Source: Aureococcus anophagefferens
Lineage: Eukaryota; Sar; Pelagophyceae; Pelagomonadales; Pelagomonadaceae
DNA length: 64,000 nt
Direction: 5' to 3'
Assembly: GCF_000186865.1 (NCBI RefSeq)
Contig: NW_008705609.1
Span: 63,193 to 127,192, forward strand
Positions within the stretch are counted from its first letter, which is position 1. The number at the start of each line of letters is the position of its first letter. Shown one piece after another: positions 1 to 64,000 of this stretch. A model generated the notes under the pieces. The model had not been told where the DNA came from. It saw only the letters and a list, made by a program, of their open reading frames with translations, and did no database searches. The translations under genes and the position numbers were made by a program.

Positions 1-357
1 GCGCGAAGAGCGACGTCGTGCTGTCGGACGCGACGAGCTGGTCGAAGGCGTCGACGAGGGCGACGGAGAGCGTCGGCTCGAAGGGCACGCCGGACGCGGC
101 GCCGATGCCGCGGCGCGCGGCCGCGGGCGCCGGCCCCGCGGAGAGCTCGCCCGCGCTCGACGCCCGGGCCGCGCCCGGGCGGTCCCCGACCGTCGCGGCC
201 CCCGCGTCGACGACGGCCGCGAGCGCGGCGGCGAGGGACGCGCGGCCCGCGGCGGCGTCCGCGGCGCCCGGCGCCCCCCCCGCCGCGGCCCGGAGCGCCT
301 CGAGCTCGTCGGCCGTCGCGGCGACGAGCGCCACGGCCGGCGTCGCGACCTCGGGCC
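1..357 (-). CDS. Partial coding exon running off the left edge, unknown product
   Basis: The minus frame is open from about position 420 to the left edge, and nearly every codon ends in G or C. It gives an Ala/Val/Leu-rich protein that ends at the edge with a more ordinary stretch including EPTLSVALVDAFDQLVASD. The antisense (+) frame is also open but gives only a monotonous Ala/Ser/Thr peptide, so minus is preferred. No domain is recognised. The start is not resolved and could lie beyond an intron near 358. Confidence 0.35.
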
Positions 358-358
358 C

Positions 359-650
359 GTAGGCGGCCTCAACGACAAGGAGCGCCGCTACAACGAGATG
401 ATCGCCGCGAAGACCAAGGCGAAGCTCAAGCCCATGCGCACGGCCGCCAAGGCCATCCATCGACAGCTCGCCGAGGCTCGGCTCCGGCGCGTCGGCGACG
501 AGCGGCGGGCGCGCGCGCGCGCGGCAGGCGCGGCGCAGGGGTCGTCGTCGCTGCGGCGCGCGGACGACGAGGCCGTCGACGAGCGCGCCGATGGCGACGA
601 GAGCAGCGAGACGCATCGTCATCTCTTGGCTCCGATTGGCACGGAGTGCA
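359..650 (+). CDS. Possible short charged exon, unknown product
   Basis: The plus frame reads GGLNDKERRYNEMIAAKTKA and continues as a Lys/Arg-rich helix with G or C in almost all third positions until about 545. The sequence CCCGTAG just before it could be a 3' splice site. The frame drifts into low-quality sequence after 600 and no homology is recognised. It could be the last exon of a small gene, or the antisense of something on minus. Confidence 0.22.
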
Positions 651-830
651 ACATTCGCAGCTTGTTTGCGTGCCTATGTTCATACTTTCAGCTTTGTTTG
701 AGTGCACTCAACAGATATTTTCATCGAACACCTTTTCCTGCCATTCCCGACATAAAGTCCGAGGACTTTTGGCGGCGGCAAGCAACCCGGGCGGACAGTG
801 TTGGCAGCCCGGGCATCCCCCCCGCCCCCC

Positions 831-2274
831 ATGGCCCCCGCCCCCTGGCGCGTCGCCCTCGCCGTCGCGGCGGCGGCCCTGCGCCCCGCCCGCGCCGACG
901 AGTGCGCCGGCGACTTCGTCGTCGTCCTCGACCGGTCGAACAGCATCGGCAACAAGTGGTGGAACCACCGCAACGACGGGGAGGGCGTCATCGACTTCCT
1001 CGAGAGCCTCGTCGCCGCGCTGGACCCCTGCGACGGCGCCGACGCCGGGTGCGCGGCGACGACGCGCGTCGGCATGGTCGTCTTCCCGGCGTACGACGGC
1101 GGCGACTACGAGGACGACTGGTCCGGCGGCGCGAAGATCGTCCAGGGCCTGACGACGGACCCCGACGTCTACACGGGCAGCAACGGCATCCTGACGAACG
1201 TCGGCACGGGCAAGAACGCGTGCGACTCCGACCCGAACGCCAACAGCGCCGACTCCGTCATGTCGTGGCCCTGCGGCGGCTGGGCCTGGACGCCCACGTG
1301 GCTCGGCCTCGAGGCGGCCTACGACGAGCTCTTCGTGAACAGCTACGACCCGTCGAGCATCAAGACCGTCATCCTCGTCACCGACGGCCTCCCGTCGAAC
1401 AACGCGGCCGTCGGGTCCAAGTTCGAGCGGCCCGTGCACCTGACGCTCGAGGCCGCGACGAAGCTCAAGGACAAGATCGCGACGGAGTCGGCGTCGGGCC
1501 GCGTCTTCGGCGTCGGCGTCGGCGGCAACTACGAGGACATCGGCACGTCGCCCTGCGAGCCCTTCTGCGACCACTACAAGGGCGAGGGCCTCTTCATGGG
1601 CAACTACGCGTACGGCACGACCTACTCCGGCGAGGTGACCATCGAGGGCTTCGATGGCTCCGACGCCTACTGCGGGAGCGCACCGGCCTGCTACCCCGAG
1701 TGCACGGAGTCGCAGCACAACGCGGCGTCGAACAAGGAGGGCTGCGGCACCTACACGGCGTCCGCGACGCACGACTCGCTCGTCACGGGCGACACGGTGT
1801 CGGAGAAGTACGAGAACATCGTGAGCCTGTCGAGCTCCGCGGACCTCATCGACAACGTCGACGTCATCAAGGCCGGCGCCTGCGCCGACCCGCCGGCGCC
1901 CTGCACGTCGTGCGGGACCGCGAACTGGACGCCGACGCTGAACCCGACGCCGAACCCGACGCCGAACACGACGCCGAACCCGACGCCGAACCCGACGCCC
2001 CAGCCGACGACGCCGAACCCGACGCCGAACCCCCCCGACCCCGAACCCGACGCCCCAGCCGACGCCCCAGCCGACGCCCAACCCGACGCCCCAGCCGACG
2101 CCCCAGCCGACGCCGAACCCGACGCCGAACCCGACGCCCGCGCCGACGCCCGCGCCGACTGTTGCCACCGGCGACTTCGGCGGCACGTGCCTCGGCGACT
2201 TCGTCGACTACGACTTCTCGATCGGCGGCATCTCGCAGAACAACCTCGGCGGCGTCCAGGGCGACTGCAATTAA
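831..2274 (+). CDS. Secreted von Willebrand factor A-domain protein with Pro/Thr repeat linker (one frame break)
   Basis: The ATG at 831 begins a signal peptide ([22 protein letters not shown], probable cleavage before DECAGD). A vWA domain follows, with the metal-ion-dependent adhesion motif D34-R-S-N-S and a later ILVTDG strand, so the product is probably an extracellular or wall-associated adhesion protein. From about residue 365 there is an NPTP/QPTP repeat linker. At the C-run 2030-2036 the frame moves by one base. Continuing in the shifted frame keeps the PTPNPTP pattern and ends with a sensible Cys-containing tail at the TAA of 2272-2274, whereas the uninterrupted frame decays into Arg-rich junk. 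This is either a sequencing indel in the homopolymer or a real frameshift. An in-frame GTG at 798 is a less likely start because it precedes the signal peptide by 11 residues. Confidence 0.78.
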
Positions 2275-2297
2275 TATTGCTGTAGCTTAGTCCAGAG

Positions 2298-2690
2298 GGG
2301 GCCGACCACCAGGCATACACCAGCCACGGCATACACCAGCATAGCAGCCGCATAGCAGCCGCATAGCAGACGCATAGCGGGCGCATAGCGGGCGCATAGC
2401 GGGCGCATAGCAGACGCATAGCAGGCGCACAGCAGGCGCATAGCAGGCGCATAGCAGGCGCATAGCAGGCGCATACCACCAGCATAGCAGCCGCATAAGA
2501 CCAGCATAGCAGCCGCATACCACCAGCATAGCAGGCGCATAAGACCAGCATAGCAGCCCACCAGCATACCACCAGCGTAGCAGCCGCATACCACCAGCAT
2601 AGCAGCCGCATACCACCGGCATACCACCCGCATACCACCCGCATAAAGCCCGCATAAAGCCCGCATAGCGGGCGCATACTACCAGGCCCA
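2298..2690. repeat. Degenerate decamer tandem array (GCATAGCAGC / GCATACCACC)
   Basis: About 390 bases consist of roughly 10-base units such as GCATAGCAGC, GCATAGCGGG and GCATACCACC. Long reading frames on the minus strand (Tyr-Ala-Cys rich) are by-products of the repeat. The same GCATAG word recurs in dispersed repeats near 13.8, 40.5, 41.0 and 50.1 kb. Confidence 0.9.
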
Positions 2691-2854
2691 CTGGTCAACC
2701 CCCTCGGTCGCTCGCTGCTCTCCTAGTTATTTGCTATTTCTTATCATCTCCCATAATATTATCCTGATAAGTGGATGTAAGTCGTGGGCATGGCTGCCGC
2801 ACGTGCTGATTCGCCGGAGGCAAACCGTCCGTGCCGGAACATCGATTGAATGAG

Positions 2855-5800
2855 ATGAGCACGCGCAGCAAAAAGTATCGAGTCGAGTGTGAGGGTCCCT
2901 CCGCGGAAATCCCGTCGAGGGCTATTGATGCGCATGATGGTGGGCGCGACGTCGACGAGGACAAGCAGGAGTTACAGATCGAGGAATTCTACGAGTCGCT
3001 CGGGCCCGTGGGCGTCCTTTTTCCTCTCGTCTTCCTAGGTGTCGCCGCGATCCTGTTCGGCCTCGCCGCGAATGCGATCGCGCTTTACCTTTTGAGCAGG
3101 AACCGCAGGTTTGCTTTGCGGCGTCAATTCTCGCCGCCTCGGTCAGATCCAACGCAGGTCTCGATGGCGGGACAAGATCATGCCCTCGTGGAAATCGGCC
3201 GGAGTGGACACGTACACGTACATGTGGGCCGGATACCTCCCGCTCGGGGCGGACAAGAACATGCCGAATTCCGACTACGACTATTTGCACTCGGATAACT
3301 ACCGATATCAGGGCCGTTGGCTCGCGTACGATCACGAGCATGCGGCAGTCCTGGTCGCCGCCGCGCTGTACTTCGCGCTGGGCTTCTGGAGCTTGGGCGT
3401 CGTTTGGCAGATGACGCGGGGTTGGAAGCGTTTCTATGGCCTCAAGCGGGCCAAAATTAAGAAAATCCAATGCGACGCCATGTGTCGCACAGTGTTTGTC
3501 AAGGGCCTGGAGGTAATCGGTCCAAATGCGGTAGAGTTTGGAACGCTCGTCGCGGTAGTCGGCTTGTCGGCCTTCGCCGGTCGGGGGTCCGGCCCCTCGG
3601 GGATCCTCGGCATCGCTGCGAGTGGAATTGTCGTCGTCTTGGTCTTCCTAAGCAAGCGCTCGATTGTCACGTTGATCATCGTTTTCGAGATTCTCGAAAT
3701 CGCCGTACAGACGTACCAGATTGTGCGCTGGAGCGGCCTGGACCCCATCGAGCTCTGGATGCGCGGCCGAGACTCGGAAGAGTACCATGTCATCGTAGCC
3801 AACGCCGCGATGCGAGGGGATGAAGGGCTCGCAATCGTGATCCTGGCGCGGCGCAGCGTTTTCTAAACGAGCGTGATAAAAAGAGAGACTGCCGTAGGTA
3901 TGGCTTCTCGTAATCAACTGCTGCTTGACCGCGTCGCTGCTCGTGTTCCGTCGATTTTCGCTTAGGCAGGTGATCCTTGACGCGGTTCTCGAGCTCGCGT
4001 ACGCGTTCTGGGCCCTCTCCGTGGCGCACATGGAAAGCGCGAGGAACGCGAGAGTCCTCGGGGATCATCTGCCGCCGATCCTCGTGTCCAACTCCGTGGC
4101 CGACATCTTTCTCGACGTCTTCCCGTTCATCCCTTTCTTGCTCCATTTCCCGGTCGGGGCGAAAGAGGGCGTCGCGTACCGCCGGAATCACCTCGCGAAA
4201 ATCGCCGCCGGCGCTCCGTCGTCTCCCGACGCAAACGACGAGGAATCGGGCTGTCTCGAGTCCTCGAGCAAGGATGAAGCAGTCGCTCCCGAGCGCGGTG
4301 CGACTAATTGGGGGGGCGAACCGGAGCCTGACGCGGCGAACCCTCTGGTTTCGTACAAAGAAAGCAAGGAGAACGCACCTGAACCCGACACGGACAGGCC
4401 GCTGTTCGATCCGCCTTCGAGCAAGGCTGACATGGAGACGGCACCCGAGCCCGACGCGGCCAAGCCACCGTTTGACGCGATCCCAAGCAAAGATGACTCG
4501 AGCAAGGCGGCAAATCTGTCCTCAAGCAAGGACGGCGTATTGGAGCGTGACGTGGAGAATGCTAGCGTCCCGAAGCCGTCTACCCCCGAGCTAGATATCG
4601 ACACTACGGACGCGGCTTCGCAGATTAACGACGCCGAGACCGCGGACGTCCCTCGGGTCGAGGCCGCGAACGGTGGCACCTCCGACATACGCAACGAGGT
4701 CGCCAGCTCGACCACCGACTTCGGAGGCAAGCAGGAAACATCCATCACATCGCGCAGGAGCATTTTTGCCCTCGGCGTCGTATGGGTCCTCAGCCTCGCC
4801 ACGGGTATCGCGGTGACGGCGCTCGTTGCATCGGCCTCCGAAAAAGATGACGGATACGAGCTCGTCAGCGATATCTGCAAGACGATTGCCTTCGACTGGA
4901 CGTTCCCTAAAGGGCACGAAGGTTCGACGAGCGAATTCGGTTGCACCGAGGGCGCCAACATGGAAAGAGGAGGGGATTGTCATGAGTGCAAAATCGGTGT
5001 TCGTGGCCTTTGCCCGTTGTGGGAGGCTCAGATTTGGAGAGAGCAGGGTATCGGCGCGAGCCTGCACAGCGACGCGATTCACACGCTCTGGGGGACGGTC
5101 GTCTGCGCCCAGAGCACGCTCCAGAGCCGCCATCGCAACTGGGATGAAGTGCCCCAATACCTCACGAGTCGCTTCTATAACACGCGCGAACTGGATCTCA
5201 CGGGCTCGCGCGTGCGGGACATGGGCGACTTAGTCGAGCGCTTCGTTCTGCTCGAATCGCTCGCAGCGCCAGAGAACGAGCTGGCTGTCCTCCCCGATTC
5301 CCTCGGGGATTTGAGGCACTTGGAAAGCCTCGACGTGAGCAGGAACCATTTGCAGGAGCTCCCGGATAGCCTGCTCAAATTGACCGACCTCTTGAAGCTC
5401 CACGCGACGGGGAACGACCTGACCGCCGTTCCCGACTTGGGACCACTCACAAAGCTCTTGGACCTCGACTTGTCGATGAATCAGATTCATGACCAGCCAG
5501 AATGGCTCGACAAGCTGACATCTTTGAAAACCCTGGATTTATCCCGCAATCTCATCGACGGAAGGTTGACGTCGGCCGCCTGCGCGCTCGCGGAGCTGGA
5601 AACGCTCAAGCTCCGGCGCAACCTCCTCGACGGGTTGCCGGATTGCATGGGAGATCTCATCAGCCTCGATGATCTTGATCTCCAGGAGCGACCGCGCCCT
5701 GGCGAGCAGGTTGTCGCCGGCGACGACCCAGGCCGCGTCCACACCCGCCGGCAGCTTCGCGAGCGCGTCCTTCGCCGCGGCCTTGTACGCCGCGCAGCAC

Positions 5801-5910
5801 TCCGCGTGCTTCCCGACCTTATAGAGCGCCGTCCCCTTGACGATGGATTTTTTTATGGATTGGTCGATGGTCCGTGCGAGGGTTTTGGTTCGCTCGAGGT
5901 TGTGGTCTAA
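2855..5910 (+). CDS. Multi-pass membrane protein with C-terminal leucine-rich repeats, three exons
   Basis: Three open segments join in frame: exon 1 2855-3108, exon 2 3158-3836, exon 3 3898-5910. The introns 3109-3157 (49 nt, phase 2) and 3837-3897 (61 nt, phase 0) have GT-AG ends. Exons 1-3 encode about seven hydrophobic segments, then a Ser/Asp/Pro-rich cytosolic-type linker with repeated EPDAAKPPFD-like units, one more membrane segment near 4765-4830, a Cys-containing stretch, and about eight LRRs of the LPDSLGDLRHLESLDVSRN type (5170-5690). It is probably a cell-surface receptor or scaffold. After about 5690 the LRR pattern stops and the last ~70 codons are antisense to the convergent gene, so the true 3' end is uncertain. 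No kinase domain is seen. Confidence 0.68.
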
Positions 5911-6999
5911 AGTCAGGCGGAAGGCGTCGAGCTGCACCCAGCGCGTGCCCGCGTCATTGTCGACGAGAGAATCCGGGCTGTCGTCGAGGTCCGCGTGGGA
6001 GATCGACCTCGCGTCAGCGCGGGAAGGGTAGAAGAGGAGCGGAAACGCCCGGTCCGCCCGTAGGTACGTCTCGACGTCCGCATGTAGGAAAGTTTCGGCG
6101 AAGGGGAAGCGCGCCGTGACCAGATCTTTCCAGACGCTTCCCCAGTTCAGGTCGCGGAGCTCGCGGCACGAGGGGCGCAGCTTGACTGCGGCCCCGCCGC
6201 AGAACATGGCGACGCTCGGCATTTCCCAAATCCGGACGATCTTGCCGAGGTCGCTGTCCTTTTGTTCCGCGGGCTTCCGCGTGATCTGCGAGATGTCGAG
6301 GTCATCCCTCATGGTGTCGTCGTAGATGACGCCCACAAATTTCTCGAGCTCCTCGTCGAGCCAGAGCTCGACGATGGTGCCGTCGTAGTCCCGCGTGCCC
6401 CCTTTGACTTTGAACTTCTTCGTGAGCCTTTTGCCGAGGACCTTTTCGATGGGAAAGTTGGTGAGGTGACCCGGGTCGGCGAGGTCAACCTTTTCCTTCT
6501 CCCACTTGTAGATGGCGTAGGTGTGCCGCTTCCGCGCGATGATCGTGTCTCTTTGGACTTTTTCGTGGTTGGTCGCCATGGTCGCCATAAACGAAAGGAA
6601 GGACTTCGTCATTTCTGGAAACATGGGATCCGCGGCCGGCCCGGAATCGCTCGAGGGCTCCGGCTTCCGCGTGATCTGCGAGAGGTAGAGCTGCTCCCTA
6701 AATTCTAAGTCGTAGATGACGCTCGTCATGGTCTCGAGGCGCTCGTTGAGCCAGAGCCCGACGATGGTGCCGTCGAAGTCCCGCGTGAACCCGCCGTACT
6801 TGAAGCTCTTCGTGAGCCTTTCCCCTAGGACCTTGCCGACTTCGACTTTTGCTAGCTGACCCGAATCCTCCCGCACCTCGTAGATGACGGGGTCCTGGCG
6901 CTTCTGCTCGATGATCGGTTTCATTTCGACGTTCTGGTGGTTCGGCTCGCAAGAGCGGCCGTCGCTGTCCGAGGAGTAGTCGTTGACACCGCTATCCAT
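5539..6999 (-). CDS. Protein with two Tudor-like domains, an F-box-like segment and a TPR-like end
   Basis: The 486-codon frame starts at an ATG (6997-6999). Two copies of a ~60-residue module (VGKVLGERLTKSFKYGGFTR... and the related VLGKRLTKKFKVKGGTRDYD) resemble the Tudor-like folds found in plant and algal chromatin proteins. They are followed by a segment with F-box flavour (AVKLRPSCRELRDLNW) and a TPR-like helix pair (GTALYKVGKHAECCAAYKAA). It is paralogous to the gene at 10264-11322, which shares the Tudor-like module and the VSYADLNDD-type segment. The last ~50 codons (below about 5690) are antisense to the LRR gene, so the real C-terminus probably lies near 5690 or behind an intron. 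A chromatin or ubiquitin-adaptor role is inference. Confidence 0.6.
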   Translation of the reverse strand: MDSGVNDYSSDSDGRSCEPNHQNVEMKPIIEQKRQDPVIYEVREDSGQLAKVEVGKVLGERLTKSFKYGGFTRDFDGTIVGLWLNERLETMTSVIYDLEFREQLYLSQITRKPEPSSDSGPAADPMFPEMTKSFLSFMATMATNHEKVQRDTIIARKRHTYAIYKWEKEKVDLADPGHLTNFPIEKVLGKRLTKKFKVKGGTRDYDGTIVELWLDEELEKFVGVIYDDTMRDDLDISQITRKPAEQKDSDLGKIVRIWEMPSVAMFCGGAAVKLRPSCRELRDLNWGSVWKDLVTARFPFAETFLHADVETYLRADRAFPLLFYPSRADARSISHADLDDSPDSLVDNDAGTRWVQLDAFRLTLDHNLERTKTLARTIDQSIKKSIVKGTALYKVGKHAECCAAYKAAAKDALAKLPAGVDAAWVVAGDNLLARARSLLEIKIIEADEISHAIRQPVEEVAPELERFQLRERAGGRRQPSVDEIAG

Positions 7000-7454
7000 C
7001 CGGGGCTCGACGCGCGCAACGTTATCGATAAAAGTAGACTTCTAACCCGGTTTCAAGTCGTTGGCGCCGATCGTAAGTCGTAAGACTTAGTTAGTGACTA
7101 GGGTAAGTCGTCGGGCCCCGGGGTAAGTCGTTGGGGTCGCCAAGCCTGCTTGTGCGCTTGCGCTGGCTTTGAAGATCTCAGGTGCCCCGACCATCACCAT
7201 CGCGCCATCCCGGGCTTGATGTCTGCGGTTACCGCGCTCGATGGACGTGCTCAACGGCACCCCTTGTGTCCAGCGACAAGAATTGGCATAATATTTTAAA
7301 AAAGCTTAAGCTAATTGTAATAAAACTAGAGCTCATTGTGGTAAAGCTTAGTGAAGATCGATGAATTCAACCGCTGACTCGATGAGAATAACTTCACTAT
7401 AATGAGATCAACGACTGGCGGTCACTGCAGGCGAGCTACTGCTATCGAGCATGG
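7000..7454. other. Intergenic, no gene seen
   Basis: The region contains three GTAAGTCGT(C/T) words (7070-7140) and an AT-richer stretch with AAGCTTAAGCTAATTG-type words (7295-7345). Related words recur at 8615-8715. No coding signal was found. Confidence 0.5.
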
Positions 7455-7760
7455 CTGTCAACGATCGCTGATGCTGGGTTCGGCATGTTCCGGGTCTTCG
7501 AGGGAGAAAGTGAGGGTAGTTCGCAGTAGAAACCCGGGGTCGGCGGTCTCGAAAAAACACTCCATGTCATCCGAGGGGCTGCAGAAGCTGAGCGGCCCTG
7601 TGGGGGCGCGACGCGTGACGCGAGGGGGGCGGGCAAGAGTGATCTCGGCTTCTGCGTGTTCGCCCGCGACACGGACTGGAGTTTCGAGGTCTCCGAGCCC
7701 GAGTTCCTACGGCGAAGTGCTCTCGTTTTCTTCCCCCGTGAAGCATAACATGCCAAACCC
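7455..7760. repeat. Imperfect inverted repeat, relative of the 40.8-kb sequence
   Basis: The left arm (about 7465-7590) and the reverse complement of the right arm (about 7650-7760) share GCTGGGTT(C/T)GGCATGTT, GAGAGCA/GAGGGTA and GGGGTCGG-type blocks around a GC-rich spacer. A third copy lies at 40790-40915, inside the MITE candidate. The opposing reading frames here are not convincing genes. Confidence 0.6.
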
Positions 7761-7866
7761 AGCTTCATAGATCGTGGGGCCATGCTCTGTACAATGAATT
7801 GCTTGCAGTGAGATACGTCCGACCAATGAGAGCTCTGCATTTCTGCTCGAGCTCCACTAGTGAGCT

Positions 7867-8221
7867 TTGCCTCGCCGCCGAGGGTCCTGCTGCTCAGCGA
7901 CTGGGCGCAAGACGAACTGGGCCGACAAGGGCAGCGGCAGCGCGAAGAAGCGCGACGCCTTGTGGTACCTCAAGAACATCGAATCGCACGCGCTCATGTA
8001 CCACCACCGCCCCGGGCCGGGCCGCAAGGTCGCCATGGTCTGCGACGACAACGGCGACGGCGTCTACTGGACCGGCTACGTCCGGAACGTGAAGGCCCCG
8101 AAGGCCAAGGCCGGCCGGCAGCGTCGCGTACATCATATGCTTCCCGGACTACCCGGGCGCGGAGGAGCTCGCGAACGGCCTCGCCCTCGCGGACGAGCTG
8201 GGCTCCGCCGGCACGTGGTAA
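7867..8221 (+). pseudogene. Fragment of an unknown GC-rich gene with a frame break
   Basis: The segment from about 7912 encodes NWADKGSGSAKKRDALWYLK and continues with good third-position GC to about 8112. The frame then moves by one base, and the new frame (VAYIICFPDYPGAEELANGL..., stop TAA 8219-8221) is again coding-like. There is no convincing start, and the upstream part has been replaced by repeat-like DNA. I do not recognise the family. It may be a truncated 3' end of a host gene with a single-base indel. Confidence 0.45.
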
Positions 8222-8243
8222 GGCGCGCAGGGCTAGCTACTAG

Positions 8244-8268
8244 GCCTTAGCCTCCTCCTCCTCCTCCT

Positions 8269-8310
<42 letters not shown>

Positions 8311-8336
8311 GCGCGCGCGCGCGCGCGCGCGCGCGC
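8244..8336. repeat. Compound microsatellite (CTC)n (GGC)n (GC)n
   Basis: The run consists of CTC units, then about 14 GGC units, then about 15 GC dinucleotides (8307-8336). The alternating GC tract can adopt Z-DNA. No gene. Confidence 0.95.
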
Positions 8337-8729
8337 CGCGCGCGCGCGTGGGGAAATTAGGCCAGTCCTATTCCGTCGTCGATGCTCCAGGCACTGTCGC
8401 GTCGTCGGTGTTGTCGCCCGCGTGCCAGAGCATCGCGCGCCGCGTGGGCGGCGGCGCCAGGCGCTCGGCGGCGCGCGGCGCGGCGACGCGTGGCGCGGCG
8501 GCGCGTGGGGCTGCGCATTCCCTTCGATCGATGTGTGGTGCGGCTCCGGTGCGATGCGTTGGGGGGGGGGTGACTCGCCGGGGCTGCTGCCCATGGCGAT
8601 GGCTGCCCCACGAGTTGAAGCTTAGCTCGTTTACGATGACTCGTAGCTCGACAACAATGACTTTATTACGAAACTAGGATTAGGTTTTTCTACAATAAAC
8701 TTAAGCTTTATTAAAATAAATTTCCACAA
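8337..8729. other. Intergenic, GC-rich then AT-rich, no gene seen
   Basis: 8345-8590 is GC-rich with GGCGGCGCG words. 8615-8725 is AT-rich with AGCTTAGCTCG/AAGCTTTATT words like those at 7295-7345. The open frames give Arg/Ala-rich peptides without domain character. Confidence 0.5.
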
Positions 8730-8732
8730 GAA

Positions 8733-9895
8733 TTCACGTTGCGCAACAAGGACGATGAACCTAGCTGGCTGTGTTCGCACGTGCAGAGTGCAACTGGCAG
8801 CGTCCGTTCTTCACGTTGCGCAACAAGGACGATGAACCTAGCTGGCTGTGTTCGCACGTGCAGAGTGCAACTAACTGGCAGCGTCCGTTCTTCACGTTGC
8901 GCAACAAGGACGATGAACCAAGCTGGCTGTGTTCGCATGTGCAGAGTGCAACTGGCAGCGTCCGTTCTTCACGTTGCGCAACAAGGACGATGAACCTAGC
9001 TGGCTGTGTTCGCACGTGCAGAGTGCAACTGGCAGCGTCCGTTCTTCACGTTGCGCAACAAGGACGATGAACCAAGCTGGCTGTGTTCGCATGTGCAGAG
9101 TGCAACTGGCAGCGTCCGTTCTTCACGTTGCGCAACAAGGACGATGAACCAAGCTGGCTGTCACGTTGCGCAACAAGGACGATGAACCAAGCTGGCTGTG
9201 TTCGCATGTGCAGAGTGCAACTGGCAGCGTCCGTTCTTCACGTTGCGCAACAAGGACGATGAACCAAGCTGGCTGTGTTCGCACGTGCAGAGTGCAACTG
9301 GCAGCGTCCGTTCTTCACGTTGCGCAACAAGGACGATGAACCTAGCTGGCTGTGTTCGCACGTGCAGAGTGCAACTGGCAGCGTCCGTTCTTCACGTTGC
9401 GCAACAAGGACGATGAACCAAGCTGGCTGTGTTCAAGCTGGCTGTGTTCGCATGTGCAGAGTGCAACTGGCAGTGTCCGTTCTTCACGTTGCGCAACAAG
9501 GACGATGAACCAAGCTGGCTGTGTTCGCATGTGCAGAGTGCAACTGGCAGCGTCCGTTCTTCACGTTGCGCAACAAGGACGATGAACCAAGCTGGCTGTG
9601 TTCGCATGTGCAGAAAGCAACTGGCAGCGTCCGTTCTTCACGTTGCGCAACAAGGACGATGAACCAAGCTGGCTGTGTTCGCATGTGCAGAGTGCAACTG
9701 GCAGCGTCCGTTCTTCACGTTGCGCAACAAGGACGATGAACCAAGCTGGCTGTGTTCGCACGTGCAGAGTGCAACTGGCAGCGTCCGTTCTTCACGTTGC
9801 GCAACAAGGACGATGAACCAAGCTGGCTGTGTTCGCATGTGCAGAGTGCAACTAGCAGCGTCCGTTGTTCACGTTGCGCAACAAGGACGATGAAC
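8733..9895. repeat. 77-bp minisatellite, about 16 units
   Basis: The unit beginning CACGTTGCGCAACAAGGACG is repeated at a 77-bp spacing with very few changes (A/T in GAACC(A/T)AGC, T/C in TTCGCA(T/C)GTGC). One truncated unit (about 37 bp, near 9160), one unit with a 15-bp internal duplication (near 9435) and one with a 4-bp insertion (near 8870) break the period. Because 77 is not a multiple of three, the many short frames on both strands are artefacts. The unit is related to the dispersed satellite at 11974-12155 and 14200-14524 (GGACGGTGAACCAAGCTG...GTGTTCGCATGTAG). Confidence 0.95.
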
Positions 9896-10263
9896 CATAC
9901 AGTGGTCAAACCGTTCAAAGCAGTGGCTACTGCCCATGCTTCGAATCATTTCTCCTGCGCAGCAAGCGAGCATCATGGAACTACTTTAACATGCGTCCGT
10001 CCGCACGTATAATGGCAAGTCGCAGTTAGGGGCATAGACGCCTTTCGTGGTACACAAAGCTTCGATCACCGTATCCCAGGAATGTAAAGGGATGTAAGCC
10101 CTTCACTATAGGCTAGAAAGGTAGATATTTACACTGCCCTACCAACCGGCGGGGATCTAGCAACACTAAGCAGTGAGCTGCAATTGCAACTCCCAGGCTC
10201 CTCGGTCACTAAAAGTGTGCAAGAACAAGAAAGAAGAGGATACCGTTTCCGCGTAGGCTTTTA
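9896..10263. other. Intergenic, no gene seen
   Basis: Unique sequence between the minisatellite and the 3' end of the next minus-strand gene. No frame, hairpin or repeat stands out. Confidence 0.5.
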
Positions 10264-11322
10264 TTAGCTGTGGTGCGGATTATCGGTGCCCGCGAGGGGC
10301 AGGAGCTGCGCGTCGCTCCCGGCGACGACGCCGACGACGGGCACGAGCGCCTCGCCCTTCCGGAGCCGGCGCCGCAGGCTATGCACGGAGAGGCTGGTGT
10401 GGCCGTTGCGGTCGACGCACGAGGCGATGGATACGTAGTGCGTGTCGAGGTCGACTTGCACGTCGACCCAGCCGTCGGGCCCCGGGCCCCAGCGATTCGG
10501 GAGGGCGTCGGCGCCCCCGCCCGTGGCCCTGGAAATGTAGCCGTGGCTGCTGATGAGGATGGCGTCGTCGCTGTCCAAGGTCGCGGCCCCGCCGTCGAAC
10601 GCGCGCGCGACCGCCAGGCCGACGTACGCGCGGCCGGCGCCGAGCACGGCGCCGAACGCCACCCGGAAGCGCCGCCGCGACCGCGTCAACACATCGCCCC
10701 GCGCCCAGCGCGTGCCCGCGGCGGCGCCGGCGAGAAACGCCGGGCCGTCGTCGTTGAGGTCCGCGTAGGAGACTGACGTCGCGCTGGGGCGGAAGAGGAG
10801 CGGATACGCCGCGTCCGTCCGTCGGTACGCCTCGACGTCGCGCTGGCCGGCGAAGGGGAAGCGCGCCTCGACGAGGGCGGCCCAGACGGGCGCCCAGTCG
10901 AAGGCGCGGAGCGCGCGGCACGCGAGCCGGAGCTTGCCGACCGCGGCCGCGCCGCCGTACGCGCCGACGGCCGGCAGCAGCGACGACGCCGCGATCGCGC
11001 CGAGCGCGCCGGGGACGGGCGCCGCGGTGAGGATGCGCCGCAGCTCCTTCTCGGTGACTTCCTCTTTGTCGTCGTCGGTGTAGACGACGAGGAACCATTT
11101 ACTTTTAGAGTAAAGGGATTTGACCACTCCGTCATACCACTCCATCTTGCCATGGTTATAGAAAGCCTTCTTCACCGTGCGGCCGATGTAGGCGCGCCGG
11201 AGCGCCGCAGCGGTGCGCGCCGCGGGCTTCGCGGCCTTCTTCGCCGCGGGCTTCGTCGCCGCGGGCTTCTTCGCCGCCGACGCCTTCTTCGGCGCCCGCT
11301 CGCTCCCGCCGGGCCTGGCCAT
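10264..11322 (-). CDS. Tudor-like domain protein with Lys/Ala-rich N-terminus
   Basis: The ATG at 11320-11322 starts a 352-residue protein. An alternative TTG lies four codons upstream. The N-terminus is histone-H1-like (KKPAATKPAAKKAAKPAAR), followed by a Tudor-like module (IGRTVKKAFYNHGKMEWYDG...VVYTDDDKEEVTEKELRRIL), a segment that looks F-box-like (GKLRLACRALRAFDWAPVW), and a C-terminal beta-rich region containing WGPGPDGWVDVQVDLDTHYV. It is a paralogue of the 5539-6999 gene, which has two Tudor-like modules instead of one. GC3 is very high, typical of the native genes here. A nuclear or chromatin role is inference from the basic tail and Tudor-like fold. Confidence 0.68.
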   Translation of the reverse strand: MARPGGSERAPKKASAAKKPAATKPAAKKAAKPAARTAAALRRAYIGRTVKKAFYNHGKMEWYDGVVKSLYSKSKWFLVVYTDDDKEEVTEKELRRILTAAPVPGALGAIAASSLLPAVGAYGGAAAVGKLRLACRALRAFDWAPVWAALVEARFPFAGQRDVEAYRRTDAAYPLLFRPSATSVSYADLNDDGPAFLAGAAAGTRWARGDVLTRSRRRFRVAFGAVLGAGRAYVGLAVARAFDGGAATLDSDDAILISSHGYISRATGGGADALPNRWGPGPDGWVDVQVDLDTHYVSIASCVDRNGHTSLSVHSLRRRLRKGEALVPVVGVVAGSDAQLLPLAGTDNPHHS

Positions 11323-11507
11323 CGCACCCAGCAATCTTTATTCGCTAAGGACGCGTTAGTCTATCGTCTAGAGCGGCTTAGACGATGGTGGGTGTTTAGC
11401 GTAGAATCGCTGCCCGAGGACCTCCGGTGGGCTTCGCGACCCACCCGCTGTGCTAGCTCGGCCCGCCTGGGGCGTTCGGGGCCCCGCGGGCTGCGGAAGG
11501 GCGCCCC

Positions 11508-11849
11508 GTGCCGGGGCGTGACGCCATGCCACAAGGCGCTTCTCGCGCGGCCGCTGCTCGCGATGATGTCGGGCCGGATGAGCTGCGTGCGATGGAAGAT
11601 AAGCTGCACAGGTTCTTGCACGACCTTACCGACGGTAACCCGGCGCATGCGACGAGCATAATGACCACCGCGTTGCGTTACATTCCTCAAAGTAATTTCG
11701 AGGTGCGGCCGAATCCGTATCGGTTCTTCTGTCATGAGCATACCAACCACGGGCGCGGCTATTCAAACTTGGCCTGCGGGTGGCGGTTGCAACATGAGAC
11801 GGTCGCTGCGAGACTCCACGAATGGTCAGAGGCCGGTTCCTATGTCTAG
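11508..11849 (+). CDS. Small hypothetical protein
   Basis: The 113-codon frame begins at ATG 11508. It contains a charged helical stretch (DELRAMEDKLHRFLHDLTDG) and a His/Cys-bearing end (FFCHEHTNHGRGYSNLACGW). There are no recognised domains. Overlapping frames on both strands are open, so this is weakly supported. Confidence 0.25.
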   Translation: MPGRDAMPQGASRAAAARDDVGPDELRAMEDKLHRFLHDLTDGNPAHATSIMTTALRYIPQSNFEVRPNPYRFFCHEHTNHGRGYSNLACGWRLQHETVAARLHEWSEAGSYV

Positions 11850-11973
11850 TGTGGCTGCTGCCAGCGATTCGCCACCAACGGTGGCGGTTTCGTTGGCGGG
11901 CACCAGCCTACCTAAACGATTCTATTTCATAAACTTTCTACGCGCACCAAGTAATGGGCGTGCGGGTTTTTCA

Positions 11974-12155
11974 GTGCCATTTCGGAGTGTCCTCTCTTTC
12001 ACGCACTAGTGAAGGTCGAGCGACCCCCGGTCAATTCACGGTGTGCAACTAGGACGGTGAACCAAGCTGTCGGTGTTCGCATGTAGTGCCATTTGGCAGT
12101 GTCTTCTCTTTCACGCACTTGTGAAGGTCGAGCGACCCCCGGTCACCGGTCAATT
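11974..12155. repeat. Dispersed satellite unit, copy A
   Basis: About 180 bp, almost identical to 14341-14524. It contains twice the block TTTCACGCACT(A/T)GTGAAGGTCG and the GAACCAAGCTGTCGGTGTTCGC block related to the 77-bp minisatellite. It ends exactly where the 770-bp duplication begins. Confidence 0.85.
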
Positions 12156-12925
12156 CACGGTGCGCAGTGTCATCTCTAACTTTGACATCGACAGTGTCGG
12201 GGAGCCTTCCTGACCACTCCCCCAAAGCCACATAGGCTTCCTGGACGGCGTCTCACAGTGCGAGCTGCGCGTTGCTGAGCCCAATGGATGAAGATACAGC
12301 GCCCAAAAGCTGATCAGGGCCGAACCTCGCGAGGATTCGCGGGAACCCTGTGCGGGGAGGGAATCCGAGTACCAATTCGTGATCAGTAATTGCCTGGAAG
12401 TGATCTCGTTTCGAGTCTATCTTCCAGGGGGCGCGCCATCCGCCGCGGGAGGCGGGAGAGAGCAGGGACCTCGGAAGTGACGCCTGCGCAACTAAATACA
12501 AACTAAATACAAACTAAATACAAACTAAATACAAACTAAATACAAACTAAATAGCTAAATATTTAGCTTGCAGATCCCCAAGCCGGATCTAGGCGCGCGA
12601 AGTCTTCGTAAGCGCCACGGACGCGTCCGCGCAGGCCGCCGAAGCCGTCGCCGACGCCGCGGAAGCCAAGGCCCGGGCCGGCGGCACCAAGGGCGCCACG
12701 CTCACGCTGAGCCGCGAAAAATGGGAGAGTTTACGAAGCCTTGTCCATGTGCGGGGTTCGGTAACACGCAACCCCGCCCAAGGTTGTTTGACTGCGAGGA
12801 CCTAAATTGTAAGGGGAATTGTAAAAGAAGTGGTGCCAATGGTGGCCTCTGTCAGGGCTGCCGCCAAGGAACGGCAACACAAAAGAAGAGGAAAAAAACA
12901 ACAACCCACACTTCGGAGGCCCCCG
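12156..12925. repeat. 770-bp segmental duplication, copy A
   Basis: The sequence from CACGGTGCGCAGTGTCATC to CGGAGGCCCCCG is repeated at 23913-24682 with no difference that I can see. It contains a six-fold ACAAACTAAAT array (12487-12560) and the first 68 codons of the 12721 gene. It also contains a GC3-high fragment of another reading frame (12598-12735) that reads VFVSATDASAQAAEAVADAA and looks like a piece of a different gene. Confidence 0.92.
12487..12560. repeat. Tandem 11-mer ACAAACTAAAT, six units
   Basis: The units CAACTAAATAC/AAACTAAATAC run in perfect tandem and end in a TAAATATTTA palindrome. The array is repeated identically in copy B at 24244-24317. Confidence 0.95.
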
Positions 12926-13806
12926 TAGAGGATCCCTCCGTCCTCCCTTGTGATGTAAGAGTGACACAGGATGATATAGATGAGTTAAACAGGGTATTAC
13001 ATGATTTCACAACCGGAAGGAGGGTTAGGAGGGGTTTGGTCGAAATAGACTCAGCGCGCCAAATCTACATCCGCTCCTCGGCACTATCACATCAACCTGT
13101 GATGTCCACGGATGATGGTGATGTAAGCTACGACGCTTTTGACGCCCTCGATCAGGATGTGAAAGGTAAGCTGGTTAGCTGGATCAACCTCGCGGTCGAC
13201 GCAGCCTCGGCGCGTCTTGGATACGAGTATAAATTTTCAGCATTCTCGTTGCTTTTTTCATGGAACACTCCAGAACAAATATACCACATCGATTTAAGGA
13301 AGAGCGCTTATCAGTTTGCGCTGATTCTCACAGAAAGTGAAAGTACGATATATTCAGATGCCACGATGTCGCTCGACGACGCGTGCATCGAAATGGGTAT
13401 CAAGCGTGTCGCGGATGAGAAACTCGCTAATTTTTCTTCCCTTCTATGCTCACTCAATAGGATCGATCATTTTCGCAAATCAATTACGAATGGCCCGGCG
13501 AAACCGGGAACGCTTTGCATGATGGGAGGCGGCAAGATTCACGCAAAGCCTGAGAACAAACGGTTCAGGGCGGTCATCTTCTTTTCCGCGTGTCCAGTTC
13601 ATATGGAAGATTACGACCCGAATGAACAATACAATATATTCAGCTTACTCGACGTGCTTCATCATAAAGCTCGCTGCCCTGAAACAAAAACCATGATCAG
13701 AATGAAATTCAAAGAGCACCTTCCGTACTACGAAAACAAATACGGCAGACCCCACCTCGAGCAGGCACTCTCCCGCTTGAAGTACGAGCTGCGACGTGCG
13801 TGTTAG
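12721..13806 (+). CDS. Putative 2-oxoglutarate/Fe(II) oxygenase-like protein with N-terminal Cys-rich domain
   Basis: 361 codons from the ATG at 12721. Residues 6-46 are Cys-rich (CPCAGFG...CEDLNCKGNCKRS...CQGC), suggesting a small zinc-binding domain. The C-terminal ~230 residues show a pattern compatible with a double-stranded beta-helix oxygenase: YHIDL (H-x-D), a strand FALILTES, then GGGKIHAKPENKRFRAVIFF, giving the distal His and a downstream Arg. I cannot confirm the family by search. The N-terminal 68 codons lie in a 770-bp duplication, and the gene ends at the boundary of a dispersed repeat whose first bases (GTGTTAGAATCC) contain its stop codon. It may belong to a mobile element rather than being a single-copy host gene. 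Confidence 0.5.
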   Translation: MGEFTKPCPCAGFGNTQPRPRLFDCEDLNCKGNCKRSGANGGLCQGCRQGTATQKKRKKTTTHTSEAPVEDPSVLPCDVRVTQDDIDELNRVLHDFTTGRRVRRGLVEIDSARQIYIRSSALSHQPVMSTDDGDVSYDAFDALDQDVKGKLVSWINLAVDAASARLGYEYKFSAFSLLFSWNTPEQIYHIDLRKSAYQFALILTESESTIYSDATMSLDDACIEMGIKRVADEKLANFSSLLCSLNRIDHFRKSITNGPAKPGTLCMMGGGKIHAKPENKRFRAVIFFSACPVHMEDYDPNEQYNIFSLLDVLHHKARCPETKTMIRMKFKEHLPYYENKYGRPHLEQALSRLKYELRRAC

Positions 13807-13890
13807 AATCCGAGTATGCTAGTATGGAGCATCAGCATAGTATAGCATGAGCATAGCCAGTATAAGGCAGACTTAGCATAGCCAGCATAG
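13800..13890. repeat. Dispersed GCATAG repeat, copy 1
   Basis: GTGTTAGAATCCGAGTATGC and the following AGCATAGTATAGCATGAGC / AGCCAGTATAAGGCAGAC blocks recur at 40486-40640, 41030-41125 and 50115-50170. No coding content. Confidence 0.85.
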
Positions 13891-13954
13891 GCCTCAGGGC
13901 GAGCACGAGTATGTTCTGTGACGTGCGGCCCCGTCGACTTGGGGCCCGACCGAA

Positions 13955-14040
13955 CGTGCCGGCACACCGACAAAACGCGATTTCTGGTTGTGCCGGCACA
14001 CTAAGCTCCGCTAGATCTTCCGGCACACTGTGCCGGCACA
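13955..14040. promoter_or_regulatory. Cluster of GTGCCGGCAC palindromes
   Basis: The perfect 10-bp palindrome GTGCCGGCAC occurs at 13955-13964, 13990-13999 and 14030-14039, the last two extended to 12 bp (TGTGCCGGCACA). A half-site TTCCGGCACAC lies near 14019. Spacings are 35 and 40 bp. A dimeric protein binding site or hairpin role is inference. Confidence 0.35.
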
Positions 14041-14199
14041 AGATACACCCAGCGGGGGGTAGACGCGCGCGGAATTTTTTTCCGGTCTTTAGCCTCCCTT
14101 TAGGCCCCACTCGACCCGACTAATATCCCGGCGCGGCTAGCTTAACGCAGATAGTCCCGACCGCGCGGCTGGCGCCTAAAAAAGTTTTGCTTTTCACCT

Positions 14200-14524
14200 T
14201 GGTGCCATTTGGCAGTGTCCTCTCTTTCACGCACTAGTAGGACGGTGAACCAACCTGGCTGTTGGTGTTCGCATGTAGTGCCATTTGGCAGTGTCCTCTC
14301 TAACGGTGAACCAAGCTGGCTGTTGTTGGTGTTCGCATGTAGTGCCATTTCGGAGTGTCCTCTCTTTCACGCACTAGTGAAGGTCGAGCGACCCCCGGTC
14401 AATTCACGGTGTGCAACTAGGACGGTGAACCAAGCTGTCGGTGTTCGCATGTAGTGCCATTTGGCAGTGTCTTCTCTTTCACGCACTTGTGAAGGTCGAG
14501 CGACCCCCGGTCACCGGTCAATTC
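14200..14524. repeat. Dispersed satellite unit, copies B
   Basis: Three partial units with GAACCAAGCTGGCTGTTG...TTCGCATGTAGTGCCATTT. The last, 14341-14524, nearly duplicates 11974-12155. Confidence 0.85.
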
Positions 14525-14529
14525 AGTGA

Positions 14530-14610
14530 AGAGTAGACCCGAGGGGCAAGGAGTACCGTCCGAGGGCGCAGCCCGAGGACGGTGCGACGCAGCCTCGAGC
14601 GGTCTACTCT
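14530..14610. other. Strong 81-nt hairpin-forming sequence
   Basis: AGAGTAGACC (14530-14539) pairs with GGTCTACTCT (14601-14610). CGAGG (14540-14544) pairs with CCTCG (14593-14597), ACCGTCC (14555-14561) with GGACGGT (14577-14583), and GGGC (14564-14567) with GCCC (14571-14574). The nested pairing covers most of the segment, consistent with a structured RNA or a foldback DNA end. It begins where satellite copy B stops. No RNA family is recognised. Confidence 0.45.
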
Positions 14611-14717
14611 GAGTGGAGTCACCCTTCCGCCTCCTGCATTCTGCTGGTCATGTTTTCTCTCTGCCGTCGCTCTGTGAGGCGTCGTCGAAGTAGGGGCCCA
14701 TCGTCGACCCCCCTTAT

Positions 14718-14745
14718 TTTAAATGAGAAAAACCCGCTATTATCC
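14718..14745. repeat. Left terminal inverted repeat of the MULE
   Basis: Pairs with 22947-22974 at 27 of 28 positions. Subterminal CCTAAC words (14744, 14774) mirror the GTTAGGACC words repeated on the right side. Confidence 0.82.
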
Positions 14746-15529
14746 TAACCAGGTCAAAATAGTACCATACTAGTCCTAACCACTAATACGAATTAACACT
14801 CCTGTCCATACCCTTGCTAGCATTGCGTCTGACACAGCCGCCGAAGCGGCGTCGGCCCGCCTCGGCGTTTTCGAGCGGTAATGGATGCGTGGATTGTCGC
14901 AGAGTGTATGCGCGGACCCTGAGGGCTCCAGACGGGCGCTTGGAGCCTGAGTGAGCGCCTAGAGCGTTGGTGCGTCGATGTAGAGCTGTGCATCGATGTA
15001 GATCTTTTTGCTATTATTGCCTGTCAAATCACTCATACGCCACTGCATTGCTTCGGTGCATGGCTGCAGAGACTAAATGTTAAGTGGAGAGAGTGGTGAG
15101 GGGAGATGATGTGGTATAGTGCGCGCCAGGCGAGCGTTTGAAAGCGCTTCATGCGTTGCCGCGGTGCTTCGCTCTTGACCCCTCTGTCGAATTGCCCATG
15201 CGTCACTGCATTGCTTTGGTGCATGGCTTCAGATGCCAATATCAATGGAGAGAGCGAACACGTGTAAAGAATCTAAGTCCCGTACATCAACTTGACATTA
15301 AGGTAGCGAGAGACTGCGGCGAGAGACTGCGGTACCCTTCCCACTTGTGCGAGGGACTGCTCTTGTTTGCGTGTGTACCGAGAGGCGCTTGCCACACCTG
15401 TCCTTAAGTGTGAGCTTGTTTTTCTTGACAGAGCGTGCCAGGCCAACTTCCCCTAGGCTTCCCCTGCAACTTCCAGCAGCGCCGTAGCATTATACTAGAG
15501 ACTAGGCAGCTGGTGTTACCCCCCTTACT
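14746..15529. other. Non-coding MULE interior
   Basis: Holds a ~60-bp direct duplication around TGCATTGCTT(C/T)GGTGCATGG (15041 and 15208) and a 32-bp LTR-end fragment (15273-15304). No gene is seen. Confidence 0.5.
15273..15304 (-). repeat. Fragment of an LTR end
   Basis: CTAAGTCCCGTACATCAACT followed by TGACATTAAGGTA is the reverse complement, with one mismatch, of the 3' end of the LTR at 59703-59999. It is either a relic of an insertion into the MULE or a captured sequence. Confidence 0.7.
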
Positions 15530-17201
15530 CTACTCATATTCCTCCTCGGACTCGCTCTCCTCCTCGAGGATCGTGACGCCCTCGGGCACTATCAAGTCCT
15601 CGCCGGGGTTCGCGGCATAGGCGAAGACGAAGGCCCTGGGCCGCCAGGTCGGGTTGCCGAGGCCGTAGGCGTTGCAGTTCTTGACGAGTTCAACGTGGTA
15701 GTTCTCGGAGTTGAGCAGCCTAACCATCTGAACGTACGGGGTTGCGCCGCCCCGCGGCTGCGTAACTGCGTAGCATCGCGGGCCCGCGCACTCGTACAGG
15801 AATGCGTAGGGTACCTCGTCCTTTGCCAGCAAAAAAAAAAGTAGGTCGACTGCCAGCATTGCTCCCTCCAGCGACGAGTAGGGGACCCCTTTGGCGGGAT
15901 TCTTTTGTGCACTGGACCAAGGACAAGGGGGGGTAAGCAGGACAACGTCACCTTCACCCGGCAGTCCGGCTTTTACTGCGTCTTTTCGCAGGTCCACGGT
16001 GTGAATCCGCGAATTTTTATTGACTGAATTTAACCTGTGGGATTAAATGTCATGTCAGATGTTAACAAAAAGGCGCACCTGTTTATTCTACTTCTTTTGG
16101 CGTCCAATTCGTATGAGTTTCGCTTTATGAAGCCCTCGACCTCAAAAGCATAATCCAAAAATCCACAGCCTGAAAAATAACTGTCAAAACTCAAACCTTC
16201 GCCGAGCCCGCGTTTCTCCAATATCCATTTGATGGATATGGCAAGGGCGTACCTGCGGAGTATTTATTCGCGGAAATATGAACCAAAAAGGGCGCCGAGG
16301 AGCGCCCGTGCTCCATGTGGACCGTGTCCTTGACCATTTGGAGCACTTCTTCGTCAGTAAGCGCCCCCCCCCAATTCCAGTCAGCCGGCGCGCCTGAAAG
16401 CGCGGTCAGCTTCTCTCTGTCCAGTATCGCGTCCTCGGGTAGTTGCGTGCTTCCAAGCAGATCAATGTCTGCTTGAAACGTTATCGGCTTTTGCAGCCTC
16501 GCCCTTGCGTGGGCGGTGAGCGTTGGCAATGGGCCTTCATGCTGCCCTTTAATTCCAAAAATCTCTTGCCTGTTCGATTTCCCAGCTTCTCCCTCTCCAG
16601 GACAAGTGTGGTCACTTGTGGGAAAGAATAGAAAATTGGGACATTCTATAGAGTTTCTCTCAAGACTCTCGCGCGCATCTCCTTTTTCTTTTTTATCTTT
16701 AATTGCATCAATGGCGGAGGCTAGCGTACTTTCTTTGCTATTAAAATTTTTTTTAGCATCTTTTCTCTGCTTGTCGCTTAAGAAGACGGACGGTTTCGCT
16801 TTTCTTTTCTTGCTTGGTTTTTGTCTAGCGCATATCTCTGCCTCTGGAAACTGCGTTTCCTTTGTATTCGCAGCAAACATCCTTCTCTTCATCCTCTCAA
16901 TTCTTTTGTCGTGATCAGCGACCTCTTTTGCGTTGTCAACCACCTCCCGCATGCTTTCGTGCCGAACCTCCCTGTCTCTGATAAGACACCTGAGCCGGTG
17001 TGGTGCGCCTTTTTCAGTTAACTTTAATAGTGGCCCTAGCTCCTCGACTGCGTGTTCTAATAACTCTCTATGTTCAAGGGTTGAGGGCTCGAGTGACAGA
17101 GCAGCCTCTGCTGCGTTGTACGGTTGCCACACTTCTGGCGGTTGGTAATCGTGGTCTATGGGTCTGACTTTGCCGAACACGGCTTTGTTCACACGCTTCA
17201 T
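15530..17201 (-). CDS. C5-cytosine DNA methyltransferase with circularly permuted motifs, three exons
   Basis: Exons 17201-16253, 16169-16079 and 16034-15530 (introns of 83 and 44 nt with GT-AG ends, phases 1 and 2) join to 514 codons without a stop. Motif order: IX-like GPLPTLT (residues 223-229) and an X-like segment (DEEVLQMVKDTVH) come first, then motif I SAGCGFLDYAFE (GCG 317-319), HTVDLR, catalytic motif IV TPPCPW (Cys384), motif VI YECAG (Glu428, EN changed to EC), and motif VIII NPTWRPRAFVFAY (Arg478, Arg480; the usual Gln is Thr). This IX-X-I-VIII order is a circular permutation of the standard C5-MTase. It would transfer a methyl group from S-adenosylmethionine to cytosine C5 in DNA. 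The middle (about residues 90-190) is a Lys-rich linker and the end is acidic. It sits inside the MULE, co-oriented with the transposase. An upstream exon ending at 17273 (intron 17217-17272, phase 0) is possible. Confidence 0.8.
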
Positions 17202-17210
17202 TAACTCCGC

Positions 17211-17235
17211 GTTGATCTGAGTGGCTCAGATCAAC
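17211..17235. promoter_or_regulatory. Perfect 11-bp inverted repeat just upstream of the methyltransferase ATG
   Basis: GTTGATCTGAG-TGG-CTCAGATCAAC lies 10 bases upstream of the ATG at 17199-17201. It could be an operator-like site, an RNA hairpin in the 5' leader, or chance sequence spanning the 3' splice site of an upstream intron. Confidence 0.35.
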
Positions 17236-17272
17236 AAATTAATACGATTGGTATCCAGTTGGCCAGGGGTAC

Positions 17273-17860
17273 CCCCTTGGTGTTTTTTACAGCCCCACGA
17301 GGTGTGTTGGGGTCGTGGTTGTAGTTTGCACCACGCTCGAGCACCTTGAGCGTACCTCCTGGCCATACCCACTGCGTTCCTGGGAGTGTAGGTTCTTCAG
17401 GCGCGCGGACATCTAGGTTCCAGAGCAGCCTCAGATGGCCACAACTTGAACTGGCCAGTATGGCCATGTATCGCCGCAAGCCGCATACCGCTGGACGCGT
17501 AGGATCACAACGAAGCCCAGGGGCGCCCCCAACACGGCGTGGCGCATAAATTGCGGGGTATAAAGGGGTTTTCCGAGCCTCGCGGCCCCGAATAGGCCGC
17601 CCAGCGCGGTAGCGCGCGGTAGCGCGCGAGATACGACACCTAGGCTGGTCGGCCCGGTCGATGGGCGGTCCCAGTGTATAACCTCGGGATCCAACTGGCG
17701 GGGGTGCGGGATGGGGCGCGTCTCGGGTGTCGAAAACGCCACCGTACTTCGCCCGCGAACGTCGGCGTATAAAAACTGGAAAACCGATTCCGGAGGCAGA
17801 CAGGACGTCACGTCGCCCCAAAGACACGCTAAACCCCGCATCCCGGCATTTTCTTTGCAA
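17273..17860 (-). CDS. Possible upstream exon(s) of the MULE methyltransferase gene
   Basis: The minus frame is open from 17860 and its last part, APEEPTLPGTQWVWPGGTLK onward, reads like protein. A GT at 17272 and the CTCAG at 17217-17221 would splice it in phase 0 to the methyltransferase frame. The 5' half is Arg/Pro-rich and may not be coding. An overlapping plus-strand frame ending at 18113 (NVKLWIPRKMVESDLDTGWL...) also looks partly coding, so the assignment is weak. Confidence 0.25.
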
Positions 17861-18116
17861 AAGGAGCCGCCTCCCTCGAAGTTATGGCCCGAAGCGTCCA
17901 ACGCGCGTTGCGAAACGCGCGCCGCTGCGATTTAAGAACAATTCCGGCCCCTCGTTCGTGAATGTTAAGCTCTGGATCCCGAGGAAAATGGTCGAGTCGG
18001 ACCTCGACACCGGTTGGTTGGCGTCCCTGGTGCTCCTCGTGTCGAATTACACGATCCGCGCCGTCGCCTACTCGTGCCGGGGCCTCGTCCGCGCCGGCTC
18101 ATTAGCGAACTAGGAC

Positions 18117-19367
18117 TCAAAGGAGGCACAGGAGGCTGTTCGCCCCCGGAAATTCGAGGAACTCAGAGACGTAGGTGTCGGGGTGGGGCTCGAGTCCGCA
18201 CGCGAGGCGCGCGCGTTCTCGGGCTGCGGCGAGCGCCGCCAGCACGCGGGGCTTCGCGAGCCAAGAGGCGGCTCGCTCCGGAGTCGCCGAGGCCTTGAGG
18301 TTCACGAGCCCATTCTGGAGAGTCTCGGCGAAGCAAAGGTGCATCGCGACAAGGAAGGGCGAAGATCCGGAGAAGAGCGCGCGCGACTCCGCAAAGGTAA
18401 TGTGCTGGTTTGTCGTTTTCCCGCAGAGAACCACACACCTGGACGTGGTGAAGTGCCTCATCAGCACATCTGCATCCTCAGAGCCGATCGAGCACCACAT
18501 AGTTGACCTAGCGAGCCACTCGCCGCAATATTTTGCAGTAAATATGTTCTTGAGCCTGCTTTGCGTCTCTTCCATCCGAGCAACGCTTATCTCTCCATCC
18601 TGCAGTGCTGTCAGTAGCCCATGGAGCCTCCTGTCCTTCGAGAGAGCAGTGACCTGTTTTTTATATGCCGTCATAATTCTGTTCTCTTTGCCGCTGTTGT
18701 TCTCTTTGCCGCAGGCTGTCGGGCCCATCCAGCCCCGTCCAGCGGCATAGTTCTCCGTCCATGCATGCGTACAGGCGTCACCGCTCTTCATCCTGGCGTC
18801 GTGCCGCACTCTCACCTCCACTGCACACTCAATGAGGAACTTGCCACATTCAGCCAACTCCCTCCAAGACGGACGATCGGGGCTGCCCAGAAGTTCGAGC
18901 ATGTCATCAAGCGATGGCCGGTACTTGCAGTTAACGATTACTGGCGTAAACCATGCCGGTAGGCCCATCTCCCTGGCCTGCAACACCGCTTTTCTCATCT
19001 CTATTAAATCTGATGGTATTATTGACCCAGAGTCCGTAAACCGTGCGTAAACCTCCATAAAAGCGCGAGCAAGGGGGACGATGGGGTCGCCGTTTGCCGC
19101 CCTTGTTTGCGGTTCCCCGCGCCCGAACAGCTCCTCGAAGCCATCACTTGCTTCGAGGCGCTCGGCGGCGCGATTCGCCGCAGCTACATCACGCCCGGCG
19201 GCGAGTCTGGCGCGTTTTTCGCGACCCCGCTTCTTTGCGATGCGAAAGTCGCCCACCGGCTTGCAGGGGCGCGGCAAATGGGCATGCTCCGGGGGCTTCG
19301 GGGGCTTCGGGGGCATGCTTCGTAACTGCGTCGATCGTATTAGACACGGTTGCAGGTGGACACACAT
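18117..19367 (-). CDS. MULE accessory ORF, unknown function
   Basis: 416 codons from an ATG, between the transposase and the methyltransferase and on the same strand. The N-terminus is Pro/Lys-rich (PPKPPKPPEHAHLPRPCKP), then basic. The body is helical with several Cys/His residues (CSIGSEDADVLMRHFTTSRC, CGKTTNQHITF) and no motif that I recognise. The intact length and shared orientation suggest it belongs to the element, possibly as a DNA-binding or regulatory partner. The 5' end is GC-rich, unlike the transposase. Confidence 0.6.
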   Translation of the reverse strand: MCVHLQPCLIRSTQLRSMPPKPPKPPEHAHLPRPCKPVGDFRIAKKRGREKRARLAAGRDVAAANRAAERLEASDGFEELFGRGEPQTRAANGDPIVPLARAFMEVYARFTDSGSIIPSDLIEMRKAVLQAREMGLPAWFTPVIVNCKYRPSLDDMLELLGSPDRPSWRELAECGKFLIECAVEVRVRHDARMKSGDACTHAWTENYAAGRGWMGPTACGKENNSGKENRIMTAYKKQVTALSKDRRLHGLLTALQDGEISVARMEETQSRLKNIFTAKYCGEWLARSTMWCSIGSEDADVLMRHFTTSRCVVLCGKTTNQHITFAESRALFSGSSPFLVAMHLCFAETLQNGLVNLKASATPERAASWLAKPRVLAALAAARERARLACGLEPHPDTYVSEFLEFPGANSLLCLL

Positions 19368-19730
19368 CGACGCTTCTCCACCTGCAGAGTATCACCGACG
19401 ACCATCACGAAACTAATCGCCCGTGAAAGTTTCGGACGATATATCTAATTCAAGGCGATTATATATTATGGGGTATGGTAGCCATTGGCAACTTCGAAGG
19501 GCCGTTGAAAATCTCAGAGGGGTGGACGAAAAAAACGCGTCTTACAGCACTGCGGGCCTGTTGGAGAAGTCTGCGGCAAGCCTAGAACCGGAGAAACTCC
19601 CAGTTGCAAATTCCACAAGAGAAGACGGCCTACCGTCGAGGCGCGCAGGAGCGGCGCGCAGGCCGCTCGCGAGGACGGCTGGTCTCCATAAACCACACCA
19701 TAACACATTTACAACCCCTAAAGCTCAGCG

Positions 19731-22712
19731 CTAAAGCTCCGTGATGAACTTGTGCTTGAGGTCATGGGTGTAGTCGGCGGACGAGCCACCGAGCTTGCGG
19801 AACTCGCCCTTGGTCGTCGCGGCCTTGTACTTCTCGTAGCGCTGGTGCGACTTGCACCCGAGCTGCTTCGGGTTCTTCTGCTTGAGCGTGATACGGGTCG
19901 CATCGCCCTTCTGTGGTTGCTTCACTGCGGGCTTCTTTGCCGCTGGCTTCTTTGCCGCTGGCTTCTTTGCCGTGGGCTTCTTTGCAACTGGCTTCTTTGC
20001 GGACTCATCATCATCATCAGAAGAAGAAGAAGAAGAAGAAGAAGAAGAAGAAGAAGAAGCGCCCTCACCCTCAAGTGTTTCAGTTACAGTTTCTTTTAAC
20101 AGTCTTTTGTCATCTGAATCTAATTTCATTTTCAGGTCTTTTGCTGCTTGTTTGTATACTACTTTAATATCACCAGCACCCAATAGCGCATTGGCCTTTG
20201 CGAACTGTATCAGTTTGTTGCACCTGTCCATCTTCTTTGAGAAAGCAGATTGCGCATCAGTTTGCGCAGCATCATCATCATCAGCTAGCGCATCATCATC
20301 AGAAGAAGAAAAAGGAAAAGGAGAAGCGCGAGCTTTATTTACCTTACGCTTCTTTGCCGCTGGCTTCTTTGAAGGCTCATCAGAAGAAGAAGAAGAAGAA
20401 GAAGAAGAAGAGGGAGAAGCACCATCGTCATCGTCATCATCATCTTCTTCATGAGCTAGCGCAGCACCATCATCATCAAGAGCTAGCGCAGCACCATCAT
20501 CATCATCACCGCTTAGCGCAGCACCAGCAAAAGCAGCATCATCTTCTTCCTCGTCTTCGTCTTCTTCAGCTTCGATACGCCCCTGCGGCACTGGGGAAAA
20601 AATGAGTCCATCAACGCCCTTTGCCAATGGGCAAGTTCGCGCAGTGTGACCTACGGGAGGCTCAGCACCAAAGCAAATACTACACGTCGGCTTCGCCCTT
20701 TTTCTTCCTCTCATCTGCTGTTTGAGACTAATTGCCCTAATTTTTTTTTTTGGCCTGCCGGCCTTTGCTGGTTGGAAGCTTGGAAGCCTTAAACTTGCAT
20801 CCGCCAAATGTGATAGGTTATTATCCTGAATTTCAGCAGTTGATGGTATACTTATAGGTGGCAGAGACTGATAGATTGCTAATAATCCTCTGGTTGTCAT
20901 ATGACTTGGCAAGACTGTTTCTATGTTACACGAGGCATGCCTAGCGCACGCAATCAAGTGCGCGCATGGCCCAGCCATAACCCTTTGACAGCCTCCTTCG
21001 CAGGTCAATGTGCCAAGGTTCACGCGGAGTCGTTTGTCACCATCAGAGACGATAAATGTACCACCTGCTTCCTTTTTAACTCTCATGTTTGCGGTTTTTT
21101 TACCTTCTTTCTCTATTTTTTCATGGAGTTTTGGAGGTGTGAAAGTTGGACATTGCGTCAATGTTTCTATTATCTTTAACCTCCTGCTCTCCATACCTTC
21201 CGCTTTCAAGAACAAAAACTCCATTACTCCAGCCTTCCTTGTCGGAATCGCTGCCGCGTTCATGCATTCTACCGACTGACTGGACGTAATACCTTTCAGT
21301 GTCCCAGCTGCCGCCAGGTACAGCTGACCTTCCTCACCTCTCTTAGACAGATATTCTTTCAGATCACTATCCATGGCTAACAATTTTTTGGCTAGTTGGA
21401 CACCCGTAGGGGCCTTGAGAGCGGAAATGTACTGATCCAGGTTGTCCCTGAGGCTTGGCTTGTCTTTAATATTTTCTGTTACATGATAAGAATCTGCAAA
21501 CAGCTTTACTTCATCAAAACAAGCATGATGGGCATTAAGGGCCCCTTTACTACCGTCAAAGATGTCCACCTGGGATTCGCAATCGAAACCTGGTATAGCT
21601 GATTTGGTTGCTTCATTCATCATCTTCCACGCATCCTCGTTCTCATTACCCCATGACAATGTTGCCATTAGGTCATTAACCATCCCCAGAGACGTTTCTA
21701 TTGAAACTCTGAGCCCGTATTGGCTCATACTGGCTCCCTTTGCATGTGCAAAATCTGAGCTAGTTATAGAGAGGATAGAAGCGTTGTGCAAAGTAACCAA
21801 GCCAGGTGGCGCTATAGAGATATGGACAACATATTTAACATCCTTTTCTAACTTTGGCACCGTCGACTTTTTAAACAACGTCACCTTGTGTTTCGCATCA
21901 TCTTTTTTTTTCGCCCGCTCACTAGTGTCATGCTCTTTTTTCATTGCCTCACAAAGTTTCTTCTGCATCTCTTTGGAAGTAACAGTTTCAAATTCTACTG
22001 TCCACCCTTTTTTCCTAAATGCTGCACAGACAATAGGAAGGTTTGCCACTTGATCGGTCATCTCACCCCCAGGCTTTATGATGTTTCGTGCAAATTCACA
22101 TGCCCTCTGTACAAACGAAGATTTAGGATTAAGAGTCTTATAGATATAGCGTTGCATGAGTGGTATGGCGACCTTCGGCTTGATGCCGTCGTGCTTATTC
22201 GCATTACTAGCAATTAAGCCTGCGAAATCTTCTGAATTGTAGTTCGTGCACCTTTTGGAGACAAGAGGTTTGGAAACACAACTATGTGTCCTGCGCGCAG
22301 TAAGATAAGTGACCTTCCAGCTTGAATCGGACTGCCGAAGTATTCTCACTTTCGCGCAGGCTTTGTCTCCACATGCGCATTGAAAAACAATGTTCTGCAA
22401 ATCAAATTTTTCGCGACATGCGATCACATGAAGCTTCTCGAACATGCCCTTAGCGGCAATAGCAGCGCTTACTCTCGAAGAGAAGGTGTCTCCCTTTTCG
22501 AAATCTTGTAGCGCGTGCAGCTCCGTCAACACGGGAGTCTCGTTGGCCTCTAAATCTAAGGAGGCCTTGGCCTTTTTCAATCTCACCTCGCCTTGTCGCT
22601 TTCTCTTTTCCTTCTTGTCATCCTCATATGACTGCCTAAGCCTCGCGACTTGGTCGTTCCTCTGCAGTTCTATTGAGCCGAAGGTCAAAGGAGGCACTGG
22701 CACCTCAGCCAT
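19731..22712 (-). CDS. Mutator-like (MULE) transposase with SWIM zinc finger and zinc knuckle
   Basis: About 993 residues from ATG 22710-22712 (an upstream TTG at 22838 is also in frame). Domain order: an N-terminal Cys/His segment (FQCACGDKACAKV...RRTHSC), then a MULE-type DDE core with the conserved signposts SSDFAHAKG, IFDGSKGAL followed by FADSYHVTENI, and SSQSVECMNAA (likely catalytic Glu). Next come a SWIM finger (LTCEGGC...GPCAHLIA) and a zinc knuckle (CSICFGAEPPVGHTARTC). The last ~300 residues are acidic and Ser runs alternating with KKPAAKKPAAKK stretches resembling histone H1 tails. It would cut and join DNA at the element ends. The frame is intact. Confidence 0.85.
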   Translation of the reverse strand: MAEVPVPPLTFGSIELQRNDQVARLRQSYEDDKKEKRKRQGEVRLKKAKASLDLEANETPVLTELHALQDFEKGDTFSSRVSAAIAAKGMFEKLHVIACREKFDLQNIVFQCACGDKACAKVRILRQSDSSWKVTYLTARRTHSCVSKPLVSKRCTNYNSEDFAGLIASNANKHDGIKPKVAIPLMQRYIYKTLNPKSSFVQRACEFARNIIKPGGEMTDQVANLPIVCAAFRKKGWTVEFETVTSKEMQKKLCEAMKKEHDTSERAKKKDDAKHKVTLFKKSTVPKLEKDVKYVVHISIAPPGLVTLHNASILSITSSDFAHAKGASMSQYGLRVSIETSLGMVNDLMATLSWGNENEDAWKMMNEATKSAIPGFDCESQVDIFDGSKGALNAHHACFDEVKLFADSYHVTENIKDKPSLRDNLDQYISALKAPTGVQLAKKLLAMDSDLKEYLSKRGEEGQLYLAAAGTLKGITSSQSVECMNAAAIPTRKAGVMEFLFLKAEGMESRRLKIIETLTQCPTFTPPKLHEKIEKEGKKTANMRVKKEAGGTFIVSDGDKRLRVNLGTLTCEGGCQRVMAGPCAHLIACARHASCNIETVLPSHMTTRGLLAIYQSLPPISIPSTAEIQDNNLSHLADASLRLPSFQPAKAGRPKKKIRAISLKQQMRGRKRAKPTCSICFGAEPPVGHTARTCPLAKGVDGLIFSPVPQGRIEAEEDEDEEEDDAAFAGAALSGDDDDGAALALDDDGAALAHEEDDDDDDDGASPSSSSSSSSSSDEPSKKPAAKKRKVNKARASPFPFSSSDDDALADDDDAAQTDAQSAFSKKMDRCNKLIQFAKANALLGAGDIKVVYKQAAKDLKMKLDSDDKRLLKETVTETLEGEGASSSSSSSSSSSSSDDDDESAKKPVAKKPTAKKPAAKKPAAKKPAVKQPQKGDATRITLKQKNPKQLGCKSHQRYEKYKAATTKGEFRKLGGSSADYTHDLKHKFITEL

Positions 22713-22817
22713 GTGCCCCCACGCCGGCCCGGGGGGCTTGCAACGCGGATCACGACGACCCGGCTGAACTAGCTGAGTTAGGACCTCTGCGGGATATTGG
22801 TACCAGGAGCCCAAAAA

Positions 22818-22974
22818 GTTAGGACCACTACGAGTCAAAAGAATCTAAGGTTAGGACCGTTATGGGTGTTTTTGGCCTGGGTTAGGACCGTCCTGCATAT
22901 ATACCTCTTAGGTTAGGACCATCGTGCACCTTTTGACTAAGGGGGGGGATAATAGCGGGTTTTTCTCTTTTAAA
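22818..22974. repeat. Right terminal inverted repeat and subterminal GGTTAGGACC repeats of the MULE
   Basis: GTTAGGACC occurs at about 22820, 22851, 22882 and 22913, at near-regular ~31-bp spacing, just inside the 28-bp TIR (22947-22974). Subterminal repeats of this kind are common transposase binding sites. The MULE promoter must also lie here, because the transposase ATG is at 22712. Confidence 0.75.
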
Positions 22975-23120
22975 TCTTAACTCTAGTTATTCGTGATATA
23001 TATTCCCCACCCTCGACCATCGCTTCCTCGCACCCATGCGCCCCGAGTTGAATCGGTCAAAAACGCGACTGGTGCGCCCACCCCCACCCCTCATCATACC
23101 TTTCACCACATCCCTCCCTC

Positions 23121-23444
23121 ATAGGTCTGAACTCCTACGACTCTACGCTGAACAGAATTTTCTTTTCGGGCTACGACGGCGAGGACGTCGACCTGTTCCG
23201 CGTCGCATGCGAGGCCCAGGTCAAGGCCGAACTCCAAGCAGGCCGAGCTGTAGCGCCCGTTGACGCGCTCTACATGGTCAACCACTCGGAGCGTGTCTCC
23301 TGTTTAATCCTCTACATGCAGACGGCAACGTGCCTCGATAACCCATCCCGGATGTATGCCCCCACCGGCATCAAAAAAAATCTTGACTCCATTCAGTCAT
23401 ATCTACGGTCGGGCCAGCGTCCCCCTTTTTTTTACACTTTTTGA
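23121..23444 (+). CDS. Hypothetical protein exon
   Basis: The plus frame reads IGLNSYDSTLNRIFFSGYDG and continues with ordinary codon use to a TGA at 23442-23444. CATAG before 23124 may be a 3' splice site. No domain is recognised. It begins 150 bp outside the MULE right end, so it is host or another element's DNA. Confidence 0.4.
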   Translation: MGLNSYDSTLNRIFFSGYDGEDVDLFRVACEAQVKAELQAGRAVAPVDALYMVNHSERVSCLILYMQTATCLDNPSRMYAPTGIKKNLDSIQSYLRSGQRPPFFYTF

Positions 23445-23486
23445 CTTTGAGATTTTGGAACATGACACTCAAATCGTAGGTTGCGG

Positions 23487-23918
23487 GAAGGCAAGGACAG
23501 CCAAAGGGCTACGGAATTGGGCAATTGGGGTTTTTGGAACAAAACTGATACTGCTTACCGTCGCCTGAATCAGTCGTACAAGGATTTTGGGTTGCGTTTC
23601 CAGAAAGAGATTACCTTGTCAAATGCTGAAGGCCGTGCGGAGCTTTACGCTCGAGTGGGCCACACGAAGACCGACCCCATTCCAGCAGCTATCTTTGACC
23701 ACATGAAAAAATACGTGGACCGCCTCATCACACTTACTCGTGGAGACGGACCTAGTTTGAAAATACAACTTCTTGACGACTATCACCGACGTTGTGTTTC
23801 CTCCGGAGACACCCGCACTGTCCACCTCAGCAGATTTGCTCAACACCTAACTCTCATCAGGTTCCGCTTTCAGCTGGACATCGCCTACAACGCTCTGTAC
23901 TCCGGGTTACTCCACGGT
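23487..23918 (+). CDS. Hypothetical protein, truncated by the 770-bp duplication
   Basis: A coding-like frame (TELGNWGFWNKTDTAYRRLN..., RFRFQLDIAYNALYSG) probably belongs to the same gene as the preceding exon. It runs into copy B of the duplication at 23913 and stops 20 codons later. It has no ATG of its own and no recognised domain. Confidence 0.4.
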
Positions 23919-24682
23919 GCGCAGTGTCATCTCTAACTTTGACATCGACAGTGTCGGGGAGCCTTCCTGACCACTCCCCCAAAGCCACATAGGCTTCCTG
24001 GACGGCGTCTCACAGTGCGAGCTGCGCGTTGCTGAGCCCAATGGATGAAGATACAGCGCCCAAAAGCTGATCAGGGCCGAACCTCGCGAGGATTCGCGGG
24101 AACCCTGTGCGGGGAGGGAATCCGAGTACCAATTCGTGATCAGTAATTGCCTGGAAGTGATCTCGTTTCGAGTCTATCTTCCAGGGGGCGCGCCATCCGC
24201 CGCGGGAGGCGGGAGAGAGCAGGGACCTCGGAAGTGACGCCTGCGCAACTAAATACAAACTAAATACAAACTAAATACAAACTAAATACAAACTAAATAC
24301 AAACTAAATAGCTAAATATTTAGCTTGCAGATCCCCAAGCCGGATCTAGGCGCGCGAAGTCTTCGTAAGCGCCACGGACGCGTCCGCGCAGGCCGCCGAA
24401 GCCGTCGCCGACGCCGCGGAAGCCAAGGCCCGGGCCGGCGGCACCAAGGGCGCCACGCTCACGCTGAGCCGCGAAAAATGGGAGAGTTTACGAAGCCTTG
24501 TCCATGTGCGGGGTTCGGTAACACGCAACCCCGCCCAAGGTTGTTTGACTGCGAGGACCTAAATTGTAAGGGGAATTGTAAAAGAAGTGGTGCCAATGGT
24601 GGCCTCTGTCAGGGCTGCCGCCAAGGAACGGCAACACAAAAGAAGAGGAAAAAAACAACAACCCACACTTCGGAGGCCCCCG
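23913..24682. repeat. 770-bp segmental duplication, copy B
   Basis: Matches 12156-12925 throughout. After CCCCCG the two copies differ by a base and copy B reaches the assembly gap within 10 bases, so only the Cys-rich N-terminus of the oxygenase-like gene is present here. Confidence 0.92.
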
Positions 24683-24692
24683 AGAGGATCCT

Positions 24693-24742
24693 NNNNNNNN
24701 NNNNNNNNNNNNNNNNNNNNNNNNNNNNNNNNNNNNNNNNNN
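24693..24742. other. Assembly gap (50 N)
   Basis: Separates duplication copy B from the 5' LTR of the Copia element. The first ~40 bases of that LTR and its target-site duplication are hidden. Confidence 1.
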
Positions 24743-25071
24743 CAGTGAACTGCATCTTGATGTTGCAGTGCACCTTACCCCACTGCGCTCCTACTGCGTA
24801 TCCTGCTAGTTTTCCCTTCCCTTCCTTAATTCATTCTAATCCAGTTTCAAGTCTTATAGACAGCGAACTGAAGGAGTGACTGCCAAGCAGGCACAGAGTG
24901 CATAGCGCTCTTCTGTGTCTGTGGTGTCTGTCTGGTTAGCGTCACAGCGACGTGCCAGGTAGCACCAGGCTCAGCGAGGTTGCACAGTCGCCGGACAGTG
25001 CACCTGCTGGATAGTAGTTTGACTGACGTCATAGCGACGTTAGGAAGCTAGTAAACTATCCTAACTTTCTA
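24743..25071 (+). repeat. 5' LTR (start lost in gap)
   Basis: Identical to 35294-35623 except for one base. The 3' boundary CTTTCTA is fixed by comparing three copies with different flanks (25071, 35623 and the inverted fragment 42767-42789). A TGGGCCGACG that might be the primer-binding site starts at 25076, but the tRNA cannot be named. Confidence 0.9.
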
Positions 25072-25189
25072 GGTGTGGGCCGACGCTCGGCCTCCTGTGA
25101 AGCCTCGCTTCATTCTTTTCTCTTCTCTTTACCCGCTTCGCGCTCTTTTCTCTTCGCTTTCGCCTCCGCGCTTGCTTTGAGGGGGAGAG

Positions 25190-27655
25190 ATGACGTCCGA
25201 AAGTGGCGAGAAAGAGGCCGCCGAGAGACGCGTTGCAAAGCTAGTCGCGGAAGCGGCGGAAGCTGAGGACAGACGAAATGTCACTCAGAAGGAGCTCAGA
25301 GAACAGCTGGATGACACAGTTACATCTGCGCTTGAACGATTTGAGACAAGCTTCAAAGCCAGTATAGCAGAATCACTGGAGAGCGTAAAGAATGGTCTCA
25401 GGGATGAGTTTCATAGGTCACTCCCAGACTTCGGTATCATAAAGCAAGAAGCAGCCAATCTTAAGGAACAGGTGCACAACCTTAGTGACGGTCTTAACAG
25501 CCTCACAGCCAAGTTTCACGACCATGTGGATGACATAGAGAGTGCTGACCTGAAGAGGGACGCTGCACAAAAGACACACTTGCAGATACTTGAAGCAAAA
25601 CAGAAGACCGTACTAAGTGACATTAGAGGCAAAGCCTTGAAAATAAAGGGAGAGTCAGTTGACACAGAGGACATAGTCAAAACAGTATTAGCACAGATAG
25701 AACCTAGGCTCGTCACGCTAGCATCAGGTCAACAGCAGCTTCCAAGAAGTCACGGACCCGAACTTTCAACAAACGAGTTCTATGGACAGGCGCCCAAGTT
25801 TCCTCAGCATCTACTACTAAGTGACCGTACCTCACACATACACGCTGCTATAGAGGAGGGACATTACTTCAAGGTAGGTATAAACCCTGAGCTGCAACTG
25901 TCTAAGTTCAAACAGCAAAATATCAACTTCTCCCGACTAGCGGACATTGAGAAACCATGGGAAGAGTACATTTATGGTGCAGATTACTTTCATAGATATC
26001 AGCAAGAAGCCAAGAAGATAGTTTCAATCTATGATGGAGAAAGAGACATAAGTACACATGGTGGAAGAGGCTACAGCTACGTCTACATAGGCACTCAGGC
26101 AATTCTCTTTGGGAGAACAGCTTTTGATACGCTACAAGCCAGGATGAAAGAAATCCTCAAGGAGACAATCCCTCTTGAGGATGAGTCAGTGATTCCAAAG
26201 TACTCGTGCCCAGACTGGAAGGATCCGAACAAGAATCCGAACTCATCTCGATTCATGACTCAGGAACTCCATTTGGAAAACGCAGTCAGAGCTAGTAGAC
26301 TAACTCTTATTTTTTATAGGGGGAGCATGGATAGACTGAGCTCAACTAACCTCCAGTACGAGCTACTGGAAAAACATCTCGGACAGGAAGAAGTCTCAAA
26401 TGGCGTATTTCAGTGGATGCAGAAAGTAATTATAGGCGCTAATGCTGTCGGCACTGACAAGGAACTGGAAGACCTCATGAATCAACTTCTAAGTCTCGAC
26501 TATGATATTCTGTCAGGCGGCTGCGTACTGCATTGGGTAACCGCTCTGGAACGGATAGTCAATATCCTGCAAGACAAGATGGGACCTGATTTTGACAGAG
26601 AGAAACATATTGATATGCTGCACGCTAGGGCAATCAATTTCCACAAAAGACAGTTCACAGCCCAAAATGTTACTACACTATTGACCCAAGCTTCCAGAGA
26701 ATACGGTCAATTTCTAAGCCGCATGCTAGAAGCACAAAAGGTTCTACGCAACTACAGCTCCTACATGAACACCGTCAACACACTGTCCTCCAAGGATTAC
26801 CATGTTGAGACCCTGCATCTTAGGATGAAATCTTGGGACGTGTATGTAAAGCACATAAAAGAACAGGCGAATGATGTTGAATACAGTCCTGGAGCTGTTC
26901 CTGCAAATTATGAACCAGCACTAGCACAGTACCTGCCTCAGGCAGACCAGGCTCATTTAGGAGAGGACGATCTATCACCAGATCCCTATTCCACAGATTC
27001 GGATACTGATGTGGCAGCTTACGGACAGCCCTACAAGCCCGGTGCTGTTCCACAGGCGCCATCAACATACGAGGATAGAATACTCCGAGGCGGCACCAAT
27101 ATAAATAGAGCTAACCGTGATTACAATCGCAGACGATCTGGGGAAAGGGCAACAAGACCTCCACCAGGTCCGCGTGCCGTTCTGGCAAAACCAGGTACAC
27201 CAGGTGCTCTCGGCGCAGGAAAACCAGCGCCATCCATTTCCAAAGATCAACTCCTACTCCTATATGACAAATCTCTCAAAAGTATAAGGACAATGACATA
27301 TGGAAAGGCCAAAGAAAAGCTAAAGGGAATGAATTCAGATATCATCTTAAAGTACCTTGACCAAATCAACCAAATCAGTCACGAAGCACTAAGTAAGAAG
27401 TTCCAAAGTGGAAAGTATGAGGCAATGGCCGCTTGTCTGTCAGCCACCTCTAAGGTGCTTGCTGCGAACCTAAGGGAGGAACTTACCGAACGCCTCAACT
27501 TCACGCTGTCTAATGAATGCTCCAACTTCCTTGATGATGAAACACTCTGTGTATTTGCAAAGAAGAACCTTACCGAGGAGTCTGACCAAGCGTTCTTCAG
27601 TCGAGTAGCTGTCGAGCCCAGTCAGGATTTTCAACCAGGGGAGGAGTCGAATTAA
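25190..27655 (+). CDS. gag: Copia gag-like protein
   Basis: 821 codons from ATG 25190, the first ATG after the LTR. The N-terminal ~170 residues are charged and predicted coiled coil (EKEAAERRVAKLVAEAAEAE). The centre is globular without recognised motifs, and residues ~590-720 are Pro/Gly-rich and basic. No CCHC zinc knuckle is visible, as in many algal Copia gags. The pol frame is open from 27586 and overlaps the end of gag by about 70 nt in the -1 frame. A frameshift near GGATTTTCAACC, or separate initiation, would be needed to make pol. It would form the virus-like particle that packages the RNA. Confidence 0.8.
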   Translation: MTSESGEKEAAERRVAKLVAEAAEAEDRRNVTQKELREQLDDTVTSALERFETSFKASIAESLESVKNGLRDEFHRSLPDFGIIKQEAANLKEQVHNLSDGLNSLTAKFHDHVDDIESADLKRDAAQKTHLQILEAKQKTVLSDIRGKALKIKGESVDTEDIVKTVLAQIEPRLVTLASGQQQLPRSHGPELSTNEFYGQAPKFPQHLLLSDRTSHIHAAIEEGHYFKVGINPELQLSKFKQQNINFSRLADIEKPWEEYIYGADYFHRYQQEAKKIVSIYDGERDISTHGGRGYSYVYIGTQAILFGRTAFDTLQARMKEILKETIPLEDESVIPKYSCPDWKDPNKNPNSSRFMTQELHLENAVRASRLTLIFYRGSMDRLSSTNLQYELLEKHLGQEEVSNGVFQWMQKVIIGANAVGTDKELEDLMNQLLSLDYDILSGGCVLHWVTALERIVNILQDKMGPDFDREKHIDMLHARAINFHKRQFTAQNVTTLLTQASREYGQFLSRMLEAQKVLRNYSSYMNTVNTLSSKDYHVETLHLRMKSWDVYVKHIKEQANDVEYSPGAVPANYEPALAQYLPQADQAHLGEDDLSPDPYSTDSDTDVAAYGQPYKPGAVPQAPSTYEDRILRGGTNINRANRDYNRRRSGERATRPPPGPRAVLAKPGTPGALGAGKPAPSISKDQLLLLYDKSLKSIRTMTYGKAKEKLKGMNSDIILKYLDQINQISHEALSKKFQSGKYEAMAACLSATSKVLAANLREELTERLNFTLSNECSNFLDDETLCVFAKKNLTEESDQAFFSRVAVEPSQDFQPGEESN

Positions 27656-27705
27656 GCTCCCCGACAGGTGAACCAAAAGACACATGTCTGCTTATCTCTA
27701 CTGAA

Positions 27706-30700
27706 TTGTGTCTCAAACTAGAAGCCCTCAATACTCAAAACACAGACTTCACCAGCCAAGGCTGGTATAGGAACAAGGTGCGTTGCCTCTTAATTTTAGA
27801 CTCAGGCGCGACAGCACCATTTACACAAGACACCAGTCAACTAATACCCTCCACAATCAAAGAACTGAAACCACCTCGATTGGTAAAAATGGGAAGCACG
27901 ACTACCCATGCCACACATTCAGGCATTGGACTAAGTTGTCTGGTTGACGAGGCCAACCAAGGAACAGGTATAGTACAAGCTATTCAGTGGTTTGTTGTGC
28001 CAAAGTTCTATCAAGGCCTCCAACTGATGGGGATGGACAGTTACGAGCAGGCCAACTGGACACTCACGTTCCAGAAGGACACCAGATTCATGTACAGGGA
28101 CGTACCGAAACTAAAATCTGTATCGATAACTGATGTCTCAAACCCATCCAGAATGAAAGGGTTAACTAATTGGGTAAGGATACGAAGACAAAGGAACGGA
28201 CTCAAAACCATTCCGACCTCGAGTCCTAATGACTTTAATCGCCTAATCGATCTAAAGACAGGCGTTGAAATACCCAGAACAGCTCTTCAACAGGAAAGGC
28301 ATGTACTCAAATACTGCCAGGTCCTTGCAAGAGCAGGAAGTTCAGCACTGCTATGCATGGGTGCAATCGGACAACAGGCAGACGATCAGCCAGAGGAACC
28401 GCGCTCAGATAAAGGCATTGCTAAGGCGCCAGATCCTGCACCTACCGATGGACAAGATCGCGATGCAGTCGCTGAACTTAGCAAAGAGCAAACAATAGTC
28501 CGCGTTTGTCTTATCGGTCCAGGCCTGTGCACTGAAGGCACAGACGGGTTCAAGGATATGCCCGTCAAAATCGTCTCATTCATCGAGGTAGGGAAGAACT
28601 TTGAACATGCTAAGGAAACCTTTCCAAATGCACAAGCACTGAATGACATACGCAAGGTTAACGAGGACATTGAACAGGACAAACTGAACATAGTGGAGTT
28701 CGATCTACTAGTGTGCTCATTCCCTTGCTATAAAAACACTCAGTTGCGCGACGAAAACGGTGGGAACTATCACCCCTCAGGAGATCTCTTCGCGGAGGAA
28801 CAAATGAAGTTTATCAGTTTGGTCAGACCCAAACACGTGCTTAATGAGATGACCCCAACAAGAGTCGACTACTACCAGGAACACGACGCTGTTATAAAAG
28901 AGTTCAGGGCGATGAACTACTTTGTTGAGACTGATCAGGTTGACTGCTGCACCCTTGGCGATCTCCAATCGAGATTCAGATGGTTCGCACTTGCGAGTAC
29001 AAGCCCCATCAAATCGTTTGACGTGTGCAAGGACAGTGGTATGTCCTGCTTCCCGAAAGGACTGAGTCAAATATTGCAGGATGAGGATACCATTCCTGAA
29101 AGCCTGTATGTGTTTGACACTCCTGTGCAACATGCTCCCGATCTCGTTCAAACTCTCTTTAACGCATGGAAAACATCAAAGACCAACATGCTCAGCATTC
29201 TCCCTCACGAAAATGCTCTTGCCTGTGTGTTGCTTGCGTGGGTGTTCGCCAAGAAGCACAAAGAGCTGTCTCCAGCGACGATAGTGCGGAAGACAATAAC
29301 GGTTGGTTGCCATGGACCTCAACCGTACAGGTATCAAGGTCTTAAGAACCCGTCACTAGCGTTTGTGTTCACTCTGCTGGCACGCGAAATGCGACATAGG
29401 CAGAGACATGAAACCATGTTTGAGATCAAAGTCACATTCCTGCGCCCCGCACAAGGTGATGTGTACTTTGGGACAGAGCGTGATGGTCGCTTCATGTACT
29501 TTAGCTGCGTGCCAAAGGCTTCTCCTCCCGGGCCTCGCCCGGCAGACGTTGTGGCTTTCCTCAACGTTGCCTCGCCAGGCTCATGCATTTTGGCATCAGG
29601 GGGAGTGAGATATGTAGATACCAGAAATGCACTTCGGTCAAAGATAAGAGCCACACTTTGCCACTCCTACGGCAGGTTCAAAACAAATGACCCTGAACTA
29701 CGGAACAGGAAAGGCACGACAGCCTACAGGATCTCAGGGCCTGCCCCCACTATCACATCGGATTTCAACATGCTTATCGATGTGTCGAGTAGGTGCAGTC
29801 CAGAGTCTCCCGAGTACAAACATGTGCACAGATACATGACAATAAAGGAGGGATCCAGAGCCACAAGTCTCACTCCAGACGCGGAGAGCAGGCTTGAATC
29901 CCTGGACGAAGCTGAAGCGTATAAGCTACTAGGTAATGCCATTCCCCGATTCACTCTCATAGCCGTCTACATGTGCGCACACAAGCACATCACTGGCTTA
30001 GCAAGGCAGAACTCAGACAACAAGGACACAGCGTTAGACACCGCAGTATTGGACGCAACCACATTGGATCCCAAGCGGAAGTACACACTAAAACCCTCAA
30101 AGGCTCTATGGAGGAAGTGTCCTCACCCTACAAGTGAGGAATACGCTCAGGCTAAGCTAAAAGTTGATTGGTATCACACTATCACACACAGAAGCTGGGA
30201 ACTGATCGAGAATGACATCCTCATCAATGAGTCACTAGGTTTGCAACCAGGAGACACTCGAATGATGTCACCGTGCCCCATCTGTGAGGCCAACAAGGGT
30301 CAAATCCCAGTCATTCATCACAGCCCATCTTGGCATGAAAATGAAATGGGATATACGCCGTTGCAGGCTCTCATGATAGACATATGGGACAGCCCTGTCA
30401 AATCGATGCTAGACGGATTCACCTACATACTGGTATGCGTTTGCATAAGAAGCGGTCTGGTAATAGACATAGGCATGAAGAGACTTAACGCCGATCACTT
30501 CATCAACGCCATCGTTCAGGTCTACAACCAGATAAAGCTTGAGTACGGTATAACACTCAAGCTACTAGTCACAGACTCATTCTCAACGTTCAAGGATGGT
30601 GACAAAGTCTTACAGATGAAGCTGCGGTTAAACATCGAGATCGAACCATTACCCCCGTATTTACATAACTACAATTACGCCGAGAACTATATAAAGATCC

Positions 30701-33700
30701 TTCGTAATGGGGCGGTGGTACGGATACAGCAGCTGGCTGGATTGAACGTGCTTGGAAAGCCAATTGTACCAGAACAGTTCCTTCCAGAAGCATTCAGACA
30801 CATGGCATGCTCGTTAAACCAAAGTTCCAGTTCCTCCATACTGCGAAAATATGGAATCAGGACAACCCCTCGGCAACTGTGCAGTGAGTCTGGTGGAAAG
30901 GTACTTAGGGACCTACCACTGTACCCATTCGGATGCAAGGTAGACTTTGTGAACAATGTGTCTAAACTTAAGACTACAGGAAGAGGAGAGGACAGAGACA
31001 TCATGAACAAGTCAAAGTTAAAGACCACTCCAGCTATTTACTTGCACCCTGCAAACTATCACCATGAACGGTTTTCTGAACTAAAGAGCACGTCCCTGTC
31101 AGTTCTGATGCTCGTAACAAATGGGAAACCCGTCACCACAACAAACTTCAGACCAACAAGCCTGTCTAAACAAAACCAGATATACCTGAAGTCTCAAATG
31201 ACAGACCCAAACCAGGCAAACCCGTTCATACCCAAAGAACCGGACAGGACAATCCCCAGCTCTAAGCCTAACGTCGTCTTGGTACCAGGCAGCGATAGCC
31301 GCAAGGAACAACCAAAGCCAGCCGCCACATCTCAAAGGCAGGCTACACCGGTTCCTTCGACACCTCCTCCCGAACCTGACGGACAGCTGGTACTACAAGA
31401 CTCCAGGAGCAACGTTCCCTCTACACCGATACTCACAACCACACCACAGTCTAGCAGAGAACTTGTGCTACGAGACGCTAGTGACAAGGATCCATATTCA
31501 CCTATGTCTCAACTCGATCGTGATATAAACGACCAACTGTCTGGTCTCCTAAGGCGAGTATCCACGGACAGAGGCTCACCAAGAGACTTGTGGCCAGACT
31601 CACCAACAGTGATACCATCTCCTTCCTCCACTACTCAGGAACCTCCATTCACATCTTCTAGTCCCAAGGTCGGTCCCCAAAAGTTCAGGAAACCCAAAGT
31701 AGGCGACCTAATACGCATTAGAAGCAAAGATGGCGAATGGATGGGAACTCCCCCATTCAAAATCATGAGAGGAAAAACCAAGCCTCAGCTCTCTGATTCT
31801 ACTCCAGGAGCTACAGTCCAGGCCAGCGATATCCGAGTTATAAGATGGGATCCAGAAACAAAGGAAGACAGACAGTTTGACCTTAGAGAGAAACAATTCG
31901 GACCATCGTCAGATCCAAAAGCAGTCTGGCATTTCGCAAATCCAGATGGATCAGAAGCAACATCCGAAGCTCCAGCTGAATCTGTTACCATCACTCAGGT
32001 GCAGGACATGCAACCAGACGAGCACACTCCTAATGACACTTACGTCTCCTTCTTCACCAGCGCAGGATGCCCCACCAATGATTACTCTGAGGCTGCGCGG
32101 CGGATTACCACCCAGTGTGTCCCAGGGTACCGCGACAAGTTTCAACTACTAGGCATGATGGAAGCATCCCAACAATTGTCCGATCTCATGGTCGAACATA
32201 TCGCTGACATACCATGTCCGAAGGAAGAAATCATTGCAGAAAGGATGCTACAAGCTATTTTAAATGTAAATGATCGTTGCACACTTAGGCGCACAAAGGA
32301 TCGACCAAGGCGTTTCATCAAATGTAACTCGCCCAACAATATTGATCGAGCCTTAACTCCAAAGGAATATGTAGAACTAGGAGGCACCAGAAGCCAACTC
32401 CTGTATGAAGTGAGGAACAAGACAGTCGAGGTAGGTCACCCAGACGTTCAAGGTAAGTTTTGGATGAACAGCATGATAGACGGACATAGCAACCTTGACA
32501 CCGCGTTCCTCAGCTCAACTGACCTTCAGTCCTCCCAAGCCTGGGACAGAGCGGAATCTATTCTCGCCGCGGCAGACTCTGCTCACCAATTGTGGGATGT
32601 AGCCCTGGTAGGCGTCTACGACTTGATAGGGAATTATCCCACTATTGTCACCCAGTCAGGTGACTCACTTGATCACCTGTTCTCCAGTCATTTCAGTGAA
32701 GAACACGAGGAGAATGTTGAAAAGGTCCTAAATTACTGCCTTGACAACCATTCCCAGGTTCTAATAGCACTACAGATGGTAATAGAAAAGGAAACAACCA
32801 GTCAGGGTGTAACGATCAAAGAAGACGACATCGTGCTGGATGAAGAGTCCATTCTAGAACTTAAGTCAGAGCCTCTAGAACATAAGAGGGAATATCTAAA
32901 GGCCATCATGAAGGAATTCGCTGACCTGTGCAGGAACGAGTGCTTCAGTTTGGAGGTAATCCCTGAAGAACGTTCTCCAATCAGCACCAAGATTGTGCTT
33001 AAGATCAAGCGAAAGGGAGATGGCTCCTTCGACAAGTACAAGGCAAGGTGTGTAGTGCGCGGCTTCCTCGCCACAATAGGATTGGATTTCTATGCTACTT
33101 ACAGTCCAGCATCATCCATGACGACAGCACGCACTCTCATGGCCTTGGCGGTTCACCATGGACTACCAATACATCACAGCGACATTGCTCAGGCATTCAT
33201 ACAGACTACCCTGGATAGACCTATCTACATCAACTTCCCGAAAGGAGTTGACATTCGAGCAGACCTGATCAACAAAGTGCAGGAGCAGTTCCCGAACTCC
33301 AAACTGGGCATAAGACTACTTAGATCACTCTATGGATTAAAACAGGCACCAATGCTCTGGAACAAGAAACTCAACTCAGTACTTCTTGAGGCCAAGTTTG
33401 TCAGAAGTAAGAATGACACGAGTCTCTACGTCTACGAGTCTCAAGGAAAGTGGGTCGCGTGCGCAGTGTTCGTCGATGACATCCTTGTTACCGGCACCGA
33501 CACTCGCAAGATCACTGAGCTCAAGGCTTTGTTCAAGGCCAAGTTCCGTGGAGAACATCAATGGGATGAGAACATCAACTCATTCCTAGGAATGGCAGTC
33601 TACTATGACATCATGACAGGAATCCTAACCATGGACGTCAAAGCCAAGATCGATGACATGTTTGACAAATTCCCATTCTTAGGAGACACTAAGCTAGATA

Positions 33701-35088
33701 GCCGCTCTCAAAATTCACCGCACTCCGCGCTCCTGGACGACCTACCAGAGCCAGACGATGACAAACTGACGAAGTACCAAGAACTGCTGAAAGAATACTT
33801 TCCCAGAATTGTTGGCTCATGCATCTATCTGTCCATCACGTGCAGACCTGATATTTCTACTATTACGTCCAAAGCGTGCAAGGGAATGCATGGACCCAAG
33901 AAGGTGCACATACTGTACTTACAGATGCTAATTCGGTATCTGAAAGGACACCGTGACCTGGCACTTACTTACACCAAGCAGGGGAGTGGTGCTTCACTAC
34001 TATTCGCTTTGAGCGAAACCTATCCCGAACTTACCCATTTGCCTTCCAGCCCAGTGGTAGGCTTCTCTGATGCCGACTGGCTCCCTAAGGCTCAGGATGG
34101 AGAGTCAATGAAGAGTACTTCAGGTCTCTGTTTCTATTGTTTTGGAAACTTAGTACAATGGTCTTCCAAACGTCAGACAATCACTGCAGGGAGCACAATG
34201 CAAGCCGAACTCATAGCTGCCTCAAGTGGAGCGGATAGTGGAGTCTGGTACTACACTCTGCAAGTGGACTTCCCAATCCTCTTTGGTATTCAAGAGGCGC
34301 AAGCAGTGCCATTACTCATTGATAACAAAGCTGCCCTTAGTGTAGCGAACCACCCTGAATCGTCTCCTAGAACAAGACATATCTGTCTCAGAGAATTCCG
34401 CATCAGGGATTTTCACGAAGCAGGTCAAATTAGACCATATTGGTGCCCCGGCACCCATAACGTGGCCGACATGTTTACAAAAATTTTACCTAAACTTCTG
34501 TACCACAGATTCCTCGCAGTCATGGGGATGACTGGCTCAAACCTTATACACTCACCTTTTCCAGCCTTAAATGCATTACTAGCACCCCAATACGAAGACG
34601 ACATCGTTAAGGAATGCATCTGCGAAAAGGTCGACCCAGATGAAGAGAAAAGTATTTACAAGTGGATGACGTCCCACAGCTTTGACTCACAAGTAGCCAC
34701 CGCCCTATGGACACAATATAATGCCGGCGCAGACTCTGGATGGTTTGCAGAAAACTTACTAGTCCATCACTCTGTCTCACTTCTGAATCCTCAACCAAGC
34801 AATGAGAATCAAGACGGACCCAGCGCTTCAGTGAAGTCCAAACTGACTGTTGCCCGGACTCTCTATAGACAAGAGATGGCTAGAAGAGCTACTAGATTGG
34901 TGCAAGATCATCGCAGGCGTGGACTCTCTCCACCCGTTCCATACTGTCAACCTACATCTAACATAACCTCACCGTTTGTACTAACCGATCATAAGTACGC
35001 TTCCTTGGCTACTTGTATCGAATGTGTCATGTTGAGCATAGTATTTCTTTGGGTCATGAGCAATCCCCAAAGTAATCACACTGGTTGA
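27706..35088 (+). CDS. pol: Copia pol polyprotein with embedded C5-cytosine DNA methyltransferase
   Basis: 2460 codons (numbered from the TTG at 27706; open frame from 27586). Aspartic protease: LDSGA, Asp32. Methyltransferase: about residues 262-762 (see separate entry). Integrase: zinc site H824-x3-H828...C857-x2-C860, catalytic D892, D957 and E993 (D-x35-E). A Pro/Ser-rich linker covers about 1150-1350. Reverse transcriptase: Asp1826 in HSDIAQAF and the FVDD box 1922-1925. RNase H begins at GFSDADW (Asp2122). The C-terminus continues about 195 residues past RNase H and ends in a hydrophobic segment (ECVMLSIVFLWVM). All catalytic residues are present. Codon use is AT-richer than in host genes. 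Pol would be cleaved by its own protease. Whether the methyltransferase is released as a separate protein cannot be seen. Confidence 0.93.
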   Translation: MCLKLEALNTQNTDFTSQGWYRNKVRCLLILDSGATAPFTQDTSQLIPSTIKELKPPRLVKMGSTTTHATHSGIGLSCLVDEANQGTGIVQAIQWFVVPKFYQGLQLMGMDSYEQANWTLTFQKDTRFMYRDVPKLKSVSITDVSNPSRMKGLTNWVRIRRQRNGLKTIPTSSPNDFNRLIDLKTGVEIPRTALQQERHVLKYCQVLARAGSSALLCMGAIGQQADDQPEEPRSDKGIAKAPDPAPTDGQDRDAVAELSKEQTIVRVCLIGPGLCTEGTDGFKDMPVKIVSFIEVGKNFEHAKETFPNAQALNDIRKVNEDIEQDKLNIVEFDLLVCSFPCYKNTQLRDENGGNYHPSGDLFAEEQMKFISLVRPKHVLNEMTPTRVDYYQEHDAVIKEFRAMNYFVETDQVDCCTLGDLQSRFRWFALASTSPIKSFDVCKDSGMSCFPKGLSQILQDEDTIPESLYVFDTPVQHAPDLVQTLFNAWKTSKTNMLSILPHENALACVLLAWVFAKKHKELSPATIVRKTITVGCHGPQPYRYQGLKNPSLAFVFTLLAREMRHRQRHETMFEIKVTFLRPAQGDVYFGTERDGRFMYFSCVPKASPPGPRPADVVAFLNVASPGSCILASGGVRYVDTRNALRSKIRATLCHSYGRFKTNDPELRNRKGTTAYRISGPAPTITSDFNMLIDVSSRCSPESPEYKHVHRYMTIKEGSRATSLTPDAESRLESLDEAEAYKLLGNAIPRFTLIAVYMCAHKHITGLARQNSDNKDTALDTAVLDATTLDPKRKYTLKPSKALWRKCPHPTSEEYAQAKLKVDWYHTITHRSWELIENDILINESLGLQPGDTRMMSPCPICEANKGQIPVIHHSPSWHENEMGYTPLQALMIDIWDSPVKSMLDGFTYILVCVCIRSGLVIDIGMKRLNADHFINAIVQVYNQIKLEYGITLKLLVTDSFSTFKDGDKVLQMKLRLNIEIEPLPPYLHNYNYAENYIKILRNGAVVRIQQLAGLNVLGKPIVPEQFLPEAFRHMACSLNQSSSSSILRKYGIRTTPRQLCSESGGKVLRDLPLYPFGCKVDFVNNVSKLKTTGRGEDRDIMNKSKLKTTPAIYLHPANYHHERFSELKSTSLSVLMLVTNGKPVTTTNFRPTSLSKQNQIYLKSQMTDPNQANPFIPKEPDRTIPSSKPNVVLVPGSDSRKEQPKPAATSQRQATPVPSTPPPEPDGQLVLQDSRSNVPSTPILTTTPQSSRELVLRDASDKDPYSPMSQLDRDINDQLSGLLRRVSTDRGSPRDLWPDSPTVIPSPSSTTQEPPFTSSSPKVGPQKFRKPKVGDLIRIRSKDGEWMGTPPFKIMRGKTKPQLSDSTPGATVQASDIRVIRWDPETKEDRQFDLREKQFGPSSDPKAVWHFANPDGSEATSEAPAESVTITQVQDMQPDEHTPNDTYVSFFTSAGCPTNDYSEAARRITTQCVPGYRDKFQLLGMMEASQQLSDLMVEHIADIPCPKEEIIAERMLQAILNVNDRCTLRRTKDRPRRFIKCNSPNNIDRALTPKEYVELGGTRSQLLYEVRNKTVEVGHPDVQGKFWMNSMIDGHSNLDTAFLSSTDLQSSQAWDRAESILAAADSAHQLWDVALVGVYDLIGNYPTIVTQSGDSLDHLFSSHFSEEHEENVEKVLNYCLDNHSQVLIALQMVIEKETTSQGVTIKEDDIVLDEESILELKSEPLEHKREYLKAIMKEFADLCRNECFSLEVIPEERSPISTKIVLKIKRKGDGSFDKYKARCVVRGFLATIGLDFYATYSPASSMTTARTLMALAVHHGLPIHHSDIAQAFIQTTLDRPIYINFPKGVDIRADLINKVQEQFPNSKLGIRLLRSLYGLKQAPMLWNKKLNSVLLEAKFVRSKNDTSLYVYESQGKWVACAVFVDDILVTGTDTRKITELKALFKAKFRGEHQWDENINSFLGMAVYYDIMTGILTMDVKAKIDDMFDKFPFLGDTKLDSRSQNSPHSALLDDLPEPDDDKLTKYQELLKEYFPRIVGSCIYLSITCRPDISTITSKACKGMHGPKKVHILYLQMLIRYLKGHRDLALTYTKQGSGASLLFALSETYPELTHLPSSPVVGFSDADWLPKAQDGESMKSTSGLCFYCFGNLVQWSSKRQTITAGSTMQAELIAASSGADSGVWYYTLQVDFPILFGIQEAQAVPLLIDNKAALSVANHPESSPRTRHICLREFRIRDFHEAGQIRPYWCPGTHNVADMFTKILPKLLYHRFLAVMGMTGSNLIHSPFPALNALLAPQYEDDIVKECICEKVDPDEEKSIYKWMTSHSFDSQVATALWTQYNAGADSGWFAENLLVHHSVSLLNPQPSNENQDGPSASVKSKLTVARTLYRQEMARRATRLVQDHRRRGLSPPVPYCQPTSNITSPFVLTDHKYASLATCIECVMLSIVFLWVMSNPQSNHTG
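28489..29991 (+). other. C5-cytosine DNA methyltransferase domain inside Copia pol
   Basis: In standard order: motif I region CLIGPGLCTEG (GPG at 271-273), motif II-like SFIEVG, motif IV CSFPCYK with catalytic Cys341 (PC 340-341), motif VI LNEMTPT (Glu381), motif VIII LQSRFRWFALAS (Q421-x-R423-x-R425). A ~250-residue target-recognition-type region follows, then motif IX GPAPTIT (678-684) and motif X LLGNAIPRF (GNAIP 743-747). Every key residue is present except that PPC is FPC. It lies between protease and integrase zinc finger in one unbroken frame. The minus-strand relative at 35.7-38.6 kb carries the C-terminal half of the same domain, so it is an inherited part of this Copia family. Confidence 0.88.
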
Positions 35089-35242
35089 GTGTATCAATCT
35101 TTTAACTCACACATATCAAGGAAGGTCTTCTGAAGAACGTGTACTTAGCAGATACTCGATTCCCATCTACTTCATTCGCTTAATTGACTCCATTCATGAT
35201 GAAGCTGAAGTCCACTATCATTTGGGATTTACACGGAGTTTC

Positions 35243-35255
35243 AATCCAGGGGGAG
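35243..35255 (+). promoter_or_regulatory. Polypurine tract of Copia 1
   Basis: ATCCAGGGGGAG immediately precedes the 3' LTR. The same CCAGGGGGAG is found in reverse at 35650-35660 for Copia 2. Confidence 0.8.
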
Positions 35256-35623
35256 TAGAGAGATAGAGAGATTTCTATCTTCATCTTCAGTGAACAGTGA
35301 ACTGCATCTTGATGTTGCAGTGCACCTTACCCCACTGCGCTCCTACTGCGTATCCTGCTAGTTTTCCCTTCCCTTCCTTAATTCATTCTAATCCAGTTTC
35401 GAGTCTTATAGACAGCGAACTGAAGGAGTGACTGCCAAGCAGGCACAGAGTGCATAGCGCTCTTCTGTGTCTGTGGTGTCTGTCTGGTTAGCGTCACAGC
35501 GACGTGCCAGGTAGCACCAGGCTCAGCGAGGTTGCACAGTCGCCGGACAGTGCACCTGCTGGATAGTAGTTTGACTGACGTCATAGCGACGTTAGGAAGC
35601 TAGTAAACTATCCTAACTTTCTA
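35256..35623 (+). repeat. 3' LTR of Copia 1 (368 bp)
   Basis: Starts TAGAGAGATAGAGAG directly after the polypurine tract and ends CTTTCTA. The termini form TAGA...TCTA rather than the usual TG...CA. It carries promoter and polyadenylation functions for the element by analogy with other LTRs. Confidence 0.82.
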
Positions 35624-38600
35624 GATACAAAACTCTCTATCTCTCTACTCCCCCTGGATCGTAAGCCAATAATGAAGATCCATGTAGAGCATTTTTGTAC
35701 CAGAGCCTTCAAGCATATAGGACATGATATAAGATTGCACCGCAAGCTAACAATTCTACTACACGAGACAGGCGCGACCAGTCTGCAGATGGGGCGTTAG
35801 GTGTTGCAAACGAAGGGTCTACATCAACTATAGTCTGACAGGAAGGAACAGGTGGTGACAGTCCACGGCGGTGGTGATCCTGCACCAGCCTGGTAGCTCT
35901 CTTTGCCATTCCCTGCTTGTAAAGCAATTTAGCAACACTCAACTTAGCACGAGAGGACGGGGAAGAGTTGTCAGAGCCATGGTGTTCGAGGATGTTTGTG
36001 TTTACAGGACCATCGCCACAGAGATTGTACTCCTGCGGATTCAAAAATGAAGTGGAATGTAATGATACAAAATTTTTACAATAATTGTCAGGCAATTGAC
36101 CGCTCGAGGCATTCCAGTAGTCCCAGGTGTACACAGCCTGAGGGGACTCGAAGTCTAGTGACTTCCGCAACTCAAATATTATGTCCTCGTCGATGTGTGA
36201 ATTGTGAGACACCACCCACTCACTAAGCAGTCCTTCTGACATAAAGGACCTGTGTGTCCCCTGTAGTGATGGGTAGTCTGAATGCAATCGATTTGAACCT
36301 TCCATTCCCATTACATCCAAGTATCTATGAAACAATGTTTTATGTACTAACTTCGTAAATACGTCTGCAACATTATGGGTGCCAGGGCACCAGTATGGCC
36401 GTACCTGCTTGGCCTCGTGCATATCTCTTATACGGAATTCTCTCAGACAGATATGCCTTGTTCTGGGTGAGGATTCAGGATGGTTTGCGACGCTTAATGC
36501 AGCTTTATTGTCAATCATGATAGGGATAGCTGGAATATCTTGGCTCAAACCGAATAAAAATGGAAAATCGCACTGTAGAGTATGATACCACACGGCACTG
36601 TCAGCGGCCGAGGACGCGGCAATCAGCTCGGCTTGCATTGTACTGGCTGCCGTAATAGTTTGACGCTTTGAGTTCCACTGCACTAAACTACCAAATACAT
36701 AGAAACAGTGTCCGGAGGTGCTTTTCATTTGCTCTCCATCTGAGGCCTTGGGCAGCCAATCGGCATCAGAGAAACCCACTACTGGGCTACTAGGGACATC
36801 ATTCATTTCCGGAAAGGCAGCGGCCAGGGAACCAATATGACTAATGGCTTTGCTATTCTTGCGATACACAAGACTGAGGTCCCTGTGCTCCTTAAGGTAT
36901 TGAATCATGGCCTGTAAATAAAGTATGTGAATTTTCTTTGGCCCATGCATGCCTTTGCATGCTTTGGACACAATGGTGGAGAGATCAGGCCTGCAGGTGA
37001 TGGAGAAGTAGATGCAGGATCCCACTATGCTAGCGAAGTTTTCCTTCAGCTGCAGTTGATAGTCCGACAGTTCGTCATCATCTAAACTCGGAGGGTTGTC
37101 GATTTCAGATGAAGAGGTTGATTGAGACCAACGATTGCTGCTAGCTAGGAAAGGATACTTCTTAAACAAGTCATCAATCTTGGCCTTGACGTTCATAGAG
37201 AGTACACCGTCAGTATACGAGATATCCATGCCCAGGAAGGAGTTAATGTTCTCATCCCATTGATGCTCTCCTTTGAATTTCTCTTGGAACAGTTTCCGCA
37301 GCTCCGCTATTTTGCTGACGTCAGTCCCCGTCACCAAGATGTCATCAACAAATACGGCACACGCAACCCATTTACCTTCATGATGATGTATGTAGAGACT
37401 GGTATCATTCTTGCTGCGAATGAAGCCAGCTTCTAGTAAGACTGAATTCAAAAGTTTATTCCATAACATAGGTGCCTGTTTAAGGCCATACAGGGATCTG
37501 AGCAATCGGATTCCCAGCTTGGAGTCTGGAAACTTGTCCTGTATGCTTTTCAGCAAGTCAGACCTAATGTCTACACCTTTTAGGAAAGGAGATGAAAATT
37601 GGTCTATCAAGTTTGGTTTGGATAGGTAGATGATTGGTTTCATTTTCATGCCACCTGTCACTGTGTTTGGGAATTCGGATTTGACTCTGGTTTGCTTCAC
37701 AGTCTGCACAGGGACTCATCATTCGGCTGTCGCCTGGTTTTAGATCGAAACCTAGTGTGGTGCCTGCTTCAATGTCGCTTTCTATCTGTTGCCAGGATCT
37801 GTGTGTTGTCTTGTGGTAAAGGTCCACTGCGAACTTGGAATCGGCATATTCCTTAGACGTTGGGGATGGACATGGGCGCCATCCTGAAGTAGGCGCTTTG
37901 GGTGCATGCTTCTTCTTGCGGTGTTTCCTGCTGTCTGAGATGTTATCCCTTACGTCAGAAGAAGATAGTTCAGTATGAGCACCCAAACACATCAGTGGTC
38001 GAGCATGTATATGTAGGAAAGCGGACAGACTGTGTGTTGACATGTCACCTCCGAGTATGTGTGTACATACGGTGAGGTACACTGCTGTGAGCATAAACCT
38101 AGGAATTGCATTTGAAATCATTTTCCTGGCAGTCTCTTCATCCATCGACTGTAGGCGTTGTAGACAATCGGGAGTAAACGATGATGCCCTGGCAGCCTCC
38201 ACTGTGGTGAAATATCTATGGACAGGCGCGTTAGGGCTTTCATGCCTGTGAGTGACATCAATGATTACATTCATGTCACTGGTGATGGTGGGTGCCGGAC
38301 CAGATGTGAGATAACCTGTAGTACCCTTCTTCTTGTTTAAGTACGGATCGCCAGTGTGAAAACGGCTATGGCTATGACAAAGAGTTGCCCTGACATGTGA
38401 ACGCAGGTAGTTCATAGCATCCTCAAATAGGATTTCTCCCCCGGGTGCAAGGCGCGCGCTCCGCGGCCTTGCATTCATTGCGTCGACTACCTGCTGGCGA
38501 GAGACAGAAGACGAAGAGTGGGAGAGGCTACAGGTGAAGTATATTCCCTGATCGCCAGTACGGGCGCCAAAATAAATATCGCATTGGGGAGGGTCGCGCT

Positions 38601-38640
38601 GATACAGCAGCTGGAAGCTGCAGCGAAGCGACACAGAGGC
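35624..38640 (-). mobile_element. Decayed Copia element 2 (5' truncated, internally deleted)
   Basis: Minus-strand relative of Copia 1: polypurine tract at 35650-35660 and about 25 bases of its LTR (TAGAGAGATAGAGAG, reading leftward), then Copia 1's LTR begins. Protease, gag and the first half of the methyltransferase are missing on the right. The integrase core and start of RT are deleted. Confidence 0.85.
35709..38634 (-). pseudogene. Remnant Copia pol with half a methyltransferase, partial RT and RNase H
   Basis: Two overlapping frames. The first (38634-37564) holds methyltransferase motif IX (GPAPTIT), motif X as SNAIPRF (Gly lost), the integrase zinc-finger region, and then jumps directly to RT sequence (KLDRPIFISFPK). 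The second (37709-35709) continues RT with FVDDILVTG, RNase H (GFSDADW, DNKAAL) and the hydrophobic C-terminus. Compared with Copia 1, about 940 residues from integrase into RT are deleted, and one extra A in CCTAAAAGG shifts the frame. It cannot be autonomous. Confidence 0.85.
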
Positions 38641-39167
38641 CCCGGGGAATTGGCGCAGTAATAATGAGTAGATATACGCTACATGCTTACGGTGGCTCTA
38701 CTGATGTAAGGCGGTTATCGCACGGAAGAATTGCTTATGGATAAAGAGAACATCTTTTATCAGAAAGGTCTTGACAAAATGTTCTTTCTTTTTACTGCGC
38801 GATGTTACCTTTTGCCAGTGGAGGCTTTACCGGTGGTAAATTCCCTTAAGATAAGATGCTTGATTATGCTACTTCAATATATCCCCGGACTTCCTTCGGT
38901 GCTTATCAGTGACGGGCTTCTGACCGTTTAGGGCAAGCACACAGGCTTCCAGGAGCTTGTACGCAGGTTTCCTGCGATAACCTTGGGAAGTTGAGGAATT
39001 CGTGCAGGCAAGTTCGGGAATCCCCGGAGCGGCGTGCAAGGCCAGAAAGGCGCAGCACGTGCCTCGTAGACAACCATAGCAAGTTGCCTCCAATGAAGTC
39101 CAAGTTGGACTAATGTGGATCAAAACCTGACGGCTTTTGTAACTTCACATTATTGCAAAGTAGCAGT
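38641..39167. other. Intergenic, no gene seen
   Basis: AT-rich sequence between the truncated Copia 2 and the hydrolase gene. No recognisable LTR marks the right end of Copia 2, so its 5' end was lost by deletion. Confidence 0.5.
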
Positions 39168-40118
39168 TTAGTATCCATTGAGCCAAGCACTAATCGCATT
39201 ATTGACGAATCTAGGTGACTTAACATGCATCCAGTGGTCGGAGTCTACTTCGACAACTCGGCCGTGCGGGGTAGAGCGCACAAAGTCGAGCCAATGCGGA
39301 CCGAAAAAAATGGTATTAGCTTGGCGCGGCTCGCCTCGGGTCATGTTCCCCCAAAGGAAGAGGAGTGGGACACTTGCAGGTGGATACGGATGTTGAATGA
39401 AGCCTCGGTAAGATAAATTATATTCGTAAGGCCAAGAAGTCCTCCATGTGGCTCTGAGCGGTGCTGGTGCCTCCCAGTAAATTGCTGAACCAACACTCTT
39501 GCTGTCGTTTTTCTGTTGCCACGCCTCTCGATTTTGTTCTTGGTAAGTCAAGTTAAGTTTCCAACTTTCGGAAGAGACTGTACTGCCAACATCAAACGAT
39601 ATGATTTGCCTGGCAACTGCAGGATAACGATGAAGCATCTCATACCCGATTACAGAGCCCCAGTCATGGACAACAAGTGTTGGGTCCACAAGATGAGCCT
39701 CTAGCATCGTCTGGTGGATTTCAATGAGTTGCTGGGTAATTTTCAACTCCTTATCAGGATCTGCATCAGGAAAGTCAGGGTGAAAATTGGCCAAAGTCAC
39801 AGCCACACAGTAAAATGAACCATTGAAACAAAAATGTGCAAATTGTGCAGCCCACATCGCAGCGTTGTCTGGCCATCCATGGATGAAAAAAAGTGCTTTG
39901 GCTCCAGGCTCCCCGAGCTCAAGCGTCGGCAGCGTCCGTGTCTCATTGGAAACGACCTTGGCTTTGACATCGGAGCAATCTGGGTATCGCGGTTCACTTG
40001 AAGCAGGGTTTCGATAATAATACTGACAAAAGTCGACTTCAAGGAGCGAGTCCTCATGCGCATAGACCGCACACAGATGCAAGCCTAGAGTCAATAAAAT
40101 GTTCTTCCTCCTACACAT
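39168..40118 (-). CDS. Secreted alpha/beta-hydrolase, epoxide hydrolase-like
   Basis: 316 codons from ATG 40116-40118. The N-terminus is a signal peptide (ILLTLGLHLCAVYA, cleavage before HED). The oxyanion-hole motif HGWPDNAAMW, the nucleophile elbow VVHDWGSVIG (Asp nucleophile, as in epoxide hydrolases and haloalkane dehalogenases) and the late catalytic His in DSDHWMHVKSP are all present, in the spacing expected for a ~300-residue alpha/beta-hydrolase. A cap domain of about 80 residues lies between the elbow and the His. It probably hydrolyses an epoxide or related ester in the secretory pathway or outside the cell. It is an intronless frame, moderately AT-rich compared with genes at the left end. 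Confidence 0.82.
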   Translation of the reverse strand: MCRRKNILLTLGLHLCAVYAHEDSLLEVDFCQYYYRNPASSEPRYPDCSDVKAKVVSNETRTLPTLELGEPGAKALFFIHGWPDNAAMWAAQFAHFCFNGSFYCVAVTLANFHPDFPDADPDKELKITQQLIEIHQTMLEAHLVDPTLVVHDWGSVIGYEMLHRYPAVARQIISFDVGSTVSSESWKLNLTYQEQNREAWQQKNDSKSVGSAIYWEAPAPLRATWRTSWPYEYNLSYRGFIQHPYPPASVPLLFLWGNMTRGEPRQANTIFFGPHWLDFVRSTPHGRVVEVDSDHWMHVKSPRFVNNAISAWLNGY

Positions 40119-40485
40119 CCGGAACGAATAGCTGTCTTGTGTTCGCTGGCATCTGTTGCTCCAGAGGTGAAGTATTGTTGTTTGATAGGGGGCAGTTAGG
40201 ATGACTCGGAGTCCGGTTAGGGCCTACCCCACCGCCCTAGCTACCTAGAAAAGATAGGACAACGATTTTAGTCAATTTTTTTTCGCGATATGAAGACGGA
40301 TCCATGAAGCTGTCGCAGTCAGGATTCATATAGTGGAGACGTCCAGCCAAGACATGGACAGGACATAGGGACAATCATCATCCAAGACAACGCAACGCGT
40401 CTATCGGAAAACCTGCAAACCGAACGGATCACCGAGCCACAACACAAACTTTACCAGTAGATACGAAAAAGAAAAAGGATATACC
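40119..40485. other. Intergenic, no gene seen
   Basis: Upstream region of the hydrolase. It must hold that gene's promoter, but no motif can be assigned. Confidence 0.4.
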
Positions 40486-40642
40486 GTGTTAGAATCCGAG
40501 TATGCTAGTATGAAGCACCAGCATAGTATAGCACGAGCATAGCCAGTATAAGGCAGACTTAGCATAGCCAGCATAGGCCAGTATGAACGTCCCAGCATAG
40601 GGGGGATAGCCCGAGTATGCTAGTTTAAAGCACCAGCATAGT
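40486..40642. repeat. Dispersed GCATAG repeat, copy 2
   Basis: GTGTTAGAATCCGAGTATGC onward matches copy 1 at 13800 and adds AGTATGAACGTCCCAGCATA. It continues on the far side of the MITE at 41028, which suggests the MITE inserted into a pre-existing repeat. Confidence 0.85.
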
Positions 40643-41027
40643 ATCTTTTCGAACTAATCCTTACAAAACTTACCATCTCCTATGCGCCAAACGCTCTCCG
40701 TAGCGCGAAAATGCCTGACTGCAAGTCAGGTAAAACTCCCCGGTTGGGGGAACGTTGGGGGAACCTCTCTGAGCATGGTGGTCCAACGATCACTGACGCG
40801 TTGGGCATGTTCTGCCTGATGGGGGGAGAAAATGAGAGCACTTTGCCGTTGGAACTCGGGGTCGGAGGCCTAACTTCAGTCCGTGTCGCGGGGGAACACG
40901 CAGAAGCCGAGATCCCTCCTGCTCGCCCCCTCAGCGCCGCACCGTGACGACGCGCCCACCGTGGCAGGGATACGCCAGGACCACTTGGATACGGTGCCAA
41001 GTTTTGTAAGGATTAGTTCGTTAAGAT
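40643..41027. mobile_element. MITE-like element with ~29-bp terminal inverted repeats
   Basis: ATCTTTTCGAACTAATCCTT followed by ACAAAACTT at the left (40643-40671) is inverted at 40999-41027 with two mismatches. The 385-bp interior holds no transposase. It contains a copy of the sequence seen as an inverted repeat at 7455-7760, and a segment resembling the anticodon and T arms of tRNA-Cys (CCTGACTGCAAGTCAGG at 40714-40730, loop anticodon GCA, then CTCCCCGGTTGGGGG). Confidence 0.65.
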
Positions 41028-41245
41028 GGCATGAGCATAGCCAGTATAAGGCAGAATTAGCATAGCCAGCATAGGCCAATATGAACGTCCCAGCATAGGG
41101 AGGATAGCATAGTCCCGAGTTAGGGTAGCATAGCCCAAGGAGCGGCATGTAGGCTCGCTAGGTGGCTGGCTCATCGCCAAGCGCACTTTGGTTTTCTTAA
41201 TCACACTCGCGTTCTGACCTCGATAGTCGCCATTCTTCAGACCAG
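41028..41245. repeat. Dispersed GCATAG repeat, copy 3, with 3' extension
   Basis: AGCATAGCCAGTATAAGGCAG is followed by AAGGAGCGGCATGTAGGCTC, CGCCAAGCGCACTTTG and TCACACTCGCGTTCTGAC. The same order recurs at 50115-50275. Confidence 0.85.
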
Positions 41246-41505
41246 TGTGTTACCCATACTAAAATCCGACACTTACTACCCAATATTTTTTGCTTCAATT
41301 GTAGCGTTTGCTCTGATATGCGCAAATGATATATTGTTAATATAAATTCTACGCTTATCATCCCAAATAGCGCAGGCGCTATAGCGATAGCGCAATCTCC
41401 TTAGGGTGCTACCTTCAGAGTTTCCTTGGCTGAGGTACTAAACCACTCTCCGAAAACGGTGCCTCCGACAACCAGGAGACGGCACTCGCCGGCGTCTGTC
41501 GACGG

Positions 41506-41555
41506 NNNNNNNNNNNNNNNNNNNNNNNNNNNNNNNNNNNNNNNNNNNNNNNNNN
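41506..41555. other. Assembly gap (50 N)
   Basis: Lies just upstream of the zf-PARP/HSF gene and probably hides its first exon. Confidence 1.
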
Positions 41556-41619
41556 GAAGTGTAGGGAGCGAAGTTGCCGTTGTGCGATTGCCCGTGGTAC
41601 GCCTCGTATCGGCAGAAAG

Positions 41620-42258
41620 ATGAAATGTTCAAAAACAAGCTGGTATCATGTTGAGTGCATCTTTGAGCAATTCTTGCGAGGGTCGTGGCAACGAAAGACA
41701 ATTACGACGCTCAATGACGTGAAAAATATTCATGTGCTCACTCTCGAGCAAAAGTCTCAGCTACAGCGTCTGATTCAAGATCACAAGCGAACTAGATGCC
41801 ATCCTAAATTGATTCCGGGCTGTTCCTCAAAAAAAGAATTCGGTCCACGACTGTATGCAGCAGTCACTCAGCTTGAAGCCCATTTAATTTCCTGGAACTC
41901 TGGAAACCTAATAATCCCCCTCCCTCCTTCTGCACTTCTCGAAGCGATGCCGACCTACTTTCGTCATCGCAGATTGGAATCATTTCAGCGCCAGCTCACA
42001 AATTTTGGCTTCAAGAAAAACTACGCCGAAAGCTCCACTGACGTTTGTGTTTACACCAGAGGGGACATGCGCGGGTTGCCCAAGGAAGCCCTCTTGCATC
42101 TGGGCCATGGTGACATGACACGTGACATAACCATGTCTACAGGTGACACGAGTTGTGCATTCATAACAGAGTCACAAGACTCGACAAACGAATGCATCAT
42201 AGCCGCTAAATTGTTAGTTTCCTCACTCAGTCTTTCCCATCAGCAAAAGCACTCGTAG
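41620..42258 (+). CDS. HSF-type DNA-binding protein with part of a PARP-type zinc finger
   Basis: 212 codons from ATG 41620. Residues 8-55 (WYHVECIFEQFLRGSWQRKT...ITTLNDVKNI) match the C-terminal half of a PARP-type zinc finger, including its H-x2-C pair. The CxxC half would be encoded upstream, in or before the 50-N gap. Residues ~70-150 form an HSF DNA-binding domain: FGPRLYAAV, ISWNSGNLIIP, then MPTYFRHRRLESFQRQLTNF-GFKK, the recognition-helix region. HSF proteins are greatly expanded in diatoms and relatives. The zinc finger would recognise DNA ends or nicks in PARP-like proteins, so the combination suggests a stress or DNA-damage transcription factor (inference). The gene is partial at the 5' end. 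Confidence 0.75.
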   Translation: MKCSKTSWYHVECIFEQFLRGSWQRKTITTLNDVKNIHVLTLEQKSQLQRLIQDHKRTRCHPKLIPGCSSKKEFGPRLYAAVTQLEAHLISWNSGNLIIPLPPSALLEAMPTYFRHRRLESFQRQLTNFGFKKNYAESSTDVCVYTRGDMRGLPKEALLHLGHGDMTRDITMSTGDTSCAFITESQDSTNECIIAAKLLVSSLSLSHQQKHS

Positions 42259-43156
42259 TGTTGCTATCGAGAATCAACGAAGTAAAACGGCATGAATAGT
42301 GGTGGCATATTTATTTGGACCTTCAGCTCTCCCAGTCCCAACTCAACTGAATAGCAACCCATATTCTAAATTACCGGATACTTCACAATCGGGTTTCTTG
42401 ATATTTAGGACGCTGCCTCTAATCAACATCATGATCTCGGCATGTGTTTTGCGGTGTTTTATGGAGTCTTTGACATCAGATTGCCATGTGAAGTAGCCTC
42501 ATTTTTTTTTTGCGTTGTGAAATGGTCGCCCCATCGCGGCTCCAAGTTTGACTCATGTCCGACAGGGGAGACTGCATAGCAAGTATCCTGTTTACATAGA
42601 CTACTGCTAAAGACAACTGCCAATGCGGCTTTGACTATCGTAAATCCACCTGAATCCAAGGCTTCACGACACGCCAAACCTCCAAATAAGGCGTGAAACA
42701 ATGCAAAATGGGACGTAAAGTCAGCATACGCGCAATTGGAGTTCCTTATGTTGGAGATTCCCCCATTAGAAAGTTAGGATAGTTTACTGGTTTAATAATG
42801 TCGTTTTTTCTCTAATAATTATCCACAAGAACCATACTCAAAAACCATACCCCCCTGCAAAAAGCATACTTTTTATCAAAATGAGCGTGCGTGGCGTAGC
42901 CACATTAGATTCTTTTTATTGAGTATTTTGTTTTTGGATAGACCAACCAAGGAAGACATTATATACATTTGAGCCCACAATTTTCTTTTGCTTATGACAA
43001 GGAGTATTGAGACCATTTTCAAGATTAGCCTTGAGACAGTGCCCTGTTTTGATTTTTTTTACTGTAGTCTGACGTCTTGATAATAGTTTTAATACACGGC
43101 ATTTTGCCGGCTGGGTTAATTGCTGAAGCAGCCCGCCGGCGCAATTCTTTCTCCCC
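42259..43156. other. AT-rich intergenic, with a 23-bp Copia LTR-end fragment
   Basis: 42767-42789 (TAGAAAGTTAGGATAGTTTAC...) is the reverse complement of the Copia 1 LTR 3' end. It is an isolated LTR terminus and helps fix the LTR boundary. No gene is seen in the remaining sequence. Confidence 0.6.
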
Positions 43157-43258
43157 GTATCCCGAGAATATCGCCCCCTCGTTCTCCCCCCCCATGTTTA
43201 ACCCCCGTGCGGGGGTAAAGCGGGGGGGGAGAACGAGAGGGCGATATTCTCGGGATAC
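43157..43258. repeat. 102-bp GC-rich palindrome, family P copy 1
   Basis: Arms of about 36 bp (GTATCCCGAGAATATCGCCC...) are complementary with one mismatch. The loop contains the nested palindrome CCCCCGTGCGGGGG flanked by TTTAA/TAAAG. The same core, CCCCCGCACGGGGG, is found at 63253-63338 and, in half form, at about 44727-44800. Confidence 0.85.
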
Positions 43259-43349
43259 CCCCGAAATCGCCGCCCGATTTTGCGAAATCCAGATGTCTAA
43301 CTTGTACGTGCCATGGATGGAAATTTAAGGTGTGTCGTCGTCGGCGCCG

Positions 43350-43516
43350 CGCGTCGGCGCCGCTGGAATGAGGAAGAGGCGGGAAAAGAACAGAGGAAGG
43401 AGGCTTCTCTGGATGGAAGTAGAGTGGTCGTCGCGGAGTGGAGACCGCAGAATGAGGAAGAGCAAGAAAGGCGGGCAAAAGAACAGAGAAAGGTAGCTCC
43501 TCTGGAAGTAGAGTAG
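43350..43516. repeat. Two-copy tandem duplication
   Basis: GAATGAGGAAGAG...AAAGAACAGAG(G)AAGG...CTCTGGA(TG)GAAGTAGAGT occurs twice, about 90 bp apart. Open frames across it are Arg/Glu-rich and not convincing. Confidence 0.6.
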
Positions 43517-43546
43517 TATTCTTGAAGTGAGATCGCCCGGGCGGTG

Positions 43547-43905
43547 CAAACTCGTGAGCGGAAAAAATTTGTATTAGAAGAGTGTTTATATTTTGGAGAT
43601 ATTAATCCAGAAAATGTAGAAATATGTAAATTACTGTTAGACCCAAATAATGAATACAGATTAAATAGTTATGTTGGGGATACTCTTAGCATCAATTTAA
43701 AATCAATTTGGAATATAGATGGCTTTGATTTAGTTTTTGGAAATCCACCATTCAATGGCCAAACAGGAACCGGAACAGGAACTCCAATTTGGAATAAGTT
43801 CGTAAAAAAGGCTTTGGATTATTGGGTGAATGATTATGGATATTTGTTGTTTGTTCATCCCTCAGGATGGAGGAAACCTTGCTATTCCAAAAGTCATTTA
43901 AATGG
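43547..43905 (+). pseudogene. Fragment of an N6-adenine DNA methyltransferase, probably viral in origin
   Basis: A ~118-codon frame that is strikingly AT-rich between GC-rich neighbours. It contains FDLVFGNPPFNG, the NPPF/Y catalytic motif of N6-adenine methyltransferases, and YLLFVHPSGWRKP, a pattern typical of the type IIG/Eco57I-like class found in bacteria, phages and large or polinton-like algal viruses. The N-terminal AdoMet-binding region and everything after GWRKP are missing. At about 43905 the sequence switches to a host-like kinase gene on the other strand. It is a broken insertion, or a scaffold join. Confidence 0.72.
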
Positions 43906-44508
43906 TAGCCCCGCGGCGACGCCGTGGACGACGCCCGCCTGCTGCGCCGACGTGAGCGCGGTCTCGTCGCGCTTCAGCAGCGCGTAGAGCTCCTCGCCGA
44001 AGCGCTCCACGACGAAGTAGAGGTAGTCGCGCGACGCGAGTGCCGCCTGGAGCTCGAGCGCGTGCGGCGCGCCGCTCAGGAGCCGCAGCGCCTCGAGCTC
44101 CGACGCGACGTTGCGCACCTCCTGGCGCGTCTTCGCGTCCCGCTTCGAGATGCGCTTGACGGCGCACGGGCGCCCGTCGGGCCAGGTGCCCTCGAACACG
44201 CCGCTGCACGCGCCCGAGCCGAGCTTCGCGCCCGTCGCCACGTCGCCGACGCGGTGGGCCTCCTCGACGAGCGACTCGTCGACCGCGGGCAGCCCCACGG
44301 CGAGCCCAGCGTCATGCGCAAGCACGGCCTTGCTCCAGAGGAGTTCCTGGTGCACCTCCTTGAGGGAGTCGTACTGGCGCCGCTGGATCTTCAAGTTCTC
44401 GCAGAGGCGCTCGTACTGGCGGATGCGCACGTCCTGGGCCTCCACGGACATGTCGCCGGCGACCTCCGTGTTCGGAAACCCATTGGAGGTGTTCTCGGGG
44501 GCTGCCAT
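43906..44508 (-). pseudogene. Protein kinase, N-lobe only (truncated)
   Basis: From ATG 44506-44508: a coiled-coil stretch (VRIRQYERLCENLKIQRRQY), then a kinase N-lobe with Gly-rich loop LGSGACSGVFEG, ATP-binding Lys in CAVKRISK, a helix-C Glu region (NVASELEALRLL) and hinge VVERFGEELYAL. The frame reaches GVVHGVAAGL, just before the catalytic loop, and then runs into the adenine-methyltransferase fragment at about 43905. The C-lobe is absent. GC3 is high, as in native genes. It would be catalytically dead. Confidence 0.7.
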
Positions 44509-45074
44509 GATCCACACGTGTCTGTCAGAATGCTCAAGTCGAAATGCCGACGTCGAAATTCGATGGCCCACCGGGTCACTTAACCTTCAAGGTAAGCTGT
44601 GGCTATAATCTGCTCGCTTACCTTCAAGTTAAGCGGTGGCTATTGCTTGACGTCAATGTTCAATGTGGGTTTTTATGCCACATCATCTAGTTTGAGGATA
44701 TCTTTGCTACAGGTCAAAATCACCGGGGGTATCCCGAGAATATCCCCCAATAACCCGAGAGTATAGCCCCCTCCCCCCCCCCGGCTTTACCCCCGCACGC
44801 GATGATGATGATGATGGCGCTTATGATGACGATGATGATGATGATGATGATGATGATGGTGGTGTAATTGAATTTAAACGCGCAACCGCCTAATGGAAAG
44901 TTGTCATACACTTGGGGCTGGTTTCTGCTCCTCACGGCATAAATGTGCCAGTTCCCATTGGTTATTTTATTAACACCGCCCCGAATAGCCCCCTATAACG
45001 AGGGGGGGGGTTATGGGGTGGATATCATATGAGAGAGGGAGCTTAGCTAGCTTGAGGCTCACTCAACTTACCCT
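44509..45074. other. Intergenic with repeats
   Basis: Contains a two-copy (T)ACCTTCAA(G)GTTAAGC...GTGGCTAT direct repeat (44585-44645), a half copy of palindrome family P (44727-44800), a (GAT)n microsatellite (44800-44862) and a run CCCCCTATAACGAGGGGGGGGG with inverted character (44988-45012). No gene. Confidence 0.6.
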
Positions 45075-46883
45075 TTATGCCAAATTATTATCTTGATTGA
45101 CTAGGATTTGGCACGCGCTGCTGCTCGCGGCCGCGGGCGGCGGCGCGCCGCCGTCCGTCTCGCGGAACTGGAGGAGCCAGACGACCTCGGACTGGAAGTA
45201 TTTCTCGGACACGTAGAGCCAATCCTTCTCCGGGAAGTCCTCGGGCACGAGGGTGACGGCGTCGCCGAGGTCCTCGAACTCGCCGATGTCGCCCGCGTCC
45301 TCGATGTTGAGCTTCTTGCCCGGCACGATGGGCGGGTACTCGGGCTTGCCCTCGCCGATCTCCTCCGGGTCCGGGTCCGCGCGCATGAGCTCCCAGTCCA
45401 GCGGCTTGTACCACTCGTGGTTCATGATGTCCTTGATCTTGACCCGTTTCTCAGGGTCGCGGCACAGGATCTTTTTGCACAGGTCCGTGAACTCGGGGCT
45501 GAAGTGGCTCGGCCACTCGACATCCATCTCACAGGTCGCCATGTTCACGGCCTTTTGCAGGTTCGTCTCGCCCTTGAACTTGTTCGCCTCCTCCGTGCGG
45601 AACGGGCCCACGCCGTTGACCATCTCGTAGATCATGCAGCCGAAGGACCACCAGTCCACGGACTGGTCGTAGGGTTTGTGCTGGAGCATCTCCGGTGCCA
45701 GATAGCCCGGCGTGCCCGCGATGCCCTTGAGGCCCGGCGCCAGGGGCACGGCGAGGCCCAGGTCCGAGAGCCGCGTCCGCCCGTCGCCGTCGACGAGCAC
45801 GTTCTCCGGCTTTAAATCGCGGTAGACGATCTTCGCCTCGTGCATGACCTCGAGCCCTAAAACCACGCGCGCGCTGTAGTAGCGCACGAAGTTCTCGGGC
45901 ATCTTGCGGCCCTCGGCCTTGTCGAGGTGGAACGACAGGTCGCCGCCCATCATGAGGTCGATGACGAGGCAGAGCGCGGCCTCCGTCTTGAAGGCATACT
46001 TCATGTTCACGCAGAAGGGCGAGTCGCACACGAGCGGGTTCGACAGCGCCCAGTGCTCCTGGTCGCAGAGCGTCTTGCACTTCTTCTGCTTCACGTGCTT
46101 CATGTCCATCTCCTTCATGGCGTACATGCGCCCCGTCGTGAACGTCCGGCAGCCCTTCACGAGGCCGAAGCCGCCCTTGCCCATGGTCCGGAAGACGTTG
46201 AACGTCTTCTCCGTGGGGGGCACCTCATGCTGGATCTTGAGGTAGCGCAGGTACTCCAGTAATTTTGGGTTCGTGCCTTTGTTGAGCCAGAGCGGCAGCG
46301 CGACCTTCTCGCAGTAGTCGACGAGCAGCGCCTCGATGAGGTCGAACTGGGACTGGGCTGGCGCGCCGGGGTTGACCAAAGACCGGCCCATGAGCACAGG
46401 CCAGAAGGACTCCGACGTCGACGCGATGGGTGCGCACGGGCTCATCTCGCTAGCGGACTCACGCTGCATGTTGCCGACGTTTCCCTCCTTGATGTGCGTT
46501 TGATACAGCGTCTTGTTGCCCATGGGCGGCCGCACCTTGCGGCACATGTTGCTGTCGACGTACGCTGGCTTCATCTCGTTCACCGATGAGTTCATCTCCG
46601 GCAAGAAGCTCGACATAATTTTGTCCTTCTGCTTCTGAATGTGCTTCCCGCGCGCGAGTTTCAGGGTCGCAACCTCGACGATGAACTGGCCCACGTTGTG
46701 GAACGTCTTCTCCGTATGCCGTGACATCCACAGCGTAAACATCCAGAAGCCGAGCGGGCCCTTCAAAATGTTCTCCATCGTCAGGTAGCCGCTATCCTCG
46801 GCGCGGCCGAAGAAAGCCATGAGCTCGTCCTCCGGGAACTTCGCATACTCCTCCCGCGGGTCGGGGTAATCGCTCGACTGCAT
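45075..46883 (-). CDS. AGC-family protein kinase of the GRK type with N-terminal RGS-like region
   Basis: 602 codons from ATG 46881-46883. The N-terminal ~220 residues have an RGS-like helical pattern (ENILKGPLGFWMFTLWM...; FDLIEALLVDYCEKVALPLW). The kinase domain follows: Gly loop MGKGGFGLVKG, Lys in YAMKEMDM, catalytic loop YRDLKPENVLV, and DLG in place of DFG (SDLGLAVP), which is a GRK hallmark. It ends with GTPGYLAPEM, an APE-type segment, and WWSFGCMIYEM. An AGC-type C-tail follows, with acidic and hydrophobic patches. It would phosphorylate activated G-protein-coupled receptors or similar membrane substrates. The frame is intact, with GC3 high in the kinase half. Confidence 0.85.
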   Translation of the reverse strand: MQSSDYPDPREEYAKFPEDELMAFFGRAEDSGYLTMENILKGPLGFWMFTLWMSRHTEKTFHNVGQFIVEVATLKLARGKHIQKQKDKIMSSFLPEMNSSVNEMKPAYVDSNMCRKVRPPMGNKTLYQTHIKEGNVGNMQRESASEMSPCAPIASTSESFWPVLMGRSLVNPGAPAQSQFDLIEALLVDYCEKVALPLWLNKGTNPKLLEYLRYLKIQHEVPPTEKTFNVFRTMGKGGFGLVKGCRTFTTGRMYAMKEMDMKHVKQKKCKTLCDQEHWALSNPLVCDSPFCVNMKYAFKTEAALCLVIDLMMGGDLSFHLDKAEGRKMPENFVRYYSARVVLGLEVMHEAKIVYRDLKPENVLVDGDGRTRLSDLGLAVPLAPGLKGIAGTPGYLAPEMLQHKPYDQSVDWWSFGCMIYEMVNGVGPFRTEEANKFKGETNLQKAVNMATCEMDVEWPSHFSPEFTDLCKKILCRDPEKRVKIKDIMNHEWYKPLDWELMRADPDPEEIGEGKPEYPPIVPGKKLNIEDAGDIGEFEDLGDAVTLVPEDFPEKDWLYVSEKYFQSEVVWLLQFRETDGGAPPPAAASSSACQILVNQDNNLA

Positions 46884-47216
46884 CGCGCTGCCGAGCTTGA
46901 CGCCTGAGCGTAGAGGGCGCGGGTTTGTTTCGCGAACTGTTCACACCCTCGCGCGGCGTGGCGGCCAAACCCTACACCACCACGGCCGGCGCAATGCGCA
47001 GCCCGCGGTGGCGCTGGCGGCACGATGCGGCGGCGAAGGAAGAAACACGCGGATCCATCGTCGACGCCGGGCCGCACTATCCATAATGTCTCCGATATCC
47101 ATGCCCGGATCGACCCAGCAGCCCGGCCCTACCCGATCACTGCGCCGCGACGACCAATGCCGATCGATTCCGGAATCGCCCGCCCGGCGCTAAACGACTA
47201 ATCCTGAGTGCAGGTG
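46884..47216. other. Upstream region of the kinase, no further gene seen
   Basis: GC-rich sequence. Open frames on both strands are Arg/Ala-rich and unconvincing. Confidence 0.4.
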
Positions 47217-47291
47217 ATATTAAGGAATGATACAAGATATAGAATGATATAGTTGGATTAGGAGCTGGGTGTTGCCTTCAACATGGGCTCC
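47217..47291 (+). repeat. 75-bp direct repeat, copy 1
   Basis: ATATTAAGGAATGATAC...GTTGGATTAGGAGCTGGGTG...CATGGGCTCC is repeated at 47489-47563 with three differences. The pair flanks the 155-bp element at 47332-47486. Confidence 0.88.
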
Positions 47292-47331
47292 ACCCAGCTC
47301 GGGACTAGCCTAGTCTAGGACCTGGATGGGT

Positions 47332-47486
47332 GAAGATTTTCCTGGGGTGCGCTCAGGCGCACAATAATAGAAAAGGATGTCAGCGACAGACGATAACTCG
47401 TACTCGAGTGCGAGATATATCTTCTGTCTCTCTCCTCTGTATCCTGAATATCCTGGCTGATATATCCTGGCGGCTATATCACCTGC
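47332..47486 (+). repeat. 155-bp MITE-like repeat, copy A
   Basis: GAAGATTTTCCTGGGGTGCG ... GGCGGCTATATCACCTGC occurs in inverse orientation at 50346-50501. The centre is a near palindrome (CTCGTACTCGAGTGCGAG). No coding capacity. Confidence 0.88.
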
Positions 47487-47488
47487 GC

Positions 47489-47563
47489 ATATTAAGGAAT
47501 GATACTAGATATTGAATGATATAGTTGGATTAGGAGCTGGGTGTTGCCTTCAACATGGGCTCC
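47489..47563 (+). repeat. 75-bp direct repeat, copy 2
   Basis: See copy 1. Both copies follow an A/TCACCTGC or GCAGGTGAT end of the MITE-like repeat. Confidence 0.88.
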
Positions 47564-47613
47564 AGTCCGCCCGAAGGCTACCAGACTTATAAACTCCATC
47601 GGTCCGTTCTGGT

Positions 47614-47920
47614 CTAACGGCGACACAAAATGCGGTCGCACCACATGTCGCACAATCGCCCGCAGGGCGCTCTGCGCCTCCGGCGGCCCGCATGGCCGCT
47701 TCGGATCCGCCGCCGCCGCGCGATCGATACGTCCGAACCGTATCCCCCTTCGCTGTAAACCAACGCGACACTGTAGTAATGCAGCCCCTCGATCGACCCC
47801 GTCCGCAGGACCGAATTTAAAGTCACCCCTTTCTTGGACGCCGGACCCGCGCGCACGGCGTTCGGCATCACCTTGCCGAAATCAGACCTGTGCGCCCGGT
47901 CGAACTCGAGCCCGGCCCAC
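47614..47920 (-). CDS. Short coding-like fragment, unknown
   Basis: The minus frame is open and reads DFGKVMPNAVRAGPASKKGV and on to LHYYSVALVYSEGGYGS with high GC3. It then breaks into Arg-rich sequence. There is no start or family that I recognise. It is probably a gene relic. Confidence 0.3.
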
Positions 47921-48161
47921 TAGTAGGAGTACTGACTCCACTATCATCATCCAGCTAAATAAAACTGCTGGCTGTATTTTATGTTTCCAAATAAAGAATT
48001 TAATGATCTGATGGATGGTATTCTATTAAGATTTCCCCTTGAGGATGAAGATGCCTTTTTCGGTGAATCGTCCTTAGTGGGGAGCTCTTGCGAAAGTCAA
48101 TAACCTCGGGGATGCTTGCGCCTCGCGATCAAGCACGAGCTGGCTAGTGCCGCGTTGTTTC

Positions 48162-49655
48162 ATGATTGGCTTCGAACGGTTTTTGGTTCCCCTGGTCCTG
48201 GTGAATTGCCAGGAGTCGAACAATTGCTATAAATATGTGATCACACTCGAAGACGAAGCTGGCGATGGCTGGTTCGGAAATTCATACCATATCAAAGATG
48301 ATTCTGGGCTCGTCGTTGCGTCTGGAACTTTGAATTTTGAACAAGCTTATGAGCAGGAGCGCGCCTGCTTGCAAAATGGTTGTCATAGTTTCTCTATCGT
48401 CGGCAATCCTTACGGTGGTCGGGATGAAATTGCGTGGTCCCTTGGTGAAGTAAAGACGCCATCTGTCGTCGTATTATTGGACCCATACTCAACTACTGAG
48501 CTGTTGTTGGTCGATGGACGCATCCTGGATGGCTTATGCTCGCCAGCGCCCAGCGTCAGTTCAAGTCCGACACTGTGTCCAACCTCCACAGGGGGCCCAA
48601 CAGCTACATCTTCTCCGACATCTACCTACTGCTATGAGATTGTACTCCTGAGTCCGCTCAGCATTGGATGGCAAAGAAATCGACTGGTTATCACCCCTTT
48701 GACTTCTGATGCTACGAGCCTGACATTAGACCTCGAGCAGGGTTCTTATGATTCGAAAACGATATGTTTAGCAAACGGCTGCTATCTTTTTGATTTTGGA
48801 GGGTCGGGTCGTATAGGAACGGCTATCTTTGTATTTGTCTTTGATGATCAATTCTCTGGTATTTCTCCGTTTTTGACAACGGTCCAGCTCCATATGGGAA
48901 AAGCAGCCGCGGGAGGCTGCACTCTTCCTCCCACAGCAACCCCCAGCCCGTCAGTATCCCCCGTTCCCACTGCGTCACCTACATTCTCCCACGAACCAAC
49001 GATCTCATATGCCCCGTCGCGCTCACCGAAACCAACTGGAGATCGCTGTGTTCCGAATTGTTATGGTTCTAGCTGCGCTGATCTTCTAGGTATCTATCCA
49101 GAATCCAACTGTTTAGAGTTCGGTGAACTCGGATGTGACTGTACTCACTGCATTTGTCCCACCGACCGACCAACAACGAGTCCATCGGGAAGCACGCCAC
49201 CCACCAGCTCGTTCGCACCCACAAGTGCACCCACGCCATCCCCAAGAGCACAACCTACGGCTGCTCCAAGCACCTTTCAACTTGAGTCTAAGGTTGTTGA
49301 AACATCTTCATTCAGCAGAACTCAGGCTTATGCCATTGGTGCAGCTGTTTTGTTTGTCTGTCTCTTAATCTGCCTCAGGCGTCGGAGGCGGAGACGCAAA
49401 CTTGGTGGCGATAAGCACCTCTTGGCCGACCAAGGAGACGCAAACGTGGCTTGCGAGCTTTATAAAGGGGAATCCTCCAAGCAGACTGAATCCTCATCGA
49501 GGAAATCAGAGTTCCATGTAGAAGCCAGTGTGACATCGCCCCCCCTCCCTCAAAGCGAACCCTGCGGTCTGATTGATATCGACAATACTTTGGCAAGGGG
49601 TAGCGCAAATATCACAAAAGCGAAGGAGGATATTATAGAGCTCATCTATATTTAG
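48162..49655 (+). CDS. Secreted/type I membrane protein with repeated Cys domains and Pro/Thr/Ser linkers
   Basis: 497 codons from ATG 48162, which places a signal peptide (MIGFERFLVPLVLVNC) at the N-terminus. Two related domains of about 100 residues (CYKYVITLEDEAGDGWFGN..., CYEIVLLSPLSIGWQRN...) each end in a (A/C)LxNGC(H/Y)xF motif. They are separated by SPTxxPTS linkers, followed by a Cys-rich module (CVPNCYGSSCADL...CDCTHCIC). A single membrane segment (AIGAAVLFVCLLICL) is followed by a basic stop-transfer run and a ~110-residue Ser-rich cytoplasmic tail. GDGW-type domains with PT linkers are common in stramenopile and haptophyte secreted proteins. The binding partner is unknown. Confidence 0.75.
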   Translation: MIGFERFLVPLVLVNCQESNNCYKYVITLEDEAGDGWFGNSYHIKDDSGLVVASGTLNFEQAYEQERACLQNGCHSFSIVGNPYGGRDEIAWSLGEVKTPSVVVLLDPYSTTELLLVDGRILDGLCSPAPSVSSSPTLCPTSTGGPTATSSPTSTYCYEIVLLSPLSIGWQRNRLVITPLTSDATSLTLDLEQGSYDSKTICLANGCYLFDFGGSGRIGTAIFVFVFDDQFSGISPFLTTVQLHMGKAAAGGCTLPPTATPSPSVSPVPTASPTFSHEPTISYAPSRSPKPTGDRCVPNCYGSSCADLLGIYPESNCLEFGELGCDCTHCICPTDRPTTSPSGSTPPTSSFAPTSAPTPSPRAQPTAAPSTFQLESKVVETSSFSRTQAYAIGAAVLFVCLLICLRRRRRRRKLGGDKHLLADQGDANVACELYKGESSKQTESSSRKSEFHVEASVTSPPLPQSEPCGLIDIDNTLARGSANITKAKEDIIELIYI

Positions 49656-50114
49656 TTCGCTAGTGACCACCAGTCTTCCATAAGGGTCTCATTAGTCAGC
49701 ACACACCGATGAAATGTCACGCAAGAAGCATGGAAGTCGGAAAATGCAAGTCATATGTGCCAAGGCCAAGAAAACTGAACGGCAGCCTATTTTAAAAACG
49801 TGATTTGAAGAAGTTTCTTAAACACAAGTAATTGGAGCCTTCTCGACTCCTCCAGGTGATGACCCGTTGGATGCAGAAGAAATTCTATTGATACTGCATT
49901 ATCCCTGTGCACTCCAGTAAAATGTTGCCGTTACTTCCAGCACTCTCCATCACAATTCTGGATCATATTTACTGGGTGAGCGTTTTCTTTAAAATATTTG
50001 CTGCCACAGATTTTCGTCGAAGAGCCGAACCTGCTAATACCACACTAGGCAGGCAGAGACGAGGAGGCACTTCCATTTCTGATTTCGGAAAAGGAAAGCG
50101 CCTTCGGGGCGATA
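49656..50114. other. Intergenic, no gene seen
   Basis: AT-rich sequence without coding signal or repeats. Confidence 0.45.
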
Positions 50115-50280
50115 TTATAAGGCAGACTCAGCATAGCCAGCATAGGCTAGTATAGCGTCCCAGCATAAGTCCCGAGCAAGGAGCGGAATATAAGCTCCCT
50201 AGGTAGCTGGCTTATCGCCAAGCGCACTTTGATTGTGCTTAGTCACACTCGCGTTCTGACGACAATAATCGCCGTCTTTT
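50115..50280. repeat. Dispersed GCATAG repeat, copy 4
   Basis: ATAAGGCAGACTCAGCATAG...AAGGAGCGGAATATAAGCTC...CGCCAAGCGCACTTTGATTG...TCACACTCGCGTTCTGAC parallels 41040-41235. Confidence 0.85.
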
Positions 50281-50345
50281 ATGGTAGCAGGTGCACTGTG
50301 ATCGCAACCAAAACCAGAGCTACATCATGTAGAGAACGAAATATG

Positions 50346-50501
50346 TGCAGGTGATATAGCCGCCAGGATATATCAGCCAGGATATTCAGGATACAGAGGA
50401 GAGAGACAGAAGATAATATCTCGTACTCGAGTACGAGTATCGTCTGTCGCTGACATCCTCTTCTAGTATTGTGCGCCTGAGCGCACCCCAGGAAAATCTT
50501 C
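50346..50501 (-). repeat. 155-bp MITE-like repeat, copy B (inverted)
   Basis: Reverse complement of 47332-47486 with few changes. Central palindrome CTCGTACTCGAGTACGAG. Confidence 0.88.
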
Positions 50502-50576
50502 TTTTGAGGGGAGGGATAAAGTGAGATCCCCCTGCCGAAGGCAGGAGACGAACACGATGCGCGCTTGCGAACTATT

Positions 50577-50717
50577 ATTGATACTCCATTCGCTAATTAT
50601 GACAAAGACAAGACCGGTGAAGTTGAATTCGACGAACTTAACGATGCTTTAGTCACTGATCTAATCAAAGAATACACTAACGGGGTAGATTACGTTTCTC
50701 TTGGATGGTCTTACTGA
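50577..50717 (+). pseudogene. Single EF-hand fragment
   Basis: A 46-codon frame ending at TGA 50715-50717 contains FANYDKDKTGEVEFDELNDA, a textbook EF-hand loop (DKDKTGEVEFDE). There is no start codon and no second EF-hand, so it is probably the last exon or a relic of a calcium-binding protein. It starts within 80 bp of MITE-like repeat copy B. Confidence 0.6.
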
Positions 50718-51079
50718 ATGTAAACTGACTGGAGTCGGCAATAAAATGTGGTGGTCTAGTATCCTCGCCATGAGGGATCAATGCCGCGGTCACGTCCCGC
50801 AGGATGGGGACTCGCGGAGGACGAAACTGTGTCGCGTTTAACATTCATACCTGGCTGGACGGAACCTTCGGAGAAATGAGTCTGCTCTGCCCTAAACCGT
50901 GGGGAAAATACTGTGCATCTATGGGGCCAACCTCCGAAGTGCAACTGTGGCGGGTGCTGTTTTAAAACTGGGCGAGCAAGGGGGAAAGCCTAGTTTATCT
51001 CCATATTGCGCTTGTTGGACGTGAGGCTCAGGCTGAGCCGATTCAGATCTACATTTGCACAGCGCTGGCTGTAGGGACT
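50718..51079. other. Intergenic, no gene seen
   Basis: Downstream side of the ABCG gene. A polyadenylation region is expected here but cannot be pinpointed. Confidence 0.4.
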
Positions 51080-54031
51080 TCAGATCATATCACCATGTTG
51101 TTGCACTGCGTTCTCTTCAATTCTTGCGAAATCTTTGGGGATGTGCGGCATGCGGGGTGTGATAACTACGGGTGTGATAACTAGGGCATACCTAGGCTTC
51201 TTACCATTCATGGCCACACCTCCAAATGTGCTGCCCATGCACAAACCAAAGCACACACAAATGAGGCTGCACTTCTCATAAGGAAACAAGAAGGAAACAG
51301 TATAGCCGATTATATAGGCAAAGGTTACAAGTATAGTGAAGCCGCAAAGTATTTCACGGTTGCTCAACGCAGACACAAATCGGAGCGTAAACCCCATAGA
51401 GGTCCCGGGAGCTGAAAAATATATTCTTGGAACATCTGCAACCACTTTGGCGCAATAGTATGCTAACCTATTCAAACCGTATGAACACTCCCTGATATAT
51501 ATCACCGTCTCTTTCCCAAACGTGCCACTGGCCACTGAACCGTACAAGGCAAGCACGTTGAACCCGCACGGTTGAATTGCATTCATGTAACCATTTTGTT
51601 GAAGATCCTGACATCTCTCAATCAAATCAGGGTGCTGTTGACGACAGATATCTGTCGCATGTGCACCAACGACATTGTGAGCGAGGGGGTTACCAATGAT
51701 GCGACCAAGTACAATACCCATCAGATACGGGGCGAAAAGATAGAGGCGGATAAAATGTCGCAAGGAAGGGTAAGCCTGCATGATGGCGCGTTCAAGACAG
51801 AGCATAAATTGAAATTTGAAGCTAGGAGGCTGCTTTTTAAATGGGGGTAGCATAGTAGGGTGGTGCATTGGCATGCCCCCTTCCTTCATGCTGGATTTGT
51901 ATTGGAGCCACGCAATAGAAAACGACTTGTTCGAGTCCCAAGTTGGTTCGCCCAATGGTTGCCTGTCGCCTGACAGACAGAGGAGCACAAAGTCCGGAAA
52001 CGGTCCGTCGACTTCCAAATCTCGACGAAATCCAAGAGAGGCAAAATATCCTTCACAATCCTCCATGCCACCGGCGAAAGCCACTCGACCGCCAGCTTGT
52101 AGTAGAATTAGATCAGAAAAGTGGCTGAATGCTCGGACACCCGGGTTGTGAATCACAGCCGTGATCGTCATCATGCTCTCTTTGGAAATTGTGGTCAGTA
52201 TTTGAGCAATTTCTGTAGCGGTCACAGCATCGAGGCCTGTTGTTGGCTCATCAAGAAATAGTATAGAGCGGCACGAGACGAGGTCAAGACCAATATTGAG
52301 ACGTTTACGCTGGCCCCCCGAAATGCCCCGGCGGATCTCATCACCAACAGTGTTGTGACGTACATGTTCGAGGTGAAGCTTGATTAGCGTGTCGTAGACG
52401 CAACGCCCTCGCTGTCTCTCACTTGTTTCCCGGGGGAGCTGAATTGCAGCAGAAAAGGTTAAATTCTGCAATACCGTCAGCTCTCGGTGCATAATGTCTT
52501 CTTGAGGAACAAAACTAACTTCCGCTTTGACACATCTCAGACTAGCACATTCAACACCGTTCACCAATATTTTTCCACTTGTTTTTCCAACATGTCCAGC
52601 AATGACGTTCATGAGTGTACTTTTACCAGCTCCAGAAGCGCCCATAATTGCGGTAAATGAGCCAGATGAGAGCGTCCCGGAGGCCCCGTTTAAGATCGTG
52701 ATGCCGTTTCGTAAGCTACAGTGTAGATCATAGAATTCTATTGTGAACTTATTCTTCAGTTTCGGCGACGCATCTGTAGGCTCCATGTCAACTCCACTGG
52801 CTCTAGTCTCCAATGAATCCTCCATGAGCACCCTTTCTGCTCGCAGCCACAGATTGTGCAGCAAGGTTTTTGCACTAAACATCATAAACATCGCAATGAT
52901 GATAAATACAAGGGTGTATATATTAATTCCTACCGATGGGACCTCTGATCGAGCAGGACATGTTGAATGTGGTGGGCAGCTTATCTGTGCTACACTACCT
53001 CTTTTGCAATAATAGCCAGTCTCGCATTCCTGATACCTGAATGGACGTTCAAAAAAAAATCCACCGGGACAAAAGACCGGATAAGCTGAGTTCTCAAGGC
53101 ACCTGAGCAGATGGAGACGTTCTTGCCATTCAACAACAAATAACGGGACTCAAGACCCACAAGAAGCCCATGGTACATTCACATTTTAAATAGTACCAAC
53201 CTCGGACTGACGCTGGTGTCGTCTCACATCTCAAATCGGTGCCATTGTACCATGTAGCCTTGAAATAATAGTCGGCATCTTTTAGGGTGTCCGCCTGACA
53301 CGCACCGGCAGGAGCATAGTACCTGCGGCCGGCGTCGCGCCGCGCCTGGTCAACCCCCGCCCCCGCTCGCGCCGCGGCGCGCGTGAGCAGCGCGCTCATG
53401 GCGAGGATCGCGCCGAGCGCGTAGCCGAGGCGCGTCCGCAGCTGCTTCGACTCGGCCTCGGCGGCCTCGGCGCGCGCGTGCTCCTCGGCGAGGGTCACCT
53501 GCTGCGCGGCAAAGTTCTTGGCGAAGATCACAACCTCGTCGCCGCTGATCTCGCCGTCCCCGTTCTCGTCGAGCGTCTGCAGCCTGCGCGGGCGTCTCCC
53601 AAGGTTAAAAAGAATTCTCCGGCAAAAAAAATCGCTGGATCTTACTGTTCGAGGAGCGACGCGTCGAGGTCGTCGCCCTGGCCCACCGCGCGCGTGATCA
53701 TCTTCGAGAGGCGCCGGTCCTCCTGGGCGCGCTTGAGCTCCGTCTCCGCGACCTTTTTGGCAAAGAGCTTGAGATCCTCCGTCGTCACCTCGCCGGCTCC
53801 GTCTGCGTCCGCGCCGGAAAAAATGACGCCATACTCGGACCCAAGCGTCTCTTGGAAGGCATGCTTCGCCACGCCCGTGGACACATTGTAGCTCCACTCC
53901 TCTTGCTTCTCCTCCGGTGTCGCCGCGTGCACTCGTGGAGAGGACTTTTTTGGCTGCTTGTACGATGCTGCTTCGGCCAGGAGGGGGCGAGGAGCATTGG
54001 CCAGGGGCGTAAGCCGAGGCATAATTAGCAA
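51080..54031 (-). CDS. ABCG-type transporter with N-terminal EF-hand pair, three exons
   Basis: Exons 54031-53646, 53583-53201 and 53148-51080 join through introns of 62 and 52 nt (GT-AG, phases 2 and 1) into 946 codons. Order: two EF-hands (SGADADGAGEVTTEDLKL; LDENGDGEISGDEVVIF, which spans just past the first splice), a coiled-coil/membrane segment, a Cys-rich luminal stretch (CPGGFFF...CETGYYCKRGS...CPPHSTCP) and a membrane helix (INIYTLVFIIIAMFMMF). Then comes the ABC domain with Walker A GASGAGKST, signature SGGQRKR, Walker B ILFLDEPTTGLD, and about six C-terminal membrane helices. The CxxGxxC...C..CP stretch followed by a helix and NBD is the layout of the long ABCG half-transporters. 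The EF-hand part is GC3-rich and the ABC part AT-richer, so this may be a real calcium-regulated fusion or two genes joined by my splice choice. It would move lipids or sterols across a membrane. Confidence 0.72.
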
Positions 54032-54580
54032 TACTTGTGCGGCATTGCAACGCGTTTCTCCGAGGCCCGCAATCCTTGTTCGCTAAGTGACGCCCGGGGG
54101 GCAATACGATTCAAGCACCACTCTGGAACGAGTGGCTCTGAGCTTTTGTCCGAAGCCCTTCATTATTTTTGTTGCAGAGATATTTTTGAACGAGTGGCTC
54201 TGGGGCGTCGCCCCATGTCCGAAAATGCATCAAAAGTGCTGCAACAAAAATCGGGTGGCCAGGAAACTTTGCCCCGACGTTTGAATGGTATTGCCCCCCC
54301 GTCAAGTGAGAGTACCTGGTTTTGATAGCCATCTTACCATTCTCCATTCCTTCCACCTGCAGTCGTACACAACTGGAGGCTCCGTTCACGGTCGCAACTC
54401 CGGAGTGGTGCGTTTTTAATTCGCGCTTCGGCGGGAGGGGTGCGAGGGCTGGGCGGGCTGGGGTTAGTTTGATTCCAAATCCCAGGTGCTTCCAAGGCTA
54501 TCCATAAAGGTAAGGTTCTCCACCAAATAAATCGAACAAAATGATGCAACAGACCGACAGTAGAGACGCACCTGCCAAAT
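54032..54580. other. Intergenic, no gene seen
   Basis: Contains the phrase GAACGAGTGGCTCTG twice (54126, 54189) and GTTGCA...AAAAAT words in inverse orientation. No coding signal. Confidence 0.5.
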
Positions 54581-56575
54581 TTAGTGAGTCGAGGCACGCA
54601 CAAGCTGCTGATATGCAGCACAGCGCTGCAATAGGTCAGCGTGAGATCCCGAGTCTACCACCTCGCCTCGTGAGAGCAATGATATTTGGTCCATGTTGAC
54701 AATTGTTTTCAAGCGATGGGCGATGGCAACCACGGTGCGGGAAATCATCAATCGATCTAACGCCTGCTGTACAAGGGCTTCTGACTCCGAGTCCAGCGCG
54801 GACGTCGCTTCGTCTAAGAGCAAAATTCGCGGGTTGGATACAATGGCGCGCGCGATTGCAATGCGCTGCTTTTGACCTCCGCTCAACAGCATGCCACGCT
54901 CACCGACTTCGGTCTCAAATCCATCGCTCATATTTTCAATAAATTTAAATGCATTCGCTTCCTTTGCGGCCTTCACCATATCAGTGTTGGTGAGAGTACT
55001 TGCAACAGAGTTACGCCTGGTCGATTTGTCACGTGAAGATTGCGCACGGCGGGAAAAGTTAATGTTCTCAGCGATTGAACAAGAGAAGAGGACTGGTTCC
55101 TGCTGCACGTAGGCAATGCGCTGCCGCAGCCAACATGGATCTAAGGTGGTAATGTCGTGATAATCTAGGACGACCTGCCCGCCAGCAACGTCATAGAAGC
55201 GCTCCAAGACAGATAACACTGTAGATTTCCCACCCCCGCTCATGCCTACTAGCGCTGTTGCTTTGTTTGCGGGTATCAATAGGCTAAAGTTGCGCAATAT
55301 AGGGACCAGTGGCCTTGATGGATAGGCAAAGTGGACACTTTTAAACTCAATGCGGCCTTTGATTGTACTTGGCCGTAATGCATTCATATCACAGATAGGT
55401 ATCACAGGTTCTTGATCTAGAATCGCAGTGATGCGCAATACGGCTCCAAGCGAACTCATTAAAGAAGCGGTGGCTGCTAGTAAGCCCATGGTGCATCCGA
55501 CCGCAAAAGAAGCATACAAGAAGAAGCTCAACAAAACACCAGGGTCCAGCTGATCGTCGAGTACAGCCAAGAAACCCAGCCAAATTGTTATACTGAGAAC
55601 CCCAAAGACGGTGAGCATCAGCACACAAATAAAAAGACCCGCGAGCATGCCTTGAAAACACGACAGCCGAATGACAGTCTGACCTTCAATATCTTTGCCC
55701 CGAAGTAACTTGAAGCACGTGGAATGCCACGGCACATCTTCAAGAGTTGGACATAGCAGGGGCGCTTTCCTGTGTTCCTCCACTTGCGGGCCCACAAGGA
55801 AATTCGAGATGAGCTTGCGGGCCAGACTTTCAGAGGCAAAGGCACGAACCGTGCGCACAGAAGATATCATTTCCTGCGCTATACTCGTGCCTGCTGCTTT
55901 CGCCTCACTCAATTGCCGAGCGACTGACTTCAGTGCCCTAGACATAGGTACAGAGATGAGGACCAATATTGGCAGGCAAGTCAGCAATATACCAGTTAGG
56001 ATAGGACTGGCCCATGTCATAAATCCAAGAGCGACAGATAACTTGATTAGTCCCTCTAAAAAGTTGATGACCGAGCGCGCCATGGCATCCTTCACAATCA
56101 AAGCGTCGGTGCTCATTCTCTCCAAGAGGTCACCAACCCTAGTTTCGTCAAAAGTTTGGATGTCTTGTATGAGAATTGCATCAAAAAGTTGTAATTGGAT
56201 TCTAGTCAGAATTCGGGCTGACAGAGCACTTTGTACAGAGACTTTCAAGCACAGTAAAGTCGCATTCATGCTGTAGGACACTGCTAAGCATGAAGAATAA
56301 AAATTAATCAGTCTTCTTCTGCGGGACACGCTTTGCCTCTCATTTATTGCGGTTCCCATAAGCAAGCCTACCAACAGTGGCGGTAGCATCGCACCAACGG
56401 CATGCATCACTGAGATCGAACCGTAGCATACCGTGGTCAACCGCTCGGCAGAAAGGTTGTCAAAGAAGAATGATATATATCGCGAACGCTGTTCCCGATT
56501 ATTTCTCAATTCCTCCGCCGGCTCGTGATTATCGACCCGATGAGCTTCGTCGAGCTCAAATTCGATCAGCTCCAT
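54581..56575 (-). CDS. ABCB-type half transporter (ABC exporter)
   Basis: 664 codons from ATG 56573-56575. An N-terminal six-helix exporter domain has the typical DALIVKDAM and RAFASESLARKLI coupling-helix sequences. A nucleotide-binding domain follows with Walker A MSGGGKST, Q-loop YVQQEPVLF, signature LSGGQKQRIAIARA, Walker B RILLLDEATSALD and H-loop AHRL. Length and order fit TAP/ABCB half transporters, which act as dimers exporting peptides, lipids or metabolites. After GPQVEEHRK there is an atypical ~40-residue insertion (APLLCPTLEDVPWHSTCFKL...) in the exporter domain. It could be an unspliced in-frame intron. Confidence 0.87.
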   Translation of the reverse strand: MELIEFELDEAHRVDNHEPAEELRNNREQRSRYISFFFDNLSAERLTTVCYGSISVMHAVGAMLPPLLVGLLMGTAINERQSVSRRRRLINFYSSCLAVSYSMNATLLCLKVSVQSALSARILTRIQLQLFDAILIQDIQTFDETRVGDLLERMSTDALIVKDAMARSVINFLEGLIKLSVALGFMTWASPILTGILLTCLPILVLISVPMSRALKSVARQLSEAKAAGTSIAQEMISSVRTVRAFASESLARKLISNFLVGPQVEEHRKAPLLCPTLEDVPWHSTCFKLLRGKDIEGQTVIRLSCFQGMLAGLFICVLMLTVFGVLSITIWLGFLAVLDDQLDPGVLLSFFLYASFAVGCTMGLLAATASLMSSLGAVLRITAILDQEPVIPICDMNALRPSTIKGRIEFKSVHFAYPSRPLVPILRNFSLLIPANKATALVGMSGGGKSTVLSVLERFYDVAGGQVVLDYHDITTLDPCWLRQRIAYVQQEPVLFSCSIAENINFSRRAQSSRDKSTRRNSVASTLTNTDMVKAAKEANAFKFIENMSDGFETEVGERGMLLSGGQKQRIAIARAIVSNPRILLLDEATSALDSESEALVQQALDRLMISRTVVAIAHRLKTIVNMDQISLLSRGEVVDSGSHADLLQRCAAYQQLVRASTH

Positions 56576-56751
56576 CAAGTGCGCATGCGAGTGATATTGT
56601 AGGAGCTTAACCAGGGGGGCTAGAGGGGTACCTAGACGAGCCGAGCTAGCTGACAGCTAGGCTGACAGCTAACCGTCGCAGCGTAGGTTGGTTTCGGAGG
56701 AGCACGTATTGTAGGGTCTACTTTAAGCAAGTTAAACACGGCCAGAGCGTT

Positions 56752-56775
56752 GGGGTTAGGGTTAGGGTTAGGGTA
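56752..56775. repeat. Interstitial telomere-type repeat (TTAGGG)n
   Basis: GGGTTAGGGTTAGGGTTAGGG-type run with three to four perfect TTAGGG units, in the middle of the scaffold. Confidence 0.9.
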
Positions 56776-57508
56776 TATACAGAATATATCCAAAGATATA
56801 ATCCAGTAAATTAGCGAGCAAAGGGTAACGTTGGTTGTTGATGATGTTAGCTAGACTATGCTGCATCTTCAGGAAAGCTGACAACGTCGTCTTGGCCGCA
56901 CAACCACCATGGCTTGGAATCTTCAACAGCATCATGGACCGCGTTTTTAATTCAACCCAGCCGCTTGCGGCGCTAAGGCAGGGGGGAAAGCGGGGAGATT
57001 AAAATGGAATAGCGGGAGGGCAAGGCCTACCCTGCAGAAGTAACAGTCATGCTTTACGACAAGAACATACTTAAGTTGGCAAAGTGACTCGGAAGAAGTT
57101 AATGCTCGTAGGCGCATGGCTAGGCATTAGCGGCACATTCCAGAATTCGGGAGACGTGTCGATTCATTTGTAGTGAGTCGATCGGCGCGGCGAGATAAAT
57201 AGGTTTATTCCCGGACAGTGCCGGCAGGTGGAGGACTTCGTGTAGAGTCTCACGAGTGGTAATCGTTCGTGGCTCGGGACATTTCTGGCGTTGTTGGTGC
57301 AAAACAATTTCCTGTTCGATGTGAACTCTCCGGAACATGTTGCGGCTCGTACTCTTGCGGAGCTGATCAATCGCGGGACACCCGTAGACACTGCACTAGC
57401 CTTAGAGGCAGGTTCTTTGGAGCTTGCACTTGGGCGCGTTGTGAAGACGTCAAGGAGCTGATGGAATGCTCGTGTTGAGTCGTTCATAAGAGCTTCTGCG
57501 CTTCAGAG
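56776..57508. other. Mostly non-coding, possible small relic
   Basis: A plus frame at about 57280-57465 (FLALLVQNNFLFDVNSPEHV...) looks weakly coding, like a repeat-protein fragment. A minus frame overlaps it. Nothing definite. Confidence 0.3.
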
Positions 57509-57745
57509 AGCCACTACGATATAAATCACGAAAGCGACGCGATCAAACTAAATGATGATGCCTGGGATGTTCTGATGCTAGTACGCCGCAGTGGCGGTGG
57601 GATCGCTGCTGTAGCGCGACACCTAAGCTACAAAGAGATTATCAAAAACAATAGGGACAAGTATGTGCAACCGACCTATGCTACCTCTCTTCCTCTGAAT
57701 GTGGGAGTAAACCCTCGGACGGAAAGTGGAATCACGATAATATAG
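57509..57745 (+). CDS. Short coding-like ORF, unknown
   Basis: The frame reads SHYDINHESDAIKLNDDAWD and continues to GVNPRTESGITII, ending at TAG 57743-57745. Codon use is ordinary but there is no start codon, so it is probably an exon. No family is recognised. Confidence 0.3.
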   Translation, partial: SHYDINHESDAIKLNDDAWDVLMLVRRSGGGIAAVARHLSYKEIIKNNRDKYVQPTYATSLPLNVGVNPRTESGITII

Positions 57746-57777
57746 CCGCTGCCATCGGCAAGTGTGGAGCATGCGAG

Positions 57778-58002
57778 ATGACGCTACAAAACTTCGCGTC
57801 GTCAGCGTTGGACCAACGTGTGCACCTCAGCACTCCAGCGAAGGATCCTCGTAATATTGTGCTTCAAAGACAGGGCCTGGGGTTTGATGCATTGTGGTTC
57901 GGTGGAAAACAGCCCACCCAGATGACTGGGCCTTCTCTTCACTCCAAACACTATGAGGTCTGTGACAAACACAGCCATCGGCGTTGTTGGCTCGGGCCAT
58001 AG
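57778..58002 (+). CDS. Short Cys/His-containing ORF, unknown
   Basis: From ATG 57778, preceded in frame by a GKCGACE sequence. It ends HYEVCDKHSHRRCWLGP and could be an exon of a zinc-binding protein together with the previous ORF. A minus-strand frame overlaps it and is also open. Confidence 0.28.
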   Translation: MTLQNFASSALDQRVHLSTPAKDPRNIVLQRQGLGFDALWFGGKQPTQMTGPSLHSKHYEVCDKHSHRRCWLGP

Positions 58003-58708
58003 ACTCCTTTTTCACGCGCATTCAGAGGTTGCCAACGAGGCCCTGGTCAGACGAAAGCTCTGGGCGCTTTCCCGCCGCGTAACGACGCCACTGCTCCTGG
58101 AACACGCTTGGCCTGTCCATGGCCACCATGGAACCCAACAGCTGGTCATGTCGAGAAAGCGCTGATGTCATTCTTTTATGCAGGGAATCATGCCACGAGT
58201 CCATCACAGAATAAACCTCTTCAAGATAGGACACTTGCCGCAATTCGAGCTCTCTGCAAACAGACGGGGTACTTCTGTGACACAGACTACTGCCATGTCC
58301 ATGATGCAAACTACCCATACTGTGACGAATCTCGACTTGCGGGAAGTTGCGAGCCCTAAGCTAAACTGGTGCCTGGCCGCTTGAATCAGCTCTCGACCTT
58401 AAAAAGTCATTGCGAAGGATGCAGAATATAGCTGAGAAAAGACGGCGATAGAGAGAGAGGTATCCAATCAGCCTTTTTCCTCGCTGGATTTTTGGTCAAT
58501 ATGCTAATGCTTTATGAATGGATTGAATTGTGTTGCAGAGAGATATTTGGCAAGATAATCATTTGTTTCATTGTCAAAGAAAACAATAGTATGAAAAATA
58601 ATCATTCATAGAGGAAACCACATGTAAACAAGTTTATAACAAGCAAAAACGGTAGTTATTTGGTGGGATCCGGCGGGATATGTTAGCGAGAGCAGGTGGG
58701 CGGTTCTA
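58003..58708. other. No clear gene
   Basis: Short overlapping frames on both strands in the first 350 bases, then AT-rich sequence to 58700. No repeat recognised. Confidence 0.4.
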
Positions 58709-59321
58709 GGCTCCAGGGAAGTGTTTCTTTGACACATTTGGCAAAGGCATCACCAATGAATTGGTCGAAACTAAAAATAAATACGCAAAGTTACTAAAAC
58801 AGAAGCGGCATTGGAACAATGAAAAGTATAAGGCCATACTCTCCGATGCTGATAAGTCTTTGAAGTTTTTCAAAATCACTCACTTCCGCGATGTCATAGT
58901 AGAGAATAATAAACTCGACGCTTCCAAGTTTACGTTTGCCGATCCTCCTACCGCTACTGCAGCTGTGCCTTCGGGTGCAACTCCCAGTGATGCGGATTTG
59001 AAGATAGCGGGTAACCTGATTATTCCGACCATACTCAACGCTTTGGCAGATCAACGCACTCTTTTCGAGACTACAACGAAGGAAATTGATGGCAAGCTAG
59101 CAAACCTAGCCTCCAGAATCTCTCAACTTACCACTGCACTTAGCCACGTTACCGATACAGTCGATCAGATTGCAGCGCATACTGGGACTGCTACAATCCA
59201 GAGTCGAACTCCACCAACTACTCCAATTGCATCAAATGATGAAGGTCAGCCAGAGGAAAAAGATGAAGATTATGATCCTGAAGAAGAGAACTTTGATGAC
59301 ATGTTATCCCCTCGTCATTGA
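58709..59321 (+). CDS. LTR-element ORF, coiled-coil protein
   Basis: Open from about 58709 (APGKCFFDTFGKGITNELVE...) to the TGA at 59319-59321. The Lys-rich N-terminal helix, the Ala/Ser/Pro-rich centre and the predicted coiled coil (IDGKLANLASRISQLTTALS) end in an acidic tail. No enzymatic motif. It is gag-like or a terminal accessory ORF, inferred from its position upstream of the polypurine tract. Confidence 0.4.
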
Positions 59322-59428
59322 CTATCTTCGATATCGATTATCGCTACTGTCCTTGTCGCTTTACGCTATCTTCTACGCAACCGGGTCTGATCTAACATCT
59401 TTTCCTTTCATTTCTCTTATGCCTCATC

Positions 59429-59635
59429 AAAAAGACAGGCGACGATCAACAGTTTTTCTCAGAGCCGACAGCGCAGGTAGCAATGCTTTATCCACCTACA
59501 GTCTTACAGGAATCTCCTGTGGTGCCAGATCAAGACTTGGCACTTCCAGGTCGGCCAAACTTAGCTGTCCGTGTTTTGACGTTGGAAAATCTTGTTGCGG
59601 ACTTGCAGGAACGCTTAGCTCGATTGGAGACATAG
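59429..59635 (+). CDS. LTR-element ORF, short coiled-coil end
   Basis: The frame KKTGDDQQFFSEPTAQVAML ends with LENLVADLQERLARLET at TAG 59633-59635, about 55 bases before the polypurine tract. It has no start codon of its own and could be the spliced or frameshifted end of the preceding ORF. Confidence 0.35.
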   Translation, partial: KKTGDDQQFFSEPTAQVAMLYPPTVLQESPVVPDQDLALPGRPNLAVRVLTLENLVADLQERLARLET

Positions 59636-59702
59636 CTCATTTATCATAGCTCCCCACGATCATTACAAGTACATTGATCACAGGGCAACTATGATGGGGG
59701 AG

Positions 59703-59999
59703 TGCAAAGAATATAGACTGACCTTGCTGTCTGTCTCTCTCTCCGAGAGTCTCTATCTCTATATCTCCATGACTATACTGTAGTACAGTACGCTACACTA
59801 CCACTACCCTACTACCATCATGCTAGTACTGTACCTACCCTAGTTAGGCCTTCCTTCCCGTTCCCCCTCCTTTATAATCAGTTACTATCTTATGACTGCG
59901 CTACCGTAAGGTAGCACACTGAGCTTCCCCTCTCACCCACTGTGCCTATCCTGCTACTACGGACTGTACCTTAACGTCAAGTTGATGTACGGGACTTAG
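59703..59999 (+). repeat. 3' LTR of the third retrotransposon
   Basis: Begins TGCAAAGAATATAG after the GGGGGAG tract and ends GGGACTTAG. It contains pyrimidine-rich TCTGTCTCTCTCTCC and CTACTACC repeats. The 5' boundary is by analogy with Copia 1. Confidence 0.6.
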
Positions 60000-60004
60000 T
60001 TTTT

Positions 60005-60446
60005 TCACACATCTGGCTCTCGATAGAAAATGGCTCGTTTTTTCATCATATTAGCAATTTCAGGATTACTACCGCTCTTAAGTTCTCGAGTTAGTAAATG
60101 ATTCGGAGCAATGTAACTAAACACGTCGAGCATACAGTGGACAAGTTCGTTTAAGAGTCCTTTGCCGTTGCCTCCGCCTCCATTGGCAATAACTAACTTT
60201 TCAAGAACAACGCCATAGAGAGCCGTGGAAATATACCAAATGTAATTCTCTCTGACATCCTCGTCAGGAAAAATGCTCTCAATGATGTCTGCGATAACCT
60301 TGACCTTTTTGGCATCCCTTTCTCCAATGTCATATCCAATTTTCATTGTAATATAATCCTCCTGCCTTGGGTCACGTAATTCGTGCGTACCGAGTGGTGG
60401 GGCATCACAATTGAGACTTTCCTTGCCTGTCAATGCGCTGGTCAAT
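60005..60446 (-). pseudogene. D5-like primase/SF3 helicase fragment
   Basis: The minus frame (no ATG; open beyond 60446) contains the Walker A loop GGGGNGKG preceded by the strand KLVIANG, and the B motif in KRAIFYREPD, then stops. These are the A and B motifs of superfamily 3 helicases as in D5-type viral primase-helicases. Motif C and the C-terminus are missing because the LTR of the retrotransposon ends at 59999. The 5' side is cut by the start of the capsid gene on the other strand. It would have unwound viral DNA during replication. Confidence 0.78.
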
Positions 60447-61664
60447 ATGAAAAGTTTGGCGTTTCACGGAACATTTTCGACAACAGGCATTGGTCCATCC
60501 GATGCCAGTGGCAGTGATAGAGTTTTTGCTTTAATTCCTAAAAATGGTTTCGCGTCGGTTATAGACCGCCTGACATTTTCGGCAGGTGGTATAGCGCTCG
60601 ACAGTGGTTTTTCTGGCTATAATGTTGTATCTACAATGAAAGAAAATATTGAAAAGTCAGCAGCCAAATATATGAGTGATGATAAGGTGCTAAATCAATC
60701 AATTTTAGAATCTATTGATGAGACAGGCACATATGAAGCGGCGAATTTCGGTCAGCAAAAACAACTCATTTTGGCTAATTTCTTGGGTTTTAGTGGATGT
60801 GAGCCGACGTTTCTCGATTTGAACCGCCTCCCCGAAGTGTTTCTTACTATCCAAGTAACAAGCCCAAGTGTCTTACCTGTCCAATATGAAGGAGCAGTTT
60901 TGGGAGGAGCGGCTGTAAACGCAAATCCCAATTTTAGTGGAAACGGCTGTAGTTACACAATTGACAACATCTTTTTTACAATTGAAGTTATCTCTATCGG
61001 AAACGGATTATATGATGCGTTAACAAGTCGTCTACTTGAAGAAAAAGGTTCGTTGGATGTGCCCTATAAAAACTTCAACACATTTACGACAGACCAGTCC
61101 AGTGCGGGTGGCAGTATTCGCGGTTCGGTCTCAACAATGTCTCTTGATAAAGTTTTTGCGTTCCAGCGAAATAGCGGAGAGAAAAAAGCCGGTGGGTCTC
61201 CTTACGAACAATATTATATCCAACAAGCGCCCGTTCCCGCTGTGGGAAATACCACTTTTGGCTTTACCAATGCTGGTCTAAATTTCATATCGTCAGGTTT
61301 ACAAGATTGGTTCTTTCAAATAAACAATGCGCCATATCCTCTTTACAAGCCCGACACTGTCGATGCGTATGCCTATGCTGTTGCGAGTTGTGACCGTCAA
61401 TACAGCAAATATAGAGGCTCTTTGGTCGGCTCTCAAGCCACTTGGAAAGATAATTGTTGGGTTGCTGTCCAAAAACTAAATCACGACGATGACCCTCGTC
61501 TTATATCTGGTCTCAATTTAGCCTCTATAAATTCGCAAATTGCCTTTACTTCCACAAGCAATAATGTTGCTGGTGAGAATTGGGAACGTCAAGTATGGCT
61601 TGTCACTGAATCCACCTCAATGTTGCGAATTGGAGCATCTCGTTCTATAGCGGTTGTGGCATAG
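60447..61664 (+). CDS. PLV major capsid protein (double jelly-roll type)
   Basis: 405 residues from ATG 60447, frame open slightly upstream to 60411. The sequence FALIPKNGFASVIDRLTFSA followed by GGIALDSGFSGYNVV and many short beta-strand segments (LPEVFLTIQV, CSYTIDNIFFTIEV, RSIAVVA at the end) matches the style of polinton-like virus capsid proteins, which form the pseudo-hexameric shell. Length is short for the family. The N-terminal strand block may be missing, because the gene abuts the helicase fragment with no spacer. The remaining frame is undamaged, so it is either recent or still selected. Confidence 0.7.
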   Translation: MKSLAFHGTFSTTGIGPSDASGSDRVFALIPKNGFASVIDRLTFSAGGIALDSGFSGYNVVSTMKENIEKSAAKYMSDDKVLNQSILESIDETGTYEAANFGQQKQLILANFLGFSGCEPTFLDLNRLPEVFLTIQVTSPSVLPVQYEGAVLGGAAVNANPNFSGNGCSYTIDNIFFTIEVISIGNGLYDALTSRLLEEKGSLDVPYKNFNTFTTDQSSAGGSIRGSVSTMSLDKVFAFQRNSGEKKAGGSPYEQYYIQQAPVPAVGNTTFGFTNAGLNFISSGLQDWFFQINNAPYPLYKPDTVDAYAYAVASCDRQYSKYRGSLVGSQATWKDNCWVAVQKLNHDDDPRLISGLNLASINSQIAFTSTSNNVAGENWERQVWLVTESTSMLRIGASRSIAVVA

Positions 61665-61691
61665 ATGAATTTTTATGTGTATTCATAATAA

Positions 61692-62117
61692 ATGGGTTTT
61701 GTTCGACCGACTCCGCCAATTACAACACAAAATAATGTAGATATGACCCAAACCCCAAGTTTTGTGCCGTTTGCTCCCGCTGTCAATTTTCGTCCATTTG
61801 CCGACCCAACTGTGTATAAAGAGAATGACCGAATGAATGCGAATTCCACCGCTTTGTCTGCCGTTCCGACGATGAGTCCCATTCAGGATGGCACGATGAA
61901 TACAACAGAGGAAACTTATAATGCGGCAAATTTGAACCCCTGGACCTATATGAATTATGCTCAAGCGCCCTACGGCAACGCCCGTGGGCAAATATCAATG
62001 ATTAGTGATTTACCTCTGAATCGACCAGGAAAGTTACTGCCTGTAAATAACAGTGCGATGTTTGGGCAAGTTCGTGCGGATACCCGCCGTGTGTTCATCC
62101 CCGCACCCGACCGCTAA
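61692..62117 (+). CDS. Small PLV structural-type protein
   Basis: 141 codons, 27 bases after the capsid gene and co-oriented. Pro/Asn-rich with a central NLNPWTYMNYAQAPYGN segment and a basic end (RADTRRVFIPAPDR). No family assigned. The position next to the capsid gene suggests a minor virion protein. Confidence 0.5.
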   Translation: MGFVRPTPPITTQNNVDMTQTPSFVPFAPAVNFRPFADPTVYKENDRMNANSTALSAVPTMSPIQDGTMNTTEETYNAANLNPWTYMNYAQAPYGNARGQISMISDLPLNRPGKLLPVNNSAMFGQVRADTRRVFIPAPDR

Positions 62118-62179
62118 GCAAGAAAACGCACCAAATTTGTAGAACCGATTAGAAAACAAAAAATCTTATCTGTCTATAA

Positions 62180-62644
62180 ATGGTGAAAGCGGGAGAAAAG
62201 ATTGAGGATGAGGCAACTTTAGAGCGATTAGCGAAGGCACGGGAAAAAGCACTCGAGGTTCGTCGAGCAAAAGCAAAAGATAAAAGGGATGCTAAATTGC
62301 TCAGTGACCTTGAAGCAAAGAAACAGGCGACACTGGTAAGTGAGAAACTGGAAAGAATTACGGAATCAACCGAGGAAACGACCCCTGTTGTAAAGGAGCA
62401 ACCTCCCGTAGCACAAACAAAAGTCGAAAAAGAACCAGAACCAGAAACTGAAACTGTATATGTGAAAAGACAGAAACCAAAGAAAAAGGTTATTTACATC
62501 GAGGAATCATCTTCAAGCGAAGAAGAGACAATTGTCAAACCAAAACCAAAAAAGAGAAGACCCACCTCTGTTCCAGTACCTGCTCAGATTACAAAAGATA
62601 TGTTAGTGGACAGAATGTATGCGAAATTTTACGGAAATATGTGA
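62180..62644 (+). CDS. Small basic PLV protein
   Basis: 154 codons. The N-terminal charged coiled coil (LERLAKAREKALEVRRAKAK) is followed by a Pro/Glu linker and Lys-rich patches (QKPKKKVIYIEESSSSEEE). A TATAAATG box overlaps the start region (62175-62182), a plausible viral promoter/start arrangement. It may bind DNA or the virion interior (inference). Confidence 0.5.
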   Translation: MVKAGEKIEDEATLERLAKAREKALEVRRAKAKDKRDAKLLSDLEAKKQATLVSEKLERITESTEETTPVVKEQPPVAQTKVEKEPEPETETVYVKRQKPKKKVIYIEESSSSEEETIVKPKPKKRRPTSVPVPAQITKDMLVDRMYAKFYGNM

Positions 62645-62977
62645 TACTACGGTTTGTTTTGGCGGAGCGACCGCGCAGAATGATTTGCCCCCCAACTCAG
62701 CAATGCGTTTATTTTGCTGTTGGAATATTTTAAACCACTCCTCGTTCTCCCTGTTTAACGCATCCTGTCTTATAGCATTGTTTGCCAGTATTTCCACGAC
62801 CTTGTCGGTTATTGCCCGTCCTTTTGAGAAAATCTCGTCCCTCGTTGCTTGGTCTAAACCTTGTGCTAATTCGTTTATCTGAAGCACGAAAATCGAGACA
62901 GCCGTTTCCTCATCCACATCAATCGTTGCCTCTTCGTCATCCCCATTATCTACGTCTTGCGAAGCCTCAGTTGACAT
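62603..62977 (-). CDS. Small acidic PLV-region protein
   Basis: 124 codons from ATG 62975-62977, overlapping the previous gene tail-to-tail by 42 bases. An acidic N-terminus (DNGDDEEATIDVDEE), then a helical region with coiled-coil potential (NRENEEWFKIFQQQNKRIAE). Function unknown. Confidence 0.45.
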   Translation of the reverse strand: MSTEASQDVDNGDDEEATIDVDEETAVSIFVLQINELAQGLDQATRDEIFSKGRAITDKVVEILANNAIRQDALNRENEEWFKIFQQQNKRIAELGGKSFCAVAPPKQTVVSHISVKFRIHSVH

Positions 62978-63252
62978 TACACGCTATTTATCGTTAATCA
63001 CGGGGATTATCTACAGGATATACAGGATATAATTAGATATATGGTTAATGCTATTTTTATGTTATTTTATTAGCATAGCCCCAAATCGCCATAGCCCCCC
63101 TATATTCCCAGCCCCCAGTAGCCCCAATATAGGTTCAACATCAGCCTAAATCGGCACGGTGAAGCACACATCAACATCGACCCAAAAAAGCACAATGACG
63201 TAGAGTATCTTATTTAGTTGAAGTCAAGGTGAAGGCAAGTTGAAGGTGATAT
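62978..63252. other. Non-coding, homopurine/pyrimidine-rich
   Basis: Contains ACAGGATATACAGGATATAA repeats (63013-63035) and CATAGCCCC/TAGCCCC words (63070-63125). No gene. Confidence 0.5.
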
Positions 63253-63338
63253 CATATGGTATCCTCCCCATATCCCCCGCCGATTTACCCCCGCACGGGG
63301 GATAAACAAGGCGGGGGATATGGGGAGGATACCATATG
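63253..63338. repeat. 86-bp perfect palindrome, family P copy 2
   Basis: Two 29-bp arms (CATATGGTATCCTCCCCATA...) are exactly complementary. The loop carries CCCCCGCACGGGGG between TTTA and ATAAA, the same core as at 43157-43258. The right arm ends with the ATG of the following gene. Confidence 0.92.
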
Positions 63339-64000
63339 CCGCGGCACGCGACCTTGGCCGGGGTTCACGAGTGGCTCGATAGCCAGAATTGCGAGGCAGT
63401 CAAACTGTATTCGACACCATGGGAGGACGTGTTGGATGAAGAGAATGGCAGTGAAAGGTTTCTGGACAAGAAAGAATTGTCGCTATGCGACCAATGTAAG
63501 GGTTGCAACCAGCAGGCTGCGAGAGTGCGCCTTCCCCATGCCTGGCGAACAGGGAAATGTGGGATATGCAGTCCAGCGTCTCTCACTGACAGTTTTGAGT
63601 ATGAGTGCAAACCTTGTCCCGAGGCTGCGTCTCTCACTGACAGTTTTGAGTATGAGTGCAAACCTTGTCCCAAGGCTGCTGGTGCCACCTGGCGGCCGCG
63701 TCCGATGGGCACGGCCGTGCCAGATGTCATCGAGGAGTGGTTGGCGAAGCCTGGTAGCGCATTGGAGTCGCAAGCGAGCAAACTCGATGTTTTTGATAAG
63801 TCCCGCCCGCCCGACCCTGATGGCTGGGCCGACGACGCAATTAGCGTCGACGTGTTGGCTACTGCCCCATATGCTCCTGGGGCAGAGATTATACTCCTCA
63901 AAATTTCTGAGGCAGTGGGTCAAACGTGTCCGGCAGGTATCAAAACAGGCGAGGCAACGGCCGAGGCCATGGCTGCAATGCTGAACTCCCTAGAAGTGGC
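63336..64000 (+). CDS. Cys-rich protein running off the right edge, unknown function
   Basis: Open for 221 codons from ATG 63336 to the window end. CDQCKGCNQQ and CGICS precede a 17-residue unit (ASLTDSFEYECKPCPEA) that occurs twice in tandem from a 51-bp DNA duplication (63570-63674). A region with RPMGTAVPDVIEEWLAKPG and a DPDGWADD segment follow. The paired CxxC motifs suggest zinc binding. The ATG lies at the edge of palindrome family P copy 2, so either the palindrome inserted at the gene start or the gene was truncated by it. Confidence 0.6.
   Translation, partial: MPRHATLAGVHEWLDSQNCEAVKLYSTPWEDVLDEENGSERFLDKKELSLCDQCKGCNQQAARVRLPHAWRTGKCGICSPASLTDSFEYECKPCPEAASLTDSFEYECKPCPKAAGATWRPRPMGTAVPDVIEEWLAKPGSALESQASKLDVFDKSRPPDPDGWADDAISVDVLATAPYAPGAEIILLKISEAVGQTCPAGIKTGEATAEAMAAMLNSLEV

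Follow-up and report, generated by a model that had tools for sequence, protein, structure and literature searches.

Why would a retrotransposon carry an enzyme that methylates DNA? Cytosine methylation is usually imposed by hosts on transposons, and elements carrying their own methylating enzyme reverse this usual direction. The question arises from a 64,000-nucleotide stretch of the Aureococcus anophagefferens genome (the window), where a preliminary description had placed a C5-cytosine methyltransferase (MTase) in a Copia pol gene, between protease (PR) and integrase (IN). The element is a young Ty1/Copia retrotransposon spanning 24743-35623 of the window and thus extends beyond the pol ORF (Table 1). 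Its LTRs, of which the 5' copy lost its first 39 bases in a 50-N assembly gap (24693-24742), show one difference in 330 bases (A at 24849, G at 35401; CA versus CG), and this near-identity together with the 5-bp target-site duplication points to recent movement. The LTR pair and the short duplication are as in Ty1/Copia elements, and so is the order of IN upstream of reverse transcriptase (RT), RT being recognized by Pfam and IN by its motifs and by collinearity with the IN of a second Copia lineage, B, in the same genome. Profile matches to IN were under cut-off in both (PF13358, weak, in the window; rve, E 6e-4, in lineage B).

Table 1. Features of the element and of an adjacent sibling family in the window (residues are numbered in the pol product)
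Feature	Position	Strand	Basis
5' LTR, visible part	24743..25071	+	LTR positions 40-368 present
gag-like ORF, 821 aa	25190..27655	+	ORF list
Overlap of gag end and open pol frame (pol in -1 frame)	27586..27655	+	frame reading
pol ORF, 2460 aa, PR - MTase - IN - RT - RNase H	27706..35088	+	ORF, Pfam, motifs
Presumed protease active-site motif DSGAT, residues 32-36	27799..27813	+	motif
Predicted C5-cytosine MTase domain, residues 262-762	28489..29991	+	PF00145, dcm, dN/dS, alignments
Motif I, GPG, residues 271-273	28516..28524	+	motif, alignment
Motif IV, FPC, residues 339-341 (catalytic Cys341)	28720..28728	+	motif, alignments
Motif VI, NEM, residues 380-382 (Glu381)	28843..28851	+	motif, alignment
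Motif VIII, QSRFR (QxRxR), residues 421-425	28966..28980	+	motif, alignment
Variable region between motifs VIII and IX, residues 441-660	29026..29685	+	position
GPAPTIT (678-684) through motif IX-X segment HRYMTIKEGSR...GNAIP (743-747)	29737..29946	+	alignment to M.HaeIII
IN HHCC zinc finger (WYHTITHRSWEL 822-833, CPIC 857-860)	30169..30285	+	motif reading
IN core (DDE) segments LMIDIW, LLVTDSF, YAENYIKI	30370..30699	+	motif reading
RT (RVT_2), residues 1744-1989	32935..33672	+	Pfam, E 1.5e-40
Presumed RNase H segments GFSDADW ... LSVANH	34060..34353	+	motifs
Polypurine tract AGGGGGAG	35248..35255	+	read from sequence
3' LTR, 368 bp, TAGAGAG...TTTCTA	35256..35623	+	LTR comparison
Target-site duplication GATAC, 5 bp	35624..35628	+	left copy beside same element, contig C41
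Sibling family A2, RT/RNase H, 62% identical to window element	35712..37715	-	
Sibling family A2, MTase C-terminal part (PAPTIT, motif IX, NAIP) into IN zinc finger	37567..38697	-	

The pol ORF is a single unbroken frame, as first described, and its TTG start is mechanical because the frame already opens at 27586, overlapping gag. We found no slippery X XXY YYZ site in this overlap. The gag-like ORF has 17 matches within its own genome; it contains no CCHC knuckle and gave no Pfam match above any cut-off. We take DSGAT to mark the protease active site and GFSDADW ... LSVANH to belong to RNase H, both on the basis of motifs.

Does the region between DSGAT and the IN zinc finger belong to the C5-MTase family? 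The Pfam profile PF00145 matched the window pol with E 2.3e-10 (40.9 bits, cut-off 22) and the isolated domain with 45.7 bits, although the match in the window protein is limited to profile positions 16-163 of 324; the narrower NCBIfam model dcm matched under its own cut-off (E 1.6e-5; 24.7 bits against 100.65). Over motifs IV-VIII only, hhalign paired the A/B family (A being the lineage of the window element) with four aligned C5-MTases, three bacterial and one from the host (probability 80, E 1.4e-5). For the C-terminal half, motifs IX and X score low against M.HaeIII (E 0.42-0.52 by sequence, 0.02 by family profile) but are clear in alignment and conserved in A2, and PF00145 matched five of the six members of the A2 alignment (E up to 0.1), hence one or both of the two members that cover only the C-terminal part. 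Shuffling the polyprotein 20000 times at constant composition never gave the ordered motif set, a weak control because the pattern was written after the motifs had been seen. AlphaFold2 modeled pol 256-800 poorly from a two-row alignment (mean pLDDT 32), and a second model, from window, bacterial and phage rows, reached a mean pLDDT of only 47; the best 50 of 197 Foldseek matches to the latter (E up to 0.001) were all C5-MTases, a partly circular result because its input alignment included bacterial and phage C5-MTases. M.HaeIII ranked first by sequence, family profile and Foldseek alike, and DNMT3 was absent from the PDB sequence matches of the domain and family profile. We considered membership in DNMT5 and rejected it, as pol has no SNF2 ATPase. 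From the profile comparisons the region almost certainly belongs to the C5-MTase family; the domain looks complete, and its motifs, followed by the IN zinc finger, lie exactly where the preliminary description had put them.

That description held all catalytic positions to be present except for a change of PPC to FPC. The Pro-Cys nucleophile of motif IV, the Glu of motif VI and the QxRxR of motif VIII are indeed there, and are kept in the window copy and copies C29, C31 and C46; FPC, however, is a standard variant that M.HhaI has too, and it is motif I that diverges, reading LIGPGL in lineage A and MYGIHTE in lineage B instead of LFxGxGG, although it still aligns. In other C5-MTases a target-recognition domain lies between motifs VIII and IX, and by its location the variable region of residues 441-660 would correspond to it. 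The domain is probably catalytically active, although SAM binding is not assured because motif I has diverged in both lineages. This divergence, with the replacement of ENV by EMT in motif VI, would also fit a dead relict, without catalysis, that the polyprotein retains to bind nucleic acid or to serve as a scaffold. We regard such a relict as quite improbable: the Cys, Glu and QxRxR persist across A and B, which differ at ~75% of positions in this part, and dN/dS is lowest in the catalytic half.

The dN/dS comparison used C29, an independent insertion of the window family that is 94% identical over the MTase domain, and gave 0.07 for the MTase (bootstrap 0.043-0.106), 0.258 for the protease-side spacer and 0.181 for the region after IN. 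Within the domain the ratio was 0.031 in motifs I-VIII, about equal to that of IN (0.032), and 0.106 in the variable region, although sub-region ratios are rough, as dS in lineage A falls from 0.889 over motifs I-VIII to 0.106 over IX-X, a hint of recombination. The MTase domain is under purifying selection in the window family. RT is deleted in C29 and so yields no ratio for this pair, and synonymous sites are saturated between the window and A2. In lineage B the C-terminal part of the MTase (0.17) is less constrained than IN (0.081). Two further pairs, C31/C46 in lineage B (3 synonymous, 6 non-synonymous differences) and C1/C50 in lineage C (0 and 6), are too close for dN/dS, and their counts by themselves give no sign of constraint.

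Assembly gaps beside the 5' LTR and within the copy on C41 raise the concern that a host MTase exon was joined into the pol frame by assembly, or else that the motifs arose by chance. Both were rejected as exceedingly improbable: the window frame is unbroken, the C41 copy is identical to it across the domain, C29 inserted independently, the Pfam E value is 2.3e-10, and a C5-MTase occupies the same slot in three further divergent Copia lineages (B, C and D). The order PR - MTase - IN is thus found in at least four Copia lineages of the genome; in C and D, PR and IN were recognized from motifs (rve E only 0.18 in D, no rve match in C), and motif X is degraded in C. A DIRS-like element adjoining the window (L013) carries a C5-MTase as well; no Pfam family matched the long ORFs on L014 and L015. 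PF00145 had 13 matches, of which 10 were assigned; the other three are C34:351810, which contains three stops, C24:379390 and C5:304833. Copies without an MTase also exist (C35, C41:18185 and C6), C35 showing no PR, MTase or IN.

In a tree of 14 MTase cores, which contained no DNMT3 reference, A grouped with B (98/95, with a long-branch warning) and the rest were poorly separated. Holding A-D together was not rejected (p-AU 0.211), so one capture and several are both compatible with the tree; hhalign between A/B and C/D gave a probability of 0.2%. Viral contigs scanned with the MTase and RT/RNase H contained no relative, and the sole hit obtained with the C/D alignment was a phage C5-MTase (32% identity across ~115 residues).

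What might the enzyme do? The host, a photosynthetic alga, encodes a separate DNMT5 (MTase plus SNF2), a maintenance-type enzyme in other organisms. We favor, with some reserve, a role in which the MTase methylates the element's own cDNA, as the preliminary description had suggested, and we think cDNA somewhat likelier than not to be the main substrate. Gag-Pol would be packaged in particles, where the protease would release the MTase, alone or joined to IN, to methylate cytosines of the double-stranded cDNA, either ahead of integration or as it happens. A new insertion would then arrive premethylated, with a mark that host DNMT5 could copy, and could pass for host DNA, settling in methylated host chromatin without being treated as foreign. 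The placement of the MTase within pol, as in SymbioDIRS-Dnmt3, speaks for self-methylation, as do the retained catalytic residues, the purifying selection, the slot shared by four lineages, the recent movement and the host's DNMT5.

Depletion of CpG in the element leans the same way: CpG observed/expected is 0.64 there, compared with 1.00-1.02 in adjoining window segments of lower GC and 1.3-1.4 for host loci, and TpG/CpA are in excess in the element. Between the window and C29, transitions are in modest excess at CpG (71/622, against 225/3169 at other C/G positions), and transversions are raised there too (11/622 against 36/3169). We rejected CpG depletion as proof of self-methylation because it does not track MTase presence: lineages C and D stand at ~1.3 despite their MTase, and the MTase-less C35 Copia is depleted like A. 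The diverged motif I, the copies lacking the MTase, the looser C-terminal constraint in lineage B, the degraded motif X in lineage C, the poor structure models and the absence of methylation by SymbioLINE and Gypsy domains in yeast also count against this role. That several distantly related elements carry an MTase suggests that they may mark their own DNA and are not merely silenced by the host.

Two other substrates deserve consideration. Since the MTase adjoins IN in all four lineages, the two could travel together, and the MTase might then act on nuclear host chromatin, either where the element integrates or across the genome, so as to direct insertion or change silencing; self-cDNA methylation would then not be its main job. 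Genome-wide effects have been raised for Symbiodinium (PMC5890265), whose hundreds of DNMTs contrast with the few elements here (at least 14 RVT_2 matches), and we consider this alternative unlikely. Slightly less probable than a dead relict, in our estimate, is a DNMT2-like action on RNA, either genomic RNA or primer tRNA. DNMT2 is an RNA enzyme within the C5-MTases, and the family profile matches Entamoeba 3qv2, presumably a DNMT2 homologue, almost as well as M.HaeIII (E 0.04 versus 0.022); DNMT2 chains were also among the Foldseek matches listed. RNA has moreover been proposed as the target of SymbioLINE-Dnmt (PMC5890265). The top match, M.HaeIII, is a DNA enzyme, and the ~220 aa between motifs VIII and IX sit, by position only, where DNA enzymes have their target-recognition domain; none of these points decides the substrate.

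That at least four divergent Copia lineages share the slot, with selection in the window family as strong as on IN, suggests that methylation of the element's own DNA, our preferred reading, is a step of retrotransposition that has been repeatedly useful in some algae. Its purpose could be tested within a single genome, where related elements that have the domain can be set beside others that lack it. We would go further only tentatively, and think it rather unlikely, that the C5-MTase is a standard Copia pol domain in this alga, fixed once in ancient times or captured repeatedly at the PR-IN junction in parallel to the DIRS-like element, with the elements supplying de novo methylation that DNMT5 maintains; part of the host methylome would then be written by its transposons.

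Retrotransposon-borne cytosine methyltransferases of dinoflagellates and a charophyte, correctly mentioned in the preliminary description, belong to LINE, DIRS and Gypsy retrotransposons from two groups of hosts, and Symbiodinium Copia "lacks any DNMT domain" (PMC5890265). The present lineages, at least four with the domain in the same slot, extend them to the Copia superfamily, and the window family shows the features set out by de Mendoza 2018: a C5-MTase in a retrotransposon coding region, several copies and purifying selection. SymbioLINE-Dnmt is likewise an orphan-type MTase, but lies in a LINE ORF upstream of the RT ORF and not in a Copia pol; in yeast, SymbioDIRS-Dnmt3 domains conferred de novo CG methylation, and none was obtained with those of SymbioLINE and Gypsy, a result termed inconclusive there (PMC5890265). 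KnitGypsy-Dnmt3 of Klebsormidium nitens is an LTR retrotransposon with a C5-MTase in Pol, but has Gypsy domains, a DIRS-like repeat structure, a Dnmt3-related enzyme and another host group (PMC5890265). M.HaeIII and M.HhaI share motifs IV, VI, VIII, IX and X and their order but are free-standing enzymes of 324-331 aa; the ~500-aa domain of the window element exceeds them chiefly in its variable region. ParB-MTase accessory genes also give algal transposons a DNA methyltransferase of their own, but as separate genes of DNA transposons, predicted to be of N4-cytosine or N6-adenine type (mentioned in PMC12477816). SymbioDIRS-Dnmt3 resembles the window element in having a C5-MTase within the Pol ORF, under purifying selection and in an alga, and differs in its DIRS order, tyrosine recombinase and Dnmt3-type enzyme where the window element is Ty1/Copia with a DDE-type integrase (PMC5890265); its nearer structural match is the DIRS-like element beside the window.

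The pol open reading frame (ORF) of the window's Ty1/Copia retrotransposon is present as the preliminary description had it, and every motif position assigned there to a C5-cytosine methyltransferase (MTase) proved exact when we re-read the sequence. Its one supposed deviation, FPC at motif IV, is ordinary, since M.HhaI reads FPC there in alignments; the divergent motif is motif I (LIGPGL). Membership of the C5-MTase family is borne out by Pfam, where PF00145 (DNA_methylase) matches pol residues 281-432 over profile positions 16-163 of 324 (E 2.3e-10, 40.9 bits, cut-off 22) and RVT_2 matches residues 1744-1989 (E 1.5e-40); NCBIfam dcm matches at the PF00145 site below its model cut-off of 100.65 (24.7 bits, E 1.6e-5). 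For the C-terminal half, the basis is an alignment of residues 690-748 to M.HaeIII at E 0.42-0.52 with the single sequence; the family profile gave E 0.022 against M.HaeIII and also matched the Entamoeba enzyme 3qv2 (E 0.04). PF00145 matched five of the six members of alignment A2 (E up to 0.1), and therefore at least one of the two C-terminal-only members. A joint profile of the window family (lineage A) and lineage B, compared by hhalign with four aligned C5-MTases, one from the host and three from bacteria, matched over motifs IV-VIII only (probability 80, E 1.4e-5).

The LTR pair was located by repeat search and its ends were fixed on contig C41 of the same assembly, where the insertion reads GATAC then TAGAGAG on the left and TTTCTA then GATAC on the right, giving an LTR of 368 bp and a 5-bp duplication. 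An N gap in the window takes in the first 39 bases of the 5' LTR, and the pair differs at 1 of 330 compared positions (CG/CA). gag (821 aa) and pol occupy different frames with a 70-base overlap. We take the C41 copy to be the window insertion on another contig and no second event, because 461 bp of right flank are common at 100% and 2 of 7818 compared bases differ; the C41 left flank has no match in the window. N gaps also differ between C41:6500-18500 and the window, as in a haplotype copy or a scaffolding problem. The copy on contig C29 is a separate insertion, with about 90% identical DNA, a 5' truncation and an internal deletion. The window element probably inserted where the 3' LTR of its minus-strand sibling A2 begins, as suggested by a polypurine tract in inverted orientation next to the 3' LTR and a 37-base LTR-end match at 42767-42803.

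Locations of features in the window (plain positions) and on contigs (C) or stretches of contigs (L) of the assembly
Feature	Location	Strand	Remark
pol ORF of the window element	27706-35088	+	
Sibling Copia A2, internally deleted	35629-42803	-	opposite orientation to window element
Alpha/beta hydrolase ORF	39168-40118		between A2 LTR end and A2 MTase remnant
Two ABC transporter ORFs	51080-56578	-	lower-GC part of window
DIRS-like ORF (L013)	C49:127000-131691		adjoins window on right
Host DNMT5-like gene	L020:2511-8501		1997 aa, one open frame
Free-standing high-GC C5-MTase gene	L016:2767-4305		
High-GC C5-MTase gene outside retroelement frames	L017:2092-3315	-	N-terminal part only, profile 1-72/324

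A search of the genome (49.05 Mb, 86 contigs) with the MTase protein returned at least 17 matches, among them the window and C41 at 100%, a C1 fragment at 98% and the independent C29 copy at 94%, so that the motifs are not peculiar to the copy first described. A2, on C49 and C41, follows at 46-51%, and lineage B at 31-33% on C31 (two pieces), C46, C63 and C62, the last placed in B by match range only; the remaining matches are short pieces. Together with sequences of types C and D, these point to three more divergent Copia lineages in which a C5-MTase lies between the protease and the integrase. The C31 copy of lineage B aligns collinearly with the window pol, at 37% in RT (E 8.5e-103), 25% in the N-terminal part of the MTase (E 1.5e-11) and 26% over motifs IX-X plus integrase (E 4e-19); APCQ, SEMT, QHRDR and ANAVP precede the zinc finger in that order, the protease motif DTGS lies in an upstream overlapping frame, and Pfam gives PF00145 at E 1.5e-7, RVT_2 at E 3e-46 and rve below cut-off (E 6e-4). 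For lineages C and D, protease and zinc finger were identified by motif reading. Lineage C (C1, C50; GC 68-72%) reads DGGS, EIFAG, VECQ, ENV, GDGVTD, AVCK and YVDD in order, with motif IV as VEC and motif X degraded; its single ORF holds PF00145 (E 2e-13) and RVT_2 (E 3e-27), with no Pfam match for an integrase. Lineage D (C4) reads DGGA, ELFAG, FPCQ, ENV, GNAI and CRCK, followed by integrase-like sequence (rve E 0.18) and then an N gap at the expected place of RT. Identity between C and D is 30% across 936 aa (E 7.5e-81). A shares RT with C at 24% (E 5e-18), and no MTase similarity between them was detectable by sequence comparison (hhalign A/B versus C/D, 0.2%).

A genome survey for RVT_2, with lineages assigned by reading ORFs, gave at least 14 matches: three in A, two in A2, four in B, two in C, one C/D-like fragment, one in a lineage on C35, and one (C34:222005) assigned to none of them. 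Three RT copies (C35, C41:18185 and C6) have no MTase in the stretch read, and in all three the protease-integrase interval is also absent or partly replaced; between gag and RT of the C35 lineage, no protease, MTase or integrase was seen. Fragments aside, no judgeable Copia copy combined an intact protease-integrase interval with absence of the MTase. In the C41:18185 region (L038 and L056, minus strand), unrelated sequence with many charged residues takes the place of the protease-MTase part of a lineage B copy and is fused, in frame, ahead of the zinc finger.

Between the window and C29, dN/dS is 0.07 for the MTase (bootstrap 0.043-0.106, 512 codons), with 0.031 for motifs I-VIII, 0.106 for the variable region and 0.136 (0.02-0.497) for motifs IX-X; the integrase gives 0.032, the protease-side spacer 0.258 and the part after the integrase 0.181. 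In lineage B (C31 versus C63), the values are 0.17 for the C-terminal part of the MTase and 0.081 for the integrase. Constraint on the MTase is therefore about equal to that on the integrase in the window family, and in lineage B the MTase is constrained less tightly than the integrase. The more closely related pairs C1/C50 and C31/C46 hold too few differences for a selection estimate.

The DIRS-like ORF, with RT, RNase H, a C5-MTase and a recombinase-like end (all but the MTase identified by eye), appears to place a C5-MTase in another class of retroelement, beside the Copia element. Its MTase reads GPSCKAFSGAG and matches M.HhaI (E 1e-4); against the whole protein PF00145 scores 20.6 bits, slightly below cut-off, and in the genome search 24.4 bits. 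Outside retroelements, the DNMT5-like gene joins a C5-MTase to SNF2, and the L016 gene matches M.HhaI over the whole MTase length (E 9e-21). Three more PF00145 matches, at C34:351810, C24:379390 and C5:304833, one with three stops, are assigned neither to a host gene nor to an element. Bacterial M.HhaI is the best solved-structure match of both the DIRS-like MTase and the D MTase, the query for the C/D type; the A/B MTases matched bacterial C5-MTases by profile only. A 14-row MTase tree, with long branches flagged, groups A with B (support 98/95), resolves no other relationship bearing on their source, and is compatible with a single clade of all Copia MTases (p-AU 0.211); it fits either independent capture at one slot or a single ancient capture.

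Host loci have GC near 70%. The genome holds 75 light-harvesting protein matches; one, compared with the PDB, gave an LHCI chain as best match, followed by more LHCI chains from the same entry and, interspersed with them, a fucoxanthin chlorophyll a/c protein. Observed/expected CpG is 0.64 in A; A2, C35 and the DIRS-like element each have 0.65, B has 0.77-0.89, and C and D have 1.3, compared with 1.3-1.4 in host loci and 1.00-1.02 in lower-GC window parts. CpG depletion thus marks the low-GC elements and is no proof of the MTase as its cause.

The MTase would be made within Gag-Pol and packaged, freed by the protease, and would then act on double-stranded cDNA. The resulting mark could be kept by the host DNMT5, because PMC9998398 ties DNMT5 to heavy linker methylation in Aureococcus. 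In a literature search at the level of titles and abstract openings, covering few subscription journals, none of the papers listed describes a Copia element with a C5-MTase. DNMT-RT links were reportedly described earlier in a survey (Iyer and others, 2011; reference 3 of PMC5890265), which may include sequences of this kind. Methylation of cDNA has been proposed for retrotransposon DNMTs in PMC5890265, which reports de novo CG methylation in yeast by SymbioDIRS-Dnmt3 domains and no methylation by SymbioLINE and Gypsy domains, a result its authors term inconclusive. The cases described there are LINE, DIRS and Gypsy elements, and the Symbiodinium Copia "lacks any DNMT domain" (PMC5890265).
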